This document shows positions 1 to 64,000 of a stretch of 64,000 nucleotides of DNA, piece by piece. Below the pieces are notes generated by a model. It ran no database searches. It was not told the origin of the DNA and was given only the letters and a program-made list of their open reading frames with translations. Each line of letters begins with the position of its first letter. Within the stretch, counting starts at the first letter, position 1. The DNA is taken from NCBI RefSeq assembly GCF_026625885.1, contig NZ_CP113068.1, positions 3,286,001 through 3,350,000 of the forward strand, in the 5' to 3' direction. The translations under genes were made by a program, and so were the position numbers. Source of the stretch: Roseateles sp. SL47. Lineage in GTDB: Bacteria; Pseudomonadota; Gammaproteobacteria; Burkholderiales; Burkholderiaceae_C.

Positions 1-1
1 A

Positions 2-1636
2 GCCGCAGCACTTGTCAGTGTCGGCAGCTCGGCAGCAGGCATCAGCGTCGACGATCCCGACTGGTCCTTGCGTTGGGACAACACCATCAAGCTTAGTGCC
101 ATGGCGCGTGTGGCCAAGGCCGATGGTGCGCTGGCCGACTCAACGCGACTGCTGGTGCCCGGCGTGTCGTCTTCGGCATTTCCGCAGGCACTGAACTTCA
201 ACGCGGGCGATGACAACTTCCGCCGTCGTGGCCTGGTCTCCGAGCGCGTTGATCTGTTGAGTGAGTTCGATGCGGTCTATCAACGGCGCTTTGGCGTGAG
301 GCTCAGTGGCGCCGGGTGGTATGACGCCGCCTACCACCGGAACAGCGATGCGGTCGATCCACTCAACGGCCAGACCCCGGAGAACCGCTTTCCCAAGCAC
401 ACCCGCGAGATGGCCGGTGGCAAGGCAGAACTGCTGGATGCGTTTGTTTTTGGCGCCTGGGAACTGGAGGGCGGCCGCCGCCTGAGCGCACGTCTGGGGC
501 AGCATGCGTTGCAGTACGGCGAGAGCCTGTTTTATGGAGACAACGGCATTGCCCGTGCCCAAGGCCCGATCGACGTTGCCAAGTTGCTGGCGTCGCCGAA
601 CGCCCAGTTCAAGGAAATCATCCGCCCCGTGCCGCAAGTGTCGGCGCAGTTGCAGCTCTCGGCCGATGTGTCGGTGGGGGCGTACTACCAGTTCCAGTGG
701 GAGTCGGACCGCCTTCCGGCGGCTGGGAGCTACTTCTCCACCGTCAACGTCCCGTGGGGATCGTCACAGCCCGAGTACATCAATGTGAGCTCGGGGGCTC
801 TGGCAGGGCAGTACGTGCTCAAGGCCGATCGGTTGGTGGAGCCCAGCAACAGCGGCCAATACGGGATGCAGGTGAAGTGGCGCGCGGCCGACACCGACCT
901 CGGTGTCTATCTCGCCCGCTATCACGACAAGTCCGGGCAACTCTATGGCGACCTGAATGTGGCGGCGCCGCAGGACAGCCGCTGGTTCTATGTCTTCCCG
1001 GCGGCGGTGAAGACCGTTGGAGCCAGCGCGTCGCATTCGTTCGGTGATGTGAACCTGGCTGGCGAGGCTTCCCTGCGCTGGGACATGCCTCTGCGCAGTC
1101 AGAACATTCTTTATCCCTCGGCCTTGAGCCCTCAGCCTGCATACGCCACAGGCAAGACCGCCCACATCAATTTGTCGTGGCTGGCCACTCTGGGGCCGAA
1201 CTGGCTGGCCAATGAATCCAGTTTTGTGGGCGAGCTGGCCTGGCACCGGGTGCTCAGCCGCCACGACCCCGATCATGAACTCGACCCGGCCCGCAGCCGC
1301 GATGCCACCGCGCTTCAGTTTGTGTTCAGTCCCAGCTACCGGCAGGTCCTGCCAGGTGTGGATCTCAGTGTGCCGGTGGGACTTCGCTACACCCTCGACG
1401 GCCACTCTCCGGTCATTCCCTGGGAGTCGCGCGGCAGCGGCTCCGCCTCGCTGGGGCTCGAAGGCAACTACCTCGGCGTCTGGCAATTCACCCTCAATTA
1501 CACGCGCTACATCGGCTCCGCCGTGCCCTTCTTGGATTACCGCGCGCTGCTGAGTGGCGGCTCCACCTTCTACAGCCGGGGCAATCCATTGGCAGACCGT
1601 GACTATGTGGCGGTCTCGCTTCGCCGCACCTTCTAA
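2..1636 (+). CDS. DUF1302 family outer-membrane protein (5' partial)
   Basis: The reading frame is open from base 2 to the TAA at 1634-1636, so the gene begins outside the window; the TTG at 68 lies inside the coding sequence and is unlikely to be the start. The visible part is about 544 residues. Its start, DWSLRWDNTIKLS, followed by many alternating hydrophobic/polar strands and a terminal aromatic (RRTF), fits a DUF1302 beta-barrel. Members are predicted outer-membrane proteins, and they commonly sit next to DUF1329 genes, as here. The signal peptide would lie upstream. It leads a 13-gene same-strand run and probably handles outer-membrane passage of a hydrophobic compound, which is inference from context. 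Confidence 0.85.
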   Translation, partial: AAALVSVGSSAAGISVDDPDWSLRWDNTIKLSAMARVAKADGALADSTRLLVPGVSSSAFPQALNFNAGDDNFRRRGLVSERVDLLSEFDAVYQRRFGVRLSGAGWYDAAYHRNSDAVDPLNGQTPENRFPKHTREMAGGKAELLDAFVFGAWELEGGRRLSARLGQHALQYGESLFYGDNGIARAQGPIDVAKLLASPNAQFKEIIRPVPQVSAQLQLSADVSVGAYYQFQWESDRLPAAGSYFSTVNVPWGSSQPEYINVSSGALAGQYVLKADRLVEPSNSGQYGMQVKWRAADTDLGVYLARYHDKSGQLYGDLNVAAPQDSRWFYVFPAAVKTVGASASHSFGDVNLAGEASLRWDMPLRSQNILYPSALSPQPAYATGKTAHINLSWLATLGPNWLANESSFVGELAWHRVLSRHDPDHELDPARSRDATALQFVFSPSYRQVLPGVDLSVPVGLRYTLDGHSPVIPWESRGSGSASLGLEGNYLGVWQFTLNYTRYIGSAVPFLDYRALLSGGSTFYSRGNPLADRDYVAVSLRRTF

Positions 1637-1656
1637 AAATGAAATCGGAGACAAGC

Positions 1657-3033
1657 ATGCAAAGCATTCAGCCACGGGCGCTGGCACCTTGGAGTTTTGG
1701 CCTCATCGCTTTGATGGCCAGTTGTGCAGTGCCGGTATGGGCGGGCGTCTCTGCGGAGGAGGCCACCCGCCTGAAGGGCGAATTGACCCCGTTGGGCGGC
1801 GAGCGCGCTGCCAACAAGGACGGCACCATTCCCGCCTGGACCGGCGGCATGACCACCCCCATCACCGGAGACAAACCGGGAGGGCGACGCGGTGATCCGT
1901 TCAAGGATGAGAAGCCGCTGTTCAGCATCACTGCGCAGAATGTCGGGCCCTATGCGGACAAGCTCACCGACGGCACCAAAGCAATGCTGAAGCGGTTCCC
2001 GGAGAGTTTCCGGGTGGACGTCTACAAGACGCACCGCACCGCCGCCGCTCCGCAATGGGTCTACGACAACACCTTCAAGAACGCCACCCGTGCCCAGCTC
2101 AAGGGTGACCTGGTGGAGGGCGCTTATGGCGGCATTCCATTCCCCATCCCGAAGTCCGGCGCGGAGGTGATGTGGAACCACCTGTTGCGCTGGCGGGGCA
2201 CGACGCTGCAACTGGACATCACCCAGTACCAGCTCACCTCGGACGGCAAGGCCGTGCTCACCACCGACGGCAGCATGGATCAGCAGATGCCCTATTACTT
2301 CCAAGAAGGCACGGCTGAGCAATTTGCGAAGACCCAGGAACCCTGGATGGTGCGGCTGCGTAACTCCGGCCCGCCGATTCGTGCCGGTGAGGCCATGGTC
2401 GGGCGCAACAACATTGACGGGGCCAAGGATCAGGCCTGGGTGTACCTCACCGGGCAGCGCCGCGTGCGCAAGCTGCCGAACCCCTGCTGCGATACGCCCA
2501 CCCCGGCCACTGCAGGCGTGATGAGCTTCGACGAACTCGAGACCTGGACCGGGCGGCTGGATCGGTTCGACTGGAAGCTCGTTGGCAAGCAGGAGATCTT
2601 CATCCCCTACAACGGCAATCGCCTGCTGCAACCGAAGGAGGATGCGGCGGTGGTGACCCGGTCCCATCTGAATCCGGACCATGTGCGCTGGGAACTGCAC
2701 CGGGTGTGGGTGGTGGAAGCGACCTTGCGCAAGGGGCAGCGTCATCAGGCCGCGCGGAGCCGCTACTACTGCGATGAGGACACCTGGAACTGTGTGCTGG
2801 GCGACCGTTGGGACGCCCAGGGGCAGCTGTGGAAGACCCTCTGGGCCCAGACCCTGGTGGCGCCGGACTTGCCTGGCACCGTCATTGGCGCATTCGGCTT
2901 TACCGATCTGCTGTCCGGAACCGGCTTTGTGGGCAATCTCTACAACAGCAAAGCCCAGCAATACGCCGTCAAACCAAGGTTGGCCGACAGCGTTTTCACG
3001 CCGGACGCCATGGCAGGTGAGGGCATCCGGTGA
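1657..3033 (+). CDS. DUF1329 family periplasmic protein
   Basis: This is a 458-residue exported protein. I chose the ATG at 1657 over the one at 1639 because GGAGA lies just before it (1647-1651), and because translation from there opens with a clean signal peptide cleaved near VWA-G at residue 29. The body matches the DUF1329 pattern, including EEATRLKGELTPLGGE and NKDGTIPAWTGG near the N-terminus. Family members are thought to be lipoprotein-carrier-like periplasmic proteins and almost always neighbour DUF1302 genes. It lies 20 bases after the DUF1302 gene and overlaps or abuts the next one. A periplasmic shuttle between the RND exporter and the outer membrane is inferred. Confidence 0.85.
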   Translation: MQSIQPRALAPWSFGLIALMASCAVPVWAGVSAEEATRLKGELTPLGGERAANKDGTIPAWTGGMTTPITGDKPGGRRGDPFKDEKPLFSITAQNVGPYADKLTDGTKAMLKRFPESFRVDVYKTHRTAAAPQWVYDNTFKNATRAQLKGDLVEGAYGGIPFPIPKSGAEVMWNHLLRWRGTTLQLDITQYQLTSDGKAVLTTDGSMDQQMPYYFQEGTAEQFAKTQEPWMVRLRNSGPPIRAGEAMVGRNNIDGAKDQAWVYLTGQRRVRKLPNPCCDTPTPATAGVMSFDELETWTGRLDRFDWKLVGKQEIFIPYNGNRLLQPKEDAAVVTRSHLNPDHVRWELHRVWVVEATLRKGQRHQAARSRYYCDEDTWNCVLGDRWDAQGQLWKTLWAQTLVAPDLPGTVIGAFGFTDLLSGTGFVGNLYNSKAQQYAVKPRLADSVFTPDAMAGEGIR

Positions 3034-3044
3034 GGGCGCGCGGC

Positions 3045-4148
3045 ATGAACATGGTGGGGCGGTTGCCGAAGGCATGGCGACCCTCGTTCTGGATGACCTG
3101 CGGCTGCTTGGGCCTTGCCGTCAGTCAGCTGGCCCTGGCGTCCGCGCCGGTGTCCCCCACCTCGACCAGGGCCGAAGATGCCTTGCAACGCCCTGCGGTG
3201 TCGGTGAAGCACCCCGGTCAGGCGGTGCTGCTGGGGGCGGCCGTGCAGGGCGCGCGGTGGGTGGCCGTCGGCGAACGAGGCCTGATTGTGGTGAGCGAGG
3301 ACGGAGGCCGCCAATGGACCCAGGTGGACTCGCCCGTCAGTGTCACGCTGACGGCGGTCCGATTTGCGAATCCACAGTTCGGCGTGGCAGTGGGGCATGG
3401 CGGTGTGGTTTTGGTGACCAACAACGGCGGCCGCGAGTGGAAAGCCCGTCTGGATGGGCGGGCACTCGGAAATCTTCTGCAGGCGCAGGCTCAATCACGC
3501 GGCGATGCCGACGCCATGGCGATGGCGCAACGTCTGGCCTCCGAAGGCCCGGACAAGCCATGGCTGGACGTGAGTGTGGCGGGCGCCGGCCAGATCACCG
3601 TGGTGGGCGCTTATGGATTGGCGCTGCACAGCGACAACGGCGGGCGGAGCTGGCGTTCATTTGCGGGCCCTCTGGACAACCCCAGAGGCATGCATCTCTA
3701 TGCCATCCGCCAGGTGGGCCAGCGCATCCTGATCGCTGGCGAGCAGGGCTTGGTGCTGCTGTCGGAAGACGGTGGACGGAGCTTCAGCCGACTGCAGACG
3801 CATTACAAAGGCAGCTTCTTCGCTGCCGAATTGCTGCCCGATGGCGGCCTGCTGGTCGCGGGCCTGCGCGGCCAGGTGCTTCGCAGTGGCGATGGCGGCC
3901 AGAGTTGGGTGGCGCTCGCCTCACCCGCCACCGGCGCCATCACCGGCATCGCTTTGCAGGCGAATGGCGTTCCGGTGCTGGCCAGCCAGTCGGGGCAGCT
4001 GTTGGGACTGCAGGGGAGCGCGCTGGTGCCGTGGGGGCCGCAAGACCTGCCGCCACTCAACGGCGTGGTGGCGGTGGATGCCAAGCGGGTATTGGCGCTG
4101 TCCGTCCGAGGCCCCATCCCCATTGAGCTTCCCGGAGGCGCGCCATGA
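3045..4148 (+). CDS. YCF48-like Asp-box propeller protein, exported
   Basis: The protein has 367 residues from the ATG at 3045; a GTG at 3030 overlapping the previous stop is an alternative start. An N-terminal signal segment ends near residue 32 (LALAS-A). Five Asp-box/BNR repeats are directly visible: SEDGGRQW (about residue 84), TNNGGREW (125), SDNGGRSW (196), SEDGGRSF (240) and SGDGGQSW (282), as in the beta-propeller of photosystem II assembly factor Ycf48. In non-photosynthetic bacteria such proteins occur in DUF1302/DUF1329/RND clusters. The stop overlaps the RND start by 4 bases, so the two are probably translationally coupled. A scaffold or assembly role for the exporter is inference. 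Confidence 0.8.
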   Translation: MNMVGRLPKAWRPSFWMTCGCLGLAVSQLALASAPVSPTSTRAEDALQRPAVSVKHPGQAVLLGAAVQGARWVAVGERGLIVVSEDGGRQWTQVDSPVSVTLTAVRFANPQFGVAVGHGGVVLVTNNGGREWKARLDGRALGNLLQAQAQSRGDADAMAMAQRLASEGPDKPWLDVSVAGAGQITVVGAYGLALHSDNGGRSWRSFAGPLDNPRGMHLYAIRQVGQRILIAGEQGLVLLSEDGGRSFSRLQTHYKGSFFAAELLPDGGLLVAGLRGQVLRSGDGGQSWVALASPATGAITGIALQANGVPVLASQSGQLLGLQGSALVPWGPQDLPPLNGVVAVDAKRVLALSVRGPIPIELPGGAP

Positions 4149-6577
4149 CGCCGGCACGCTTTGATGCCACTGCGGGCATTCCGCTGGCGGCGCAGTCGGG
4201 CTCATTGCTCGAGCGTGCCGTGTTCAATCATCGCTGGCTGGTGCTGGTGGTGTGCGCGTTGGCGACGCTGCTGCTGGGCTGGCAGGCGTCCCGGCTCAGC
4301 CTGAACGCCAGCTTCGAGAAGACCATTCCGCTGCGCCACCCCTACATCCAGAACTTTGTGGCGCATCAGTCGGAGCTGACCGGACTGGGCAATGCCGTTC
4401 GGATCGCTGTTGAGAACCCCAAGGGCACCATTTATGACGCCCACTACATGGAGACTCTGCGTCAGCTCAACGACCAGATCTTCCTGCTCAAGGGCGTGAA
4501 CCGGACGCAGCTCAAGTCGCTATGGACGCCCAACACCCGCTGGGGCGCGGTGACCGAAGAGGGCCTGGATGGCGGCCCGGTGATTCCGGATGGTTTTGAC
4601 GGGTCTCCTGCCGCCCTTCAGCAGTTGAGCGTGAACGTGTCCCGGTCGGGCGAACTGGGGCAACTGGTGGCCAACGACCTGCGCTCCAGCATCATCTCGG
4701 TGCCGTTGCTCGCGAAGGATGCGCAGGGGAGGTCGCTGGACTATGCCGAGTTCGCCGCCCAACTGGAATCGCTGCGGGCGACCTACGAAGCGAAGGGGCT
4801 GGTGCTGCACATCACCGGTTTTGCCAAGGTCATTGGGGACCTGCTGGACGGCGTACGGGCGGTGCTGATGTTTTTTGCTGCGGCGGTGCTGATCGCCACG
4901 CTGGCGGTGTGGGGCTACACGCGGTGTCTGCGTTCCACGGCGCTGGTGGTGGCCGCATCGCTGATCGCAGTGGTGTGGCAGTTGGGGGCGCTGCCGATGT
5001 TGGGCATGGCGCTGGACCCTTATTCGATTCTGGTGCCGTTTCTGGTCTTTGCCATTGGCATGAGCCATGGGGCCCAGAAGATGAACGGCATCATGCAGGA
5101 CATCGGCCGCGGAGCCTCCCGTCTGATGGCGGCGCGCCTGACCTTTCGGCGGTTGTTCATGGCCGGTCTGACGGCCCTGCTGGCCGATGCCGTCGGATTC
5201 GCGGTGCTGCTGGTGATCGACATCCAGGCGATTCGCGAGCTGGCCATGGCGGCCTCCTTGGGCGTGGCGGTGCTGATCGTCACCAACCTGATCCTGCTGC
5301 CGGTGATGCTGTCCTATGTGGGCGTGAGCGCAGCGGCGGCTCAACGCAGTCTGCGCGACGAGGCGCCAGCGACCGCCACAACGAGCGTCCCCGCGCCCAG
5401 CAGTCCAGGAGGATGGGGGTGGCTCGAACGCTTCACCCATCGCCGTTGGGCCCGTGCGGCGGTCCTCGGTGGGCTGCTGATGGGGGTGGGCGGCGCTTGG
5501 ATCGCGACACGCCTGCAGATTGGCGATCTTGATCCCGGCGCCCCGGAACTGCGCGCCAACAGCCGCTACAACCGCGATGTGGCCTTCATGAACCAGGGCT
5601 ACGGAGCCAGCAGCGATGTGCTGGCGGTGATGGTGAAGACGCCTGAAGGGCAGTGCGCGCAGTGGTCCGTGCTGAGCAAGGTCGATGCGTTGGAATGGGA
5701 ACTTCGGCAACTGCCCGGTGTGGAGTCCACGCAGTCACTGGCGCTCTTGAACCGGCGGGTGCTGACCGGACTGAACGAGGGCAACCCGAAGTGGTATGAG
5801 CTGCTGCCCAACCAGGACATGCTCAATGCCGTCACCGCCGGTGCGCCCCGAGGCCTCTACAACGACAGCTGCAGTCTGTTGACGCTCTATATCTATCTGG
5901 CCGACCACAAGGCCGCAACGCTGACGCGGGTGGTGGAGCACGTGGAAGCCTATGCCCGCCTGCACGACGGCCCCGATGCCAGCTTCCTGCTGGCTGCAGG
6001 GCCGGCAGGCATCGAGGCGGCGACCAACATGGCGGTGAAGGACGCCTGGCGTCTGATGCTGGTGCTGGTGTATGGCGCCGTCATGCTGCTGTGCTTTCTC
6101 ACCTTCAGGTCATGGCGGGCCGTCCTGGTCGCCGTGCTTCCGTTGGTGTTGACCTCCATGCTGGCGGAAGCCTTGATGGTGGCGCTGGGCATGGGCATCA
6201 AGGTGGCCACCCTGCCGGTGATCGCACTCGGGGTGGGCATCGGGGTGGACTACGCGCTCTACATCCTCTCTGTCACCTTGGCCGGGCTGCGTGCCGGTCA
6301 GTCGCTGACACAGGCCTATGCCGATGCACTGCGATTCACCGGCCGTGTGGTGATGCTCACAGGCGTCACGCTGGCCGTTGGCGTGGCGACGTGGATCTTC
6401 AGCCCCATCAAGTTCCAGGCCGACATGGGCCTGCTGCTGGCGTTCATGTTCCTCTGGAACATGGCGGGAGCGCTGGTGTTGGTGCCTGCCCTCGCGCATT
6501 TCCTTCTCCCCGGCGCTACCCGCGCCTTGCCCAATCCGTCGGCAGGACCGGCGGGACCAACCGTCGCACCGGTTTAA
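4145..6577 (+). CDS. RND/MMPL family exporter
   Basis: This 810-residue inner-membrane protein has two similar halves. Each half has one N-terminal transmembrane helix, a large periplasmic loop and a block of helices; TM1 is near residues 30-48 and the helix blocks lie around 235-400 and 640-800. The second half contains the GVGIGVDYALYIL type segment typical of the RND/MMPL superfamily. It is shorter than the roughly 1,000-residue drug pumps and resembles hydrophobe, sterol or lipid exporters. It starts in an ATGA overlap with the Asp-box gene. The DUF1302-DUF1329-YCF48-RND order suggests a dedicated trans-envelope route; direction and cargo cannot be read from sequence. Confidence 0.85.
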   Translation: MTPARFDATAGIPLAAQSGSLLERAVFNHRWLVLVVCALATLLLGWQASRLSLNASFEKTIPLRHPYIQNFVAHQSELTGLGNAVRIAVENPKGTIYDAHYMETLRQLNDQIFLLKGVNRTQLKSLWTPNTRWGAVTEEGLDGGPVIPDGFDGSPAALQQLSVNVSRSGELGQLVANDLRSSIISVPLLAKDAQGRSLDYAEFAAQLESLRATYEAKGLVLHITGFAKVIGDLLDGVRAVLMFFAAAVLIATLAVWGYTRCLRSTALVVAASLIAVVWQLGALPMLGMALDPYSILVPFLVFAIGMSHGAQKMNGIMQDIGRGASRLMAARLTFRRLFMAGLTALLADAVGFAVLLVIDIQAIRELAMAASLGVAVLIVTNLILLPVMLSYVGVSAAAAQRSLRDEAPATATTSVPAPSSPGGWGWLERFTHRRWARAAVLGGLLMGVGGAWIATRLQIGDLDPGAPELRANSRYNRDVAFMNQGYGASSDVLAVMVKTPEGQCAQWSVLSKVDALEWELRQLPGVESTQSLALLNRRVLTGLNEGNPKWYELLPNQDMLNAVTAGAPRGLYNDSCSLLTLYIYLADHKAATLTRVVEHVEAYARLHDGPDASFLLAAGPAGIEAATNMAVKDAWRLMLVLVYGAVMLLCFLTFRSWRAVLVAVLPLVLTSMLAEALMVALGMGIKVATLPVIALGVGIGVDYALYILSVTLAGLRAGQSLTQAYADALRFTGRVVMLTGVTLAVGVATWIFSPIKFQADMGLLLAFMFLWNMAGALVLVPALAHFLLPGATRALPNPSAGPAGPTVAPV

Positions 6578-6593
6578 CTCTGGAAGTCTCACG

Positions 6594-7754
6594 ATGTTCA
6601 AGTATTTCCCCACCAACTACGTTTGGAACCTGTCCGTCGACCTGGCGCTCGAAATGGGCGCCCGGATCGGTGAGATCGAAACCATGTGCGCCCCGCTGCA
6701 AGAGGCCGCCAAAGCGCCCGATGCCGCCGGCACACGGGCCTTCCGGGACACCTGGGCCGCCATGGCGGACAAGCTCTGTGCGCTGGCGGAAGAGGATGAA
6801 GCCCAAGGGCGCTTGTTGTCCGCCGGAGAGAAATACAACCGCGCCGCCACCTATTACCTGACCTGTGAGCGGCTGCAGGCCCATGGCGCACCAGGCCGTG
6901 TCGAGCTGTACAGGCGGTTTCTGGCGGTGTTTGATCGGGGTGTCCGGCTGAGCGGCGAGAACTGCCGTCGTGTCGAGATTCCCTACGAAGGTCAGGTTCT
7001 GTCGGCGCTCTATGTCCCGGCCGAAGGCGTGCAAGGGCGGGCTCCGGTGCTGGTGCAGGTCAACGGCCTCGATTCCACCAAGGAGATGAAGTACAGGGTC
7101 GGGCTGCCCCAGTGGCTGGCGCGCCGGGGTGTGGCCTCGCTGGTCGTGGATCAGCCCGGCACGGGCGAGGCGCTGCGCCTGCATGGACTGACCGCACGTT
7201 TCGATAGCGAGCATTGGGCGTCCCGCGTGGTGGACTGGCTGGAACGGCAGGAGGGGGTGGACCCCGCCCGCATCGGCCTGGAAGGCGTGTCCTTGGGCGG
7301 CTATTACTGCCCGCGTGCGGTCGCCTTTGAACCTCGCTTCGCCTGCGGCGTGGTCTGGGGCGCCAATCACGACTGGCGCGACGTGCAGCGCAAGCGGCTG
7401 CAGAAGGAGGGAAGCTTCCCCGTGCCGCATTACTGGGCGCATGTGCAGTGGGTCTGGGGCGCCAAGGATCTGGACGACTTCATGCGCATCTCCGAAGACG
7501 TGCATCTGGACGGCATCCTCGACCGCATCCGGGTGCCCTTCCTGGTCACGCATGGCGAGAGGGATTCGCAGATCCCGCTCCAGTGGGCCCACCGGACCTA
7601 CGACCAGCTCATCAACAGCCCCAAGCGCGAGCTCAAGGTGTTCACCGACCGTGAAGGCGGTGTGCAGCACTCGAGCTTCGACAACAGCATCAACGCCGGC
7701 CAGTACATCGCCGATTGGGTCGCCGAAACCCTGGGCGGCCGCACGGCCTGCTAA
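6594..7754 (+). CDS. alpha/beta hydrolase with helical N-terminal domain (C-C hydrolase-like)
   Basis: The protein has 386 residues from the ATG at 6594. Residues 1-115 form a helical N-terminal region and residues 125-386 an alpha/beta hydrolase fold. The nucleophile motif GVSLG places Ser233; Asp324 (GERDSQ) and His359 (GGVQHSSFD) complete a plausible triad. The oxyanion strand is at VNGLDSTKE. This layout resembles 2,6-dihydroxypseudooxynicotine hydrolase, which breaks a C-C bond in a ring-derived ketone, and related FrsA-like esterases. Next to an extradiol dioxygenase it may hydrolyse a ring-cleavage product. A simple esterase cannot be excluded. It lies 16 bases after the RND gene. Confidence 0.8.
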   Translation: MFKYFPTNYVWNLSVDLALEMGARIGEIETMCAPLQEAAKAPDAAGTRAFRDTWAAMADKLCALAEEDEAQGRLLSAGEKYNRAATYYLTCERLQAHGAPGRVELYRRFLAVFDRGVRLSGENCRRVEIPYEGQVLSALYVPAEGVQGRAPVLVQVNGLDSTKEMKYRVGLPQWLARRGVASLVVDQPGTGEALRLHGLTARFDSEHWASRVVDWLERQEGVDPARIGLEGVSLGGYYCPRAVAFEPRFACGVVWGANHDWRDVQRKRLQKEGSFPVPHYWAHVQWVWGAKDLDDFMRISEDVHLDGILDRIRVPFLVTHGERDSQIPLQWAHRTYDQLINSPKRELKVFTDREGGVQHSSFDNSINAGQYIADWVAETLGGRTAC

Positions 7755-7784
7755 GGCGACGCTCACATCCCACAAGGAGCACAC

Positions 7785-8801
7785 ATGAACATCATTGGAC
7801 CCGATGCGCTGGTTTTCGGCGTGGACGACCTGGCCGCCTGCAGCCAGTACCTCATCGATTACGGCCTGACCCCCGTCGAACAGAGTGCCGCCGGTGGGCG
7901 CTTTGAAGCACTGGACGGCACCGCCATCGTGCTCGCCCTGGAGAACGACCCGTCACTGCCACCGTCTCTGGGCACGGCCAGCCGCCTGCGCAAGACGATC
8001 TACGGGGTGCGCGATGAAGCCAGCCTGAGCGCCATCGCCGAGGAACTGGGCCGTGACCGTGAGGTCCGCCGACTGCCCGATGGTTCCCTGGAGGCCCTGG
8101 ATGACATGGGCTTTGTGCTCGGATTCCAACTGGCCCGCCGGCGTCCCATCACGGTGGCGGCGGAGCTCATCAACGCGCCGGGTACAGCGGTGGCCCGTGC
8201 GCCCAATGCGGTGGCCGTGGATGAGTCCGCCGAGGTGCGGCCGCTGACGCTGTCGCACGTGGTGTATTTCGTGCCGGATGAAGCCCGGGCGACGGCTTTT
8301 TACACCCAGCGCCTGGGCTTCCGTGTCACCGACCGCCTGGAGGGCGCCGGCCCCTTCCTGCAGCCTGCAGGGACGCTGGACCACCACACGCTGTTTCTGA
8401 TCCAGACGCCCCCCTTCATGAAGGGTGTTGAGCACTTCACCTTCCACATGAGCGGCCCGACCGCCGTGATGCAGGCGGGTACGCGCTTCGTGAACAAGGG
8501 GTATCAGAGCTTCTGGGGGCCCGGCCGCCACAAGTTCGGCTCCAACTGGTTCTGGTACTTCAACAGTCCCCTGGGCTGCCATGTGGAATATGACGCCGAC
8601 ATGGACCATCACGACGCGCAATGGACGGCGCGCAGCGTCCCGATGAGTGCCGATGCCTCTCAGTTGTTCCTGTTCCAGCATCGTGACAAATGGGCGCCGG
8701 GTGAGCCGCCCAAGGGCATTCCTCCGGGGGGCTCGGCCGCTGCCGGCGCCACGTCCACCACAACGGCTGCCCCATCAGCCCTGCACGACGATGCTCACTG
8801 A
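7785..8801 (+). CDS. VOC-superfamily extradiol-type dioxygenase
   Basis: This 338-residue protein has two VOC modules. The C-terminal one carries the type I extradiol dioxygenase signature: metal ligands His158 (LSHVVYF), His217 (GVEHFTF) and Glu268 (GCHVEYD), a catalytic-type His201 (LDHHTLF) and a GRH/His249 element, in the order seen in 2,3-dihydroxybiphenyl dioxygenases. Such enzymes use Fe(II) or Mn(II) and O2 to open catechol rings next to the hydroxyls. The N-terminal module lacks these ligands and is probably structural. A strong ribosome site (AAGGAG) precedes the ATG, and the last 11 bases overlap the Rieske gene. Ring cleavage is likely; the substrate is unknown. Confidence 0.8.
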   Translation: MNIIGPDALVFGVDDLAACSQYLIDYGLTPVEQSAAGGRFEALDGTAIVLALENDPSLPPSLGTASRLRKTIYGVRDEASLSAIAEELGRDREVRRLPDGSLEALDDMGFVLGFQLARRRPITVAAELINAPGTAVARAPNAVAVDESAEVRPLTLSHVVYFVPDEARATAFYTQRLGFRVTDRLEGAGPFLQPAGTLDHHTLFLIQTPPFMKGVEHFTFHMSGPTAVMQAGTRFVNKGYQSFWGPGRHKFGSNWFWYFNSPLGCHVEYDADMDHHDAQWTARSVPMSADASQLFLFQHRDKWAPGEPPKGIPPGGSAAAGATSTTTAAPSALHDDAH

Positions 8802-9249
8802 TGCCACCAGGCTTTGCCACGCGTCGGAGGTGGCGGAGGACGAGGCGCTGTGCGTACCCGCCCCCGCTGCCGCGCCAACGCCCGGCGAGCCTTGGTTCCT
8901 TGTGCGCCATGGGGGGCGACTGTACGGCTACCGTGACGATTGCCCGCATATCCCTGGGTCACCGCTGGCATGGCGCCGCCATGCATACCTCAGCGGCGAC
9001 CATCAGCGCATCGTCTGCCACGCGCATGGCGCGCAATTCGAAATTGCAACCGGCCACTGTGTGATCGGTCCCTGTGTTGGGCTTTCCCTGACTGCCATCC
9101 CACTTGCACTGGCGCCTGACGGCAGTGTGCATTTCGATTCAAACGCCCCACACCCGCAACACCCTCCACACCCTCCACACGCTTCCAGCGCTTCGAACGG
9201 TCCGTATTCCCGCATCACCCTCACCAAAGATTCCAGGAGACAGCCATGA
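8791..9249 (+). CDS. Rieske [2Fe-2S] ferredoxin
   Basis: The 152-residue protein starts at the ATG at 8791, inside the end of the dioxygenase gene. The Rieske cluster ligands are Cys51 and His53 (DDCPHIPG) and Cys76 and His79 (CHAHGAQF), so the C-x-H and C-x2-H pairs are both present. The spacer between them is 22 residues, slightly longer than the usual 15-18. After residue 115 comes a His/Pro/Ser-rich tail (APHPQHPPHPPH) not typical of ferredoxins. No Rieske oxygenase alpha subunit or ferredoxin reductase is in the window, so its electron partner must lie elsewhere. The stop overlaps the monooxygenase start as ATGA. Confidence 0.8.
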   Translation: MLTDATRLCHASEVAEDEALCVPAPAAAPTPGEPWFLVRHGGRLYGYRDDCPHIPGSPLAWRRHAYLSGDHQRIVCHAHGAQFEIATGHCVIGPCVGLSLTAIPLALAPDGSVHFDSNAPHPQHPPHPPHASSASNGPYSRITLTKDSRRQP

Positions 9250-10376
9250 CATCAACAGCCCAACGTGTCCTCATTATTGGCGGAGGCTTCTCCGGCATGT
9301 CCGCCGCTATTGCGCTCAGACGTCAGGGCGTTCAGGTCGATCTGGTGGAGATCGACCCAGGCTGGCGCTCCTATGGGGCCGGCATCAGCCTGGGAGGGGC
9401 CACGCTTCGTGCGTTCAGCCAATTGGGAATCCTGCAGGATTTCCTGCGCGAGGGGTGGGCCAGTGATAACGTGGCCATCTATACGCCCGAGGGGGTGAAG
9501 GTCGGTGAGATTCCCACCCCCCGAATCGCCGGGCCGGCCGTGCCGGGCGGCGGCGCCATCATGCGGCCGGTCCTGGCCCGCATCCTCGCCCGGGCCACGC
9601 GGGCCGCCGGTACGGATGTCCGGCTGGGCGTCACCTTTGAAACGATTGAAGACCTCGGTGACGAGGTGTCGGTTCGTTTCACCGATGGCCAGACGCGCCG
9701 GTATGACCTTGTCATCGGGGCGGACGGGCTCTACTCCAAAGTCCGTCAGACCCTGTTCCCGGAGGTGCAGGCGCCGAAGTACAGCGGGCAGGCGGTCTGG
9801 CGGGCCGTGTTGCCTCGTCCGCCGGAGATCACCACGGCGGTGATGTGGGTCGGCGGCGACGTGAAGCCGGGGGTCAATCCAGTCTCCAACGAAGAGATGT
9901 ACCTGTTCGTCACGGAGCATCGGCCGGTCAATGATCGCGTGGATCCGGCCACCTTCGTCGACCATCTGAGCGGGCTGCTGAAAGGGTTCCGGGTGCCCTT
10001 GATCCAGCGCATGTGTGAGCAGATCAGCGAGGGCGCGCAGATTGTGTTCCGGCCATTGGAAGGTTTGCTGGTCCCTCGGCCGTGGCACCGGGGGCGGGTG
10101 GTGCTGATTGGTGACACGGTCCATGCCACCACCCCACACATGGCGTCCGGTGCCTGCATCGGCATCGAGGATGCGCTGGTCCTGGCCGAGGAACTGGGCC
10201 GCCACGCCGAAACCGAAGCGGGCTTGTTGGCGTTCCAGGCGCGCCGCTGGGAGCGCTGCCGGATGGTGGTGGAGAACTCCGCGCGCCTGGGTGAGATCGA
10301 AATGACCCATGGCAGCAAGGAAGAGCACGGGTCCATCATGCGTGAGACGCACATGGCGCTGGCCCAGCCCATCTGA
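9246..10376 (+). CDS. FAD-dependent class A monooxygenase
   Basis: This is a 376-residue aromatic-hydroxylase-type flavoprotein. It has the N-terminal GGGFSG dinucleotide fold at residues 12-17, the DG-type motif VIGADGLYS near 157-165 and the GD motif RVVLIGDTVHATTPH near 285-300. These three mark group A monooxygenases, which use NAD(P)H and O2 to hydroxylate phenolic or enolic substrates. AGGAGA precedes the start, and its stop is 10 bases before the permease ATG. In this operon it could prepare the ortho-dihydroxy ring for the extradiol enzyme, which is inference. It needs no ferredoxin, so the Rieske protein probably serves another partner. Confidence 0.85.
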   Translation: MTSTAQRVLIIGGGFSGMSAAIALRRQGVQVDLVEIDPGWRSYGAGISLGGATLRAFSQLGILQDFLREGWASDNVAIYTPEGVKVGEIPTPRIAGPAVPGGGAIMRPVLARILARATRAAGTDVRLGVTFETIEDLGDEVSVRFTDGQTRRYDLVIGADGLYSKVRQTLFPEVQAPKYSGQAVWRAVLPRPPEITTAVMWVGGDVKPGVNPVSNEEMYLFVTEHRPVNDRVDPATFVDHLSGLLKGFRVPLIQRMCEQISEGAQIVFRPLEGLLVPRPWHRGRVVLIGDTVHATTPHMASGACIGIEDALVLAEELGRHAETEAGLLAFQARRWERCRMVVENSARLGEIEMTHGSKEEHGSIMRETHMALAQPI

Positions 10377-10386
10377 AGGAATGGCC

Positions 10387-11544
10387 ATGAACCACACAAT
10401 TGGCAAGGGCGGCATCTTCGCCTTGATGGTGGCGCATTGCGCCGGCATGGTGGACTTGGTGGCGCTGCCGGTCTGGATCGGTGCGCTGGTGCAGGACTTC
10501 GGCCGTGACCCCCAGCAGGCCGGCGGCATCGTCACGCTCTTTCTGCTGGGAGCGGTGGTAGCCAGCATCGGCATCGCCCGGCAACTTGCCGAGGTGAATG
10601 GCCGATTCTGTGCCGCGCTCGGTTATGGCTTGGCGGCCATCGCTTTTCTCGCCATGCCGGCCACGCAAAACATTTCATGGATCGCTGCCTTGCACTTCGG
10701 GGCCGGGTTGAGCGCTGGCGCCGCTCTGAGCGTCACGCACGGCACGATCGGCCGCGCGGGCAATCCTCATCGGCTGTTTGCACTCGCTGGAATGGCCTTG
10801 GGGGTGTTTGCCATCGGCTTTCTCGGTTTTGCCGCTCCCCTCGTGAGCGAAGCGGGTGGGGCGGCCCTGTTCCGCCTCTTTGCGGGGGTGATGGCGACGG
10901 CATCGTGCTTGTCACTGGTCGCCTTTCCGGCGCTGCACAAGCCGTCCTCCGGCACCACCCTGGGCGCCCCGGCTATTCCGGCGGCGGCCTGGTACGGTGT
11001 GGCCGGCATCAGCCTGATGGCCCTGGTGCAGGCCATGGTCTTCAGCTTCCTGGAGCGGGCCGGCCATGCGCGGGGATTCAGCGTGGCGCAGATCACCAGT
11101 GTGCTGATTGCGGTGGGGGTGGTGAACCTCTTCCCTGCGGCCGCTGCCGCGCTGCTCGAGCGGCGCCTGCATCCGTCTTCGGTGCTGCTCGCTGGGCCGA
11201 TTGTGCAAGCCGGCGTTGCGGCGACGCTCATGGGGACGGCCGGCTTTGGTGCCTATGCGGCCGCGGCCGCAGTGTTTTCGGCGGTGATGATCTTCACGCA
11301 CACCTTCGCCTTTGGCGTGATTGGTCGCAGGGATCGTGGTGGAAGGGCGGTCGCAGCCACCCCCGCCATGCTGATGACCGGTGCCGCCATCGGCCCGGTT
11401 CTGGGCGGCACGCTGGTGAAGCACGTGGGCTTTTGGAGCCTCGGCATTGCTGCGGCGGTGCTGGCTTGTGTGTCCTTTGCCTGCTTCCTGCTTGCGCAAC
11501 GACCTGATCCGATGCCCGCATCCAACCTGGAGCCCACCGTATGA
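10387..11544 (+). CDS. MFS transporter
   Basis: This 385-residue, very hydrophobic protein has about twelve predicted transmembrane helices in two halves separated near residue 190, which fits a major facilitator superfamily permease. I chose the ATG at 10387 because AAGGA sits about six bases upstream; the in-frame ATG at 10381 is too close to it. Its place inside the catabolic run, coupled to the next gene by an ATGA overlap, suggests uptake of the pathway substrate or release of an intermediate. Sequence alone does not tell which compound or direction. Confidence 0.8.
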   Translation: MNHTIGKGGIFALMVAHCAGMVDLVALPVWIGALVQDFGRDPQQAGGIVTLFLLGAVVASIGIARQLAEVNGRFCAALGYGLAAIAFLAMPATQNISWIAALHFGAGLSAGAALSVTHGTIGRAGNPHRLFALAGMALGVFAIGFLGFAAPLVSEAGGAALFRLFAGVMATASCLSLVAFPALHKPSSGTTLGAPAIPAAAWYGVAGISLMALVQAMVFSFLERAGHARGFSVAQITSVLIAVGVVNLFPAAAAALLERRLHPSSVLLAGPIVQAGVAATLMGTAGFGAYAAAAAVFSAVMIFTHTFAFGVIGRRDRGGRAVAATPAMLMTGAAIGPVLGGTLVKHVGFWSLGIAAAVLACVSFACFLLAQRPDPMPASNLEPTV

Positions 11545-12344
11545 GACCCCGCAAGACGAATCGCCGCATGGTGGACCTGTCCATCTTCCTGGAAAACGAC
11601 GTGCTGTCGGACCCACCGCCGTTGGCCCCGAAGATCACCTATCAAACGCACAAGGAAACGGTGGGCGAATTCATGTCGCTGCTGCCGGGGACCCAGGCCG
11701 AGGACTATCCGGACGGTGAGGCCGCCGCTGCCGAATGGGTCACCCTCACCACGCACAGCGGCACCCACCTGGATGCCCCATGGCACTTCCATTCAACACA
11801 AGACGCCAAGAATGGCGGCGCCAGGCCCTCCATGACCATTGACCAGGTGCCGTTGGAATGGTGCATGCAGCCCGGGGTGAAGCTGGATTTCCGGCATCTG
11901 CCGGATGGCCACGTGGTGTCCGCCGCCGAGGTGGAGGCGGAACTCAAGCGTATTGACTGGGAACTTCAGCCCCTGGACATCGTGGTGGTGAATACCCGTG
12001 CCGGCCAGCGTTATGGTCAGCCGGACTATGTCCGCACCGGTTGTGGCATGGGCTACGAAGCCACCATGTATCTGCTGGAGCGGGGTGTTCGCTTGACCGG
12101 CACCGACGCCTGGAGTTGGGACGCGCCCTTTGTCTACACCTCCGAAAAAATCAGGCAGACGGGTGACACGTCGCTGATCTGGGAAGGTCACAAGGCAGGC
12201 CGTGACATCGGGTATTGCCACCTCGAAAAGCTGCACAACCTGGAGGCGCTGCCGCCCCACGGTTTTACGGTCGCCTGTTTCCCGCACAAGATCCGCGCGG
12301 CTTCGGCTGGATGGACGCGCGCCGTTGCCATCTTTGAGGAGTAA
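11541..12344 (+). CDS. cyclase family (kynurenine formamidase-like) metal hydrolase
   Basis: This is a 267-residue member of the cyclase family (Pfam PF04199). The diagnostic metal motif HSGTHLDAPWH is present at residues 72-82. Known members include bacterial kynurenine formamidase and isatin hydrolase; they hydrolyse amides or lactams with a divalent metal, and several occur in aromatic degradation clusters. The start overlaps the MFS stop by 4 bases, and the cupin gene follows with no gap. The reaction here may be hydrolysis of a cyclic or amide intermediate, but that is not fixed by the sequence. Confidence 0.8.
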   Translation: MRPRKTNRRMVDLSIFLENDVLSDPPPLAPKITYQTHKETVGEFMSLLPGTQAEDYPDGEAAAAEWVTLTTHSGTHLDAPWHFHSTQDAKNGGARPSMTIDQVPLEWCMQPGVKLDFRHLPDGHVVSAAEVEAELKRIDWELQPLDIVVVNTRAGQRYGQPDYVRTGCGMGYEATMYLLERGVRLTGTDAWSWDAPFVYTSEKIRQTGDTSLIWEGHKAGRDIGYCHLEKLHNLEALPPHGFTVACFPHKIRAASAGWTRAVAIFEE

Positions 12345-12914
12345 ATGATGAGCTTGCCCCCCATTCATCGCGTGGTCACCGGCCATGATGACGCTGGACG
12401 TTCCAGGGTGTCCTCCCACGGGCCGCTACCCACGGTCCGCGAACTGGCGGCCATTCCAGGCACGGTGTTCCATGAGGTGTGGAGCACCGCAGCCAGCCCG
12501 GCACCGATCCACAACGGGCCGGACCCGACGCTTGGTCCGCTGGTGCTGCCGCCCCCCAAAAACGGCACCCGCATTCGATTTGTGGATATTCCTCCGGACA
12601 CCGAGGATTTCCTGTCCAACGGCGCGGGCCGCATGAAGGACGCCTTTGGTGAGATCGGTGATACCCACGCTTCCACGGTCAATGCGGAGTCCCCGCATCC
12701 GTTGATGCACCGCACCGAGTCGGTGGATTACGGCGTGGTGATCGAAGGAGAAATGACACTGGTACTGGATGTGGGGGAAGTCTCGCTGAAGCCGGGCAGT
12801 GTGGTGGTGCAACGGGGCACCAACCATGCCTGGGCGAATCGTTCGGACCGGCCGTGTCGAATGCTGTTTGTGCTGGTGGACGGTGTGTTCTCCGCTGGCC
12901 TCAAGGAGAGCTGA
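12345..12914 (+). CDS. cupin domain protein
   Basis: This 189-residue protein has one C-terminal cupin barrel. The first cupin motif appears around HPLMHRTESVDYGVVIEGE and the second around QRGTNHAWANRSDRPCR, giving histidine and glutamate residues that could hold a metal, though the first motif is degenerate. The ATG follows directly after the cyclase stop; an ATG at 12348 is equally possible. Proteins of this type recur in aromatic-catabolic operons, where they may be small dioxygenases, isomerases or binding proteins. No specific activity can be assigned. Confidence 0.75.
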   Translation: MMSLPPIHRVVTGHDDAGRSRVSSHGPLPTVRELAAIPGTVFHEVWSTAASPAPIHNGPDPTLGPLVLPPPKNGTRIRFVDIPPDTEDFLSNGAGRMKDAFGEIGDTHASTVNAESPHPLMHRTESVDYGVVIEGEMTLVLDVGEVSLKPGSVVVQRGTNHAWANRSDRPCRMLFVLVDGVFSAGLKES

Positions 12915-13901
12915 ATGCGCTTTGCCACATTGAAGAATGGGTTCAAGGATGGCCGCCTGGTGCTGGTGTCCCGGGATCTCACCACCTGTGTCAGTGCGGG
13001 CCCGATGGCACCGAGCCTGATCCATTTGATGGAACGATGGGACGAGCTGCTGCCGCAGCTTCGGCAACTGGATCAAAGGCTCCAGGCGGGCACCGCCGAG
13101 GGCATCCAGCCGCTGGTGCCGGAGCAGTGCGCCGCGCCGTTGCCGCGCAGCCCCCAGTGGTGCGACGCCTCGGCATTCCTCAATCACGGGCGATTGATGG
13201 AGCGGGCATTCAATACGCCGCCCATTCCTGATTTCGACACGATTCCGGTGATGTACCAAGGTGCCAGTGACGACTTCCTCGGGCCCTGCGACGATGTGCT
13301 TCTGCCCTCCGTTCAAGACGGCATTGATTTCGAGGGGGAATTTGGCGTGATCGTTGGCGAGGTGCCCATGGGGGCGTTGCCGCAGGCCTGCCTGGCGGCG
13401 GTGCGCCTCATTGTCCAGATCAACGACTGGAGTTTGCGGGCGCTGGGGCCGCGAGAGATGCGCAGCGGCTTTGGATTCCTCCAGGCCAAGCCCTCCACGA
13501 GCTTCGCTCCGGTGGCAGTGACACCCGACGAATTGGGGACGGCGTGGTGTGACGGTCGGGTTCACCTCGGTTTGCGGGTCACCTGGAACGGTGTCCATTT
13601 TGGACAAGCGCACGGGAGCGAGATGAACTTCGGGTTCGGCCAATTGATTGCCCATGCCGCTCGCACCCGGCGATTGACGGCAGGCACCATCATCGGCTCC
13701 GGCACGGTCTCCAACGAATCAAGTCAACGCGGCTCTGCCTGCATCGCCGAGCGCAGGGTGATTGAGATTCTCGAGACCGGTGCGGCCTCCACCGGCTTCA
13801 TGCAGTTCGGGGACCACGTCAGCATGCAGGCGGTCTTTGATGACGGCACGGACGCGCCCTTTGGCCGGGTGAACCAATACGTTCGGCAGGCGCGGCCATG
13901 A
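12915..13901 (+). CDS. fumarylacetoacetate hydrolase (FAH) family enzyme
   Basis: The 328-residue protein has the C-terminal FAH fold. Acidic metal ligands fit Asp138/Glu140/Glu142 (DGIDFEGEFGVIVG) and Asp171 (INDWS), and the conserved TIIGSGTVSN loop is at residues 258-267. FAH-family enzymes hydrolyse or hydrate diketo acids late in aromatic degradation. A good ribosome site (AAGGAGA) precedes the ATG, which follows immediately after the cupin stop. Downstream of ring opening it plausibly splits a C-C bond or hydrates a dienoate; fumarylacetoacetase itself is less likely because no homogentisate genes are present. Confidence 0.8.
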   Translation: MRFATLKNGFKDGRLVLVSRDLTTCVSAGPMAPSLIHLMERWDELLPQLRQLDQRLQAGTAEGIQPLVPEQCAAPLPRSPQWCDASAFLNHGRLMERAFNTPPIPDFDTIPVMYQGASDDFLGPCDDVLLPSVQDGIDFEGEFGVIVGEVPMGALPQACLAAVRLIVQINDWSLRALGPREMRSGFGFLQAKPSTSFAPVAVTPDELGTAWCDGRVHLGLRVTWNGVHFGQAHGSEMNFGFGQLIAHAARTRRLTAGTIIGSGTVSNESSQRGSACIAERRVIEILETGAASTGFMQFGDHVSMQAVFDDGTDAPFGRVNQYVRQARP

Positions 13902-14857
13902 CCCGGGTGGCCATCACCGGAGCGAGCGGCTTCATCGGACAGACGCTGTGCCGGCAGTTGCTGGCGAATGGGCTGGACGGGCAACCGGTGGGCTCATTGG
14001 CCTTGTTTGACCTCGATGTGTCGGTGTGGGCGGAGGAGGGCGGGCGAGACTCCCGCCTTCATCTCTTCGGCGGCAGCCTTGCAGATCCGCAGGTGCTGGA
14101 GGACCTCGTCCGCTGGGGCCCGGACGTTGTGTTCCATCTGGCCAGCGTACCGGGCGGCGCGGCCGAGCGGAATCGGGCACTGGGGCGTTCCGTCAACCTG
14201 ATGGCCACGCTCCAACTGATCGAGGCGCTCGGGCGGGATGTGGATCCAGTGCGTCTGGTCATGGCCAGTTCGATTGCGGTGTATGGCGACCACTTGCCGG
14301 CCCTCATTGAAGAGGCGAGTACGGTCCCGGCGCCGAAGTTGAGCTACGGCGCGCACAAACTGGCCTGTGAGACGGTGCTGGCTGATGAGACGCGGCGTGG
14401 GCGGATCGCCGGATGCGCGCTGCGTCTTCCCGGTGTGGTGGCCCGGCCCGGCCCGTCGTCGGGCTTGATGTCTGCTTTTATGAGCGACATCTTTTGGGCC
14501 CTGCGGGATGGACAGCCGATTCAGCTACCCGTGTCTGAAGCGGCCACGGCGTGGTGGATTTCCGGCCGGGCTTGCGCCAGGAATCTCCTGCATGCCGCCA
14601 CCTTGCCTCCGCAGTGCCTGCTGGCACGCAGCGTTTATCAAATGCCTGCGCTGCACCTGTCGATGGGCGAGTTGGTGGCCGCATTGGGCCAGCGATTTGA
14701 TCGAGATCCGATGCAATGGGTTCGCTACCGTCCCGACCCCCTGGTGCAGCAATTGTTTGGCAGCTATCCGCCGCTGCAGACGCCGCATGCAGACGCGGCG
14801 GGTTTTTGCAGCGATGGATCTCTGTTGGCACTGATCGACGCGGTCCTGCAAGGCTGA
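13898..14857 (+). CDS. NAD-dependent epimerase/dehydratase (extended SDR)
   Basis: This 319-residue extended short-chain dehydrogenase has the NAD-binding GASGFIG at residues 8-14 and the catalytic Tyr150-x3-Lys154 (SYGAHK), with a serine-rich strand (MASSIAVYG) before it. The overall look is close to D-erythronate dehydrogenase-like epimerases. It overlaps the FAH stop by 4 bases and ends the 13-gene run. A role in oxidising a hydroxy-acid or polyol left after ring cleavage is possible but unproven. A hairpin near 14780-14810 lies within the coding sequence and is not the operon end. Confidence 0.75.
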   Translation: MTRVAITGASGFIGQTLCRQLLANGLDGQPVGSLALFDLDVSVWAEEGGRDSRLHLFGGSLADPQVLEDLVRWGPDVVFHLASVPGGAAERNRALGRSVNLMATLQLIEALGRDVDPVRLVMASSIAVYGDHLPALIEEASTVPAPKLSYGAHKLACETVLADETRRGRIAGCALRLPGVVARPGPSSGLMSAFMSDIFWALRDGQPIQLPVSEAATAWWISGRACARNLLHAATLPPQCLLARSVYQMPALHLSMGELVAALGQRFDRDPMQWVRYRPDPLVQQLFGSYPPLQTPHADAAGFCSDGSLLALIDAVLQG

Positions 14858-15011
14858 ATGGTGGCATCGAAGCGCCTGCGGCCTGTGATCCCGCAACGAC
14901 ATGCACATGACATCGCGTCTTTGACCCCAAGGCTGCGTTGCACATCCTCGCGATGCCTCCAGTCATCACTGCGGTGTGCGCCTTGCCCAGGGCCCGGACG
15001 CCCTGCGTGTC

Positions 15012-15042
15012 TGTCGGCGGTGGCATCCTGTCACCGCCGACA
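15012..15042. terminator. hairpin in convergent gap, probable terminator
   Basis: Two perfectly complementary 11-base arms (15012-15022 and 15032-15042) enclose a 9-base loop. The hairpin lies in the 205-base gap between the + strand catabolic operon and the minus-strand heme-protein gene. No T-run follows on either strand, so it may need a factor or act as an mRNA 3' stabiliser. Confidence 0.45.
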
Positions 15043-15062
15043 CTCGGAACAGCCGTCGCTGC

Positions 15063-16535
15063 CTATTTCGCATTGCCCTGAATGGACCACAGGAAGTCGA
15101 GCTGCAGGTAGCCCTTGAAGGCCGGGTCCGTCCGCGAGAGGTAGAAGTCCGTCAGGTACGGCAGGCTGGCTTTTGGATTGGTCGGCGAAAAGGTGGCAGC
15201 GCCGTGGCAGGTCATGCAGTTGCTCTGAATGCCGACGGTGGCCATGTAAAGCCGCTGGGTGCCCGGCGCCAGGATGCCGGGATTGACGGGAGGCTCACCA
15301 AAGGTTCTGGCGTTGAATCCCGACTCCAGGTATGGGTTGAAGGCCGTCACCGGATAACCCACGCTTTTGCCGCCGACCGCAGGCTGATTGGGCGTCACCA
15401 TCTGGTAGCCGATCGACATGGCGTAGTGCGCTGCAGCACCCTTGAGCTGCGGCGGGCGGGCCTTGGCGATGGCGCTGCTGCTCGGCAGGGGCGGGTTGGC
15501 GGGGTTCGGCGTCCAGAAGTAGGTTTGCCAGGTCCACTCGTCAATCTCGCGCGAGGTGACGTGCATGGCCATGAGCAGCACCACATCGCCGACCTCCAGT
15601 GAACTGTTCCCCAGCAGCTTGTCGAAGCTGCTGATGTTGTCGGCCGTGACGGGAAAGCTCACGAAGTCACCCAGGCCGTAGGTGTTGGTCGGCGTGGGGC
15701 CGGTCTTGCAATCGGCGTCTATGGCGCTGGCCGTGGTGCTGCCGGTTTTCTTGACATCCACATAGACGCATCCCGGCCAATCCGGCTCAGGGAATCCCCG
15801 TTGGGTGATCTTGGGCGTGACGGTCTGGGGGGTGCCAGGCCAGGCGGGCATGGTGTAGATGCTGCCATTGAGCTTGGCTTTGGTGATGACCTTGTAGGTC
15901 GGCTTGGTGGTCACTGACCGGGCGGGAAAGCTGGGAATGGAGCGGATGTCGCCCGTGCCCGCGTTGTAGATCGCCTGCAGTGACTTCACCGAGAACAACT
16001 GGTTCTGTTGCGCCCAGGCTTGCGCGGCCGGGTCATAACCCACCGTGACAAAGATGCTGGCGTCCCGCTTTACCGCACTCGCCGGCTCCCTCGCGTTCGA
16101 CGCCGCTTCCGGCGCCGTCGGGACCGAGGCGCTTCCATGCGAGAACTGTCGTGGCCGTTCGAGCTTGAACAAGCGCTTGGGTGGGGTTGCCGTGGTTTCG
16201 ATGGCCGCCCCAGGTGTGATCGGCGGCAGATCCGCGATCTCGGCGGGGCTGAGCCAGGTGAGGTAGACCGGCACATTGGGCATGCCGAACTCGGACTGCC
16301 CGCTGGGCATCGTGAGCGATGTCCAGAGCCCCCAACCATGGAGGTTGATGGGGGCGGCCTGATCCTTGTTGATCCAGCCCATCAGGGTGTCCTTGGCCTC
16401 CGGGAACTTGTAGCCCTTGATGCCCGGATCCGGCAAGGGCACGGGGGTGGCCATGCTGACGCTGGAAAAAGCGAGTGCGGCGCACGCCAGTGTGCCGATG
16501 CGCACGCCGGCATGGAGCGCGGGGGTGAGTGTCAT
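15063..16535 (-). CDS. exported single-heme cytochrome c-like protein, unknown function
   Basis: The protein has 490 residues from the ATG at 16535, chosen because AGGAAGG lies just upstream and a signal peptide follows directly (cleavage near SMA-TP, about residue 30). One CMTCH heme c attachment motif is at residues 440-444 near the C-terminus. The rest shows no domain I can name. The size is far larger than a simple cytochrome c, so the heme domain is probably appended to a catalytic or binding region. It is transcribed toward the catabolic operon's end. An extracytoplasmic redox role is likely; involvement with the neighbouring operon is only positional. Confidence 0.7.
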   Translation of the reverse strand: MTLTPALHAGVRIGTLACAALAFSSVSMATPVPLPDPGIKGYKFPEAKDTLMGWINKDQAAPINLHGWGLWTSLTMPSGQSEFGMPNVPVYLTWLSPAEIADLPPITPGAAIETTATPPKRLFKLERPRQFSHGSASVPTAPEAASNAREPASAVKRDASIFVTVGYDPAAQAWAQQNQLFSVKSLQAIYNAGTGDIRSIPSFPARSVTTKPTYKVITKAKLNGSIYTMPAWPGTPQTVTPKITQRGFPEPDWPGCVYVDVKKTGSTTASAIDADCKTGPTPTNTYGLGDFVSFPVTADNISSFDKLLGNSSLEVGDVVLLMAMHVTSREIDEWTWQTYFWTPNPANPPLPSSSAIAKARPPQLKGAAAHYAMSIGYQMVTPNQPAVGGKSVGYPVTAFNPYLESGFNARTFGEPPVNPGILAPGTQRLYMATVGIQSNCMTCHGAATFSPTNPKASLPYLTDFYLSRTDPAFKGYLQLDFLWSIQGNAK

Positions 16536-16872
16536 GGTGCTGCCCTTCCTGTGATGGATGAGGTTGAAGATGGACTTCAATGCGGGGAGGGCCCGATCCC
16601 GTGAGCACCTGCGTGCAATGCGTGTCTTCTGGTCAAGCGCCAGCGGGACCCGATGCATGTGCGACACAGATCCTCCCTTGGCGGGTGGCGGCTGCTCTCA
16701 TGGCAGGATTCACCAACCCGGACAACACGGTACGCGGGCACCGTGCTGACGTCATCCGCAATGAAAATGATCTGGGGACGGGATTGCGGGTCCTGTGGCC
16801 GGCTCAAGGTTTCCAGCTCTGTCCAGGGACTTTGCGTTAGGCTCCAGGCGAGCATTCCCCAGGAGCGCCCGC
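16536..16872. other. divergent intergenic region
   Basis: This 337-base gap separates the heme-protein start (minus) from the VOC gene start (plus) and must hold both promoters. I see ribosome sites on each side but no convincing -35/-10 pair, operator or RNA structure. Confidence 0.4.
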
Positions 16873-17259
16873 ATGAAACGAGTGACCGGCATCGGCGGCA
16901 TCTTCTTCAACGCGAAGGACCCCGACGTCCTGCGCGCCTGGTATCAGCGCCATCTCGGCATCGATGTGCAGTCCTGGGGCGGCGCCTCGTTCCCATGGAC
17001 GGATGAGCAGGGTCAGCCAGTGGCCGGTGCAAGCGCGTGGTCCATCGGCGCGGCCGATGGCGAAGGCTTTGGCCCCGCCCGTGCCCCGTTCATGATCAAC
17101 TACCGCGTGCACGACCTGAAGGCGCTGCTGCAAGCGCTCCGGGCTGAAGGCTGCCAGGTGCTGAACGAGACCGATGAATCCGAATTCGGGAAGTTCGGAT
17201 GGGTCATCGATCCTGAAGGCAACAAGGTGGAGCTTTGGGAGCCGCCAGAGGGGCGCTGA
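16873..17259 (+). CDS. small VOC (glyoxalase/bleomycin-resistance) family protein
   Basis: This is a 128-residue single-module VOC protein. The start at 16873 is supported by AGGAG twelve bases upstream and by the typical opening of the fold (VTGIGGIFFNAKDPDVLRAWYQRHLGI). It ends with the family's DPEGNKVELWEP strand, whose glutamate can bind metal. Proteins of this type have very varied roles (isomerases, resistance proteins, dioxygenases), so none is assigned. It is a single gene between divergent and convergent neighbours. Confidence 0.75.
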   Translation: MKRVTGIGGIFFNAKDPDVLRAWYQRHLGIDVQSWGGASFPWTDEQGQPVAGASAWSIGAADGEGFGPARAPFMINYRVHDLKALLQALRAEGCQVLNETDESEFGKFGWVIDPEGNKVELWEPPEGR

Positions 17260-17284
17260 AGTGAGGCGATGCGCCCCGGAATGT

Positions 17285-17782
17285 TCACGCTCGCGGGATC
17301 TTTCCGACGGTTGAATGGGCGAGTCGTTGCGCCTTCATCGCAACCACCAGCGGCACCAACGTGGCCCCCACCGCATACGCAGCGACATCCATCCAATCGG
17401 CCGTGCTGCCCACGATGATGCGCAGCACCGGCTGGGTGATCTCCCAACCCATTTCTCCACGCACGTACTGGGACACCTCCACCAGGCACGCCACCGCGAG
17501 TGAAAGGCCTGCAATCCGTCGGGGAGGGGCACTGCGCACAGTGGCGATGAGGCAGTGCACCCAGGCCACCACAATGACGTCGCCCACATACCAACGCAGC
17601 CAGGCCATGTCCCGGCCTATCGTGGCAATGGCCACCTCGGCCAGGAAGATCAGCAGGGCCGCTGCAGCGTAGGCGGCGCTGAATCGCCAGGACGACCTGG
17701 CTGTTGTCGGCAAGCGGCGCTTGCGGGGAGGGGGGGAGTCAGCCGCAGACGCCGGCTCAAGGGCAGGAATGGTGTTGTTCAT
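17285..17782 (-). CDS. DUF2809-like membrane protein
   Basis: The protein has 165 residues from the ATG at 17782; a GTG at 17815 in the same frame is an alternative. After a basic, proline-rich head come about four transmembrane segments. The pattern YVGDVIVV, EVSQY and VGSTADWMDVAAYAVGA matches the DUF2809 family of small bacterial inner-membrane proteins of unknown role. It converges on the VOC gene with 25 bases between stops. No function is known. Confidence 0.65.
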   Translation of the reverse strand: MNNTIPALEPASAADSPPPRKRRLPTTARSSWRFSAAYAAAALLIFLAEVAIATIGRDMAWLRWYVGDVIVVAWVHCLIATVRSAPPRRIAGLSLAVACLVEVSQYVRGEMGWEITQPVLRIIVGSTADWMDVAAYAVGATLVPLVVAMKAQRLAHSTVGKIPRA

Positions 17783-18005
17783 TCGGCGCAGCGTAGTCCC
17801 GCACGGTGAGCTCACTGTGAAGTCCCCAGGAGTGCCCGTGGGCTAAGGTTCTCACCAGGTCTTTCCCCGCTTACATCCCTGCCGACTGCTGTAGCCGGGG
17901 CCGCCGCCAGGCCTCGCTGCGCCCACCACGGCACGCCGGTCCAGCCCCATCCCGCCTGCCTCGCAGCGCTGATTCACCCCGTTTCAAACAAACACGCCTC
18001 TCATA

Positions 18006-18019
18006 TGAAAGCGCTTTCA
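18006..18019. promoter_or_regulatory. LacI/GalR-type operator palindrome
   Basis: The perfect 14-base palindrome TGAAAGCGCTTTCA has the central CG and flanks typical of LacI/GalR-family operators. It lies 127 bases upstream of the GH16 gene start, in a 363-base gap (17783-18145) that otherwise shows nothing clear. It suggests sugar-responsive repression of the glucanase. The matching regulator gene is not in the window. Confidence 0.7.
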
Positions 18020-18145
18020 CAATTTCTCATTCTTGTCTAGGATGGCAGCCGCTGGAGAATGCCGCAGCCGGACGCGTGTCGCAGAACGCTCGCCGGCTGC
18101 CCCGATCGGTGCCCTCCCGCCCATCAACACCTCTTGGAGACATCA

Positions 18146-19912
18146 ATGGGACATCAGAACCGCTTTGAAGTGCCGGGGATGCTGCGCACGGTCGCCTTCG
18201 GCCTGCTGGTTGCCGCCAGCGCCCAGGCCTCGGCCAGCGTCACCAATCCGACCATCGGCCGCCTGCTGTGGTCGGAAGAGTTCAATGGCAGTGCCTTGAA
18301 CACCGGCGTGTGGAGAACCTACGACGGCAACGGCTGCCAGATCAACCTCTGCGGCTACGGCAATGCGGAGCTGGAGTACTACAGCCCCAACAACCTCTCC
18401 ATTGCAGACGTTCCGTTTGAGCCCGGCACCCGGGCGCTGGCCATTCGTGCGCAGCGGCAGACGGTGGGGAGCAACCAGTTCACCTCCGGCAAGGTGGACA
18501 CCTACGGCAAGGTGCAGATCCAGTACGGGATGGTTGAGATCCGGATGGCCTCGCCGTCCGTCACCACCGGCCTGTGGCCGGCCGCATGGATGCTGGGCAC
18601 CAGCCCGCAGACCTGGCCGCGCAATGGCGAGATCGACATCATGGAGCAGGGCCATCGCGCCTCGGCGTGGTCCGCCGCCGGTGCGTCGTCCCCCGACTAT
18701 TACGTCGGCGCCAACGTCATCACCTGGAGTCAGGCGGCCTGCGTCCCCGGCAATGAGTCATGCGCCGCGTCCACCGCCTGGCAGACCAAAAACTGGTACA
18801 AGCCGCAGGCCACGCTGGCCAACCGCTTTGTCAAATACCGCCTCTACTGGACCGACAGCCAGATGCGCTTCACCGTCATCGACAACGACGGTGAACATGA
18901 CATGTACAACGCGCCGCTGCCGGTGAACTCCACATCACTGCAAGCCCCGTTCTATCTGCTGCTGAACCTGGCCGTGGGGGGCAATTTCACCGATGCTGCC
19001 ACGCCTTCGCAGGTCACCGCAGCACTGCCTGCCACGATGTATGTGGACTACATCCGCGTCTACGAGCTGGACGGCAAGGGCGAGGTGAAGCTGGGCAGCC
19101 AGGTGGTGCCGGAGGTCGGCAAGTTCGGTGTGTTCACCGACACCACCACGGTGAACAACAAGCTGGTGGCCGGCACTTCGTCCGACATCTTCCTGTGGAA
19201 CAGCGCCTCCTCCGGCGCCGGCAACATCGCGCCGTTTGAGGGCAGCAACGTGATGGCCTGGAGCTACAACGCGCCGGGCCAGTGGTTTGGCGGCAGCGTC
19301 CAGTCTCGCCAGATTCGGGACCTCACCAACTTCCGCAATGGCACGGTGAAGTTCCGTATCAAGATCCCGGCGGATGTGTCCTTCAACATCGGCATTGGCG
19401 ACACCTACACCAACCAGTCGTGGGTGAACTTCCCGCCCAACACCACCACCTACGGTCTGGTGCGCAATGGGGATTGGGCCACGGCCACCATCCCGGTGTC
19501 CACGCTGATCGGCACGAAGGTGGCGCTGCAATCCATCGCGGACATCTTCATGATCTCCAGCGACGCCAACCGCTTTCCCACGTCCACCTTCCAGTTCGCC
19601 ATCGATGATGTGGTGTGGGATTCCGGCACCACCTCGCAGGACCCGCCCACCCAACCCACGCCGGCCGGCATCTCACAGCCCACGTCCACCTCGGTCAAGT
19701 TCTCCGAACCCACCGGTACCTGGGCCGACGTTCACTACACCGTCAACGGCGGTGGCCAGTTGAATGTGCGGATGCAGAAGGAGGGGAGTGGGAATGCCTA
19801 CACGGTGAGTGGCTTGAAGACCGGCGACGTGGTGCGCTACAGCTTCACCTACTGGGACCCTAGCCGCAATGCCGCCTATGACACGGCCCTGCAGAGCTAT
19901 ACGCTGAAGTGA
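18146..19912 (+). CDS. secreted GH16 beta-1,3-glucanase (laminarinase-like) with C-terminal binding modules
   Basis: The protein has 588 residues from the ATG at 18146, preceded by TTGGAGA. The signal peptide ends near residue 30 (ASA-SV). The GH16 catalytic domain occupies about residues 33-325 and has the active-site sequence EIDIME, with Glu162 as nucleophile, Asp164, and Glu167 as acid/base. Residues 330-495 form a beta-rich galactose-binding-like module. After a Pro/Thr linker, residues 505-588 resemble a CBM56-type beta-1,3-glucan-binding domain. It probably cuts laminarin-like or fungal cell-wall glucans outside the cell. A LacI-type operator upstream suggests regulation by sugar. Confidence 0.88.
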   Translation: MGHQNRFEVPGMLRTVAFGLLVAASAQASASVTNPTIGRLLWSEEFNGSALNTGVWRTYDGNGCQINLCGYGNAELEYYSPNNLSIADVPFEPGTRALAIRAQRQTVGSNQFTSGKVDTYGKVQIQYGMVEIRMASPSVTTGLWPAAWMLGTSPQTWPRNGEIDIMEQGHRASAWSAAGASSPDYYVGANVITWSQAACVPGNESCAASTAWQTKNWYKPQATLANRFVKYRLYWTDSQMRFTVIDNDGEHDMYNAPLPVNSTSLQAPFYLLLNLAVGGNFTDAATPSQVTAALPATMYVDYIRVYELDGKGEVKLGSQVVPEVGKFGVFTDTTTVNNKLVAGTSSDIFLWNSASSGAGNIAPFEGSNVMAWSYNAPGQWFGGSVQSRQIRDLTNFRNGTVKFRIKIPADVSFNIGIGDTYTNQSWVNFPPNTTTYGLVRNGDWATATIPVSTLIGTKVALQSIADIFMISSDANRFPTSTFQFAIDDVVWDSGTTSQDPPTQPTPAGISQPTSTSVKFSEPTGTWADVHYTVNGGGQLNVRMQKEGSGNAYTVSGLKTGDVVRYSFTYWDPSRNAAYDTALQSYTLK

Positions 19913-19953
19913 GCCAGCACACCGGCGGTGCCGCCTGTCGCTGACCCAAACAC

Positions 19954-19977
19954 AAACGCCCGGCATGCCGGGCGTTT
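19954..19977. terminator. bidirectional terminator between GH16 and chemoreceptor genes
   Basis: This is a perfect 24-base inverted repeat with 12-base arms, rich in GC at the core, with AAAC/GTTT ends. It is centred in the 99-base gap between two converging genes. On the minus strand it is followed by a T-rich stretch. Confidence 0.75.
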
Positions 19978-20011
19978 GACTTGGAATGTGCCGTTGAGAA
20001 GACCGAGCGGG

Positions 20012-21526
20012 TCAGGCTTCCTGGCCGAGGTTGAAGGCCTCCACCGTGGCGGACTGCTCCAGCGCGGCTTGCCGCAAGCCGACGGCCGCAGCCGCTGATT
20101 GCTCCACCAGAGCCGCATTCTGCTGGGTGACGGTGTCCAGCTCCGAGACGGACCGGCTCACCTTGTCGATGCCGCCGGCCTGATCCGATGCCGAGGCGGA
20201 GATCTCGCCGATGATGCTGGCGACATGCCGCACGCTCGACAGGATGTCCTGCATGGCTTGGCCGGCCTCGCGTACGCGGCGGTCGCCTTCGGCCACCTTC
20301 TCGCTGGAGACGGAGATCAGCTGTTTGATTTCACGCGCGGCCTGCGCGCTGCGTTGTGCCAGTGAGCGGACTTCGCCCGCCACCACCGCAAACCCACGCC
20401 CTTGTTCGCCGGCACGTGCGGCTTCCACTGCCGCATTCAGCGCCAGGATGTTGGTCTGGAACGCGATGCCGTCGATGACGCCGATGATCTCCTCGATCCG
20501 ACCCGACGCCTGGGTGATGCCGTTCATGTTGGACACCACCCCGGTGACGATCGACTCGCCGCGCTGCGCAGACTCGCTCGCCTGGCGGGCCAGGTCGGTG
20601 GCCTGCTGAGCGCTCGCAGCGGTCTGACGCACCGTCGTGGACATTTCTGTCATCGAATGCGCGGTCTGTTCCAGGTTGGCGGACATCCGCTCGGTGCGAT
20701 CACTCAGATCCTGGCTGCCTGCCGCGATCTCGGCCGACGCCTGTGCCACCGACTCGGCCGCAGTACGAATGCCGCGAACGGTGCCGCGCAGTTTCACCGC
20801 CATGCGCAACAGGGCCGCCTGCAAGGACTTGCCGTCATTCGCTTGACGCGTGTTGATGCTCAGATCCCCGGCCGCAATGCTGTCGGCGATGCGCCGCAGC
20901 GCGTCCGGCTCGTCGCCCAGGTCTCGCCAGACCGAGCTCACGATCATGTGCGCGCCCAGCCCCAGGCAGGCCAGGATGACCACGCCCAGGCCAATCACGA
21001 CCATCTGGCCGCGTCGCACCCCCGCTGCGGCTTCGGCTTGCGCCTGCTCAACGGCGGCCTGGGCCACCTTGCGCAGCTCGGCGATTTGACCGTCCCACAA
21101 CCCCTTGTTCTGGGTCATGCGCTGCATGCTGTCGCCTGCCTCGCCTTTACCCGCCATGGCATTGGCTGCCTGCAGGGCTGCCGGAAGGTAATTGGCCAGG
21201 ACCTGCTTGAGCTTGGCCACTCGGTCCGATTCAAAGGGGAGGCGGGTGAGCTCAGCCAGTTCCTTCTCCGCCCGTGTGGCTTGTGCTTGGGCCTCTTTCA
21301 GCTTGTCGGCATCGCCTTCGGTCGCCGCCGCCTGCACAGCCGCGCGGAAGTCTTCAACCGCCTGGGACAGACGGTTGATCGACTCCTTGGCGGGGTAGGC
21401 GGTGTTTTGAAGGCCTTCAAGTGCGGCAGAGGTGCGAGCCCCCACCGCATAGGTGATGGCGATGCCAATCAGGAACACCACCGCCGCAAGGACAGGCAGC
21501 ATCCAGATGCGTTGCCTTAGTTTCAT
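20012..21526 (-). CDS. methyl-accepting chemotaxis protein
   Basis: This is a 504-residue chemoreceptor. TM1 is at residues 8-28, a helical periplasmic sensor of about 155 residues follows, and TM2 is near 188-210. A HAMP region ([15 protein letters not shown]) and a long coiled-coil signalling hairpin come next, with the conserved tip near [21 protein letters not shown]. No CheR-tethering pentapeptide is at the C-terminus. A ribosome site (AAGGGG) precedes the ATG. It lies 39 bases downstream of the small binding-protein gene and is probably co-transcribed with it and the porin, which suggests it may sense the same ligand. Confidence 0.9.
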
Positions 21527-21565
21527 TCTTCACCCCTTCAGGTTTGTCAGCGACCCAGCGATTGT

Positions 21566-21964
21566 TCAGGGAAGGGTCAGCAGGACTTTGACGCTGGCGT
21601 CTGCGGCGCTTTTGTCGATGTAGCCCACGGCCTTGGGGTTGTTGGCGACTTCCTTCTTGACCGCTGCAGCGTCTGCCGCCTCCTTGGGCGGCTGTGCCTT
21701 GCCGGAGAAGGCCAGGCGGGCCCAGGTGGCCTTGATCTGTGCGGCATCCTTGCCGGTGGCCTTCTCATAGAAGCTGGCTCGGATCGGCGAGGCTTCCGGA
21801 AGGTCGATCGGCTGCGCAGCCTGGCTCTTGCCGAGGTAGATTTCAGCCACTTGCTCCTTGGTGAGCGGAGCAGCGTTGGGATGTCCCACAACCACAATCT
21901 CTGCAAAGGCCGCTTGGCTAGCCAGCAGGAGGGAAGCGAGAGTCAGAGTGATATGACGGCTCAT
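21566..21964 (-). CDS. small PstS-like periplasmic binding protein
   Basis: The protein has 132 residues from the ATG at 21964, with GAGG upstream. A signal peptide ends at AFA-E near residue 22. The mature part (IVVVGHPNAAPLTKEQVAEIYLGK, and KAVGYIDKSAAD near the end) matches the shortened phosphate-binding-protein-like proteins, about half the length of true PstS and therefore lacking a full two-lobed site. No ABC permease genes are near. It sits between a porin gene and a chemoreceptor gene on the same strand, so it may present a ligand to the receptor rather than feed a transporter. Confidence 0.75.
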   Translation of the reverse strand: MSRHITLTLASLLLASQAAFAEIVVVGHPNAAPLTKEQVAEIYLGKSQAAQPIDLPEASPIRASFYEKATGKDAAQIKATWARLAFSGKAQPPKEAADAAAVKKEVANNPKAVGYIDKSAADASVKVLLTLP

Positions 21965-21980
21965 GTTGCTTGCCTCGTGA

Positions 21981-23084
21981 TCAATAGACAAAATCCACAG
22001 CCACGCTGAGGGTGGTCACGTTCTTGGCGATGTTGGGCGCCGAGCTCAAAGCCGAGCCGCCTGAGCCGCCCGAGGTCACAAAGCTGGCGCCGCCGGTGCC
22101 CTTGGTGTCGATGCGTTCAAGCTGGAACTTCAGAGCGGCCGACTTGAAGGCGTCCCAACGGGCCCCCAGGGCAAGGGTGTTTTGCGGGTTCACCACACTG
22201 CTCTTGGCCGCCTTTCGTTCACCGTAAGAGGCGTAGGGCACCCATTTGCCCATGCGATAACCGGCTTGCAAATACCAGGCATTGGCGGCAATCAGGGTGG
22301 CTGCGGCGCTGGAGCGGCGCTGGACATATTCCCCCTGCAGCAAGACGTTCGAGCGGTCTACCGTGAAACCGTAGCCATTGAAGGTGTAGACCTCATGCAC
22401 GCCCGGGCCGAGCACGGCTTGGACCTGTGGGTCGGCTTTGGTCTGACCTACGCGAAGGGTGTACCAGTCACCATCCCAGACCACGTTGAGGTTGCGGATC
22501 TTCTTGACGTCGAACACACCCAAGGTGGATTTGCCGTAGGATGCACCGGCGGTGAGCGTGCCACCGCCCACATGCCAGGCGTAGCTGAGATCGCCGCCTG
22601 TCATGCTGTTGTTGAGCAGGTCCAGGCCATAAACCTCATTGGAGGGGCGCAGCGCCGTGTTGGCATACCCGATGCGGCGGGAATCCGACACCAGGAAGTT
22701 GGAGACTAGCAACTTGCCTGCGCGGGCACTCAGGTTCTCCACCGGAGTGACCTTGACATAAGCCCAATCGAAGCGCGTGGTCAATTCGTCGGAGTCGCGC
22801 TCGGCAGTGAGCGATTGCACCGTGGCGGAGAGCCAGTCGTTCGCCTTGGCGGTCAGTTGCAGGCCCAGGTTGGAGTCCACCAGCAGACTTGGGGTCTTGG
22901 TGGCGCCCTTGGCCTGTCGTTCACGGACATAGTCCGCTACATCGGTACTGGAGCGCACCGCCCCCAGCGTGCCGAAGGCACTGAAGGTGAGGTACTGCCC
23001 GATGGCAGTTTCCGCCAGGGCGGGTTGCGCCAGGGCGGCGACGGCAGCGGCGGCGATCAAAGGCCGAAGAGTCATGCGCTTCAT
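21981..23084 (-). CDS. outer-membrane porin-like protein
   Basis: The protein has 367 residues from the ATG at 23084 (weak AGGA upstream). The signal peptide is cleaved after ALA near residue 24. The mature protein consists of alternating strands and ends in the aromatic residue Tyr (VDFVY), as expected of a beta-barrel. It is shorter than most phosphate-selective porins and is not a clear match to the usual Burkholderiales trimeric porins. It is the first gene of a minus-strand set with the binding protein (16 bases downstream) and the chemoreceptor. Confidence 0.75.
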   Translation of the reverse strand: MKRMTLRPLIAAAAVAALAQPALAETAIGQYLTFSAFGTLGAVRSSTDVADYVRERQAKGATKTPSLLVDSNLGLQLTAKANDWLSATVQSLTAERDSDELTTRFDWAYVKVTPVENLSARAGKLLVSNFLVSDSRRIGYANTALRPSNEVYGLDLLNNSMTGGDLSYAWHVGGGTLTAGASYGKSTLGVFDVKKIRNLNVVWDGDWYTLRVGQTKADPQVQAVLGPGVHEVYTFNGYGFTVDRSNVLLQGEYVQRRSSAAATLIAANAWYLQAGYRMGKWVPYASYGERKAAKSSVVNPQNTLALGARWDAFKSAALKFQLERIDTKGTGGASFVTSGGSGGSALSSAPNIAKNVTTLSVAVDFVY

Positions 23085-23510
23085 ACAGTTCCTAACTTCA
23101 GGTTGTCGGGGATTCGGTGACTGAAGGTTACGGAACAGTTTCAAAACCGCTGTCAGACGATTACCTACATGAAATCAGGGATGCGAAATCCGCACGTACG
23201 ACGTTGTGTCGATGTTGCAGGCGGGGCACGTTAAACGTTGCACCTCGCTGGGGAGTGAAATCCTGCACGCCCCCCATTCCGAAACTCGCGGTAATCGCGC
23301 GCGGGTAGGACATCTGCCAGAGAGCGCTCTGGGTCCATCCTTGCGCAGGTGTCCACCCAGGTGCGTTGATGCCGAGCGGAGCTGCATCCCGCCTGTGTGC
23401 TGGACACGAAAAAGCCCGCCGGTGGCGGGCTTTGCATCGCAGCAAGAAGCTCCCCCTCAGAAGCTTGTGCGATTGGCGGAAGTGGTGTGCAAAAAAGCGG
23501 TGAAAACCGC
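23085..23510. other. intergenic region between porin and cold-shock genes
   Basis: This 426-base gap holds the porin operon promoter region (minus strand) and the cold-shock gene terminator at 23411-23433. I found no coding sequence, no convincing Pho box and no clear -35/-10 pair. Confidence 0.4.
23411..23433 (-). terminator. terminator of the cold-shock gene
   Basis: Ten-base arms (AAAGCCCGCC and its complement) enclose a 3-base loop. On the minus strand the hairpin is followed by a run of T, the form of an intrinsic terminator. It lies 78 bases after the cold-shock gene stop. Confidence 0.8.
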
Positions 23511-23783
23511 TCAGGCTGTCGCCGCTGGCTGTGCCGCCATGACGGATTCGGCCAGCAGGCCCACATCCACCAGGTCGGACTCCAACGGGCGAATGTTCTG
23601 AGCCATCTGGCCCTTCGGACCATGTACCAGCTCGTAACTCACCTTGCCGCCCTGCTTGAGCGTGCGGAAACCTTCCATCTGGATGGCTGAGAAGTGCGCA
23701 AAAACATCGCCCCCGCCTTGATCCGGCTCAATGAAGCCAAACCCTTTGGCATCGTTGAACCACTTTACCGTGCCTGTAGCCAT
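23511..23783 (-). CDS. cold-shock domain protein
   Basis: This 90-residue protein starts at the ATG at 23783, behind GGAGAG. Residues 1-67 are a cold-shock domain with the RNA-binding motifs KGFGFIEP and DVFAHF, so it is predicted to bind single-stranded RNA or DNA as an RNA chaperone. It is about 20 residues longer than CspA; the C-terminal extension is helical and alanine-rich. It has its own terminator and is transcribed away from clpS. Confidence 0.92.
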
Positions 23784-24016
23784 TTTTTTCTCTCCGTCCC
23801 GGTGTCTTGTCGCACCCGAGCGGATTCTCAAATCCGCGTCAAGGCAGTGTCAATTCAGGAACTCCCCGGGGTCGGCACCGCTGAAGATGCCAAACTAGGG
23901 CTTTTCCCGAGGATCCGATCTTCCGACGGCTCATCTGAAACCTGCCCCGAAGCTGATCAATTTCTCGATTGCTTGAAACCCGGGAACCCGTCCACATGTA
24001 GGGAAGTCCCGCTGTT

Positions 24017-24027
24017 TATAGAATCGG
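24017..24027 (+). promoter_or_regulatory. possible -10 region of clpS (TATAGAATCGG)
   Basis: TATAGAATCGG lies immediately before the clpS ATG at 24031. The same 11 bases occur upstream of lysC at 34962-34972. If used as a -10, transcription would begin at or next to the start codon. No good -35 lies 17 bases upstream, so this is tentative. Confidence 0.35.
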
Positions 24028-24030
24028 CTC

Positions 24031-24396
24031 ATGCCTTTGTTTGCCCACAACTCCACGCCAGCGGGACCGCCGGGCACGCCACCGGGCCATGAAGAGGACG
24101 GCGGCGCGTCTACGACGCTGGAGCGTGTTGCTCAGAAGACGGAGCCTCCGCGCCTGTATCAGGTGCTGATGCTCAACGATGACTTCACGCCGATGGAATT
24201 CGTAGTGATGGTCTTGCAGGAGTATTTCCGCCACGATCTGGACACGGCCACCCAGATCATGTTGAAGATCCATCACGAAGGTCGTGGCGTCTGCGGTGTT
24301 TTCACCAAGGATGTCGCGGCCACCAAGGTCGAAATGGTCCTGGCCGCCGCCCGGCGAGCCGGTCATCCCCTGCAGTGCATTATGGAGGCCGCATGA
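24031..24396 (+). CDS. clpS: ClpS, adaptor of the ClpAP protease
   Basis: This 121-residue protein matches ClpS throughout residues 40-121, including the N-degron pocket segment [16 protein letters not shown] and the [12 protein letters not shown] region. It delivers proteins with destabilising N-termini to ClpA. Residues 1-38 are a proline-rich, probably flexible arm. No Shine-Dalgarno sequence precedes the ATG. The stop overlaps the clpA start by 4 bases, the usual clpS-clpA arrangement. Confidence 0.95.
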
Positions 24397-26711
24397 TTGC
24401 GCAAGAGCTTGAAGTCAGCCTGCACATGGCGTTTGTTGAAGCGCGCCAGCAGCGCCACGAGTTCATTACCGTGGAGCACCTGCTGATGGCGTTGCTCGAC
24501 AACCCGTCCGCGGCCGAAGTGCTGCGCGCCTGCGCAGCCAATATTGAAGACCTGCGCAAGTCCCTGGCGCAGTTCATCAAGGAAAACACGCCCACGGTGG
24601 GCGGCACCGATGAGGTGGATACCCAGCCCACGCTGGGTTTCCAGCGCGTGATCCAACGCGCCATCATGCATGTGCAATCCACCGGCAACGGCAAGAAGGA
24701 AGTCACCGGCGCCAATGTCCTGGTGGCCATCTTCGGTGAGAAGGACTCCCACGCGGTCTACTACCTGCACCAGCAAGGGGTCACTCGCCTGGATGTCGTC
24801 AACTACATCGCCCATGGCATCAAGAAGAGCGAGCCGCCCGAGCCCCCCAAGGGCCCGGAAGGGTCCGGCAGCGAATCCGAGCGCGAAGAGGGCGACGCCC
24901 AGAGCGGCGGGGGCAAGGGTTCGCCCCTGGAGCAGTTCACCCAGAACCTCAACCAGCAGGCCCGCGACGGCAAGATCGACCCGCTGATCGGTCGTGAGCT
25001 GGAAGTGGAACGTGTGGTGCAGGTGCTGTGCCGCCGCCGCAAGAACAACCCGCTGCTGGTGGGTGAAGCCGGCGTGGGCAAGACCGCCATCGCCGAAGGC
25101 CTGGCCTGGCGCATCACCGAAGGCCAGGTGCCGGACGTGCTGGCCGAAGCCGTGGTCTATTCGCTGGACATGGGCGCCCTGCTGGCGGGCACCAAGTACC
25201 GGGGTGACTTCGAGCAACGCCTCAAGGCAGTGATCAAACAGCTCAAGGACCAGCCGGGCGCCATTCTGTTCATCGACGAGATCCACACCCTGATCGGTGC
25301 CGGTGCGGCTTCCGGCGGCACCCTGGACGCCAGCAACCTGCTGAAGCCGGCGCTGTCGTCCGGCCAGCTCAAGTGCATCGGCGCCACCACCTTCAGCGAA
25401 TATCGCGGCATCTTCGAAAAGGACGCGGCCCTGTCGCGTCGTTTCCAGAAGATCGACGTGGTGGAGCCGTCGGTGGAGCAGACGGTGGAGATCCTCAAGG
25501 GTCTGAAGTCCCGCTTTGAAGAGCACCACAGCGTGAAGTACGCGCTGGGCGCCCTGCAGGCGGCGGCGGAACTGTCGGCGAAGTACATCAACGACCGTCA
25601 TCTGCCGGACAAGGCCATCGACGTCATTGACGAGGCCGGTGCCGCCCAGCGTGTGCTGCCCAAGAGCAAGCAGAAGAAGACGATCACCCGCGCTGAAGTG
25701 GAAGACATCGTGGCCAAGATTGCCCGTATTCCGCCGGCCTCGGTGTCGTCGGATGACCGTGGCAAGCTCAAGAGCCTGGACCGCGATCTCAAGAGCGTGG
25801 TGTTCGGTCAGGACCCATCCATCGACGCCCTGGCGGCCGCCATCAAGATGGCCCGCTCGGGCCTGGGCAAGCCGGACAAGCCGATCGGCTCCTTCCTCTT
25901 CACCGGCCCGACCGGTGTGGGCAAGACCGAGGTGGCCAAGCAGCTGGCCTATATCCTGGGCATCGAGCTGATCCGTTTTGACATGTCCGAGTACATGGAA
26001 CGCCATGCGGTGAGCCGTCTGATCGGCGCGCCTCCGGGCTACGTGGGCTTTGACCAGGGCGGTCTGCTGACCGAGGCGGTCACCAAGAAGCCGCATGCGG
26101 TGCTGCTGCTCGACGAAATCGAGAAGGCGCATCCGGATGTCTTCAACGTGCTGCTGCAGGTGATGGACCACGGCACGCTGACCGACAACAACGGCCGCAA
26201 GGCCGACTTCCGCAACGTGATCATCATCATGACCACCAATGCGGGAGCGGAAGCGCTGCAGAAGGCCACCATCGGCTTCACGACCAAGCGCGAGCAGGGC
26301 GACGAAATGGGCGACATCAAGCGCCTGTTCACGCCGGAGTTCCGCAACCGCCTGGATGCCATCGTGCACTTCCGCTCCCTGGACGAAGACATCATCCTGC
26401 GGGTGGTGGACAAGTTTCTGCTGCAACTGGAAAGCCAGCTGCAGGAGAAGAAGGTGGAAGTCACCTTCAGCGATGCGCTGCGCAAACATCTGGCGTCCAA
26501 GGGCTTCGATCCGCAGATGGGCGCGCGGCCGATGCAGCGCCTCATCCAGGACACGATCCGTCGTGCACTGGCCGACGAGCTGCTGTTTGGCAAGCTGGTC
26601 GACGGTGGACGCCTGAGCGTGGACGTGGACGACAAGGGCGAGGTCCAACTGGACATCACCCCGCTGAAGAAGGACAACAAGCCGAAGGCGGAACCGGCCA
26701 CGGCCGATTGA
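24393..26711 (+). CDS. clpA: ClpA, ATPase subunit of ClpAP
   Basis: This is a 772-residue AAA+ unfoldase. The N-domain (about residues 1-145) binds ClpS. The first ATPase module has its Walker A at 224-231 (GEAGVGKT) and the second at 505-512 (GPTGVGKT), each followed by a Walker B ([16 protein letters not shown]). It unfolds substrates and feeds them to ClpP, whose gene is elsewhere. The start at 24393 has GGAGG nine bases upstream and is coupled to clpS. A hairpin terminator follows. Confidence 0.96.
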
Positions 26712-26745
26712 TGACCTGCGGGCTCTTGCTGCCCGCCCCCACGGC

Positions 26746-26769
26746 AAAGGCCCGCTTCGGCGGGCCTTT
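26746..26769 (+). terminator. terminator of clpS-clpA
   Basis: Ten-base arms (AAAGGCCCGC and complement) enclose a TTCG tetraloop. It starts 35 bases after the clpA stop and ends in TTTG. Confidence 0.8.
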
Positions 26770-26815
26770 GTTCTGGTTGAGCCGTGGAGCGCCAGGCCTG
26801 CGGGAAGGTGCCCGT

Positions 26816-27604
26816 CTACTCCGCCGGGTCCTGCCTGAAAAACGCTGCCAGCACGCGGTAGAGCTGCGGCTGCTCATGGCGCAGTTCGACCGGCGCCACA
26901 AAAAACGCCTCCACCGCCACGGCAAAGAATTCTTCCGGCGCTTCGGCGCCGTAAGGGTCAATGACGGTGGTGTGCCCGGCATCCACCTGTTCACAGAACC
27001 ATTGCCACTCCGCCTCCAGCGTGGCCGCCCAGCGGGCCCGGGCTTGCGGGGAGTCCAACGCAGGTGCGCCGTTGGCCCAGCCGTCCCGCATGTCGATCAC
27101 ATGCGCAAACTCGTGGATCACGACGTTATAGGCCGGATCGAACCCTTCCAGCCGGTCCAGGGCTTCCGGCGCCACCTCGCTCCAGGCCAGCATCAGCGGC
27201 CCGCCTTCCATGGCTTCACCGGCCAGCGTTTCGTCGTAGGCGTGGACCACGCCGTCTTCATCCATGACCTCGCGCGGCGCCACCACTTCGCCTTCATGCA
27301 TGACGATGCCAACAAAGCCGTCATACCAGGCCAGCCCTAGTTTCAGCACCGGCAGGCAGGCTTGCGCCGCCACGGCGACGGCCACTTCGTCCGTGACCTG
27401 GAATCCGTTGGCGCCGTGGAACTCCTTGGAGGCGAGGAAGAGGGATGAGAGGCGGCGCAGTTCCGTCAGGTCCTGCGTCGACCGGCGCCCCAGAAACGGA
27501 TAACGCGCCAGCGTCAGCGCCCAGAGTGCGTCAGGAATGGCATGTTGCGCCAGCAGGCGTTGCTCACGGTGCTGGTGCCAGCGCTGCAGCAGGGTGCTCC
27601 ACAT
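26816..27604 (-). CDS. mtfA: MtfA-like zinc peptidase (M90 family)
   Basis: The 262-residue protein carries the zinc-protease motif HEFAH (VIHEFAHVIDM, about residues 160-164) and a downstream glutamate-rich segment (EEFFAVAVEAFF) that fits the third ligand. Length and pattern match MtfA, the peptidase that in E. coli binds the glucose repressor Mlc. Whether it does so here is unknown, as Mlc is not visible. It lies 13 bases after lpxH on the same strand. Confidence 0.85.
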   Translation of the reverse strand: MWSTLLQRWHQHREQRLLAQHAIPDALWALTLARYPFLGRRSTQDLTELRRLSSLFLASKEFHGANGFQVTDEVAVAVAAQACLPVLKLGLAWYDGFVGIVMHEGEVVAPREVMDEDGVVHAYDETLAGEAMEGGPLMLAWSEVAPEALDRLEGFDPAYNVVIHEFAHVIDMRDGWANGAPALDSPQARARWAATLEAEWQWFCEQVDAGHTTVIDPYGAEAPEEFFAVAVEAFFVAPVELRHEQPQLYRVLAAFFRQDPAE

Positions 27605-27617
27605 ACGCGCGCAGGCC

Positions 27618-28433
27618 TCAATGGCGATGGCGGTCCCGCACGGCCTCGGTGCGCATCGGCGCGTCGCGACGCAGCCCCGTGGCGTCCAGGATCAGCACGT
27701 CTCCGCGCTGGCCATGGTCGAAATCCCAGTCGGAGAGCACCACGCGTCGCAACCCGTTGCCCAGGTCATGCTCGCCAGGTCGATGGGTGTGGCCGTGGAT
27801 GAGGCTGTCGCAGCCCGCAGCCTTCAGCCAGTCGCGGCAGGCCTGGGCTTGCACATCGGCCCACAACGACGGGTCCATCTGGTGGGCTTTGCTGCGCTCA
27901 CGCAGATGGCGGGCCAGTGCGCGACGTGCTGCCAGCGGCAGTGCCAGCAGCAGCGCTTTGACCAGCGGCCGGCGCACGATCGAACGCGCCCGCTGATACC
28001 CTACGTCATCGATGCAGAGCAGGTCGCCATGGCTCAGCAGCCAACGGCGGCCGAAGGCCTCCAGCCGTGTCGGGTCGTCCAGCAATTGCAGGCCGGCGTC
28101 ATACGCCATGGCCGGGCCCAGCAGGAAGTCCCGGTTGCCGTGCATGAAAAACAGCCGGGTGCGGCGGGATGCATCCCGCAACAGGCTCATGCACTGCTGC
28201 TCAAAACTGTCGGGCAGCCAGCGGACGTCGTCACCAATCCAGGCTTCGAAGATATCGCCCAGCAGGAAGACCGCGTCCGCCGGGGTGGCCGCGAGATGCT
28301 CACGCAGCCGCTCCACCGTACGCGGCAGGGCGGGCGAGAGGTGCAGATCGGACAGCACATCCACCCGCCGCCAGCCCGGGTCGGCGCGCAGGGTCGCCAG
28401 AGGACCAGGCAGCGGGAAGGATGCAGCGTTCAC
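27618..28433 (-). CDS. lpxH: LpxH, UDP-2,3-diacylglucosamine diphosphatase
   Basis: This is a 271-residue calcineurin-like phosphoesterase. The dinuclear metal site is visible: SDLHLS near residue 27, [19 protein letters not shown] and the closing HGHTHRPG. It removes UMP from UDP-diacylglucosamine to make lipid X in lipid A synthesis, at the inner face of the cytoplasmic membrane. The start is a GTG at 28433 overlapping the ppiB stop (GTGA), so translation is probably coupled. Confidence 0.92.
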
Positions 28434-28933
28434 TCGAGCACGATCGCTTTCTCGATGACCACGGCGTCCACCGGCACGTCATCATGGAAACCGGAGCGGC
28501 TGGTCTTGACCTTCTCGATCTTGTCCACCACCTCGGTGCCGCCGATGACCTTGCCGAAGACCGCATAGCCCCAGCCCGACGGGCTTTCGCTCTTGAAGTT
28601 CAGGAACTCGTTGTCCACCGTGTTGATGAAGAACTGAGCGCTGGCCGAATGCGGTGCATTGGTGCGGGCCATGGCCAGCGTGTACTTGTTGTTCTTCAGG
28701 CCGTTGTTGGCTTCGTTCTGGATGGGGGCATCGGTGGGCTTTTGCTTCATGCCGGCTTCAAAACCGCCGCCCTGGACCATGAAGCCCTTGATGACGCGGT
28801 GGAAGATGGTGCCGTCATAGTGGCCCTTGTTGACGTAGGCGATGAAGTTCGCGACGGAGGCCGGGGCCTTGTCGTCATCCAGTTCAATCGTGATCACGCC
28901 GTGATTGGTTTGCAGTTCGACTTTCTTGCTCAT
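28430..28933 (-). CDS. ppiB: PpiB, cytoplasmic peptidyl-prolyl isomerase (cyclophilin)
   Basis: This 167-residue cyclophilin has no signal peptide. The catalytic core is visible in [13 protein letters not shown] and in SAQFFINT, with the usual glycine-rich ending. It speeds cis-trans change at proline bonds in folding proteins. Its ATG overlaps the stop of the upstream exported cyclophilin gene (ATGA) and its own stop overlaps lpxH, giving a tightly coupled three-gene set. Confidence 0.93.
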
Positions 28934-29505
28934 GACTTGTTCTCCACGGTGGCTTGTTTGATGAGGATAGGGGTGGTGGGCAGGTTCTGGAACAGGGCGT
29001 TGCGCGGGGCCGTGGGGGTGGCGCGGATCTTGTCCACCACCTCCATGCCCTCGATCACATAGCCAAACACGGCATAACCGCGACCGTCCGGGGCATACCC
29101 TGGGTCCAGGCCCGGGTTGTCCACCACATTGATGAAGAACTGCGACGTTGCCGAGTTCGGATCGTTGGTGCGGGCCATGGCCACGCTACCGCGGATGTTG
29201 AGCAGGCCGTTACCGGCCTCCAGAGGGATCGGTGCCTTGGTGGGCTTCTGCTGCAGCTGCGGCGTATAGCCGCCGGTTTGCACCATGAATCCATCAATCA
29301 CGCGGTGGAAGATGACGCCGTTGTAATGGCCTGACTTCACATAGTTGATGAAGTTGGCCACGCTCTTGGGCGCTTTTTCCGGCTCCAGCTGGATGCGAAT
29401 GTCGCCCAGCGTGGTGGTGAGCTTCACGACCTGCGCCTGGGCCAGTGACGCCGCCAGGCTCAGCGCGGTGGCGCCCAGCGCCATCAGCAGTTTGGTGGTC
29501 CTCAT
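28930..29505 (-). CDS. exported peptidyl-prolyl isomerase (PpiA-type cyclophilin)
   Basis: The protein has 191 residues from the ATG at 29505. The signal peptide ends at AQA-Q near residue 25; the open frame upstream encodes nothing signal-like, so the internal ATG is preferred. The cyclophilin domain follows with [14 protein letters not shown] and TSQFFINV. It should act in the periplasm on exported proteins, paired with the cytoplasmic PpiB encoded next. The two domains are close in sequence, which suggests duplication. Confidence 0.9.
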
Positions 29506-29618
29506 GATCGATGCTTGTTGCGGAAGGTGGAAGGGCGCCGCGCCGTCTGGTGGGAGCCAGGCGCGGCCGGAGGACACCTGCGCGGCCGTGAACTTCCAGA
29601 CCGGGGCAGGCGGACAGA

Positions 29619-30149
29619 TCAGGACGACGGGCGTTTGCCGTTGTTGAGGTCGGACACCCGCTGCAGCTTCAGCCGCAAAGCGGAATCATCCCCCAGCGGC
29701 TGCTTGAGCGCGCGCTCGTAGGCCTGCTGGGCCAGACGCAGCAGCACATCGCCCAAATTTTCCTGGGCTTGGGCATGGTCCGGCTGCAGCTCGAGTGCTC
29801 GCATCAGCTGCTGCCGGGCGGGTTCATATTCCCCGCGCGCCGCATGGATCACGGCCAGATTGTTGTAGGGGTCCGCCAGATCGGGGTAATCCTCGGTCAG
29901 GGCGGTGAAGATGACGCGGGCGCGCTCCAATTGGCGCTGTTCCAGCAGCATCGTTCCAAGGACGAAGCGCAGGCGGGGGTCGTCCGGGCTGCTTTTAAGC
30001 GCGTCCTCGGCGGCCTTGATGGCCTGGTCACGCTTGCCGGAGGCCCACAGGGCCTGGGCGCCTTCCAGCGCTGCGGCATGCACGGCGGTGGAGGTGAGCA
30101 CGGCCAGGGCGATGCAGCAGCTGTGGAGCAGGACGTGGAACTTGGGCAT
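29619..30149 (-). CDS. exported tetratricopeptide-repeat protein
   Basis: The protein has 176 residues from the ATG at 30149; a TTG at 30170 is a weaker alternative. A signal peptide ends near VHA-AA. Residues about 35-150 form three to four TPR helices (for example DPYNNLAVIHAARGEYEPARQQLMRALELQPDHAQAQENLGDVLL, seen in pieces). The end is basic. It is 113 bases upstream of the exported cyclophilin gene and may share its transcript. A scaffold role in the periplasm is the most that can be said. Confidence 0.75.
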   Translation of the reverse strand: MPKFHVLLHSCCIALAVLTSTAVHAAALEGAQALWASGKRDQAIKAAEDALKSSPDDPRLRFVLGTMLLEQRQLERARVIFTALTEDYPDLADPYNNLAVIHAARGEYEPARQQLMRALELQPDHAQAQENLGDVLLRLAQQAYERALKQPLGDDSALRLKLQRVSDLNNGKRPSS

Positions 30150-30395
30150 GGGCGGATGGGGGGTGGTCAAGGCCGTGGCACGGGGTTGGAGCGGGACCTT
30201 CGAGGGTCTGCCCGAAGCTCCCGAACCAGCGGGCCGCTATACTGCCGGTCATTCTAGAGCGAGCGGCCATCTCTCGCCCGACCAATGCCCTTGCCGTGCC
30301 CTACCGTCGCACTTGACCGTCATCCCTGACGTTGGCTGCGGCTCCAGCATCACGCATTTCCGCCTGGCGCGGCGAACGCACCAGTGGCCCCATTC

Positions 30396-31795
<1,400 letters not shown>

Positions 31796-31796
<1 letters not shown>

Positions 31797-32449
31797 TGGG
31801 GCGTGTGGCGACCGCCGGGGTGACCCCGGACTATTGGGACGAAGCCTGCCGTCATCTGGTCAAACGCGACCGGGTGATGAAGAAGCTCATCCCGCAATTT
31901 GGCGAAGCCCGGCTGCAGAGCCGGGGGGATGCGTTCACGACGCTGGCCCGCTCCATCGTGGGGCAGCAGATTTCGGTCAAGGCCGCGCAATCGGTCTGGG
32001 ACAAGTTCGCCGGGCTGATGAGTGGCCCGTCCAACCGGATCAAACCGGTGGAGGTGCTGGCCCTGGACAAGGACCAGCTCAAGGCGGTGGGCCTGTCCGC
32101 CCGCAAGGTGGAATACCTCAGCGACCTCGCCCAGCATTTTGAATCGGGGCAGGTTCATCCGCGCCAATGGGCGCAGATGGACGACGAAGCCATCATTGAC
32201 GAGCTGGTCGCCATCCGCGGCATTGCCCGTTGGACGGCTGAAATGTTCCTCATCTTCCATTTGATGCGGCCGAACGTGCTGCCCCTGGACGACCTGGGGC
32301 TGCTCAAGGGGATCAGCCAGCACTACTTCAGCGACGAGCCGGTGTCCCGGGCCGAGGCGCGGGAGCTGGGCGAAGGGTGGGCCCCCTATCGGTCTGTGGC
32401 CACATGGTACATTTGGCGTAGCCTGGATCCGCTTCCGGTGGATTACTGA
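31796..32449 (+). CDS. DNA-3-methyladenine glycosylase (AlkA-like, HhH-GPD family)
   Basis: This 217-residue protein has the helix-hairpin-helix followed by a catalytic aspartate typical of HhH-GPD glycosylases ([14 protein letters not shown] then [12 protein letters not shown]). It removes alkylated bases from DNA. It is shorter than E. coli AlkA because the N-terminal beta domain is missing. Its ATG overlaps the cysS stop by one base and accA begins two bases after its own stop, a conserved order in Burkholderiales. Confidence 0.88.
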
Positions 32450-32450
32450 T

Positions 32451-33422
32451 ATGAGCAAACGACACTTTCTCGAGTTCGAGCAACCCATTGCCGAGCTAGA
32501 AACCAAGATTGACGAACTCCGCTACGTGCAGAGTGAGTCGGCGGTGGACATCTCCGAAGAGATCGACCGCCTGAGCAAAAAGAGCCACCAGCTCACCAAG
32601 GACATCTACGCCAACGTGCTACCGTGGCAGGTGTACCAGGTGGCCCGGCATCCGCAGCGCCCCCAGACGCTGGACTACTGCCGCGACGTCTTCACCGAGT
32701 TCCAGGAACTGCACGGTGACCGGCATTTTGCGGATGACGCCGCCATCGTGGGTGGTTTGGCCCGCTTCAACGGCCAACCCTGCATGATCATCGGCCATCA
32801 GCGCGGTGCGGACGCCAAGGAGCGCACGCTGCGCAACTTCGGCATGCCACGCCCCGAGGGCTATCGCAAGGCACTGCGCCTGCTGAAGCTGGCTGAGAAA
32901 TTCGGCCTGCCCGTGTTCACCTTCATCGACACCATGGGGGCCTACCCCGGTATTGGTGCGGAAGAACGGGGCCAGTCGGAAGCCATCGGCCGGAACATCT
33001 TCGAGATGGCCCAGCTGGAAGTGCCCATCATTGCCACCGTCATCGGTGAAGGCGGCTCCGGCGGCGCCCTGGCCATCGGCGTGGCCGATCAGGTGCTGAT
33101 GCTGCAGTTCTCCGCTTATTCGGTGATCTCGCCCGAAGGCTGCGCGTCCATCCTCTGGAAGACCGCTGCGCGTGCCCCCGAGGCCGCCGAGGCCCTGGGC
33201 ATCACCGCGCACCGCCTGAAGGCGATGGGCCTGGTGGACAAGATCGTCAGCGAGCCGGTCGGTGGTGCTCACCGCGACCCCAAGCAGATGGCGTCCAGCC
33301 TGAAGCGCGCTCTGGGCGACGCCCTGCGCCAGGTGTCCGACCTCAAGACCAAGGACCTGCTGGAGCGCCGTTACGAGCGCCTGCAGGCCTATGGCCGCTT
33401 CAGCGACACCAAGAGTCACTGA
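32451..33422 (+). CDS. accA: AccA, acetyl-CoA carboxylase carboxyltransferase alpha subunit
   Basis: This 323-residue protein matches AccA along its whole length: the helical N-terminus, [13 protein letters not shown], the CoA-binding [24 protein letters not shown] and the [12 protein letters not shown] oxyanion loop. With AccD it moves the carboxyl group from biotin to acetyl-CoA, the first step of fatty-acid synthesis. It sits between the glycosylase and tilS. Confidence 0.97.
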
Positions 33423-33430
33423 TTGACGCT

Positions 33431-33450
33431 GGCCGGCGGTTCCGCCGGCC
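33431..33450. terminator. hairpin between accA and tilS
   Basis: Nine-base GC-only arms flank two T residues. It begins 8 bases after the accA stop and is followed by TCTCC, not a T-run. It may trim or slow transcription into tilS. Its position argues that tilS starts at the ATG at 33456, not at the TTG at 33423. Confidence 0.45.
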
Positions 33451-33455
33451 TCTCC

Positions 33456-34934
33456 ATGCTCCCCCACGCATCGCCATCCCCCTCGGCCCATCGGCCCTCC
33501 GGGGTGGCGGTGGCCTGCAGCGGGGGGCGTGATTCCACCGCTTTGCTGCATGCCACCGTCTGCGCGTCCCGATCCTTGGGCCTGCAGGTGGTGGCGTTGC
33601 ATGTCCATCACGGCTTGAATCCGCAGGCCGATGGCTGGCTGGCGCATCTGCAGGCCCAGGTGGCGCAGTGGGCCGCTGAGGGCTTGCCGGTGCGCCTGAT
33701 GTGGGAGCGGCTGGACGGCCGCCCTGGTCCGGGTGAAAGCATTGAGGCCTGGGCGCGCGCCGGCCGCCATCAGGCACTGCAGCGGATGGCTCGCAGGGCG
33801 GGCACCGACTTGCTGCTGCTGGCCCATCATCGGCGCGACCAGGCGGAAACCTTTCTGCTGCAGGCGCTGCGTGGTGCCGGAGCGGCCGGGCTCGCGGCCA
33901 TGCCGCAGCAGCAATGGCGCGACGGCGTGTGCTGGGCGCGGCCGTGGCTGGATCAGCCGCGTGAGGCGGTGGAGGCGTATGTGCGGCAGCATGGCTTGTC
34001 GCACATTGAGGACAGCAGCAACACCGACCTGCGATTTGCTCGTAATCGGCTGCGGCATGCCCTGTGGCCGGTGCTGACCGAGGCGGCGCCGGGGGCGGAA
34101 GCTGCGTTGGCGCAGTCAGCGGCATGGGCACAGCAGGCCTTGGCGTTGCAGCAGGAGATCGCGGCGCAGGATCTGGCGGTGTGGGCGCCAGCGCTGCCGC
34201 CTGCTCGTGCGTTGCGGACTGCGGCGTGGACTGCGCTCAGCCCGGCGAGGCTCTCGAATCTGCTTCGGGCCTGGTTGCGCCTCTGCGGTGAACAGGCGGC
34301 GCCGGCCAGCCTGATCGAGCGCCTGATGAATGAGGTACCGGCTGCTGACGTCGGGCGTTGGCTCTGGGGGCGGCTGGAGGTTCGGCTGTATCGTGGAGAA
34401 CTGTCGGTGGCGCGAGCAAGAAGGGCCCCCGACAGGCCCTTGGCGGGGTTCATGTTGACCGCCGCCGACATCGCGTCGTCGTCCGACCAGGGGCTTGTGA
34501 CCGACGTGACCCCTGTGACCGACATGGCCGACACGACCGGCCCGACCGGCCCGACCGACGCCCCTGTCTTGACCCTCGATCTCTCTCGGCCCGGCCGCCA
34601 TCCCGTCCCGCAATGGCGGGGCGCCATCGAGGTGCTCCCGGCCGAAGCGATGTTGGAAGGCGTCAGTCGTGGTGTATCGGCTTCCCGGCTCATCAAGGTC
34701 GAGTTGCGTCCACGCGAAGGCGGCATCCAGTTTCAGGCCCATGCAAGGGGTATTCCGCGAAGCCTCAAGAAGTGCTGGCAGACGGCTGGAATCCCGGCGC
34801 CACAGAGGGAAGGGCCGCTGTTATGGGGCGATGGCGCGCTGCTGTTTGTGCCTGGCCTGGGCCTGGACGCGAGGGTGCTGGAGACGGCGGCGCAGGGCCT
34901 GCTGGCCCTGCGATGGCACCCGGATGCATGCTGA
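33456..34934 (+). CDS. tilS: TilS, tRNA(Ile)-lysidine synthase
   Basis: The protein has 492 residues from the ATG at 33456. The PP-loop ATP site SGGRDS is at residues 22-27, and HHRRDQAETFLLQALRGAG follows in the catalytic domain. It adds lysine to C34 of tRNA-Ile(CAU) so that it reads AUA. The C-terminal domain is recognisable, but just before it lies a low-complexity insert at about residues 348-371, made of Val/Thr/Asp and Thr-Gly-Pro repeats (34498-34566). The core motifs are intact, so the gene should be functional. Confidence 0.92.
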   Translation: MLPHASPSPSAHRPSGVAVACSGGRDSTALLHATVCASRSLGLQVVALHVHHGLNPQADGWLAHLQAQVAQWAAEGLPVRLMWERLDGRPGPGESIEAWARAGRHQALQRMARRAGTDLLLLAHHRRDQAETFLLQALRGAGAAGLAAMPQQQWRDGVCWARPWLDQPREAVEAYVRQHGLSHIEDSSNTDLRFARNRLRHALWPVLTEAAPGAEAALAQSAAWAQQALALQQEIAAQDLAVWAPALPPARALRTAAWTALSPARLSNLLRAWLRLCGEQAAPASLIERLMNEVPAADVGRWLWGRLEVRLYRGELSVARARRAPDRPLAGFMLTAADIASSSDQGLVTDVTPVTDMADTTGPTGPTDAPVLTLDLSRPGRHPVPQWRGAIEVLPAEAMLEGVSRGVSASRLIKVELRPREGGIQFQAHARGIPRSLKKCWQTAGIPAPQREGPLLWGDGALLFVPGLGLDARVLETAAQGLLALRWHPDAC

Positions 34935-34961
34935 TGCTGCATGGCTTGCTGAACTGGCCCC

Positions 34962-34972
34962 TATAGAATCGG
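34962..34972 (+). promoter_or_regulatory. possible -10 region of lysC
   Basis: TATAGAATCGG lies 66 bases before the lysC start in the 104-base tilS-lysC gap. It is identical to the sequence before clpS. A TTGCTG at 34946-34951 is too close to be a standard -35. Confidence 0.35.
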
Positions 34973-35038
34973 TGGCTCCGGCCGCGGTGCCTGCTTGGGT
35001 GTAAGTCGCGGCCTTCCCCTGCGTCTGAAGACACTCCC

Positions 35039-36310
35039 ATGGCATTGATCGTTCACAAGTACGGCGGCACCTCGATGGGGAGCCCCGAACGTATCCGCAA
35101 TGTGGCCAAGCGCGTCGCCAAATGGGCCCGTGCCGGCCATCAGATGGTGGTGGTGCCCTCGGCCATGAGCGGCGAAACCAACCGCCTGCTGGGCCTGGCC
35201 AAGGAACTCTCGCCCGCCAGCAGCACACCGGCGCTGATGCGTGAGCTGGACATGATTGCCTCCACCGGCGAGCAGGTGTCCGTGGGCCTGCTGGCCATTG
35301 CGCTGCAGGCGGAAGGCATGGACGCGGTCAGCTACACCGGCTGGCAGGTGCCCGTGGCCACCGACAGCTCCTACACCAAGGCCCGCATCGAAAGCATCGA
35401 CGACACCCGCGTGCGTGCCGATCTGGCCGCTGGCAAGGTGGTGGTCATCACCGGCTTCCAGGGTGTGGACGAAGCCAACAACATCACCACGCTGGGCCGC
35501 GGTGGCTCGGACACATCGGCCGTGGCCATTGCCGCTGCGATGAAGGCGGACGAATGCCTCATCTACACCGATGTGGACGGCGTCTACACCACCGACCCGC
35601 GCATCGTTCCCGAAGCACGTCGCCTGCACACCATCAGCTTTGAAGAGATGCTGGAGATGGCGTCGCTGGGCTCCAAGGTGTTGCAGATCCGTTCGGTGGA
35701 ATTCGCCGGCAAATACCGGGTGCCGCTGCGCGTGCTGTCCAGCTTCACGCCCTGGGACATCGACATCAACGAGGAAGCCAAGTCCGGCACCTTGATCACC
35801 TTTGAAGAGGACGAAAAAATGGAACAAGCGGTCGTCTCGGGCATTGCCTTCAACCGTGACGAAGCCAAGGTCACCCTGCTGGGCGTGCCCGACAAGCCGG
35901 GCATCGCGTTCCAGATCCTGGGCCCGGTGGCGGATGCCAAGATCGATGTGGATGTGATCATCCAGAACGTGTCGCAGGACGGCAAGACCGACTTCTCCTT
36001 CACCGTCCATCGCAACGACTACCAGCGTGCCATCGAGCTGCTGGAAAAGACGGTCGGCCCGGCGGTGCAGGCGGCCAAGGTGATTGGCGATACCCGCATC
36101 TGCAAGGTGTCCATTGTTGGTATCGGCATGCGCTCGCATGTGGGCATTGCATCGAAGATGTTCCGCTCGCTGTCGGAGGAGGGCATCAACATCCAGATGA
36201 TCACCACCAGCGAAATCAAGACCTCAGTCGTCATCGACGAGAAGTACATGGAGCTGGCCGTCCGCGCGCTGCATCGCGCCTTTGATCTGGATCAGGAACT
36301 GCCGGTCTGA
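35039..36310 (+). CDS. lysC: LysC, aspartate kinase
   Basis: This is a 423-residue monofunctional aspartokinase. It opens with the kinase motif KYGGTSMGS, continues with [25 protein letters not shown] and ends in two ACT domains (from about residue 265) that usually bind lysine and threonine for feedback control. It starts the pathway to lysine, threonine, methionine and diaminopimelate. An internal start that would give a separate beta subunit is possible in this type (ATG at 35819, [12 protein letters not shown]) but unproven. Confidence 0.95.
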
Positions 36311-36451
36311 GACTGTGCAAAACGCTTGGCGTCAGGCTCGGGATCCAGCCCGGCTTGAATGTCGGCATGAAGGGGGCTGACATGCTTGGGCGGATTGCGA
36401 TTTCTCAGAGAGATTCTTGGGAATCTTCTCTGGAGCGCCAAAAACCCGTGC

Positions 36452-36457
36452 TATAGT
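36452..36457 (+). promoter_or_regulatory. candidate -10 box of tRNA-Ser
   Basis: TATAGT sits 17 bases before the tRNA 5' end, a plausible -10. The expected -35 position reads TCTGGA, a poor match. An imperfect inverted repeat of AGAGATTC type lies just upstream (about 36407-36431). Confidence 0.4.
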
Positions 36458-36473
36458 TTCAGCTTCTTCGGAT

Positions 36474-36566
36474 GGAGACGTGACCGAGTGGCCGAAGGTG
36501 CTCCCCTGCTAAGGGAGTATGTGGGCAAAACCTGCATCGAGGGTTCGAATCCCTCCGTCTCCGCCA
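36474..36566 (+). tRNA. tRNA-Ser (anticodon GCU)
   Basis: The acceptor arms GGAGACG (36474-36480) and CGTCTCC (36556-36562) pair fully. The anticodon stem CTCCC/GGGAG holds the loop CTGCTAA with anticodon GCT at 36508-36510, reading AGC/AGU serine codons. A long variable arm follows, as in all serine tRNAs, then the T-loop GGTTCGAATCC. The 3' CCA is encoded. Confidence 0.97.
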
Positions 36567-36578
36567 ACTGAATGTGAG

Positions 36579-36607
36579 GCCCCCGCAGCGCAAGTTGCGG
36601 GGGCTTT
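36579..36607 (+). terminator. terminator of tRNA-Ser
   Basis: Nine-base arms (GCCCCCGCA and complement) enclose an 8-base loop and are followed by TTTCTC. It begins 12 bases after the tRNA. Confidence 0.8.
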
Positions 36608-36812
36608 CTCACTTCTGGGGGCGGGAGTGGGCAGGGCTGGGCTGGGTCGGTCTGCATATGTCGCAATCGCAACGCGTGCATTGCGCTGGATGTGCTGTTT
36701 GTCACAGGCCGTTTTGCAGTCTGAATCGTGACCGGTTTGCTGTTGCTGCTAGATACGGTCCGGTCCCTGCAAACCCCCTGTTCATGGGTGAAGTACTCTA
36801 CATTCACAGCGC

Positions 36813-37445
36813 ATGCACACTCCGAATTCGTCTGAACTGCCCGATCTGTCCATGGCCCGGTTGCTGATCCAGCAACACCCTCTGGCCACGTTGATGCTGC
36901 AGGACCCCACGCATGGGCTCAGCGCAGTGCCAGTCCCCATGATCTGGGGCGCGGAGAAGAACAAGCCGGACCAATGGTGGGTAGAAGGGCATATGGCCCG
37001 TTCGAACCAGAACACCGATGCGTTGGTCAGCGGCAAGGCGGGCCAGGTGCTGGTGCAGTTCAGTGGTCCCGGCGCGTATGTGTCGCCCCGGCATTACGAC
37101 GTCTCCAAGTCCGTGCCCACCTGGAACTACGTGACGGTGCAAATCCATGGCCGGGTGCAGATCATCGACAACCCGCTGGAGAAGGACACCCTGCTCAAGC
37201 GCCTGATTGCCACCCAGGAGCCTGCCTACGCGCGGGACTGGAGTGGCCTGCCGGCCGACCGGGATGGCAAGTTGCTGGGTAGCATCATCGGTTTTCGCAT
37301 TCCCGTGGAGCGCTGCGTGCTGAAGGTCAAGCTCAGCCAGAACCGCAGCGAGGGGGAGCGCAGCCGCATCCTGGCGCATCAGCGCAAGGGCAGCTATGAA
37401 GAGCAGGTGCTGGCGCGCTGGATGACGCTGCTGGCGCAGCGGTAG
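36813..37445 (+). CDS. PaiB-type FMN-binding protein
   Basis: This 210-residue protein matches the FMN-binding split-barrel family named after Bacillus PaiB, for example GPGAYVSPRHYDVSKSVPTWNYVTVQIHG in the centre and the basic RILAHQRKGS near the end. PaiB is called a negative transcriptional regulator, but most members are better seen as flavin-binding oxidoreductase-like proteins. It is a single gene with no obvious partner. Confidence 0.85.
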   Translation: MHTPNSSELPDLSMARLLIQQHPLATLMLQDPTHGLSAVPVPMIWGAEKNKPDQWWVEGHMARSNQNTDALVSGKAGQVLVQFSGPGAYVSPRHYDVSKSVPTWNYVTVQIHGRVQIIDNPLEKDTLLKRLIATQEPAYARDWSGLPADRDGKLLGSIIGFRIPVERCVLKVKLSQNRSEGERSRILAHQRKGSYEEQVLARWMTLLAQR

Positions 37446-37642
37446 AGCGGGTCGAAGACCTGCAAAGGGCGCGCAGGCGCTAGAAATGCCTTCACCGAGC
37501 CCGTCAGGTCGAGGCTGGCGAAGTCTTCGTCTTTGAACGAGCACTTTTCAAACTGCAGCGGTTCGCCGTGACGCCCATCCAGAAGCGCTTGAAGTGTTTC
37601 GCAGTCCAGCGCAATGCCAGACACCGTCGCTGCATCGCTCAC
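37394..37642 (-). pseudogene. truncated pentapeptide-repeat gene remnant
   Basis: A GTG at 37642 follows AAGGA at good spacing. The first 49 residues read like the start of a pentapeptide-repeat protein (FEKCSFKDEDFASLDLTGS). After about base 37493 the repeat pattern stops in every minus frame, and the open frame simply runs on into the antisense of the PaiB-like gene. So the 5' end with its initiation signals survives and the rest seems lost. The call rests on a short match and is tentative. Confidence 0.35.
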
Positions 37643-37887
37643 GTCATCTATCCTTTTTCTTCAACGCGTTGATTTCGTTGCGTTCGCAGTGACGTGCCCC
37701 GGAGCGCCAAAGAGCTGGATCTTTGCCCCTTGCCTGGGGCGGGCGAAACACCTCGGGAGGCCTTGCAGGCGCTCCTTCATTCTGGAGCCGTCAATTCAAC
37801 GCGCGCGATTGTATTGCCTGCCACCCGCGCGCGCCCGCTCCCCCGCGTCTCCGGCCAATCCCCGCGCGAGCTGTAATCAAAAGGCAG

Positions 37888-38373
37888 TCACTTGTTCCCG
37901 GTGAGCAGCATTTTGACGACAGGTTTGAGCTTGGTTCGCGTCGGGCGCCATCTCTCCTTCTCGTCGTCCTTTCCCGGCCAATAGAAGGCGGTGGAAATGA
38001 TGCGGCCAGATGGCTCGCGGAGTGTGAGGGAGACGAAAGAAACGTAGGGGTGAAAGCCTTGATCAGCAAAGTCCGCCCACTGGGTGTTGACCATGTAGAA
38101 CAGCCAGGCTTCACATTCGGGATTGTTGGTGAAGATTTCGTAAACGCGGGACTCGATGTTGCTTTCTTTGAGCTCCGACTGAATTGCTACGAGTACAGCC
38201 CCGGATTGCTGTTCGGGATTGTTGACAATGCAGACATTCTTGATCGGCGCATGCTCATGAAATATTGCGGGCGGCTCTTCCGAATGATCGCCAGCGGGAA
38301 TGAGGGCACACGCGCATAGCGTCAATGTCAACGTCGATAGGGAAGCCCAAAACGGTAGGTGGTGGCGCTGCAC
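37888..38373 (-). CDS. small predicted lipoprotein (Sbal_3080-like)
   Basis: This is a 161-residue protein with a hydrophobic leader ending in LCAC, a plausible lipobox with Cys22. The mature part (IKNVCIVNNPE, then SELKESNIESRVYEIF and the AFYW segment) recalls the Sbal_3080 family of small lipoproteins of unknown role. Base composition is visibly less GC-rich than the surroundings. It stands alone between the pentapeptide remnant and the ETF oxidoreductase gene. Confidence 0.6.
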   Translation of the reverse strand: MQRHHLPFWASLSTLTLTLCACALIPAGDHSEEPPAIFHEHAPIKNVCIVNNPEQQSGAVLVAIQSELKESNIESRVYEIFTNNPECEAWLFYMVNTQWADFADQGFHPYVSFVSLTLREPSGRIISTAFYWPGKDDEKERWRPTRTKLKPVVKMLLTGNK

Positions 38374-38581
38374 GGTGTTGGGGTGGGATAAGCCCCCCCC
38401 TTTTGAGCATCGAGATGATCTGTGGATGTTAGTTGGGCAGAGTTTTAGGCAGGGTTCGTCGGGGTTAAGTTGCGTTAAAGGGGCGCAGTGCTGCTCATGC
38501 GGAAGGGGGCACTACGGAGCCATGACGCCCTGGCAGCATTGGCCAAGGTGGAGCCACGTCCGCGTGATCCCGGCCCATGAA

Positions 38582-38603
38582 AAAGCCCGCCGAAGCGGGC
38601 TTT
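38582..38603 (-). terminator. terminator of the ETF-ubiquinone oxidoreductase gene
   Basis: Nine-base arms (AAAGCCCGC and complement) enclose a 4-base loop. On the minus strand the hairpin is followed by five T. It starts 22 bases after the gene's stop. Confidence 0.8.
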
Positions 38604-38625
38604 GCTGTGTGCCGGCCAGCGGTGA

Positions 38626-40311
38626 TCACATCCCCGCGTAATTCGGCCCACCGCCGCCTTCCGGCGTCACCCAGACGATGTTCTGGGTCGGGTCCTTGAT
38701 GTCGCAGGTCTTGCAGTGCACGCAGTTCTGCGCATTGATCTGCAGGCGCTCTGAGTTGTCCGGGTTCTTCACGAACTCATACACGCCAGCGGGGCAGTAG
38801 CGGCTTTCAGGGCCTGCATATTGGCTCAGGTTGACCTGCACCGGCACCACGTTGTCCTTCAGCGTCAGGTGGGCGGGCTGGTTCTCTTCGTGGTTGGTGT
38901 TGGACACAAACACCGACGAGAGGCGGTCAAACGTCAGCTTGCCGTCCGGCTTGGGATAGCTGATCTTGGGCATCTCCGACGCCGGACGCAGATAGGTGTG
39001 GTCCGGCTGGTCCCGATGCAGCGTCCACGGCGGGCTCTTGATGCCCAGCTTCGGCAGCAGCCACTGCTCGATGCCAGTCATCAGCGTGCCGATGGTGTTG
39101 CCCTTCTTGAACCAGGTCTTGAAGTTGCGGGACTGGTCCAGCTCCTCACGCAGCCAGCTTTGCTCAAACGCGGCCGGGTAAGCATGCAGCTCATCCAGCT
39201 GACGGCCGGCTGCCAGCGCGTCGGCAATGGCTTCGGCGCACAACATGCCGCTCTTGATGGCCGCGTGGCTGCCCTTGATCCGGGCCGCATTCAGATAACC
39301 CGCATCGTCCCCCACCAGTGCGCCGCCAGGGAATACCTGCTTGGGCAGGCTCAGCAGGCCGCCGGCCGTGATGGCCCGGGCGCCATAACCCAGGCGCTTG
39401 CCGCCTTCGATGTGCTGACGGATGGACGGATGCGTCTTCCAGCGCTGCATCTCTTCAAAGGGGGACAGCCACGGATTCTTGTAGTCCAGCCCCACCACAA
39501 AGCCCAAGGTGACCTTGTTGCCTTCCAGGTGGTAGAGGAAGCCGCCACCATAGGTGTCGCTGTCCATCGGCCAACCCGCAGTGTGCACCACCAACCCAGG
39601 CTTGGCCTTGTCCGCCGGCACTTCCCACAGCTCCTTGATGCCAATGCCGTAGGTCTGCGGATCTTTGCCAGCATCCAACTGATATTTGGCAATCAGCTGC
39701 TTGCCCAGGTGGCCGCGGCAGCCCTCGGCAAAGATGGTGTACTTGCCATGCAGCTCCATGCCCAGCTGGAAGCCGTCATGCGGCTCACCATCCTTGCCCA
39801 CGCCGACATTGCCGGTGGCCACGCCCTTGACGCGCCCCTGTTCGTCATACACCACCTCGGCGGCGGCAAAGCCGGCAAAGATTTCCACGCCCAGGGCCTC
39901 GGCCTGCTGCGCCAGCCACTTGGTGACGTTGCCCAGCGAGATGACGTAGTTGCCGTGGTTGTGGAAGCAGGCCGGGATCAGCCACTGCGGCGTGTCCTTG
40001 GCACCGGTTTCGCTCAGGAACAGCACCTGATCACCGGTGACCGGCTGCGCCAGCGGTGCGCCCAGCTCTTTCCAGTTGGGGAACAGTTCGGTCAGCGCGC
40101 GCGGGTCCATCACAGCCCCGGAGAGAATATGGGCGCCGGCTTCCGACCCCTTCTCCAGCACCACCACCGAGATCTCCTGACCCTTGTCAGAGGCCAGCTG
40201 CTTCAGGCGGATGGCGGTGGCCAGGCCGGCGGGGCCGCCGCCAACGACCACAACGTCGTATTCCATGCTGTCGCGCGGACCGTACTGGGCAACAAGTTCT
40301 TCGGAGGTCAT
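38626..40311 (-). CDS. electron transfer flavoprotein-ubiquinone oxidoreductase
   Basis: This 561-residue protein has the N-terminal FAD fold (VVVVGGGPAGLA, about residues 19-31) and a C-terminal [4Fe-4S] site made of the cysteine in RYCPAGVYE plus CVHCKTC. It takes electrons from ETF, reduced by acyl-CoA and other dehydrogenases, and passes them to ubiquinone at the membrane. Length and motifs match the family fully. It has its own terminator. The etfAB genes are not in the window. Confidence 0.95.
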   Translation of the reverse strand: MTSEELVAQYGPRDSMEYDVVVVGGGPAGLATAIRLKQLASDKGQEISVVVLEKGSEAGAHILSGAVMDPRALTELFPNWKELGAPLAQPVTGDQVLFLSETGAKDTPQWLIPACFHNHGNYVISLGNVTKWLAQQAEALGVEIFAGFAAAEVVYDEQGRVKGVATGNVGVGKDGEPHDGFQLGMELHGKYTIFAEGCRGHLGKQLIAKYQLDAGKDPQTYGIGIKELWEVPADKAKPGLVVHTAGWPMDSDTYGGGFLYHLEGNKVTLGFVVGLDYKNPWLSPFEEMQRWKTHPSIRQHIEGGKRLGYGARAITAGGLLSLPKQVFPGGALVGDDAGYLNAARIKGSHAAIKSGMLCAEAIADALAAGRQLDELHAYPAAFEQSWLREELDQSRNFKTWFKKGNTIGTLMTGIEQWLLPKLGIKSPPWTLHRDQPDHTYLRPASEMPKISYPKPDGKLTFDRLSSVFVSNTNHEENQPAHLTLKDNVVPVQVNLSQYAGPESRYCPAGVYEFVKNPDNSERLQINAQNCVHCKTCDIKDPTQNIVWVTPEGGGGPNYAGM

Positions 40312-40558
40312 GGTCTTCCTAGGTTGTTCTCATTGGGGAGGCCGGGCGGCTGCTCCGGCGGGTTGCGGCGCATTCTAGCCGTCTGGCGTCAAAATAGAAC
40401 GGTCGTGCTTTTCCGTGTGATGAGGAATAGAGAGCTGCGCCGAAAGTGACAGGCAGGGCCTGCATGATGTGGCAGGAAACTCTCCCGGGAGGTGGATGCT
40501 GGCCCGCAGGGCGCACCGTAGGATCGGCATCCAGCAACCCTCACTCTTTGGAGCCCCC

Positions 40559-40960
40559 ATGACCATCCAGATCCAGCGCGACAAAACCGGCCCCATGCGC
40601 CAGACCGTGCGCATCGGCCAGCACCAGTTGACCGCCGACCAACCGGTGTCCGGCGGCGGGGAGGGCGCCGGGCCTGATCCGCATGAGCTGTATGACGCGG
40701 CACTGGGCACCTGCAAGGCGCTGACCGTACTTTGGTATGCCAACCGCAAGGGCTTGCCATTGGAGGATGTGCTGGTGCAGGTGGACCGGGATGGTTCGCA
40801 GGAGCAACAAGGCGTCTACAAATTGAAGACCACACTGACCTTGGTGGGCAACCTGACCCCGGAAGATCGGGAGCGGCTGCTGCAGGTGGCGGCCAAGTGC
40901 CCGGTCCACAAGCTGATGACCCAAGTGACGACCGAGATCGAAACGGTTCTGGCGGATTGA
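40559..40960 (+). CDS. OsmC/Ohr family protein
   Basis: The protein has 133 residues from the ATG at 40559, with GGAG upstream. The two redox cysteines of the OsmC family are present in LGTCKALT and AAKCPVHK. Members reduce organic hydroperoxides or handle sulfur compounds. It diverges from the ETF oxidoreductase gene, and an SDR gene follows 131 bases later on the same strand. Confidence 0.88.
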   Translation: MTIQIQRDKTGPMRQTVRIGQHQLTADQPVSGGGEGAGPDPHELYDAALGTCKALTVLWYANRKGLPLEDVLVQVDRDGSQEQQGVYKLKTTLTLVGNLTPEDRERLLQVAAKCPVHKLMTQVTTEIETVLAD

Positions 40961-41091
40961 CGGCCGAGAGGCCTGCGGCTGACGCTGGGCAAGGTCCGAC
41001 GCATCCGTGACGCAAGTTCGGGTGGTCACGTGCTATCGTGACCGCCAGCAATTTTTGGGTCACCGAGCAGTCATCAACGAGAGACCTTGTC

Positions 41092-41874
41092 ATGAGCTAC
41101 AGCATTGATCTGGAGGGCCGTGTGGCCCTCGTTACCGGCGCCTCCAGCGGCTTGGGTGCGCAGTTTGCAAAGACCTTGTCCAAGGCCGGCGCCTGTGTGG
41201 TGCTGGCGGCGCGTCGCGTGGAGCGGCTGAAGGCCCTGCGTGCGGAAATTGAAGCCGGGGGTGGCGATGCGCATGTGGTGAGCCTGGATGTCACCGACAT
41301 CGACAGCATTGCGGCAGCGGTGGCCCGTGCGGAGACGGAAGTCGGCACGCTGGACATCCTGATCAACAACTCCGGCGTGAGCACCACGCAGCGCCTGACC
41401 GATGTCACCCCGGACGATTTCGACTACGTGATGGACACCAATGTCCGCGGGTCGTTCTTTGTGGCGCAGGAAGTGGGCAAGCGCATGCTGGCCCGTGCGC
41501 GCGGGGCGGCACCGGGCACGTTCACGGGCGGGCGCATTGTCAACATCGCTTCCATGGCGGGCTTGCGCGTGCTGTCGCAAATTGGCGTGTATTCCATAAG
41601 CAAGGCGGCCGTCATTCACATGACGCGGGCCATGGCGCTGGAATGGGGCAAATACGACATCAATGTCAATGCCATCTGCCCTGGTTATATCGATACGGAA
41701 ATCAACCATCACCACTGGCAGACCGAGCAGGGCCGCAAACTGGTGGAACTGCTGCCGCGCAAGCGCGTGGGGCAACCGCAGGACCTGGACACCACCTTGC
41801 TGATGTTGTGTGCCAAGGAAAGCCGTTTCATCAACGGCGCGGTGATTCAAGCGGACGACGGGTTTGGTGTTTGA
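41092..41874 (+). CDS. short-chain dehydrogenase/reductase
   Basis: This is a 260-residue classical SDR. The cofactor motif TGASSGLG is near residues 14-21, NNSG near 94, and the active site consists of a serine in NIASMAG and Tyr-x3-Lys in YSISK. The substrate is not evident; acetoacetyl-CoA reductase-like and other oxidoreductases share this form. I chose the ATG at 41092 because the fold begins immediately. The YceH-like gene starts two bases after the stop. Confidence 0.88.
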   Translation: MSYSIDLEGRVALVTGASSGLGAQFAKTLSKAGACVVLAARRVERLKALRAEIEAGGGDAHVVSLDVTDIDSIAAAVARAETEVGTLDILINNSGVSTTQRLTDVTPDDFDYVMDTNVRGSFFVAQEVGKRMLARARGAAPGTFTGGRIVNIASMAGLRVLSQIGVYSISKAAVIHMTRAMALEWGKYDINVNAICPGYIDTEINHHHWQTEQGRKLVELLPRKRVGQPQDLDTTLLMLCAKESRFINGAVIQADDGFGV

Positions 41875-41876
41875 GC

Positions 41877-42563
41877 ATGGCTTTGCGTGAATTGAGCGCG
41901 CTGGAAGCGCGTGTGCTGGCGGTGTTGGTGGAAAAGGCCTTCACCGTGCCGGACAGTTATCCGATGTCCCTGAACGGTCTGACGCTGGGCGTGAACCAGA
42001 AGACGGCGCGGGACCCGGTGATGAATGCATCGGAGGCCGATGTGGCCGCAGCGCTGGACGAGCTCAAGGCGATGAGCCTGGTGAATACGGTCAGCGGCAG
42101 CCGGGTGCTGCGGTTTGAGCACAACATGAAGCGGGTGCTGGGCGTGCCGGGGCAAGCCGAGGCGCTGCTGACGGTCATGATGCTGCGCGGCCCGCAGACG
42201 GCGGCGGAACTGCGGCTGAATGCGGAGCGCATTCACCGGTTCGCGGATGTGTCGTCGGTGGAAGGCTTCCTGGACGAGCTGGCGGCGCGTGAACCGCCGC
42301 TGGCGCGCAAACTGCCGCGGGCGCCTGGGGCGCGGGAGCAGCGTTGGGCGCATATGCTGAGTGGAGAACCGGACGTGGCGGTGGGCGGTGGGGGCGTGGC
42401 GGCCTATGGTTCGGCTTCGGCTTCGGCTTCGGCTTCGGCTTCGGCTTCGGCGCCGGCTGGCCCGGATGCCCGAGACGAAGAAATCGCGGCCTTGCGGGCG
42501 GATGTGGAACAGCTCAAGGCGGCGGTGGCACGGCTGCAGTCGGAACTGGGGCTGACGCCATGA
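41877..42563 (+). CDS. YceH-like protein (DUF480) with Ser-Ala repeat linker
   Basis: The protein has 228 residues. Residues 1-160 match the DUF480/YceH family, two winged-helix-like domains (LSALEARVLAVLVEKAFTVPD and VMMLRGPQTAAELRLNAERIH, seen in pieces). A linker at about residues 179-192 is (Ser-Ala)7, encoded by seven copies of TTCGGC. A C-terminal coiled coil (EEIAALRADVEQLKAAVARL) ends the protein. The role of YceH is not established. The stop overlaps the thioesterase start by 4 bases. Confidence 0.85.
   Translation: MALRELSALEARVLAVLVEKAFTVPDSYPMSLNGLTLGVNQKTARDPVMNASEADVAAALDELKAMSLVNTVSGSRVLRFEHNMKRVLGVPGQAEALLTVMMLRGPQTAAELRLNAERIHRFADVSSVEGFLDELAAREPPLARKLPRAPGAREQRWAHMLSGEPDVAVGGGGVAAYGSASASASASASASAPAGPDARDEEIAALRADVEQLKAAVARLQSELGLTP
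42410..42451 (+). repeat. hexanucleotide repeat, 7 x TTCGGC
   Basis: Seven perfect tandem copies of TTCGGC lie inside the YceH-like gene. The unit is a multiple of three, so copy changes would alter linker length without shifting the frame. Confidence 0.95.
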
Positions 42564-42979
42564 GATTCGAGATTCCGCAGGAGAAGAAGCTGGTCCATGA
42601 GACCCGCATTCAGATCCGGTGGGGCGACATGGACGCGATGGGGCATGTCAACAACACGGTGTATTTCCGCTACCTGGAAATGGCGCGTGTGGAGTGGCTG
42701 GAGCGCCTGGGTGGCGCGCCCAGTCCGGCAGGGCAGGGGCCGGTGATCGTGAATGCTTTCTGCAACTTTTATCGCCAGGTGACCTATCCCGGTGAGTTGA
42801 TCGCACGGCACTATGTCTCTTCCCCAGGGCGCTCCAGTTTTGACACCTGGATCACGCTGGAACGGACGGACGAGCCGGGGGTGATCTGCGCAGCCGGAGG
42901 CGCCACGACCGTGTGGCAGGATGCGGCGCTGCAAAAGTCGGTGGAACTGCCGACGTGGTTGAGGGAGCAACTCACATGA
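42560..42979 (+). CDS. hotdog-fold acyl-CoA thioesterase
   Basis: This 139-residue protein has the 4-hydroxybenzoyl-CoA thioesterase/YbgC pattern RWGDMDAMGHVNNTVYFRYLEMAR, with the catalytic-type aspartate in GDMD. It should hydrolyse an acyl-CoA thioester; the acyl group is unknown. It overlaps both neighbours by 4 bases (ATGA), so it is translationally linked to the YceH-like gene and the small membrane protein. Confidence 0.87.
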   Translation: MRFEIPQEKKLVHETRIQIRWGDMDAMGHVNNTVYFRYLEMARVEWLERLGGAPSPAGQGPVIVNAFCNFYRQVTYPGELIARHYVSSPGRSSFDTWITLERTDEPGVICAAGGATTVWQDAALQKSVELPTWLREQLT

Positions 42980-43212
42980 ATATGAAACCGACGGGCCGGC
43001 AACGGGCGTTGGGCCTGCTGCTGGCGGCCCTGATGGCCGTGTTTTTCATCTGGCTGATCAACAGCGGCGCCAAGCAGGTGCTGGAGTGGCTGATGAACCT
43101 GCCCAACAAACGTCAGGGGGATTTGCACACCGGGGTGGGGGTGTTGCTGGCGTTGGTGTTGCCGTTGGCGGCGTATCGGATTCGGCGGGCGAGGAAGAAG
43201 TCCCCGGCTTGA
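42976..43212 (+). CDS. small two-helix membrane protein
   Basis: This 78-residue protein has two transmembrane segments (about residues 11-29 and 52-67) joined by a polar loop, and a strongly basic end (RIRRARKKSPA). It begins in an ATGA overlap with the thioesterase gene. I do not recognise the family. It could be a small membrane partner of the thioesterase, but only position supports this. Confidence 0.6.
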   Translation: MNMKPTGRQRALGLLLAALMAVFFIWLINSGAKQVLEWLMNLPNKRQGDLHTGVGVLLALVLPLAAYRIRRARKKSPA

Positions 43213-43305
43213 CCCTGAGCGGATTCGTCTGCGGATTTCGGCGTTTGGCCTTGGTCCGCGATTCGACCACTGCGCTTTGCTGACTCAAATCCAAGGACAA
43301 CAGGG

Positions 43306-43449
43306 ATGCTGCATAGCCCTCGCGAGCGTGCGCTGGATGCCATCAGAAGTTGGTCACCCGACCGAGCGGAGGCCATCATCGACCGGCTGCATCGACACGG
43401 AATACTGTGTGATGAAGACGCTGGCCTCGGTCTGGGCTTCGAAATCTAG
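43306..43449 (+). CDS. possible small protein of 47 residues
   Basis: An ATG preceded by AAGGA at 8-base spacing opens a 47-codon frame ending in TAG. The product, with RERALDAIRSWSPDRAEAII and DRLHRHGILCDEDAG, looks helical and well composed rather than random. It is the only candidate gene in the 352-base gap 43213-43564; the rest of that gap shows nothing clear. I do not recognise the family. Confidence 0.4.
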   Translation: MLHSPRERALDAIRSWSPDRAEAIIDRLHRHGILCDEDAGLGLGFEI

Positions 43450-43564
43450 CAGCCGAATTCGGATTCAACATCAAGCCTGACGCGCTCCGGATCACGGCGC
43501 CCCGGCTGCAGTCGGAGCCTGCCTCTGAACCTTGCAGCCGGTCGCCGTGGCGGTTGACCTTCCC

Positions 43565-45553
43565 TCAAAGCTGCACCCGCGACCCCAGCTCAATCACCCC
43601 GTTGTCCGGCAACCGGAAGTAGTCGGCCGCGCTGCTGGAATTGCGCGCCATGGTGATGAACAGCTGTTGACGCCAACGCGCCATTCCCGATTTCTTCTTC
43701 TGAGCGCCCGGCACCACCACCTGCCGGCTCAGGAAGTACGAGGCGAGGAAGGGGTCGAACTGCAGATCATGGCGCGCGCACCGCCCCAGGGCCGCCGGCA
43801 GGTTGGGTTCATCCTTGAACCCGTAACGCACCACCACCCGCCAGAAACCGCCAGGCAGCATCTCCACCGTGAGTTGCTGGTCCTCGGGCACAAACGGCAC
43901 TTCGTCGAAACGCACCGTCACGATCACATTTCGCGCGTGCAGCAACTGGTAGTGCTTCAGGTTGTGCAGCAGCGCGGGCGGCACGACCTCCGGGTTGGAC
44001 ACCGGATACACCGCAATACGGTCCGGTCGCGGGCCACCGATGTCGTGCGACAGCGATTCCAGGAACGGCAGCAGCGGAAGGTCTTCGTCCGCCACCTGCG
44101 CGTGCAGACGTTCCTTGCCACGGCGCCAGGTGGCCATCACCGCAAAGAGCACCAGGCCCATCGCCAGGGGGAACCAGCCCCCCTGCAGCACCTTGAGCGA
44201 GCAAGAGAGCACCAGCACGGCGTCGACCACCAGGAAGACGGCCGTTGCTGCCCAGGCCACCGGGGCGGGATAACGCCAGGCATATCGCACCACGAAGAAG
44301 GTCAGTGCCGTGGTGATCAGCATGGTGATGGTCACGGCGATGCCGTAAGCCGAAGCCAGCGCCGACGAACTCTCAAAGCCGAGCACGGCCAGCAGGACCG
44401 CGATCAGCAGCGTCCAGTTGATGGCAGGCAGATAGACCTGGCCCATGGCCTGCGCGGAGGTGTAGATGACCCGCATACGAGGCAACAGACCCAGCTGGAT
44501 GGCCTCCTTGGTCAACGAAAACGCCCCGGAGATCACCGCCTGGGAAGCGATCACCGAGGCGAGGGTGGCCAGCAGCACCATGGGGATCAGCCATGCGGGC
44601 GGGAACAACCGGAAAAACGGGTTGTCCAGCGCGGTCGGGTCTCTCAGCAGCAAGGCGCCTTGCCCGGCGTAGTTCAAGGCCAGCATCGGCAGCACCAGCG
44701 CCGTCCACGCCAGCCGGATGGGGCGACGACCAAAATGGCCCATGTCCGCGTAAAGCGCCTCTGCACCCGTCAGCGCCAGCACCAGCGCCCCCACAACAAG
44801 GAAGAGCCCCGGCCCACGGGCCTGCAGGAACGCAAAACCGTAACGCGGATCAAGCGCCCGGAGGATCTCCGGCGCCTGCGAGATCTGGAGTACGCCAATC
44901 AGGCCCAGCACGCTGAACCACAACAGCATGACCGGGCCGAACAGCACACCAACGGCCGCAGAGCCGTGGCGCTGGATCACGAACAGTCCAGCCAGGACCG
45001 CCACCGAGATGGGCAACACAAAGGGTTTGAGTGCCGGCGTGACCAGTTCGAGGCCCTCCACCGCACCCATGACGGAGATGGCCGGTGTGATGACGCTGTC
45101 GCCATAAAACAGCGCCGCGCCGCAGACGCCGACCAACAGCAGCACCCGCCGCCTGGCCGCCGTATCGCCGGCCGCGCACACGGCCAGTGCCGTCAGCGCC
45201 ATGATGCCGCCCTCACCGCGGTTGTCCGCGCGAAGGATCAATACAACGTACTTGAGGGTCACCACGACCATCAAGGCCCAGAAGATGGCGGACACCGCAC
45301 CGATGATCGACGCAGGGTCCAGCGTCACGCCGTTGGCGGGGTTGAGCACCTCGCGCATCGTGTAGAGCGGGCTGGTACCAATGTCCCCAAACACGACCCC
45401 CAGCGCGCCCAGCGTGAGCGTGGCCAAGCCTTGACGCGGCCCATGGTGGGGCGTGGAATTCACATGGGCAGTGGGGGCGGCAGCAGAGGACGGCGTTCGA
45501 AGCATCTCGATGGGCTCGCAGGGCGGCTGGCGGATCAAATCACTGGGCGACAT
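43565..45553 (-). CDS. kup: Kup-type potassium transporter
   Basis: The protein has 662 residues, with about twelve transmembrane helices up to residue 475 and a cytoplasmic tail. The family hallmark [10 protein letters not shown] is near residues 57-66 and [11 protein letters not shown] near 113-123. Kup proteins take up K+ with protons. The first 45 residues are a non-conserved Pro/Ala-rich head, so the true start may be an internal ATG at 45505. It diverges from a VOC gene. Confidence 0.93.
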
Positions 45554-45788
45554 CAGGCGCTGGTGACTGGACGAACGGCCCCCCAGAAGTAGGAGCGCGA
45601 GTGTGCCTCCACCGGATCAAGAGCACAAGATTCAGCCTCAGGCGCCGCAGGCATGACCGCTACCTCTTGGTGAAGAGATGTGGTACCCACGCTCAAGTGT
45701 GGGTGAGGAGGCTGGCTGCAGCAGCGGGGCCGCTCGCTGAGATGCGAGTTGAGCGGGGCTGGGCTGGGCTGGGGGTATTCTCACCACC

Positions 45789-46196
45789 ATGATCCACCAC
45801 CTCGACCACCTCGTCCTGACCACCAGCCACGAAGCCGATTGCATCCGCTTCTATACCGACGTGCTGGGCATGCAACTCGAGTCCTTCATTGGCGGCACTC
45901 CGCCGGTGGAACGCCGGGCCTTCAAGTTCGGGCAGCAGAAGATCAACCTGCATGTCAAAGGCCGCGAGTTTGAGCCCAAGGCCCATACGCCGGTGCCCGG
46001 TGCGCTGGACCTGTGCTTCATTGCCTCCATCCCGCTGGATCAGGTCATTGAGCGGCTGAATCGGCATGGCGTCCCCATCATCGAAGGTCCCGTCATGCGC
46101 ACTGGCGCTGCCGGGAAGATCCGATCCGTCTACCTCCGGGACCCCGACCTGAATCTGATCGAGATTTCGGAACCCGCCACCGGCTCAGCGGCATGA
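45789..46196 (+). CDS. VOC family protein (glyoxalase-like)
   Basis: This is a 135-residue single VOC module: MIHHLDHLVLTTSHEADCIRF at the start gives the first histidine ligand, KINLHV the second, and LRDPDLNLIEISEP the glutamate. It resembles small glyoxalase/fosfomycin-resistance-like proteins, not a clear glyoxalase I. No ribosome site is obvious. The stop overlaps the next start by 4 bases. Confidence 0.8.
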   Translation: MIHHLDHLVLTTSHEADCIRFYTDVLGMQLESFIGGTPPVERRAFKFGQQKINLHVKGREFEPKAHTPVPGALDLCFIASIPLDQVIERLNRHGVPIIEGPVMRTGAAGKIRSVYLRDPDLNLIEISEPATGSAA

Positions 46197-46798
46197 CTCG
46201 CAGCAAGTGGATCCAGGCAGCCGTTGTGGCGGTGGTGGTCGTTGTGGGCGGCGGGTGGTTTGCATCGCCCTATCTGGCGGTGCACCAGATGCGGGAAGCT
46301 GCGAAGGCCGGTGACACCGACCGCTTTAACGCCCACGTGGACTATCCCAGGCTGCGCGACAACCTGAAGGCGCAACTCACAGCCTCATTCAAGCAAGGCG
46401 ACGAAGACTCGTCCCAGCCGGGCAATGACTTCAAGAAGGCAGCCGGCGCCTTCGGCAGGATGCTGGGAACGGCCATGGCCGAGGGGGCCGTGGAGGCGCT
46501 GGTGCGCCCCGAGGTGGTGATGCGCTTGCTGCAGCAAGGGCAATGGATGCCAAAGAAGCGGGCTGCCGACCGGGAGCCGTCGGCGGGGACCGGCCCGGAC
46601 GCGCCCCCGGGCCAGCAGCCCGAGACCACCCCAAAGGATGAACAGGTCGATTGGTGGACCGAGCGCCCCAGCCTGACCACCGTCATCTTCCATGCCCGCC
46701 GCATCGACAAGCCGCAGGACCGCCAGGTGGCGCTGGTCTTTGAGCAGCGCGGATGGGTGTCCTGGCAACTGACAGACATTCAGCTGCCGCGTCAGTGA
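46193..46798 (+). CDS. DUF2939 domain protein, membrane anchored
   Basis: This 201-residue protein has one N-terminal transmembrane segment (about residues 7-24), then SPYLAVHQMREAAKAGDTDRFNAHVDYPRLRDNL, seen in pieces, which matches DUF2939. A Pro/Gly-rich middle and a beta-rich end follow. The family is unstudied. It is coupled by an ATGA overlap to the VOC gene. Confidence 0.78.
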   Translation: MTRSKWIQAAVVAVVVVVGGGWFASPYLAVHQMREAAKAGDTDRFNAHVDYPRLRDNLKAQLTASFKQGDEDSSQPGNDFKKAAGAFGRMLGTAMAEGAVEALVRPEVVMRLLQQGQWMPKKRAADREPSAGTGPDAPPGQQPETTPKDEQVDWWTERPSLTTVIFHARRIDKPQDRQVALVFEQRGWVSWQLTDIQLPRQ

Positions 46799-47000
46799 TC
46801 CATGGAGACCGCGCTTCATGCTCGGTCCAGCCTCTGCGCCCACCCCGCGCCCGGGTCTGCTCCGCCTGGGTCGTTGATCTCGACCCTTTTAAGCGCTCCT
46901 CCACATCCGTCTAGCGGCAGGCCGAATGTCCAACAAAAATGTACGGAGTACGTTGGTGGGTCTGCTGGATTGCTGAAGACATTCGAGGCACTATTGCGCC

Positions 47001-48308
47001 ATGCAGACGCTCCGCCGACTCCTTCGCATGCCTGTGCTGTTGCTGGCCGCCTGCAGCTGGCACTTGGCCGAGGCCCAGACCGCCATCGTCATCGGCGGTA
47101 ACCTGCGCTTCGATAACGAGGCCGTATGGCAGCGCATCGTGGAAGAGGCCGGCGGCCCGGGCAAGGCCAGGTTCGCCGTGCTGGCCACCGCATCGGCCGC
47201 TCCGGAGCAGACGGCCACGGCCATCGTGCAGGTGCTTCAGCGGCATGGCGCGCAGGCGGAGCACATTCCCGTTGCCCCGCGGCTGGAGGGGGCGGACCTG
47301 CAGAAAAACCTGAATGATCCGGCGCTGATCGGGAAGATCCGCAATTCCAGCGCCGTGTTCTTCTCAGGCGGGGCGCAAGGCCTGATCGTGGACACCTTCC
47401 AGCCCAACGGCAAACCCACCGCCATGCTGGATGCCATCTGGGATGTCTATCGACGGGGTGGTGTCGTGGCTGGCACCAGCGCGGGCGCGGCCATCATGAG
47501 CCGCACCATGTTTCGCGACGCTCAGGATGTGATGGGCGTGATGCGCGGCCAGATGCGCGCTGGGCATGAAGTGGACCGGGGGCTGGGCTTCATCACCGAC
47601 CGGCTGTTCGTGGACCAGCATTTCCTCAAGCGTGGCCGCATCGGCCGCATGCTGCCGCTGATGATGGCGCAGGGCTATCGCCTGGGCCTGGGCATTGAGG
47701 AAAACAGCGCGGCCGTGATTCAGGGCCCCTCGGTGGACATCATCGGCGCCCGCGGCGCCTTGCTGGTGGATCTGCGCAGCGCACGCACCGATCCGTCGCT
47801 GCCGCTGTTCAATGTTCAGGATGCGCGCCTGAGCTACCTCGCCAACGGCGACCATTACGAACTGCGCTCCGGCCGCGTCACCCCCGAGCGAAGCAAGAGC
47901 CCGTTGCCGGAAACCCGGCTGATCCGGGCCTCTCATCACGTGCCGGGCCCGGTGAGCACCTTCCAGACCGACATCCTGGGGGATAACCGCATCGTGCAGG
48001 CCATGGCCGAGCTGATGACCGCGCCGTCTGGCGAGGTGCGGGCGATGGCAGCCCGCGTCCGGCCCGGCGCGACCGAAGCGCGAGACCGGACGGCCTTTGT
48101 GTTCCGGCTGTATCGCGGGGAGGGCACGCAAGGCTGGTTCAACAGCCAGGGCGATGCAGACGACATCACCCTGCTGGACGTGCGTCTGGATGTGCGCCCG
48201 GTGCCGGTGCCCTTGGCGGCGCCGCCACGTCTGGCGGCCAACAACCCGACGCCGACCGCCAGCGAGGGGCCGGCGGTGGTGCCGGAGCCGGCCACCACTC
48301 CCCGCTGA
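47001..48308 (+). CDS. secreted cyanophycinase (peptidase S51)
   Basis: This is a 435-residue protein with a signal peptide ending at AEA-Q near residue 25. The catalytic serine lies in AGTSAGAAIMS (about residue 160), with SGGAQ before it and the DQHFLKRGRIGRM and GLGIEENSA segments after, all typical of cyanophycinase. It hydrolyses cyanophycin to beta-Asp-Arg dipeptides. A Pro/Thr-rich tail is extra. No cyanophycin synthetase or isoaspartyl dipeptidase is in the window, so it may feed on external polymer. Confidence 0.88.
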   Translation: MQTLRRLLRMPVLLLAACSWHLAEAQTAIVIGGNLRFDNEAVWQRIVEEAGGPGKARFAVLATASAAPEQTATAIVQVLQRHGAQAEHIPVAPRLEGADLQKNLNDPALIGKIRNSSAVFFSGGAQGLIVDTFQPNGKPTAMLDAIWDVYRRGGVVAGTSAGAAIMSRTMFRDAQDVMGVMRGQMRAGHEVDRGLGFITDRLFVDQHFLKRGRIGRMLPLMMAQGYRLGLGIEENSAAVIQGPSVDIIGARGALLVDLRSARTDPSLPLFNVQDARLSYLANGDHYELRSGRVTPERSKSPLPETRLIRASHHVPGPVSTFQTDILGDNRIVQAMAELMTAPSGEVRAMAARVRPGATEARDRTAFVFRLYRGEGTQGWFNSQGDADDITLLDVRLDVRPVPVPLAAPPRLAANNPTPTASEGPAVVPEPATTPR

Positions 48309-48358
48309 TCTTTCGCTGCAGAGCCGGGCCGGCTGACGGTTGCAGCGTCCCTCCGGCC

Positions 48359-49987
48359 TTACTTCCCGCCCACGGTCACCCAGCGCAGCTCAAACCAGTT
48401 GTCCGCCCGGTGCTGCACCGTCACGTTCTGGCGGAAGGCCCAGGGGATCATCTGGCGGTGCAGCGGAATCACATGGTTCTGCGCCTTGAACACCTGCAGT
48501 GCCGCCTTGACGAGTTCCTCACGCTTCTTCGGGTCGGCTTCCACACTGGAGCTGGCCGCCAGGGCATCGAACTTGTCGTCCTTCCAGTTGCCGAAGTTGT
48601 AATAACCCACGCCCTTGTCACTGCGGTTGCGCAGCAGCGGGGTGAAGGCCACTTCCGCATCGGTGATCACACCGCCCCAGCCGAACATGTAGAGGCTGGT
48701 GTCCAGCTTCTCCAGCTTGGGGAACATCAGCGTGCGCGGCTGCGCATTGACATTCACCTTGACCTTCAGCTGCGCCCACATCGAGGCCAGCGCCAGGCAG
48801 ATCTTCTCGTCGTTGATGTAGCGGTTGTTGGTGCAGTCCAGCGTGACCTCAAACCCATTGCCATAACCCGCATCGGCCATCAGCTTGCGCGCCGCCGCCA
48901 GATCAAAGGGCAGGCGGGATTCAATCTGGGCATCGTTGTAGGCACCCAGCGGCGAAGGCGTGAGGCCGCCGGTGGGCAGGCTCAGCCCGTTCATCAGCTT
49001 CACCTGGATGGCCTTGATGTCGATCGCCTGGTAGAGCGCCTGACGCACCCGCGCGTCCTTGAACGGGTTCTTGTCGCCTGGCACCTTGCCGTAGATCAGC
49101 TTGTCCCGGCCCTGGTCCATGCCGATGAAGATCAGGCGGTTTTCCGGGCCTTCCAGCACCTTCACGCCGCTGGTCTGCTTGAGCTTGTTGAGGTCGCGCG
49201 GGGCGGGGTCCAGCACCACATCCACTTCGCCGGACACCAGCGCCGCCAGGCGCGTGGAGTCATTGCTAATGGGCGTGAACACCGCTTCCTGCACATTGCC
49301 TTCGAACTTGCCCCACCAGTTGGGGTTGCGCTTGAAGCTGGTGCGGATGCCGGGCTGGCGGTCCACCATGATGTAGGGGCCGGTGCCATTGCTGTGGGTG
49401 GCCGCGTAGGTCTCGTCCTTGTCCTTGTAATTCTGCGGCTTGGTGACCTTGTTCTGTTCACTCCACCGCTTGCTCATGATGAAGATCAGGTCCAGGTGCT
49501 GCAGAAAGATCGGGTTGACCTGCTCCAGCTGAAACTCCACCGTGAAGTCGTCCACCTTGCGCGGTGTACCCACCGCCTGCGCATAGGCGGCGATGTTGGA
49601 ATGGACGTCCTTGGCCCGGTTCACTGAAAACACCACGTCATCGGCGGTGAAGGGGCTGCCGTCCTGGAACTTCACGCCCTGGCGCAGCTTCACCCGCCAC
49701 AGCGTGGGCTTCAGCTGCGTCCATTCCGTGGCCAGGCTGGGCACGATGTTCAGGTTGCGGTCCCGCGCCACCAGGCGTTCGTACACCTGGCCGTTCATGG
49801 CGTTGGTGACGATCTCGTTTTGCGAATGCGGGTCCGCCGTCTGCATGTCGCCCGCACCCGCCCAGCGCAGGGTCTGGGCCTGCACCAGCCACGGGGCCAG
49901 GCCCAGGCTGCAGGTCAGGCCGACAACAGCCGCCAGGCGCACCAACCGTGGGGCAGGGGAGGCAAGGGCATGCGGGGTGGGGTTCAT
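48359..49987 (-). CDS. peptide-type ABC transporter substrate-binding protein (SBP family 5)
   Basis: This 542-residue protein has a signal peptide (cleavage near VQA-Q, residue 38). The family 5 binding-protein pattern is clear: TADPHSQNEIVTNAMNGQVYERLV, WRVKLRQGVKFQDGSPFTADDVVFS in pieces, and AFRQNV near the end. It should bind oligopeptides, dipeptides or similar solutes. GGAGAAAG precedes the ATG. No permease or ATPase genes adjoin it, so the transporter is elsewhere. Confidence 0.9.
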   Translation of the reverse strand: MNPTPHALASPAPRLVRLAAVVGLTCSLGLAPWLVQAQTLRWAGAGDMQTADPHSQNEIVTNAMNGQVYERLVARDRNLNIVPSLATEWTQLKPTLWRVKLRQGVKFQDGSPFTADDVVFSVNRAKDVHSNIAAYAQAVGTPRKVDDFTVEFQLEQVNPIFLQHLDLIFIMSKRWSEQNKVTKPQNYKDKDETYAATHSNGTGPYIMVDRQPGIRTSFKRNPNWWGKFEGNVQEAVFTPISNDSTRLAALVSGEVDVVLDPAPRDLNKLKQTSGVKVLEGPENRLIFIGMDQGRDKLIYGKVPGDKNPFKDARVRQALYQAIDIKAIQVKLMNGLSLPTGGLTPSPLGAYNDAQIESRLPFDLAAARKLMADAGYGNGFEVTLDCTNNRYINDEKICLALASMWAQLKVKVNVNAQPRTLMFPKLEKLDTSLYMFGWGGVITDAEVAFTPLLRNRSDKGVGYYNFGNWKDDKFDALAASSSVEADPKKREELVKAALQVFKAQNHVIPLHRQMIPWAFRQNVTVQHRADNWFELRWVTVGGK

Positions 49988-50287
49988 TCTTTCTCCAGAT
50001 CACAAATTCAGGAACGACCCGTCGCCGGAGCGGGCCGTCGACACGCGGACAAGCAAGTGCTGTTCCCATGCACCAGCCGGGCCTTTGTCCACTCAGCCTT
50101 CGATCCAGTTTAGGGGCAGTCCCGGAAGCTGCGACAATGGAGCGAAACGGGCCGCGCACGGGCCTGCGTCATGCACCACTCTGGCAGGGCTCAGGCACAC
50201 CGTACGCAGAACTCACGCAGAACGCCCCAAGACTCTGCCCGGTGCGCTGCCCACCCTCTTCTAGAACCAATCCGGAACCCTTCCGCC
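49988..50287. other. divergent intergenic region
   Basis: This 300-base gap separates the binding-protein gene (minus) from ettA (plus). It must carry both promoters. I see no convincing promoter pair, operator or hairpin. Confidence 0.35.
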
Positions 50288-51952
50288 ATGGCTCAATACG
50301 TCTTTTCGATGAACCGCGTCAACAAGACGGTTCCTCCCAAACGTCACATCCTCAAGGACATCTCGCTGTCCTTCTTCCCCGGCGCCAAGATTGGCGTGCT
50401 GGGCCTGAACGGCTCCGGCAAGTCCACGCTGCTCAAGATCATGGCGGGCGTGGACAAGGAAATCGAAGGCGAGGCCGTCCCCATGCCCGGCATCAAGATC
50501 GGCTACCTGGAGCAGGAGCCGAAGCTGAACCCGGAGCAGACCGTGCGTGAAGCCGTCGAGGAAGGCATTGGCGGCGTGCTGGCCGCCAAGAAGCGCCTGG
50601 ACGAGGTGTATGCCGCTTATGCCGAGCCGGACGCCGACTTCGACGCCCTGGCCGCCGAGCAGGGCGAGCTGGAGGCCATCATTGCCGCCGCCGGTTCGGA
50701 AAACACCGACCTGCAGCTGGAACTGGCCGCCGACGCCCTGAACCTGCCGCCCTGGGACGCCAACATCGGCGTGCTGTCCGGCGGTGAAAAGCGTCGCGTG
50801 GCGCTGTGCCGCCTGCTGCTGTCCAAGCCGGACATGCTGCTGCTGGACGAACCCACCAACCACTTGGACGCCGAATCCGTCGAATGGCTGGAGCAATTCC
50901 TGCAGCGTTTCCCCGGCACCGTGGTGGCCATCACCCACGATCGCTACTTCCTGGACAACGCCGCCGAGTGGATTCTGGAACTGGACCGTGGCCACGGCAT
51001 CCCCTGGAAGGGCAACTATTCCGACTGGCTGGACCAGAAGGAACGTCGCCTGGAGCAGGAACAGAAGTCGGAAGACGCCCGCGCCAAGGCCATGAAGGAA
51101 GAATTGAAGTGGGTGCGCTCCAATGCCAAGGGCCGTCAGGCCAAGAGCAAGGCGCGTCTGGCCCGCTTCGAGGAACTGAGCGACGTCGAATACCAGAAGC
51201 GCAACGAAACCAACGAAATCTTCATTCCCGTGGCTGAGCGCCTGGGCAATGAGGTGATCGAGTTCGAAAACGTCACCAAGTCGTTTGGTGACCGCGTGCT
51301 GATCGACAACCTGTCGTTCAAGGTGCCCCCGGGCGCCATCGTGGGCATCATCGGCCCGAACGGGGCCGGTAAATCGACCCTGTTCCGCATGATCCAGGGC
51401 GTGGAGCAGCCGGATGCCGGCACGGTCAAGATCGGCAAAACCGCCAAGCTGGCCTTTGTGGACCAAAGCCGCCAGAGCCTGGACGCCAACAAGACGGTCT
51501 GGGAAGACGTGTCCGGTGGCCTGGACAACATCATCGTGGGCAAGTTCGTGATGCCGTCGCGCGCCTATATCGGCCGCTTCAACTTCAAGGGCAACGACCA
51601 GCAGAAGATGGTGGGCCAGCTCTCCGGTGGTGAACGCGGCCGTCTGCACCTGGCCAAGACCCTGGCGCAGGGCGGCAACGTGCTGATGCTGGACGAACCG
51701 TCCAACGACCTGGACGTCGAAACCCTGCGCGCGCTGGAAGAAGCGCTGCTGGAGTTCGGTGGCTCGGCCATGGTCATCTCCCATGACCGCTGGTTCCTGG
51801 ACCGTATCTGCACCCACATCCTTGCCTGCGAAGGTGACTCGCAGTGGTTCTTCTTTGACGGCAACTTCCACGAGTACGAAGCCGACAAGAAGAAGCGTCT
51901 GGGTGAAGAAGGCGCGCGTCCGAAGCGGGTGCGTTTCAAGCCCATCACCTGA
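50288..51952 (+). CDS. ettA: EttA, energy-dependent translational throttle ABC-F protein
   Basis: The protein has 554 residues from the ATG at 50288. Two ABC domains are seen, with Walker A GLNGSGKST and GPNGAGKST, signature LSGGE in each, and Walker B LLLDEPTNHLD and LMLDEPSNDLD. A charged linker and an arm lie between them. EttA binds the ribosomal E site and gates translation by ATP/ADP ratio. Length equals the E. coli protein. The GtrA gene follows 13 bases later. Confidence 0.95.
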   Translation: MAQYVFSMNRVNKTVPPKRHILKDISLSFFPGAKIGVLGLNGSGKSTLLKIMAGVDKEIEGEAVPMPGIKIGYLEQEPKLNPEQTVREAVEEGIGGVLAAKKRLDEVYAAYAEPDADFDALAAEQGELEAIIAAAGSENTDLQLELAADALNLPPWDANIGVLSGGEKRRVALCRLLLSKPDMLLLDEPTNHLDAESVEWLEQFLQRFPGTVVAITHDRYFLDNAAEWILELDRGHGIPWKGNYSDWLDQKERRLEQEQKSEDARAKAMKEELKWVRSNAKGRQAKSKARLARFEELSDVEYQKRNETNEIFIPVAERLGNEVIEFENVTKSFGDRVLIDNLSFKVPPGAIVGIIGPNGAGKSTLFRMIQGVEQPDAGTVKIGKTAKLAFVDQSRQSLDANKTVWEDVSGGLDNIIVGKFVMPSRAYIGRFNFKGNDQQKMVGQLSGGERGRLHLAKTLAQGGNVLMLDEPSNDLDVETLRALEEALLEFGGSAMVISHDRWFLDRICTHILACEGDSQWFFFDGNFHEYEADKKKRLGEEGARPKRVRFKPIT

Positions 51953-51965
51953 TCTGAAGCCACGC

Positions 51966-52403
51966 ATGGCCCGCGCGCCTGTGGACACTCCCGCCGCCGG
52001 CCCGGTCACGCTGGGCCGGTTCGGGCGCTTCTTGCTGGTGGGCGGTGTGGCCACGGCGGTGCATTACGTCACCGCCTTTTTATGGCTCAATCTTGCCGGC
52101 TGGCCTGCGGTGCGCGCCTCCGCCACCGGATATCTGGTGGGCGCGCTGGCCAACTATGCGCTCAATGCGCGCTTCACCTTCGGGGTGAAGGGCGGGCACG
52201 GCAAACACCTGCCCCGTTTTGCGGCGGTGGCCGCCATGGGCTGGCTGCTGAATGCGGGCGGCATGTGGGGCCTGCTGCGGCTGGGCCTGCACCCCTACCT
52301 GGCGCAGCCGGTGGTCACCATTCTGGTGCTCTTCTTCAATTTCCTGCTCAATGCCTTGTGGGCCATGCGTCCGCACCGGGCAGAGTCGGCCCCATCGTCC
52401 TGA
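51966..52403 (+). CDS. GtrA family membrane protein
   Basis: The protein has 145 residues with four transmembrane helices. The GtrA pattern is visible in FGRFLLVGGVATAVHYVT and NYALNARFTFG. GtrA proteins are proposed flippases for undecaprenyl-phosphate sugars made by a GtrB-type enzyme. A GtrB-like glycosyltransferase and a membrane GT39 enzyme follow, so the three probably work together. Confidence 0.85.
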   Translation: MARAPVDTPAAGPVTLGRFGRFLLVGGVATAVHYVTAFLWLNLAGWPAVRASATGYLVGALANYALNARFTFGVKGGHGKHLPRFAAVAAMGWLLNAGGMWGLLRLGLHPYLAQPVVTILVLFFNFLLNALWAMRPHRAESAPSS

Positions 52404-52569
52404 CGCGCCCCGGTTCTGCCTGATTCACCCGGACTCGGGGACATCCCCACCCGCTCGCCCCCCCCAATTCAGAGGGCTGATCGCCCCACGGCGGCCGAGT
52501 TTCGCCCGCTAGAGTCGGCGTCGGGAGCGGCAGGCCAAGACACGTTCCCGGCAGCGCAGGGGGCGGGCA

Positions 52570-53577
52570 GTGGAACTCATCGAACGACAGCATTTCCTCG
52601 GGGCACCGGATTTCCGCGTGGGGGCGCCGGTCATCAACTTCGTTTTGCCTTGCTACAACGAAGAAGCCGTGTTGCCCGAAACCGCCCGGCGGATGGAGCG
52701 GCTGCTGGAGGAACTGGAAGCGCAGGAGCTGATTTCGTCTGCCAGTTCGGTCTACTTCGTGGACGATGGCAGCCGGGACAAGACCTGGTCGCTGATCGAA
52801 ACACTGTCCAACCGATCGCCGCGCTTTTGCGGGATCAAGCTCAGCCGCAATCGCGGCCACCAGAATGCCTTGCTGTGCGGGCTGATGAGCATCCATGGAG
52901 ACGCCATCATCAGCCTGGATGCGGACCTGCAGGACGACCTCGGCATCATCGCGGACATGGTGCGGGCTTTCCGTGCGGGCCATGAGGTGGTTTATGCGGT
53001 GCGCCGGCGTCGGGACACGGACACCTTCTTCAAGCGGGTCACCGCCGAGGGCTACTACCGCATCCTCGCCGCCATGGGCGTGAAGCTGGTCTTCAACCAT
53101 GCGGACTACCGCCTGATGGGCCGGCGCCCGCTGGAGGCGCTGCGGGGCTACCGCGAACCGCATCTGTTCCTGCGCGGCCTGGTGCCGCTGCTGGGCTACC
53201 GCAGCACCACCGTGGAGTTCGACCGGGCGGAGCGCTTTGCCGGGGAATCGAAATATCCGCTGGGCAAGATGCTGGCGCTGGCCTGGCAGGGCATCAGCTC
53301 GTTCACGCCGTATCCCTTGCGGCTGATCACCGGCGCTGGGGTGTTGGTGTCGCTGGTGAGCCTCAGCATGGCGCTTTGGGCGCTGGGCTTGCGGATCCTG
53401 ACGGAGGATGCCTTGCCCGGTTGGGCCTCCACCGTCATCCCGATGTATTTCCTCGGCGGCATTCAGTTGCTGGGGCTGGGTGTGATCGGTGAGTACCTGG
53501 CCAAGGTGTTTGAGTCGGGCAAACACCGGCCGCGTTATCAGGTGGAGAGCATCTGCGGCGAGTGGAGGGGCCCTTGA
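52570..53577 (+). CDS. GtrB/ArnC-like family 2 glycosyltransferase
   Basis: The protein has 335 residues from a GTG start. The GT2 domain shows VLPCYNEE (about residue 27), VDDGSRDKT and SLDADLQDD, and the last 90 residues carry two transmembrane helices. These enzymes place a sugar on undecaprenyl phosphate at the inner leaflet. The next gene starts inside its last 16 bases. The sugar donor cannot be read. Confidence 0.88.
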   Translation: MELIERQHFLGAPDFRVGAPVINFVLPCYNEEAVLPETARRMERLLEELEAQELISSASSVYFVDDGSRDKTWSLIETLSNRSPRFCGIKLSRNRGHQNALLCGLMSIHGDAIISLDADLQDDLGIIADMVRAFRAGHEVVYAVRRRRDTDTFFKRVTAEGYYRILAAMGVKLVFNHADYRLMGRRPLEALRGYREPHLFLRGLVPLLGYRSTTVEFDRAERFAGESKYPLGKMLALAWQGISSFTPYPLRLITGAGVLVSLVSLSMALWALGLRILTEDALPGWASTVIPMYFLGGIQLLGLGVIGEYLAKVFESGKHRPRYQVESICGEWRGP

Positions 53578-55529
53578 ACGCGGTGCCTGGGCCGGTGCCT
53601 GGACCGGTGGATAGCGCCGGGCAGGCCCCGGTGAGTGCCTCGACGGCTGCCACCGCTGCCGCCCCCGCAAACGCTGCAAACGCTGCAAACGCTGCAAACG
53701 CCGCAAACGCTTCCGCCCCTGGAAACGCCGCCAACGCCGCCAACGCCGCCAACGCCGCCAAGACCGCCAAGACCGCCAGCCGGGATGCCCCCCGCTTGCG
53801 GCAGCGCTGGTGGTGGCACGCGCCCGCCTGGTTGCTGGGCCTGTGCGTGGGCCTGGGCTATTTCCTCAGCAGCCCGCGCACGGGGGACTTCTGGTGGTTT
53901 GACGCGTCGCGCCACGCCATGAACAGCGTGTTCGTCCACGATTTCTTCGCCCAGGGCGGATGGAAAGATCCGATCCGGTCCGCCAAGGCCTATTACGACC
54001 AGTACCCCGGCATCAACATCGGCTTCTATCCGCCGTTTCTCTATCTGGTGACCGCGCCATGGCTCGCGGTATTCGGCGTGAGCCATGCCGTGTGCCAGGC
54101 GGTGGTGTCCGCCTTTGCGGCGCTGACGGCCATGGCCGGTTATGCCTGGACCCGACCCGTGCTGGGCCGCTGGGCTGCTTGCGCCGCCGGGGCCATGCTG
54201 GTGCTGGCCCCGGAGATGGCCTTGTGGGGGCGACAGGTGCAGCTGGATGTACCGGCGGTGGCGCTGCTGTTGTGGGGTAGTTGGGCGCTGGTGGTGTGGT
54301 TGGAAGGGGCGCGGCGGGTAGGCGTCGGGCGGGTAGGCGTCGAGCGGGCAGGGGGCGGACGGGAAGCGGGCGGACCAGAGGCGGGCGGGCTCGACAGTGG
54401 GCGGCCGGTGGGGCTGGGGCCGCAGGGTCCCGGTTCGCGTTGGTTGCTGCTGGCTGCCGTGCTGCTGGGCTGCGCCATGCTGACGCGGGTGCAGACCGTG
54501 TTTGCATGGCCGCTATGGCTGGCTGTGGTGTTTGTGCATCCGGTGGGCAGGGCGCAGCCCTGGCGGCCGCGCCTGTGGGCGACGGCGCTCTATGGGCTGC
54601 TGTCGCTGCCCTCGGTTGCGTCGGCGGTTTACTTCGCCAAGGTGATGGGGAGTCTTGCAGGCCAGATGCCGGACATGCCGCCATTGGCCTCTTGGGCCAA
54701 CTGGGCTTGGTATGCCTCCCGCTTCGGGGAGCAGCTTGGGGCCATGGGGCTGTCCGTATTGCTGCTGGGCCTGCTGTTGATGGTGATGGCACTCGTTCGG
54801 TCCCTGCGGCGGTTCCGACGGCCCACGGCCGTGCTGCTGCTCATGCATGGGAGGGCTGGGTGGGCGCTGGCCCTGGGCCTGGCGGCCTGGCTGTTCTTCA
54901 CCGTGGTGTCCAACAAGGAGCCGAGATTCGGTCTGCCGATATTGCCGTTTGTGATGCTGGCAGCCCTGCTGGTCATTGGCCGCTGGCCGCAGCTGTGGCG
55001 CATGGGCGCGGCGCCTACGCCGGCATCTGCCGCCTCGGTGGTGTCTGTCCTGGTGCTCTTCGCCGGCATGTTGATCGAGGCGCACGTGAGTCATCGCTGG
55101 ACGGACGTCCCCCGTGTGACCGGCCATCGCGAGGCTGCCTTGGTGGCGGCCCGCCTGGCACCTTCGAACGCCCGGGTGATGATCTCCGCGCACCGGGATG
55201 GCAACTTCATCTTCTCCCTCCGGGCCGAAGGCCAGCGGCCCGACCTCGCCGTGCGCCGCGCCGACAAGTGGCTGGTGGACATCACCATCATGCGTCAGCT
55301 GGGCATTCGGGACCGCGGGCTGACCGAGGACGACATCCGCGCACTGCTCGACCGCGAACACGTGGCGGTGGTGGTGGCGCAAACCGGCTATCTGGGCGAT
55401 CAGCCCTCGATGCAGGCGCTGGAACGCTTGCTGGCGTCGGGCTGCTGCTTCGTACTGCGCCAGACCGTGCCCATCCTCGGCCAGCACCGGCCCGACGAGA
55501 CCGAGCTGCGTGTGTACAGTCGCCGCTGA
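53562..55529 (+). CDS. membrane glycosyltransferase, GT39/ArnT-like
   Basis: This 655-residue protein has a GTG start overlapping the GT2 gene. About ten or more transmembrane helices begin near residue 85. The first periplasmic loop has acidic residues (DFWWFDASRHAMNSVF) as in ArnT/PMT-type enzymes using polyprenyl-phosphate sugars. Residues 30-70 are Ala-Asn-Ala repeats, and a Gly/Arg-rich loop at about 248-285 is another low-complexity insert. It probably transfers the sugar from the lipid carrier to lipid A, O-antigen or another surface acceptor. Confidence 0.82.
   Translation: MEGPLNAVPGPVPGPVDSAGQAPVSASTAATAAAPANAANAANAANAANASAPGNAANAANAANAAKTAKTASRDAPRLRQRWWWHAPAWLLGLCVGLGYFLSSPRTGDFWWFDASRHAMNSVFVHDFFAQGGWKDPIRSAKAYYDQYPGINIGFYPPFLYLVTAPWLAVFGVSHAVCQAVVSAFAALTAMAGYAWTRPVLGRWAACAAGAMLVLAPEMALWGRQVQLDVPAVALLLWGSWALVVWLEGARRVGVGRVGVERAGGGREAGGPEAGGLDSGRPVGLGPQGPGSRWLLLAAVLLGCAMLTRVQTVFAWPLWLAVVFVHPVGRAQPWRPRLWATALYGLLSLPSVASAVYFAKVMGSLAGQMPDMPPLASWANWAWYASRFGEQLGAMGLSVLLLGLLLMVMALVRSLRRFRRPTAVLLLMHGRAGWALALGLAAWLFFTVVSNKEPRFGLPILPFVMLAALLVIGRWPQLWRMGAAPTPASAASVVSVLVLFAGMLIEAHVSHRWTDVPRVTGHREAALVAARLAPSNARVMISAHRDGNFIFSLRAEGQRPDLAVRRADKWLVDITIMRQLGIRDRGLTEDDIRALLDREHVAVVVAQTGYLGDQPSMQALERLLASGCCFVLRQTVPILGQHRPDETELRVYSRR
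53667..53774 (+). repeat. 9-base tandem repeats in the GT39-like gene
   Basis: Five copies of a GCAAACGCT-like unit (53667-53711) and, after a short break, three GCCAACGCC and two GCCAAGACC units (53730-53774) encode Ala-Asn-Ala and Ala-Lys-Thr repeats in the cytoplasmic head of the protein. All are in frame. Confidence 0.9.
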
Positions 55530-55766
55530 GTCGGTGGATGGTGGGGAGGCCCGGTTGGGCACCGGTTGGGATGGCGCCCACAGAGCGCCTCAGGCCTGGC
55601 TTTTGTGTCGAATCCGACAAGATTGGCTGCTCATTTGTCTGCATCTCTCCTGGGCGGCTGGGGCCGCCAACAGTCTTCGAGTGTTTTCACCTTTCTTTAC
55701 GGCGGCCCCATGGCCAAATTACCTGCGCCGTCGAGGATTGCGTCATTCACACAGGAGATGTCAACA

Positions 55767-56405
55767 ATGATCAAGCGTTTCTCCCGTCCCCTCCAGGCAC
55801 TGAGCGTGGCGGCGGTGATGAGTCTGGCCGCCGTGGGCGTACAAAGCGTTCAAGCCCAGGCGCGTCCCGATGCCCCCCCGGCCCAAGGGAAGGACCAAGG
55901 CCCCGGCCGTGGTGAGCGTATGCAGCCCGGCCCGGGTTTCGGCCCCGGCATGCCCGGCGGCCCCGGCCCGATGTTCCTGGATGGCCGGATTCTGAAAGAT
56001 GTCGGAGCCTCCGAGGCTCAACGCAAGCAGATCCGCGACATCTTCGAAGCGGCCCACAAGGACCTCAAGGCCCAGCACGAAGGCGGCCGTCAGCTGCACG
56101 ACCAACTGGAAGCCCTGATGACCGCCCCGACCGTCGATGCGGCCGCTGTGGAGCAACTGCGCCAGCAGATGACGGCCCAGCATGAGGCGGCTTCCAAGCG
56201 CATCAGCCAGGCCATGGTGGACGCAGCCAAGGTGCTGACCGCCGAGCAGCGCGCCAAGCTGGCCGTGGAGCTGAAGAAGCACAAAGCCCGCATGGAAAAG
56301 CGCATGGAACACCTGCGCGAGCAGGGTGGCCGTGGGGGTCCGCGCGGTGGCGATGGTCCGCATGGCGACCACGATATGGATCCCCCGCCCCCGCCCAAGG
56401 GCTAA
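55767..56405 (+). CDS. Spy/CpxP-like periplasmic protein
   Basis: The protein has 212 residues from the ATG at 55767, behind AGGAG. The signal peptide ends at VQA-Q near residue 30. A Pro/Gly-rich head is followed by long helices (residues 75-185) with an LTAEQR motif, the LTxxQ type of Spy and CpxP, and the tail is His/Asp/Pro-rich. Such proteins are envelope chaperones or stress sensors. A response regulator and histidine kinase follow directly, so it probably modulates or is controlled by them. Confidence 0.8.
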   Translation: MIKRFSRPLQALSVAAVMSLAAVGVQSVQAQARPDAPPAQGKDQGPGRGERMQPGPGFGPGMPGGPGPMFLDGRILKDVGASEAQRKQIRDIFEAAHKDLKAQHEGGRQLHDQLEALMTAPTVDAAAVEQLRQQMTAQHEAASKRISQAMVDAAKVLTAEQRAKLAVELKKHKARMEKRMEHLREQGGRGGPRGGDGPHGDHDMDPPPPPKG

Positions 56406-56423
56406 AGACTGACGGAGCCGGAT

Positions 56424-57218
56424 ATGCTTCAGACTTTTGATGATTCCGCAGCACGTGTCCAGGCCGAACAAGCGGCCCGGCAGGCGGCTGTGGCGCAACG
56501 CCCCATGAATCCACGACTGCTGTTGATCGACGACGACGCGCGCCTCACGGCCATGCTGGGCGACTACCTGAGCAGTGCCGGCTTCGACGTTAGTTTTGCC
56601 GGCTCCTTGGCGCAGGGTCGGACCGAGCTGGAAGCAGGCCAGTACGAACTCCTCGTGCTGGACCTGATGCTTCCGGATGGCGACGGTCTCGAGTTCTGCC
56701 GCCAACTGCGCAGCGACAAACGCTGGCGCCGCCTGCCGGTGCTGATGTTGTCGGCCCGCGGGGAACCGATGGACCGCATCCTCGGCCTTGAGCTGGGTGC
56801 GGACGACTACCTGGCCAAACCTTTCGAGCCGCGTGAGCTGCAGGCCCGTGTGAAGGCGCTGCTGCGCCGCACCGAGCCGCAGGCCCTGGGCGACGAGGTG
56901 CTGCGCTTCGGGCGTCTGGAAATTGACCTGGCTGCCCGCCAGGTGCGCCTGGACGGCAACGCCTGCGACCTCACCAGCCATCAGTTCGACCTGCTGGTGG
57001 TGCTGGCGCAAAGCCCGGGCCGGGTGTTGTCCCGCGACCAGATCATGGACGCGCTCAAGGGCCATCCGCTGGAAGCCTTCGACCGCTCCATCGATGTGCA
57101 CATCTCGCGCATCCGTTCGGTGATTGAAGACGACGCCAAGAATCCGCGCCGGGTGCTCACCGTGCGTGGCGCCGGTTATGTCTTTGCACGCAAGCAGGAC
57201 GCCGAAGGCCTGGAGTGA
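56424..57218 (+). CDS. OmpR-family response regulator
   Basis: This 264-residue protein has a receiver domain (about residues 30-145) with acidic residues Asp36-38, phospho-acceptor Asp80 (LLVLDLMLPDG) and Lys in LAKPFEP. The winged-helix DNA-binding domain (residues 160-258) ends in TVRGAGYVF. The first 27 residues are an unusual extra head; a GGAG before 56424 supports this longer start. It overlaps the kinase gene by 4 bases and lies 18 bases after the Spy-like gene, a CpxPRA-like order. Confidence 0.9.
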   Translation: MLQTFDDSAARVQAEQAARQAAVAQRPMNPRLLLIDDDARLTAMLGDYLSSAGFDVSFAGSLAQGRTELEAGQYELLVLDLMLPDGDGLEFCRQLRSDKRWRRLPVLMLSARGEPMDRILGLELGADDYLAKPFEPRELQARVKALLRRTEPQALGDEVLRFGRLEIDLAARQVRLDGNACDLTSHQFDLLVVLAQSPGRVLSRDQIMDALKGHPLEAFDRSIDVHISRIRSVIEDDAKNPRRVLTVRGAGYVFARKQDAEGLE

Positions 57219-58834
57219 AATCGCTTTATCTGCGGATCTACATCACCGTGGTGGTGGTGTTGCTCGCATTCGCGCTGGGTTCGGCCTGGTTGTTCCAGGG
57301 CCGGATCGAGCAGGAGCGAGGGACTTTTGAACAAGCCGCTTCTGAGCGGCTTGTGGCCATGGCGGTGCTGGTTCAGCGCGCCTTGCCGCCGGCCTCCGCG
57401 CCGACGCATGAACAGGCGGACGCCATCGAAGATTGGGGCCAGCGCCTGCGCATGGCCCTGGCGCTGGAAGATGCCAAGGGCCGGCGCGTCGGCGCCTCGC
57501 CGCTGTTCGAGCGGCGCGAGGACCTGCCGGGCTCGCGGGTGCAGCGCATTCCGCTGGACGATGGGCGACACCTGCTGTTCCTGAGAATCGCCCGTCCGCC
57601 GGGAACATCGGGCCCCTTGCCGGGGCCTGGGCCGTTCCAGCCGGAGCAGGGCTCCAGTGGATCGCAGCCGGGCGGCCAGCCCGTTCGGGAGGGTGGAGAT
57701 CGCCCGGAACGTGGAGATCGCCCGGAACGTGGCGACGGATTCAGCGCCCCGGGCACCGGGCCGCAGGACAAGGACCGCAGGGGTCCGCAGGACAGCGCCT
57801 CGGCGCCGGACGAAGGCGCCTCGCGGCCGCAACGTGTGGCCCTGCCGGAGGTGGAAGTCACCCGGCAGCGCATGATGGAGCGGCTGGAGCAGGAGCGCCG
57901 GGCGGAAAACGTTGGCTCCTGGTTCCCTGCCTGGATGCCTCGTCCGAGTGGTGAAGCCCTGGCCTCGCTGCTGGTGGTGTTGTTCATGGCTGTGGCGGGC
58001 GGTGCGTATCCGGTGGTTCGCCGCCTGACGCGGCGCCTGGAGACGCTCAAGTCGGGTGTGGAGCAATTTGGCGGAGGCGATCTGGCCTTTCGGGTGCAGG
58101 ACCACGGCAAGGATGAAATTGCCGCCGTGGCCGGCAGCTTCAACCGGGCGGCGGAGAAAATCCAGACCTTGGTCAGTTCCCACAAGAGCCTGCTGGCCAA
58201 TGCCAGCCATGAACTGCGCTCGCCGCTGGCCCGCTTGAAGATGGCATTTGCCATGCTGGATGAGGCCTCTCCGCCGCAGCGGTTCCGTCTGCAGCAGGAG
58301 ATCAACACCAACATCGCGGAGCTGGATGCCCTGGTGGAGGAAGTGCTGCTGGCCAGCCGGCTGGAAGGCGGGGCGCAGAGCCTGCGGCTGGAACCGGTGG
58401 ATCTGCTGGGCATTTCCGCCGAGGAAGCCGCACGCACCGGCGCTGAGGTGGAAGCCGAAGCCGGCCTGGAGCAATTGCAGTTGCGCGGTGATGACCGGCT
58501 GCTGCGCCGTGCACTGCGCAATCTGCTGGAAAACGCTCGCCGTTATGGTGGGCCGCAAGTGGAAGTGAAGCTGCGTCGTGCCGGGCAGGACCACGTCGAA
58601 GTGCAGGTGTGTGATCGGGGCCCCGGCGTGCCGGAAGCCATGCGGGAACGCATCTTCGAGGCGTTCTACCGGCTGCCTGGCCATGCCGAGGTGTCCGGCG
58701 GTGTGGGCCTGGGCCTGAATCTGGTCAAGCAGATTGCCGCCGCCCACAGTGGCACGGTGCGTTGCGAGGCGCGAGAGGGTGGGGGCAGCTGCTTTGTGAT
58801 CAGTCTGCCGCTGCTGCAACCGGACGCGCTCTGA
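57215..58834 (+). CDS. sensor histidine kinase
   Basis: This is a 539-residue membrane kinase with a GTG start overlapping the regulator stop (GTGA). TM1 is about residues 8-27, the periplasmic region about 28-248, TM2 about 249-270, then HAMP. His332 lies in ASHELRSPLARLK, and the ATPase domain shows the N box (NLLENA), DRGPG and GVGLGLNLVK. The periplasmic part is long and Pro/Gly/Arg-rich, with a duplicated GDRPER unit (57693-57728). Envelope stress is a reasonable signal given the Spy-like neighbour. Confidence 0.9.
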   Translation: MKSLYLRIYITVVVVLLAFALGSAWLFQGRIEQERGTFEQAASERLVAMAVLVQRALPPASAPTHEQADAIEDWGQRLRMALALEDAKGRRVGASPLFERREDLPGSRVQRIPLDDGRHLLFLRIARPPGTSGPLPGPGPFQPEQGSSGSQPGGQPVREGGDRPERGDRPERGDGFSAPGTGPQDKDRRGPQDSASAPDEGASRPQRVALPEVEVTRQRMMERLEQERRAENVGSWFPAWMPRPSGEALASLLVVLFMAVAGGAYPVVRRLTRRLETLKSGVEQFGGGDLAFRVQDHGKDEIAAVAGSFNRAAEKIQTLVSSHKSLLANASHELRSPLARLKMAFAMLDEASPPQRFRLQQEINTNIAELDALVEEVLLASRLEGGAQSLRLEPVDLLGISAEEAARTGAEVEAEAGLEQLQLRGDDRLLRRALRNLLENARRYGGPQVEVKLRRAGQDHVEVQVCDRGPGVPEAMRERIFEAFYRLPGHAEVSGGVGLGLNLVKQIAAAHSGTVRCEAREGGGSCFVISLPLLQPDAL

Positions 58835-58853
58835 ACCGTCGGGTTGGCGACCT

Positions 58854-58885
58854 GACCTGGGGCCGCCGTGTCGCGGACCCAGGTC
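58854..58885 (+). terminator. probable terminator of the two-component operon
   Basis: Eleven-base arms with one mismatch (GACCTGGGGCC against GGACCCAGGTC) enclose a 10-base loop and are followed by CTTTG. It lies 19 bases after the kinase stop, in the 57-base gap before the converging MATE gene. Confidence 0.55.
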
Positions 58886-58891
58886 CTTTGT

Positions 58892-60268
58892 TCAGTCCTT
58901 GAGCTGGGTGCGATGCACCCATGCCAGCAAGGCACTCAGGCCGATCGACGCTGTCACCAGCCCGGCCGAGGCCGCACTCCAGAAACCCATGGCGCCCTGC
59001 ATGAAGGTGGGAAGCGCCACCGCATGCTCACCGAAGGCCAGCCAGTAGCCACCGCCCAGCCCCAGGCCCCAGATGGCCAAGGCGTAGATCACCATGGGGG
59101 CGGTGGCAATGTGATGAGCGCGCAGCACGAATGCGGACACCGTCTGCCCTGCGTCGGCCACGTGGAAGATCCACACCCAGCCCAGCAGCGGGAGGGCGGC
59201 GGCAATGATCGCGGCATCCCGCGTGTAAAGCCCCAGCACCTGCTCCCGCAGGGAGAAGACCACCGCTCCCATCAGGAAGGCGATGCCGACGGCCAGCTCC
59301 AGCCCGTGCCACCCCAGACGGCGGGCATGGGGCATGTCTCGTGCGCCCAGGGCCTGAGCCACCAGCGTGCTGCTGGCATTGGCCAGCGCCAGCGGCAGCA
59401 TGAACATCATCGCCACCAGGTTGGCGGCGAGTTGATGGCCCGCCACCGCTGTGCTGCCGATGCGGGCAATAAAAATCGCCATGAAGGTGAAACCGGTCAC
59501 CTCGATCAGCACCGACGCGCCCATGGGCACACCCAGCTTGAGCAGACGCCAGAGCGTGGCCGCGCGCGGCCGATGCAGGCCCCCGCGGGAGAAGCCGAAC
59601 CCCTCATAGAAGCGGTCGCGCCGCAGCACCCCCACGGCCACCAGCAACTGGCTCCACATCACCACCGCCGTGGCCACCGCACAACCCACGGCGCCCAGGG
59701 CAGGGACCGTCACCGGCCCCAGGCTGAAGCCGCCGATGAGCAAGGCGCTGGCCGGGAACTTGAGCAGCAGCCCACCGATCTGCAGGGCCATCACCGCCTT
59801 GGGCCTGGACACCGCCGTGTTGAAACCTCGGTAGGCAGTGAAGAGCAGGGCGGCCGGCAAGGCAATGCCCAGCGTACGAAGATAAGCGGTGACCTTGGCC
59901 GCGACCTCCGGGCTGGCGTGTGAAATTGCCAGGAACGGTTGTGGGAACCAGAGGATCAACTCGCCAATCACTGCCAGCATCAGCGCCAGCCACGCGGCCT
60001 GATGCAGGCTGTCGCCGGCTTCGGTCATGCGCCGGGCACCGAAGAGCTGGCCCGCCACTGGCGAGATGGCCAGCACCACCCCCATCAAACCCACAAACAC
60101 CGAGGTGTAGACGGCCGACCCCACCGCCAGCGCCGCCAGGTCCAGTGCGGAATGGCGGGCCACCAGCAGGGTGTCGATGGTGGAATAGGCCAGCACCGCC
60201 AACTGGCCGATAAAGGCCGGCCAGGCCAGCGGCAGAATCTGGCGGAAGCTCTGCAGGCGACGGCTCAA
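58892..60268 (-). CDS. MATE family efflux transporter
   Basis: The protein has 458 residues from a TTG at 60268 whose bases overlap the stop of the upstream DUF1289 gene, with GGAG before it. The longer open frame from 60421 would run through that gene and is rejected. Twelve transmembrane helices in two related halves are predicted, with the MATE pattern PLAWPAFIGQLAVLAYSTIDTLLV (in pieces) and SPVAGQLFGA. It is a NorM-like Na+ or H+ driven exporter of cationic compounds. Confidence 0.88.
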   Translation of the reverse strand: MSRRLQSFRQILPLAWPAFIGQLAVLAYSTIDTLLVARHSALDLAALAVGSAVYTSVFVGLMGVVLAISPVAGQLFGARRMTEAGDSLHQAAWLALMLAVIGELILWFPQPFLAISHASPEVAAKVTAYLRTLGIALPAALLFTAYRGFNTAVSRPKAVMALQIGGLLLKFPASALLIGGFSLGPVTVPALGAVGCAVATAVVMWSQLLVAVGVLRRDRFYEGFGFSRGGLHRPRAATLWRLLKLGVPMGASVLIEVTGFTFMAIFIARIGSTAVAGHQLAANLVAMMFMLPLALANASSTLVAQALGARDMPHARRLGWHGLELAVGIAFLMGAVVFSLREQVLGLYTRDAAIIAAALPLLGWVWIFHVADAGQTVSAFVLRAHHIATAPMVIYALAIWGLGLGGGYWLAFGEHAVALPTFMQGAMGFWSAASAGLVTASIGLSALLAWVHRTQLKD

Positions 60269-60783
60269 GACGACTCCAGGGGGCCGTCGTGGGGGGGCGC
60301 AGAAGCGGGCGTGTCCGCTGCGGGTGTTGGGCTGCGCTGCCGCTGCGGCCGGGTGGCGGCATCTGCCGCTGCCTGCAGCCGCGCCTCGATGGCACGTTCC
60401 GCATAACGGTTGAAGCGCCAAGCCGTGCCTTCCAGCGTGATGCGACGCCAGGTGGCGCGTTTTTCACCGGGTGTCAGCACCGGCCAGTTCTGCACCTCGT
60501 CAAAGGTGCGGCCACAGCCCTTGCACAGTTCATCGCCCTGGCTGGTGGAGCAGATGGCAATGCATGGCGCGTCCGGCGTGGTGTCATACCACGCCAGCCA
60601 GGCGCCGTGGGCAGCCGGGGGCATGGAGTCTTCATCACACAGTGTTTCATGGTGATAGACCATGAGCGCATAGACCTCCGCCAGCGCACGCAGCTCGGGG
60701 CACAGGCCGATGCCGTCGCCGGGTTCGCGGGCGCGCCACCAGTTGATGGCGGATTCGATGTCAGTGATGTGGAGGCCAGCCAT
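60265..60783 (-). CDS. DUF3717-DUF1289 protein
   Basis: The protein has 172 residues. Residues 1-65 (LHITDIESAINWWRARE, then LCPELRALAEVYALMVY) match DUF3717, and residues 70-115 match DUF1289, a small cysteine motif (CIAICSTSQGDELCKGCGRTFDEV) that may bind a metal or an iron-sulfur cluster. The tail is Ala/Pro-rich and disordered. The function is unknown. The MATE start overlaps its stop. Confidence 0.82.
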   Translation of the reverse strand: MAGLHITDIESAINWWRAREPGDGIGLCPELRALAEVYALMVYHHETLCDEDSMPPAAHGAWLAWYDTTPDAPCIAICSTSQGDELCKGCGRTFDEVQNWPVLTPGEKRATWRRITLEGTAWRFNRYAERAIEARLQAAADAATRPQRQRSPTPAADTPASAPPHDGPLESS

Positions 60784-60873
60784 GGGGGTACTGCAAAAGA
60801 GGGAACTGCGATTGTGAAGGGCGGGGACGATGGATGTCGCTCGTTGCGATGGGGGCCCTCCCTGGAGGGGGCA

Positions 60874-61953
60874 TCAGTAGGCCAGGCCAATCGCGGCGCG
60901 GACCTCTCGAAGCGTCTTGCGGGCCACCGCCCGTGCACGCTCGGTGCCCACTTCGACGATCCAGTGGACTTTTTTCGGGTCCGCCAGCAGTTCTTCTGCC
61001 CGGGCGCGCCAGGGGGCCTGTTCCCGCTGGATGGCTTCGATCAGGGGCTGCTTGCAATCCAGGCAGCCGATGCCGGCGCTGCGGCAACCCTCGGCGGCCC
61101 ATTGGCGGGTGGCGTCGTCGCTGTAGACCTGATGCAGCGGCCAGACCGGGCAGCGGTCGGGGTCGCCCGGGTCATTGCGGCGCACCCGCTGCGGGTCGGT
61201 GGGCATCTGGCGGATCTTCTGCGCCACCACGTCCGGCGCATCACGCATGGCGATGGCATTGCCGTAGGTTTTGCTCATCTTGCGGCCGTCCAGCCCCGGC
61301 AGCCGGGAGGTGTCGCTCAGCAAGGCCTGTGGTTCCGGCAGCAACGGCGCATACAGGTGGTTGAAGCGGCGTGCCACTTCACGCGTCACTTCCACGTGGG
61401 CAGACTGGTCTTCCCCCACCGGAACAAACGCGGCCTTGTAGATCAGGATGTCGGCCGCCTGCAGCAGCGGATAACCGAGGAAACCGAAGGTGGCCAGCTC
61501 GCGGTTCTCGGCCACCGTGTCCTTGTAGCTGGGCATGCGCTCCAGCCAGCTGGAGGGCGTGCTCATCGCCAGCAGCGTGAACAGCTCGGCATGTTCCGGC
61601 ATGCGGCTCTGGATGAAGAGCGTGGCCTTTTCCGGGTCCACCCCTGCCGCCAGCCAGTCCACCACCATGTCGTACACGCTCTGCTCCAGACCCTCGCGGT
61701 GCTGGTAGTGGGTGGTGAGCGCATGCCAGTCCGCCACGAAGAAAAAGCAGTCGTGGCTGGCCTGCAGCTTCACCCAGCTCTTGAGCGCACCGTGGTAATG
61801 ACCCAGATGCAGCGCGCCGGTTGGGCGCATGCCGGACAGTACGCGGGGCCGGGCGCCGGGGGGCGTGGCCGCTGAAGGGGCAACTGAAGCAAGGGCCGGC
61901 GTGTCGGCGGCGGGGCCGGCGGCGCTGGTGGGGAGGGGGGTGTTGTGATTCAT
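60874..61953 (-). CDS. trpS: TrpS, tryptophanyl-tRNA synthetase
   Basis: This is a 359-residue class I synthetase with the HIGH-like GALHLGHYHGA (about residues 46-56) and the KMSKS-like GRKMSKTYGN (about 214-223). It charges tRNA-Trp. The first 35 residues are an unconserved Ala/Pro-rich head, so an internal start is conceivable, though none is better supported. It diverges from purN across an 87-base gap. Confidence 0.95.
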   Translation of the reverse strand: MNHNTPLPTSAAGPAADTPALASVAPSAATPPGARPRVLSGMRPTGALHLGHYHGALKSWVKLQASHDCFFFVADWHALTTHYQHREGLEQSVYDMVVDWLAAGVDPEKATLFIQSRMPEHAELFTLLAMSTPSSWLERMPSYKDTVAENRELATFGFLGYPLLQAADILIYKAAFVPVGEDQSAHVEVTREVARRFNHLYAPLLPEPQALLSDTSRLPGLDGRKMSKTYGNAIAMRDAPDVVAQKIRQMPTDPQRVRRNDPGDPDRCPVWPLHQVYSDDATRQWAAEGCRSAGIGCLDCKQPLIEAIQREQAPWRARAEELLADPKKVHWIVEVGTERARAVARKTLREVRAAIGLAY

Positions 61954-62040
61954 GGGCGGGGGCCGGATTGTAGGCAGGCCGGTGGTGGGGCGCTGTGCCG
62001 GGCTGATTGTCGGGGTGGCGCGCCGCTACACTGCCGCCCC

Positions 62041-62679
62041 ATGAAGAACATTGTGATCCTGATCTCCGGCCGTGGCTCCAACATGGAGGCCATCGTCAAG
62101 GCATGCGCGGCCGAGCAGTGGCCCGCCCGCATTGCTGCGGTGATCAGCAACCGTCCGGATGCCGGCGGCCTGGCTTTTGCCCAGTCGCATGGCATTGCCA
62201 CCGCCGTGGTGGACCACAAGGCCTTTGGCCGGGGCGACGAAGCCCGCATGGCCTTTGATGCAGAACTGAAACGCGTCATTGATGGCTTCTCGCCCGATCT
62301 GGTGGTGCTGGCCGGCTTCATGCGCATCCTCACGGCCGGTTTCACCAGCCATTACGAAGGCCGCATGCTCAATATCCATCCGTCGCTGCTGCCGGCCTTC
62401 ACCGGGCTGCATACCCATCAGCGGGCGATCGAGTCCGGCTGTCGTGTGGCCGGTGCCACCGTGCATTTTGTGACCGCCGAGCTGGACCATGGCCCCATCG
62501 TGGCGCAGGCCGTGGTGCCGGTCCTGGATGGTGACGATGAATCCGCGCTGGCCGCACGGGTGCTGCAGCAGGAACATCGCATGTATCCCAGCGCCGTACG
62601 CTGGTTTGTGGAGGGGGCGCTGGAAATCCAGGGCGCGGCGGTGCGGCATCGCGGCGGTGTGCCGCAGATGTTCAGCTGA
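62041..62679 (+). CDS. purN: PurN, phosphoribosylglycinamide formyltransferase
   Basis: This 212-residue enzyme starts at the ATG at 62041. The folate and substrate sites are clear: SGRGSN near residue 9, LAGFMRIL, the catalytic NIHPSLLPAFTG, and VHFVTAELDHGPI with the key aspartate. It performs the third step of purine synthesis using 10-formyl-tetrahydrofolate. Its stop abuts the stop of the converging DUF1345 gene with no gap. Confidence 0.96.
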   Translation: MKNIVILISGRGSNMEAIVKACAAEQWPARIAAVISNRPDAGGLAFAQSHGIATAVVDHKAFGRGDEARMAFDAELKRVIDGFSPDLVVLAGFMRILTAGFTSHYEGRMLNIHPSLLPAFTGLHTHQRAIESGCRVAGATVHFVTAELDHGPIVAQAVVPVLDGDDESALAARVLQQEHRMYPSAVRWFVEGALEIQGAAVRHRGGVPQMFS

Positions 62680-63336
62680 TCAGCCCAGCAGGCTGGCCAG
62701 CAGGTTGATGGTCAGCGCCAGCACCACGGTGTTGAAAGCGAAGGACAAAACCGCCTGCACCAGCACCAGCCGCCGGATGTGCCGGGCGCTCACCATCACA
62801 TCCGACGTCTGGGATGTGGCGGCCAGCGTCACCGAAAAATACAGAAAGTCGGTGTAATCCGGCTGTCCGTCGTCCCCGGGAAACTCCAGCCCGTGAGGTG
62901 CCTGGGGGCCGCTGTGGAAGAGGCTGGCATAGGCCAGCGCAAATTCCACCGGCAGCAGCAGCCAGGAACTCGTCACCGTGCCCAGGGCCACCAGCAGATG
63001 GGGCCAGCCGTGGCTCACCCCGAGTTGCCGCACCTGGGCCAGTTCCAGCGCCAACGCCGCCAGGCTGAGCAGAGCCCCCACCATGGCCAGGCCCAGGACG
63101 GTGGGCATGCCCTCGGCAATTGCCTTGGCCTGCGCCTGCACCGCATCCACGGGCGCACGCAGCATCATCGCCAGCACCAGCACCAGGTAGACCCAGACGC
63201 CGCTGCTCCAGCCGATCAGCACCTGCGTGGACCAGGGCAGGTCCTCTGCCCAGGGCAGGACGGTGGCGAGCACGGCCCCCAGAACGGCCCCAATCAGGAG
63301 TCGTGGGCGCTGACGAAGCTGATGGAGCAGGGGCAT
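62680..63336 (-). CDS. DUF1345 membrane protein
   Basis: The protein has 218 residues and about five transmembrane helices. The DUF1345 pattern is visible in PDYTDFLYFSVTLAATSQTSDVMV (in pieces) near residue 160-185. The segment resembles a pore-loop of ion channels, but the family has no established function. The start is 9 bases after the stop of the DUF1653 gene, so the two are probably co-transcribed. Confidence 0.82.
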   Translation of the reverse strand: MPLLHQLRQRPRLLIGAVLGAVLATVLPWAEDLPWSTQVLIGWSSGVWVYLVLVLAMMLRAPVDAVQAQAKAIAEGMPTVLGLAMVGALLSLAALALELAQVRQLGVSHGWPHLLVALGTVTSSWLLLPVEFALAYASLFHSGPQAPHGLEFPGDDGQPDYTDFLYFSVTLAATSQTSDVMVSARHIRRLVLVQAVLSFAFNTVVLALTINLLASLLG

Positions 63337-63345
63337 GGTCCGCCG

Positions 63346-63594
63346 TCAGTCCCCGATGCGCACAAAACGCTGTACGGTCTGACCGTCCACCTCCAGCGTG
63401 CCGAAGAACATGGCATGCGGGCGCACCCAGAGGCCCGAGCTGTTGTAGAGCGGGGCATACACCACCAACGCTTCCAGCGTTTCGCTGTGGCGGGCCACCC
63501 CGTGGACCTGGTAGTGCCCGCCCTTGTAATGACGGTAGCGGCCGGCGGGCGTGACAGGGAGCGCAGGCAGCGGATGCGGGTCTTGGTCGCTCAT
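63346..63594 (-). CDS. DUF1653 protein
   Basis: The protein has 82 residues from the ATG at 63594. It matches DUF1653 in GRYRHYKGGHYQVHGVARHSETLE (in pieces) and VVYAPLYNSSGLWVRPHAMF. These small beta-rich proteins are common and uncharacterised. The divergent RsmB-like gene begins 37 bases away. Confidence 0.82.
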   Translation of the reverse strand: MSDQDPHPLPALPVTPAGRYRHYKGGHYQVHGVARHSETLEALVVYAPLYNSSGLWVRPHAMFFGTLEVDGQTVQRFVRIGD

Positions 63595-63631
63595 CGTGGG
63601 GCTGGGGTCGGGAGACTGAGATAATTTGGGA

Positions 63632-64000
63632 ATGCATCCTAATGCCCTCCTCGAACTTTGCGCCGAACTTGTCGACAGCCTGATGCTGTTCGACTCGCCG
63701 GCAGATACCCTGGTTTCCGCGTTTTTCCGCCAGCACAAGGCCCTGGGCCAGCGCGAACGCCACACCCTGGCGGAAACCGCCTATGGCGTGCTGCGCCACC
63801 GCCTGCTGTTCCAGCATCTGGCCCAGTCGGGCCGTGGGCCGATGTCGCGCCGGCTGGCCATCCTGGGCTGGGAGGGCAATGAAGCCTTCCTGCGCGGCGC
63901 GCTGACGGACCAGGAGCAGCACTGGCTGCAGCAGGTCCGGTCGGTAGACCGCAAGCAATTGCCCGAGCGCCTGCGCCACAACCTGCCGGACTGGCTGGTC
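63632..64000 (+). CDS. RsmB-like 16S rRNA methyltransferase (3' partial)
   Basis: The first 123 codons are open to the window's right edge. They show the N-terminal NusB/RsmB-like helical domain: SPADTLVSAFFRQHKALGQRERHTLAE (in pieces) and AYGVLRHRLLFQHL. The SAM-binding catalytic domain would lie beyond the edge. It is expected to methylate a cytosine of 16S rRNA or another RNA; which site cannot be told from this part. Confidence 0.8.
   Translation, partial: MHPNALLELCAELVDSLMLFDSPADTLVSAFFRQHKALGQRERHTLAETAYGVLRHRLLFQHLAQSGRGPMSRRLAILGWEGNEAFLRGALTDQEQHWLQQVRSVDRKQLPERLRHNLPDWLV

Follow-up and report, generated by a model that had tools for sequence, protein, structure and literature searches.

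Gene order and homology place the thirteen genes at the beginning of the window (the 64,000-nucleotide stretch of Roseateles sp. SL47 DNA that was analysed) in a known pathway, the fde pathway of Herbaspirillum, in a variant whose transport slot is exchangeable. The operon very probably serves to degrade naringenin-like plant flavonoids, whose A ring would be hydroxylated at C8 and then opened by meta-cleavage; a quartet of genes of the AmeABCD type takes the place of FdeA, a predicted outer-membrane protein. Published accounts report the fde cluster of H. seropedicae (SmR1) for naringenin degradation (PMC10755750; PMC8552027; PMC10799723), identify FdeC as Hsero_1005 and FdeE as Hsero_1007 (PMC10755750), name FdeD as the Rieske partner of FdeE and liken FdeA to a 'phenol degradation protein' (PMC8552027), and describe FdeR as a LysR activator that shares the fdeR-fdeA gap (PMC10799723). 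These assignments agree with the gene order seen in the Herbaspirillum loci. Activation by FdeR, 8-hydroxylation by FdeE and ring cleavage involving FdeC are reported by others for Herbaspirillum. In the accessible portion of a paper on the RNA-seq response of H. seropedicae to naringenin the term 'fde' is absent and an induced acrAB pump is described instead (PMC4440368). The assignment points to a likely substrate class for what had seemed an orphan operon, which can now be tested as a flavonoid route.

All thirteen open reading frames lie on the + strand and Pfam backs every assigned class. They are separated by distances of -11 to +30 bases, including five overlaps of 4 bases and two gaps of 0, and the tightly packed same-strand block announced in the preliminary description is thereby upheld. 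The DUF1302 gene, coding a predicted outer-membrane barrel that is AmeA-like (1-1636), starts 110 bases outside the window, with its ATG at L002:13891, and is truncated at the edge. It is followed by genes for a DUF1329 LolA-like predicted periplasmic protein, AmeB-like (1639-3033; PF07044, 4e-124), a YCF48/BNR predicted periplasmic protein, AmeC-like (3030-4148; PF14870, 1.7e-18) and an MMPL/RND inner-membrane transporter, AmeD-like (4145-6577; PF03176, 1.3e-17). The enzyme core begins with an alpha/beta hydrolase, FdeB by position and a predicted C-C hydrolase (6594-7754; 80-81% identity to Herbaspirillum), and continues with a VOC extradiol dioxygenase, FdeC (7785-8801; 69-71%), a Rieske ferredoxin, FdeD (8791-9249; PF00355, 8.8e-9), and an FAD monooxygenase (FMO), FdeE, a predicted flavonoid 8-hydroxylase (9246-10376; 69-71% to the Herbaspirillum loci). 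The last five genes, whose Fde names are given by position and whose identities refer to six Herbaspirillum loci, code for the MFS permease FdeF (10387-11544; PF07690; 54-56%), the cyclase-family metal hydrolase FdeG (11541-12344; PF04199, 1.5e-35; 81-83%), the cupin FdeH, a candidate pyranone-opening enzyme (12345-12914; PF07883; 73-76%), the FAH-family hydrolase FdeI (12915-13901; PF01557 and PF18288; 64-66%) and the NAD epimerase/dehydrogenase FdeJ (13898-14857; PF01370). A divergent LysR gene (L002:12821-13897, complement; PF00126/PF03466) is found outside the window, directly upstream of the DUF1302 gene. The consensus scan of positions 1-15300 yielded 0 sigma-70-like promoters (shuffle mean 2.0) and 14 matches to terminator-like patterns (8.8 on average in shuffles, sd 3.1), so it gives no proof of a single transcript and none against it.

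The preliminary description had held that the substrate was unknown and that the gene set matched no named pathway. Both statements give way to the search for conserved gene order, set beforehand as the refuting test, which returned the fde operon. The comparison covers 80 loci chosen by monooxygenase similarity, among which congeners stand in for H. seropedicae, whose own operon is absent from the set. All seven Herbaspirillum loci carry, consecutively, a divergent LysR gene, FdeA, the hydrolase, VOC, Rieske and FMO genes, and the VOC-Rieske-FMO run is likewise contiguous in the window (7785-10376). In the six of these loci with enough contig the MFS, cyclase, cupin, FAH and epimerase genes come next, in the window order and on the same strand. 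A divergent FdeR-like LysR gene precedes the first gene in both systems, the Roseateles protein being 47-54% identical to the product of the Herbaspirillum gene in the equivalent place. Identity spans 41-83% over all nine shared genes and reaches 64-83% for six of them; the least conserved are the Rieske ferredoxin (41-43%) and the epimerase (44-46%). The FMO is 71% identical over 376 residues to H. seropedicae P0229, probably FdeE as judged from Herbaspirillum gene order rather than from the P0229 record; P0229 and P0232, the H. seropedicae entries among the matches listed, both show 71%. The uninterrupted run of hydrolase, VOC, Rieske and FMO genes (counted among the 14 query genes) occurs in 68 of the 80 loci, which were found through the FMO alone, and this is more than chance. 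That the block belongs to a separate, undescribed meta-cleavage pathway resembling fde merely through common enzyme families is highly improbable: such families are indeed widespread, and of 8000 candidates scored in the FMO search 5668 matched at E 0.001, but 64-83% identity for six of nine genes in the same order far exceeds family-level likeness. The difference from Herbaspirillum lies at the front of the operon, where the window has DUF1302-DUF1329-YCF48-RND and Herbaspirillum has FdeA (PF13557, the Phenol_MetA_deg family, in the three of three genes tested); the Roseateles operon is thus a variant and not the Herbaspirillum form.

Gene content, gene order, homology, the catalytic residues and the swap of transporters were all observed directly. 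The VOC protein was aligned to BphC (1han, among its PDB matches), whose metal-binding residues mark H158, H217 and E268 as its predicted 2-His-1-carboxylate metal site; the three are present in 72 of 72 aligned rows, after the removal of six rows with frame breaks. It falls far below the curated cut-offs for HpaD (39.9 vs 321.4 bits), BphC (37.0 vs 366.5) and catechol 2,3-dioxygenase (35.1 vs 320.2), and on these scores it is not assigned to the hpa, bph or catechol meta pathways. In the alpha/beta hydrolase the Ser-Asp-His triad is present as S233 (74 of 75 rows, with one gap), D324 and H359 (75 of 75 each), with roles predicted from alignment to 2jbw. The latter, 2,6-dihydroxypseudooxynicotine hydrolase, is the best solved relative, although a remote one (76 bits) whose substrate belongs to the nicotine route. 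It is described as a C-C bond hydrolase (PMC11069340). The motifs of the Rieske ferredoxin (CPH...CHAH), the FMO (GGGFSG, GADGLYSK and GDTVHATTP) and the cyclase-family hydrolase (HSGTHLDAPWH) are intact. Among the 25 NCBIfam matches listed for each, the FMO exceeds the cut-off of a single model, which describes a 'hypothetical protein' subfamily; the LysR protein exceeds none. The epimerase scores 212 bits against the D-erythronate dehydrogenase model, under its cut-off of 325.

A close chemical parallel outside Herbaspirillum is the ifc cluster of Variovorax sp. V35, compared here by its published description rather than by sequence. It shares 8-hydroxylation by an FMO, an FdeC-like dioxygenase, cupins and an alpha/beta hydrolase, and its route is reported to pass through a 4-pyrone intermediate (PMC11069340). 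It differs in having two redundant cupins, in an induced region that extends from locus 59270 to 59590, and in its FMO, IfcA, which acts on isoflavones only (PMC11069340). These enzymes bear on the possibility that the Roseateles operon keeps fde chemistry but in reality acts on a different hydroxylated benzopyran or related phenol, such as an isoflavone, a flavonol, a catechin, a chromone or a coumarin, and not on a flavanone. FdeE reportedly accepts flavanones, flavones, isoflavones and flavonols, so that between it and the isoflavone-specific ifc enzyme the substrate class shifts within fde-like chemistry, and identity between the window FMO and the H. seropedicae protein stands at 71% rather than 95%. 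This possibility is nevertheless unlikely in view of the nine-gene order and divergent FdeR-like regulator common to the window and Herbaspirillum; moreover, IfcA is reported to be only 36% identical to FdeE (PMC11069340), which would put the window FMO on the FdeE side.

With a flavonoid as the presumed substrate in Roseateles sp. SL47, degradation would start when the FdeR-like LysR protein senses the compound and turns on the operon. The DUF1302 barrel and the LolA-like, YCF48 and RND proteins may carry the flavonoid, which is poorly soluble, or products derived from it through the envelope, and the MFS protein may act at the inner membrane. FdeE, served by the ferredoxin FdeD, would hydroxylate C8 to give a 7,8-diol, whose A ring would be opened by FdeC, probably at C8-C8a. 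A hydrolase, either the alpha/beta or the FAH enzyme, might then split C4a-C5; for a 5-hydroxyflavanone, formula arithmetic would give oxaloacetate and a C11H10O4 dihydropyranone. Disruption of the ifc alpha/beta hydrolase gene is reported not to stop daidzein degradation (PMC11069340), which weakens the case for the alpha/beta enzyme at this step. The cupin, cyclase-family hydrolase, FAH enzyme and dehydrogenase would open and shorten the remainder towards a 4-hydroxyphenyl acid, whose breakdown could be completed by PobA and protocatechuate 4,5-dioxygenase encoded elsewhere in the genome, where PobA, LigA and LigB matches exceed their cut-offs. Protocatechuate 3,4-dioxygenase beta was sought in the genome and not found, so the final steps must be other than those of a pca route. 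Of the earlier proposal, homology supports a meta-cleavage route, taken as serving a single class of cyclic compounds, together with an envelope module that belongs to the block.

The envelope quartet matches AmeABCD of Castellaniella defragrans 65Phen (DUF1302, DUF1329/LolA, YCF48-type and RND proteins in the same order; PMC6394551) by domain make-up and order rather than by sequence, its RND protein being assigned through PF03176 (MMPL). AmeABCD sits among monoterpene genes (PMC6394551), whereas the window quartet forms the front of a putative flavonoid operon. The preliminary description took this module for an exporter, the role that has been proposed for AmeABCD in Castellaniella. The estimated probability that the quartet is purely a detoxifying exporter with no part in substrate entry, a reading compatible with an fde-type flavonoid operon, is a little short of even. 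AmeABCD was itself proposed as an exporter from tolerance and dye-accumulation data, its deletion lowering monoterpene tolerance and raising Nile Red accumulation in de-energised cells, and for HAE3 pumps transport of substrates into the periplasm is described (PMC6394551). The DUF1302 model bears on both sides: the exporter AlgE is one of its tied best fold matches, and uptake porins (OpdK, OccK, BenF-like) match it equally well. Against pure export stands the slot itself. Among the 80 relatives it holds the quartet in 44, FdeA in 13, a TonB receptor in 4, a TRAP transporter in 4 and none of these in 15. No two of the four systems occur together in any of the 80 loci, the quartet never accompanying FdeA, and a TonB receptor or TRAP transporter fills the slot in 8. 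TonB receptors and TRAP transporters are generally uptake systems.

A tentative and rather doubtful extension is that fde operons have a swappable gate at their first position, occupied by four unrelated systems with at least eight replacements, and that the quartet ferries flavonoids inward and is not an exporter. One enzyme set would stand behind the gate, FdeA and the quartet also sharing the kind of regulator and leader; inward ferrying would combine the porin-like DUF1302 protein, a LolA-like shuttle and an RND motor. The transport part appears exchanged while the enzymes are retained, which, if true, offers a natural experiment on the function of the DUF1302/DUF1329/RND quartet. At least eight slot switches are needed on the enzyme tree, and the slot is FdeA, a TonB receptor or a TRAP transporter in 21 of the 80 relatives. 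Among these monooxygenase-chosen relatives the quartet form (44) outnumbers the Herbaspirillum FdeA form (13), and in 41 of the 44 that bear the quartet the RND gene immediately precedes the enzyme core.

The thirteen same-strand genes of the preliminary description are all present on the + strand, with the domain classes proposed for them, and neighbours overlap or are spaced by at most 30 bases. The first gene, coding a DUF1302 protein, starts 110 bases upstream of the window edge (L002:13891, in coordinates that include the upstream DNA), and a LysR gene lies on the opposite strand across the gap from the operon start. The earlier view that the pathway matches no named one does not hold, because the gene order is that of the Herbaspirillum naringenin-degradation (fde) cluster: the operon is an fde-type flavonoid operon in a form that bears a four-gene transport module (quartet). 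The order divergent LysR, FdeA, hydrolase, VOC extradiol dioxygenase (FdeC), Rieske protein (FdeD) and FAD monooxygenase (FMO, FdeE) is found in 7/7 Herbaspirillum loci, and MFS, cyclase, cupin, FAH and epimerase genes then continue in six, the L009 contig stopping after FMO. The Fde letters B and F to J were assigned by position alone. Identities between window and Herbaspirillum proteins are 80-81% (hydrolase), 69-71% (VOC), 41-43% (Rieske), 69-71% (FMO), 54-56% (MFS), 81-83% (cyclase), 73-76% (cupin), 64-66% (FAH), 44-46% (epimerase) and 47-54% (LysR). The FAD monooxygenases listed for H. seropedicae as P0229 and P0232 each share 71% identity with the window FMO.

FdeE is reported to form a complex with FdeD (PMC8552027) and to act on flavanones, flavones, flavonols and isoflavones (PMC11303751). 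The activator FdeR is of the LysR type, with a gap common to fdeR and fdeA (PMC10799723), and Pseudomonas thivervalensis SC5 is reported to have a cluster highly identical to the naringenin genes (PMC8515041). Passages on RNA-seq of H. seropedicae with naringenin report induction of the acrAB pump and do not name fde (PMC4440368). For the isoflavone (ifc) cluster of Variovorax sp. V35, the published account describes 8-hydroxydaidzein, then an ion consistent with its dioxygenated product, and next a 4-pyrone (m/z 203.03) acted on by cupins; that study did not find which gene carries out the middle step, and disrupting the gene for the alpha/beta hydrolase changed nothing (PMC11069340). By formula arithmetic, a 5-hydroxyflavanone processed in the ifc pattern would yield oxaloacetate and C11H10O4.

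Relatives were collected by scanning titled genome contigs with a P0229-led alignment; the best 80 of 194 are the basis of the locus counts, a set skewed to close relatives of the Herbaspirillum FMO from which the H. seropedicae genome itself is absent. Hydrolase, VOC, Rieske and FMO genes are consecutive in at least 68 of these 80 loci, the complete nine-gene order is found in at least 26 and all thirteen genes in at least 13. These counts took in only matches to 14 query genes and are lower bounds because short contigs and stray matches interrupt the string. In the 59 loci that have long flanking sequence at either end, they are 52, 25 and 13, respectively.

The first Herbaspirillum gene belongs to PF13557 (Phenol_MetA_deg) in 3/3 tested, a family with outer-membrane location. 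Its place in the window is occupied by DUF1302-DUF1329-YCF48-RND, identical in composition and gene order to AmeABCD, the monoterpene-tolerance transporter of Castellaniella defragrans, as described in PMC6394551. Among the best 80 of 194 relatives, the quartet is found in 44 loci (L040 has three of its genes, the other 43 all four) and FdeA in 13, and no locus has both. Of the 23 loci with neither, 4 carry a TonB receptor and 4 a TRAP transporter directly upstream of the hydrolase gene; 15 have none of these four in the slot, of which 8 have less than 5.2 kb upstream of FMO, 3 carry a TonB receptor at another position of the locus, and L051 has an amidohydrolase ORF preceding the hydrolase. 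Among the 70 loci with at least 9.9 kb upstream, the full quartet is present in 43 and FdeA in 13; L040 is counted with the 14 that have neither. The quartet directly precedes the core in 41 of 44 loci (exceptions L062, L065 and L079), two of the 41 having an extra monooxygenase in between and two lacking the hydrolase gene. This exchangeable transport slot may be the new part. Extra FAD monooxygenases (27-29% identical to the window FMO) are found between the RND and hydrolase genes in L040 and L043, and ahead of the quartet in L022 and L073. Massilia sp. PDC64 and Telluria antibiotica TW-1 each have a pair of fde-like clusters, of which one bears a TonB receptor (L055 and L060, respectively) and the other the quartet (L063 and L056).

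On a quick tree of hydrolase, VOC and FMO, built without bootstrap (78 rows; 6 VOC rows excluded for frame breaks), the four transporter labels require at least 8 changes over 66 labelled rows, the possible minimum being 3, with independent losses and gains indistinguishable. Acidovorax kalamii and A. facilis (L016 and L019), which have the quartet, stand beside two FdeA carriers, A. delafieldii (L020) and a MAG of Acidovorax (L024), with support of 94. The quartet loci L011 and L021 form the sister group of Herbaspirillum and L014, which carry FdeA (support 100). L037 is closest to the window in the enzyme tree and again in the quartet tree, so the window's quartet and enzymes appear to have travelled together. 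The leader motif GGAGACA, which was chosen after inspection of the alignment and resembles a ribosome-binding site, follows the LysR gene in 28/35 loci with divergent LysR (FdeA 13/13, quartet 13/14, others 2/8) and in the window, and occurs in 2.8% of base shuffles.

The host genome, a single contig of 6.39 Mb, has one DUF1302 copy and one close VOC, the second match being 27% identical. PobA, LigA and LigB have matches above cut-off in it; protocatechuate 3,4-dioxygenase beta was looked for there and not found. At E 1e-100, FMO is found in 1/16 genomes of the genus, the host's own, and in 11/150 sampled family genomes, host included, one at just 48% identity. Upstream of the window, an IS21-type istA/istB pair (L002:7793-10119) lies ~4 kb before the operon, with KilA-N and helicase genes farther out. 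The sparse FMO distribution and the nearby IS21 pair would fit a gain by transfer. A chemoreceptor gene (methyl-accepting chemotaxis protein, L002:10990-12627) adjoins the LysR gene and shares its strand; the receptor could sense the same compounds. A second FAD monooxygenase adjoining a VOC protein (G000:C1:1812614-1814109 of the host genome; L085, L088) is perhaps another meta-cleavage pair. Past the operon, window positions 15063-16667 (complement) hold a 534-residue ORF without Pfam match at 0.001, and positions 18059-19912 code a glycosyl hydrolase family 16 protein carrying a CBM56 module.
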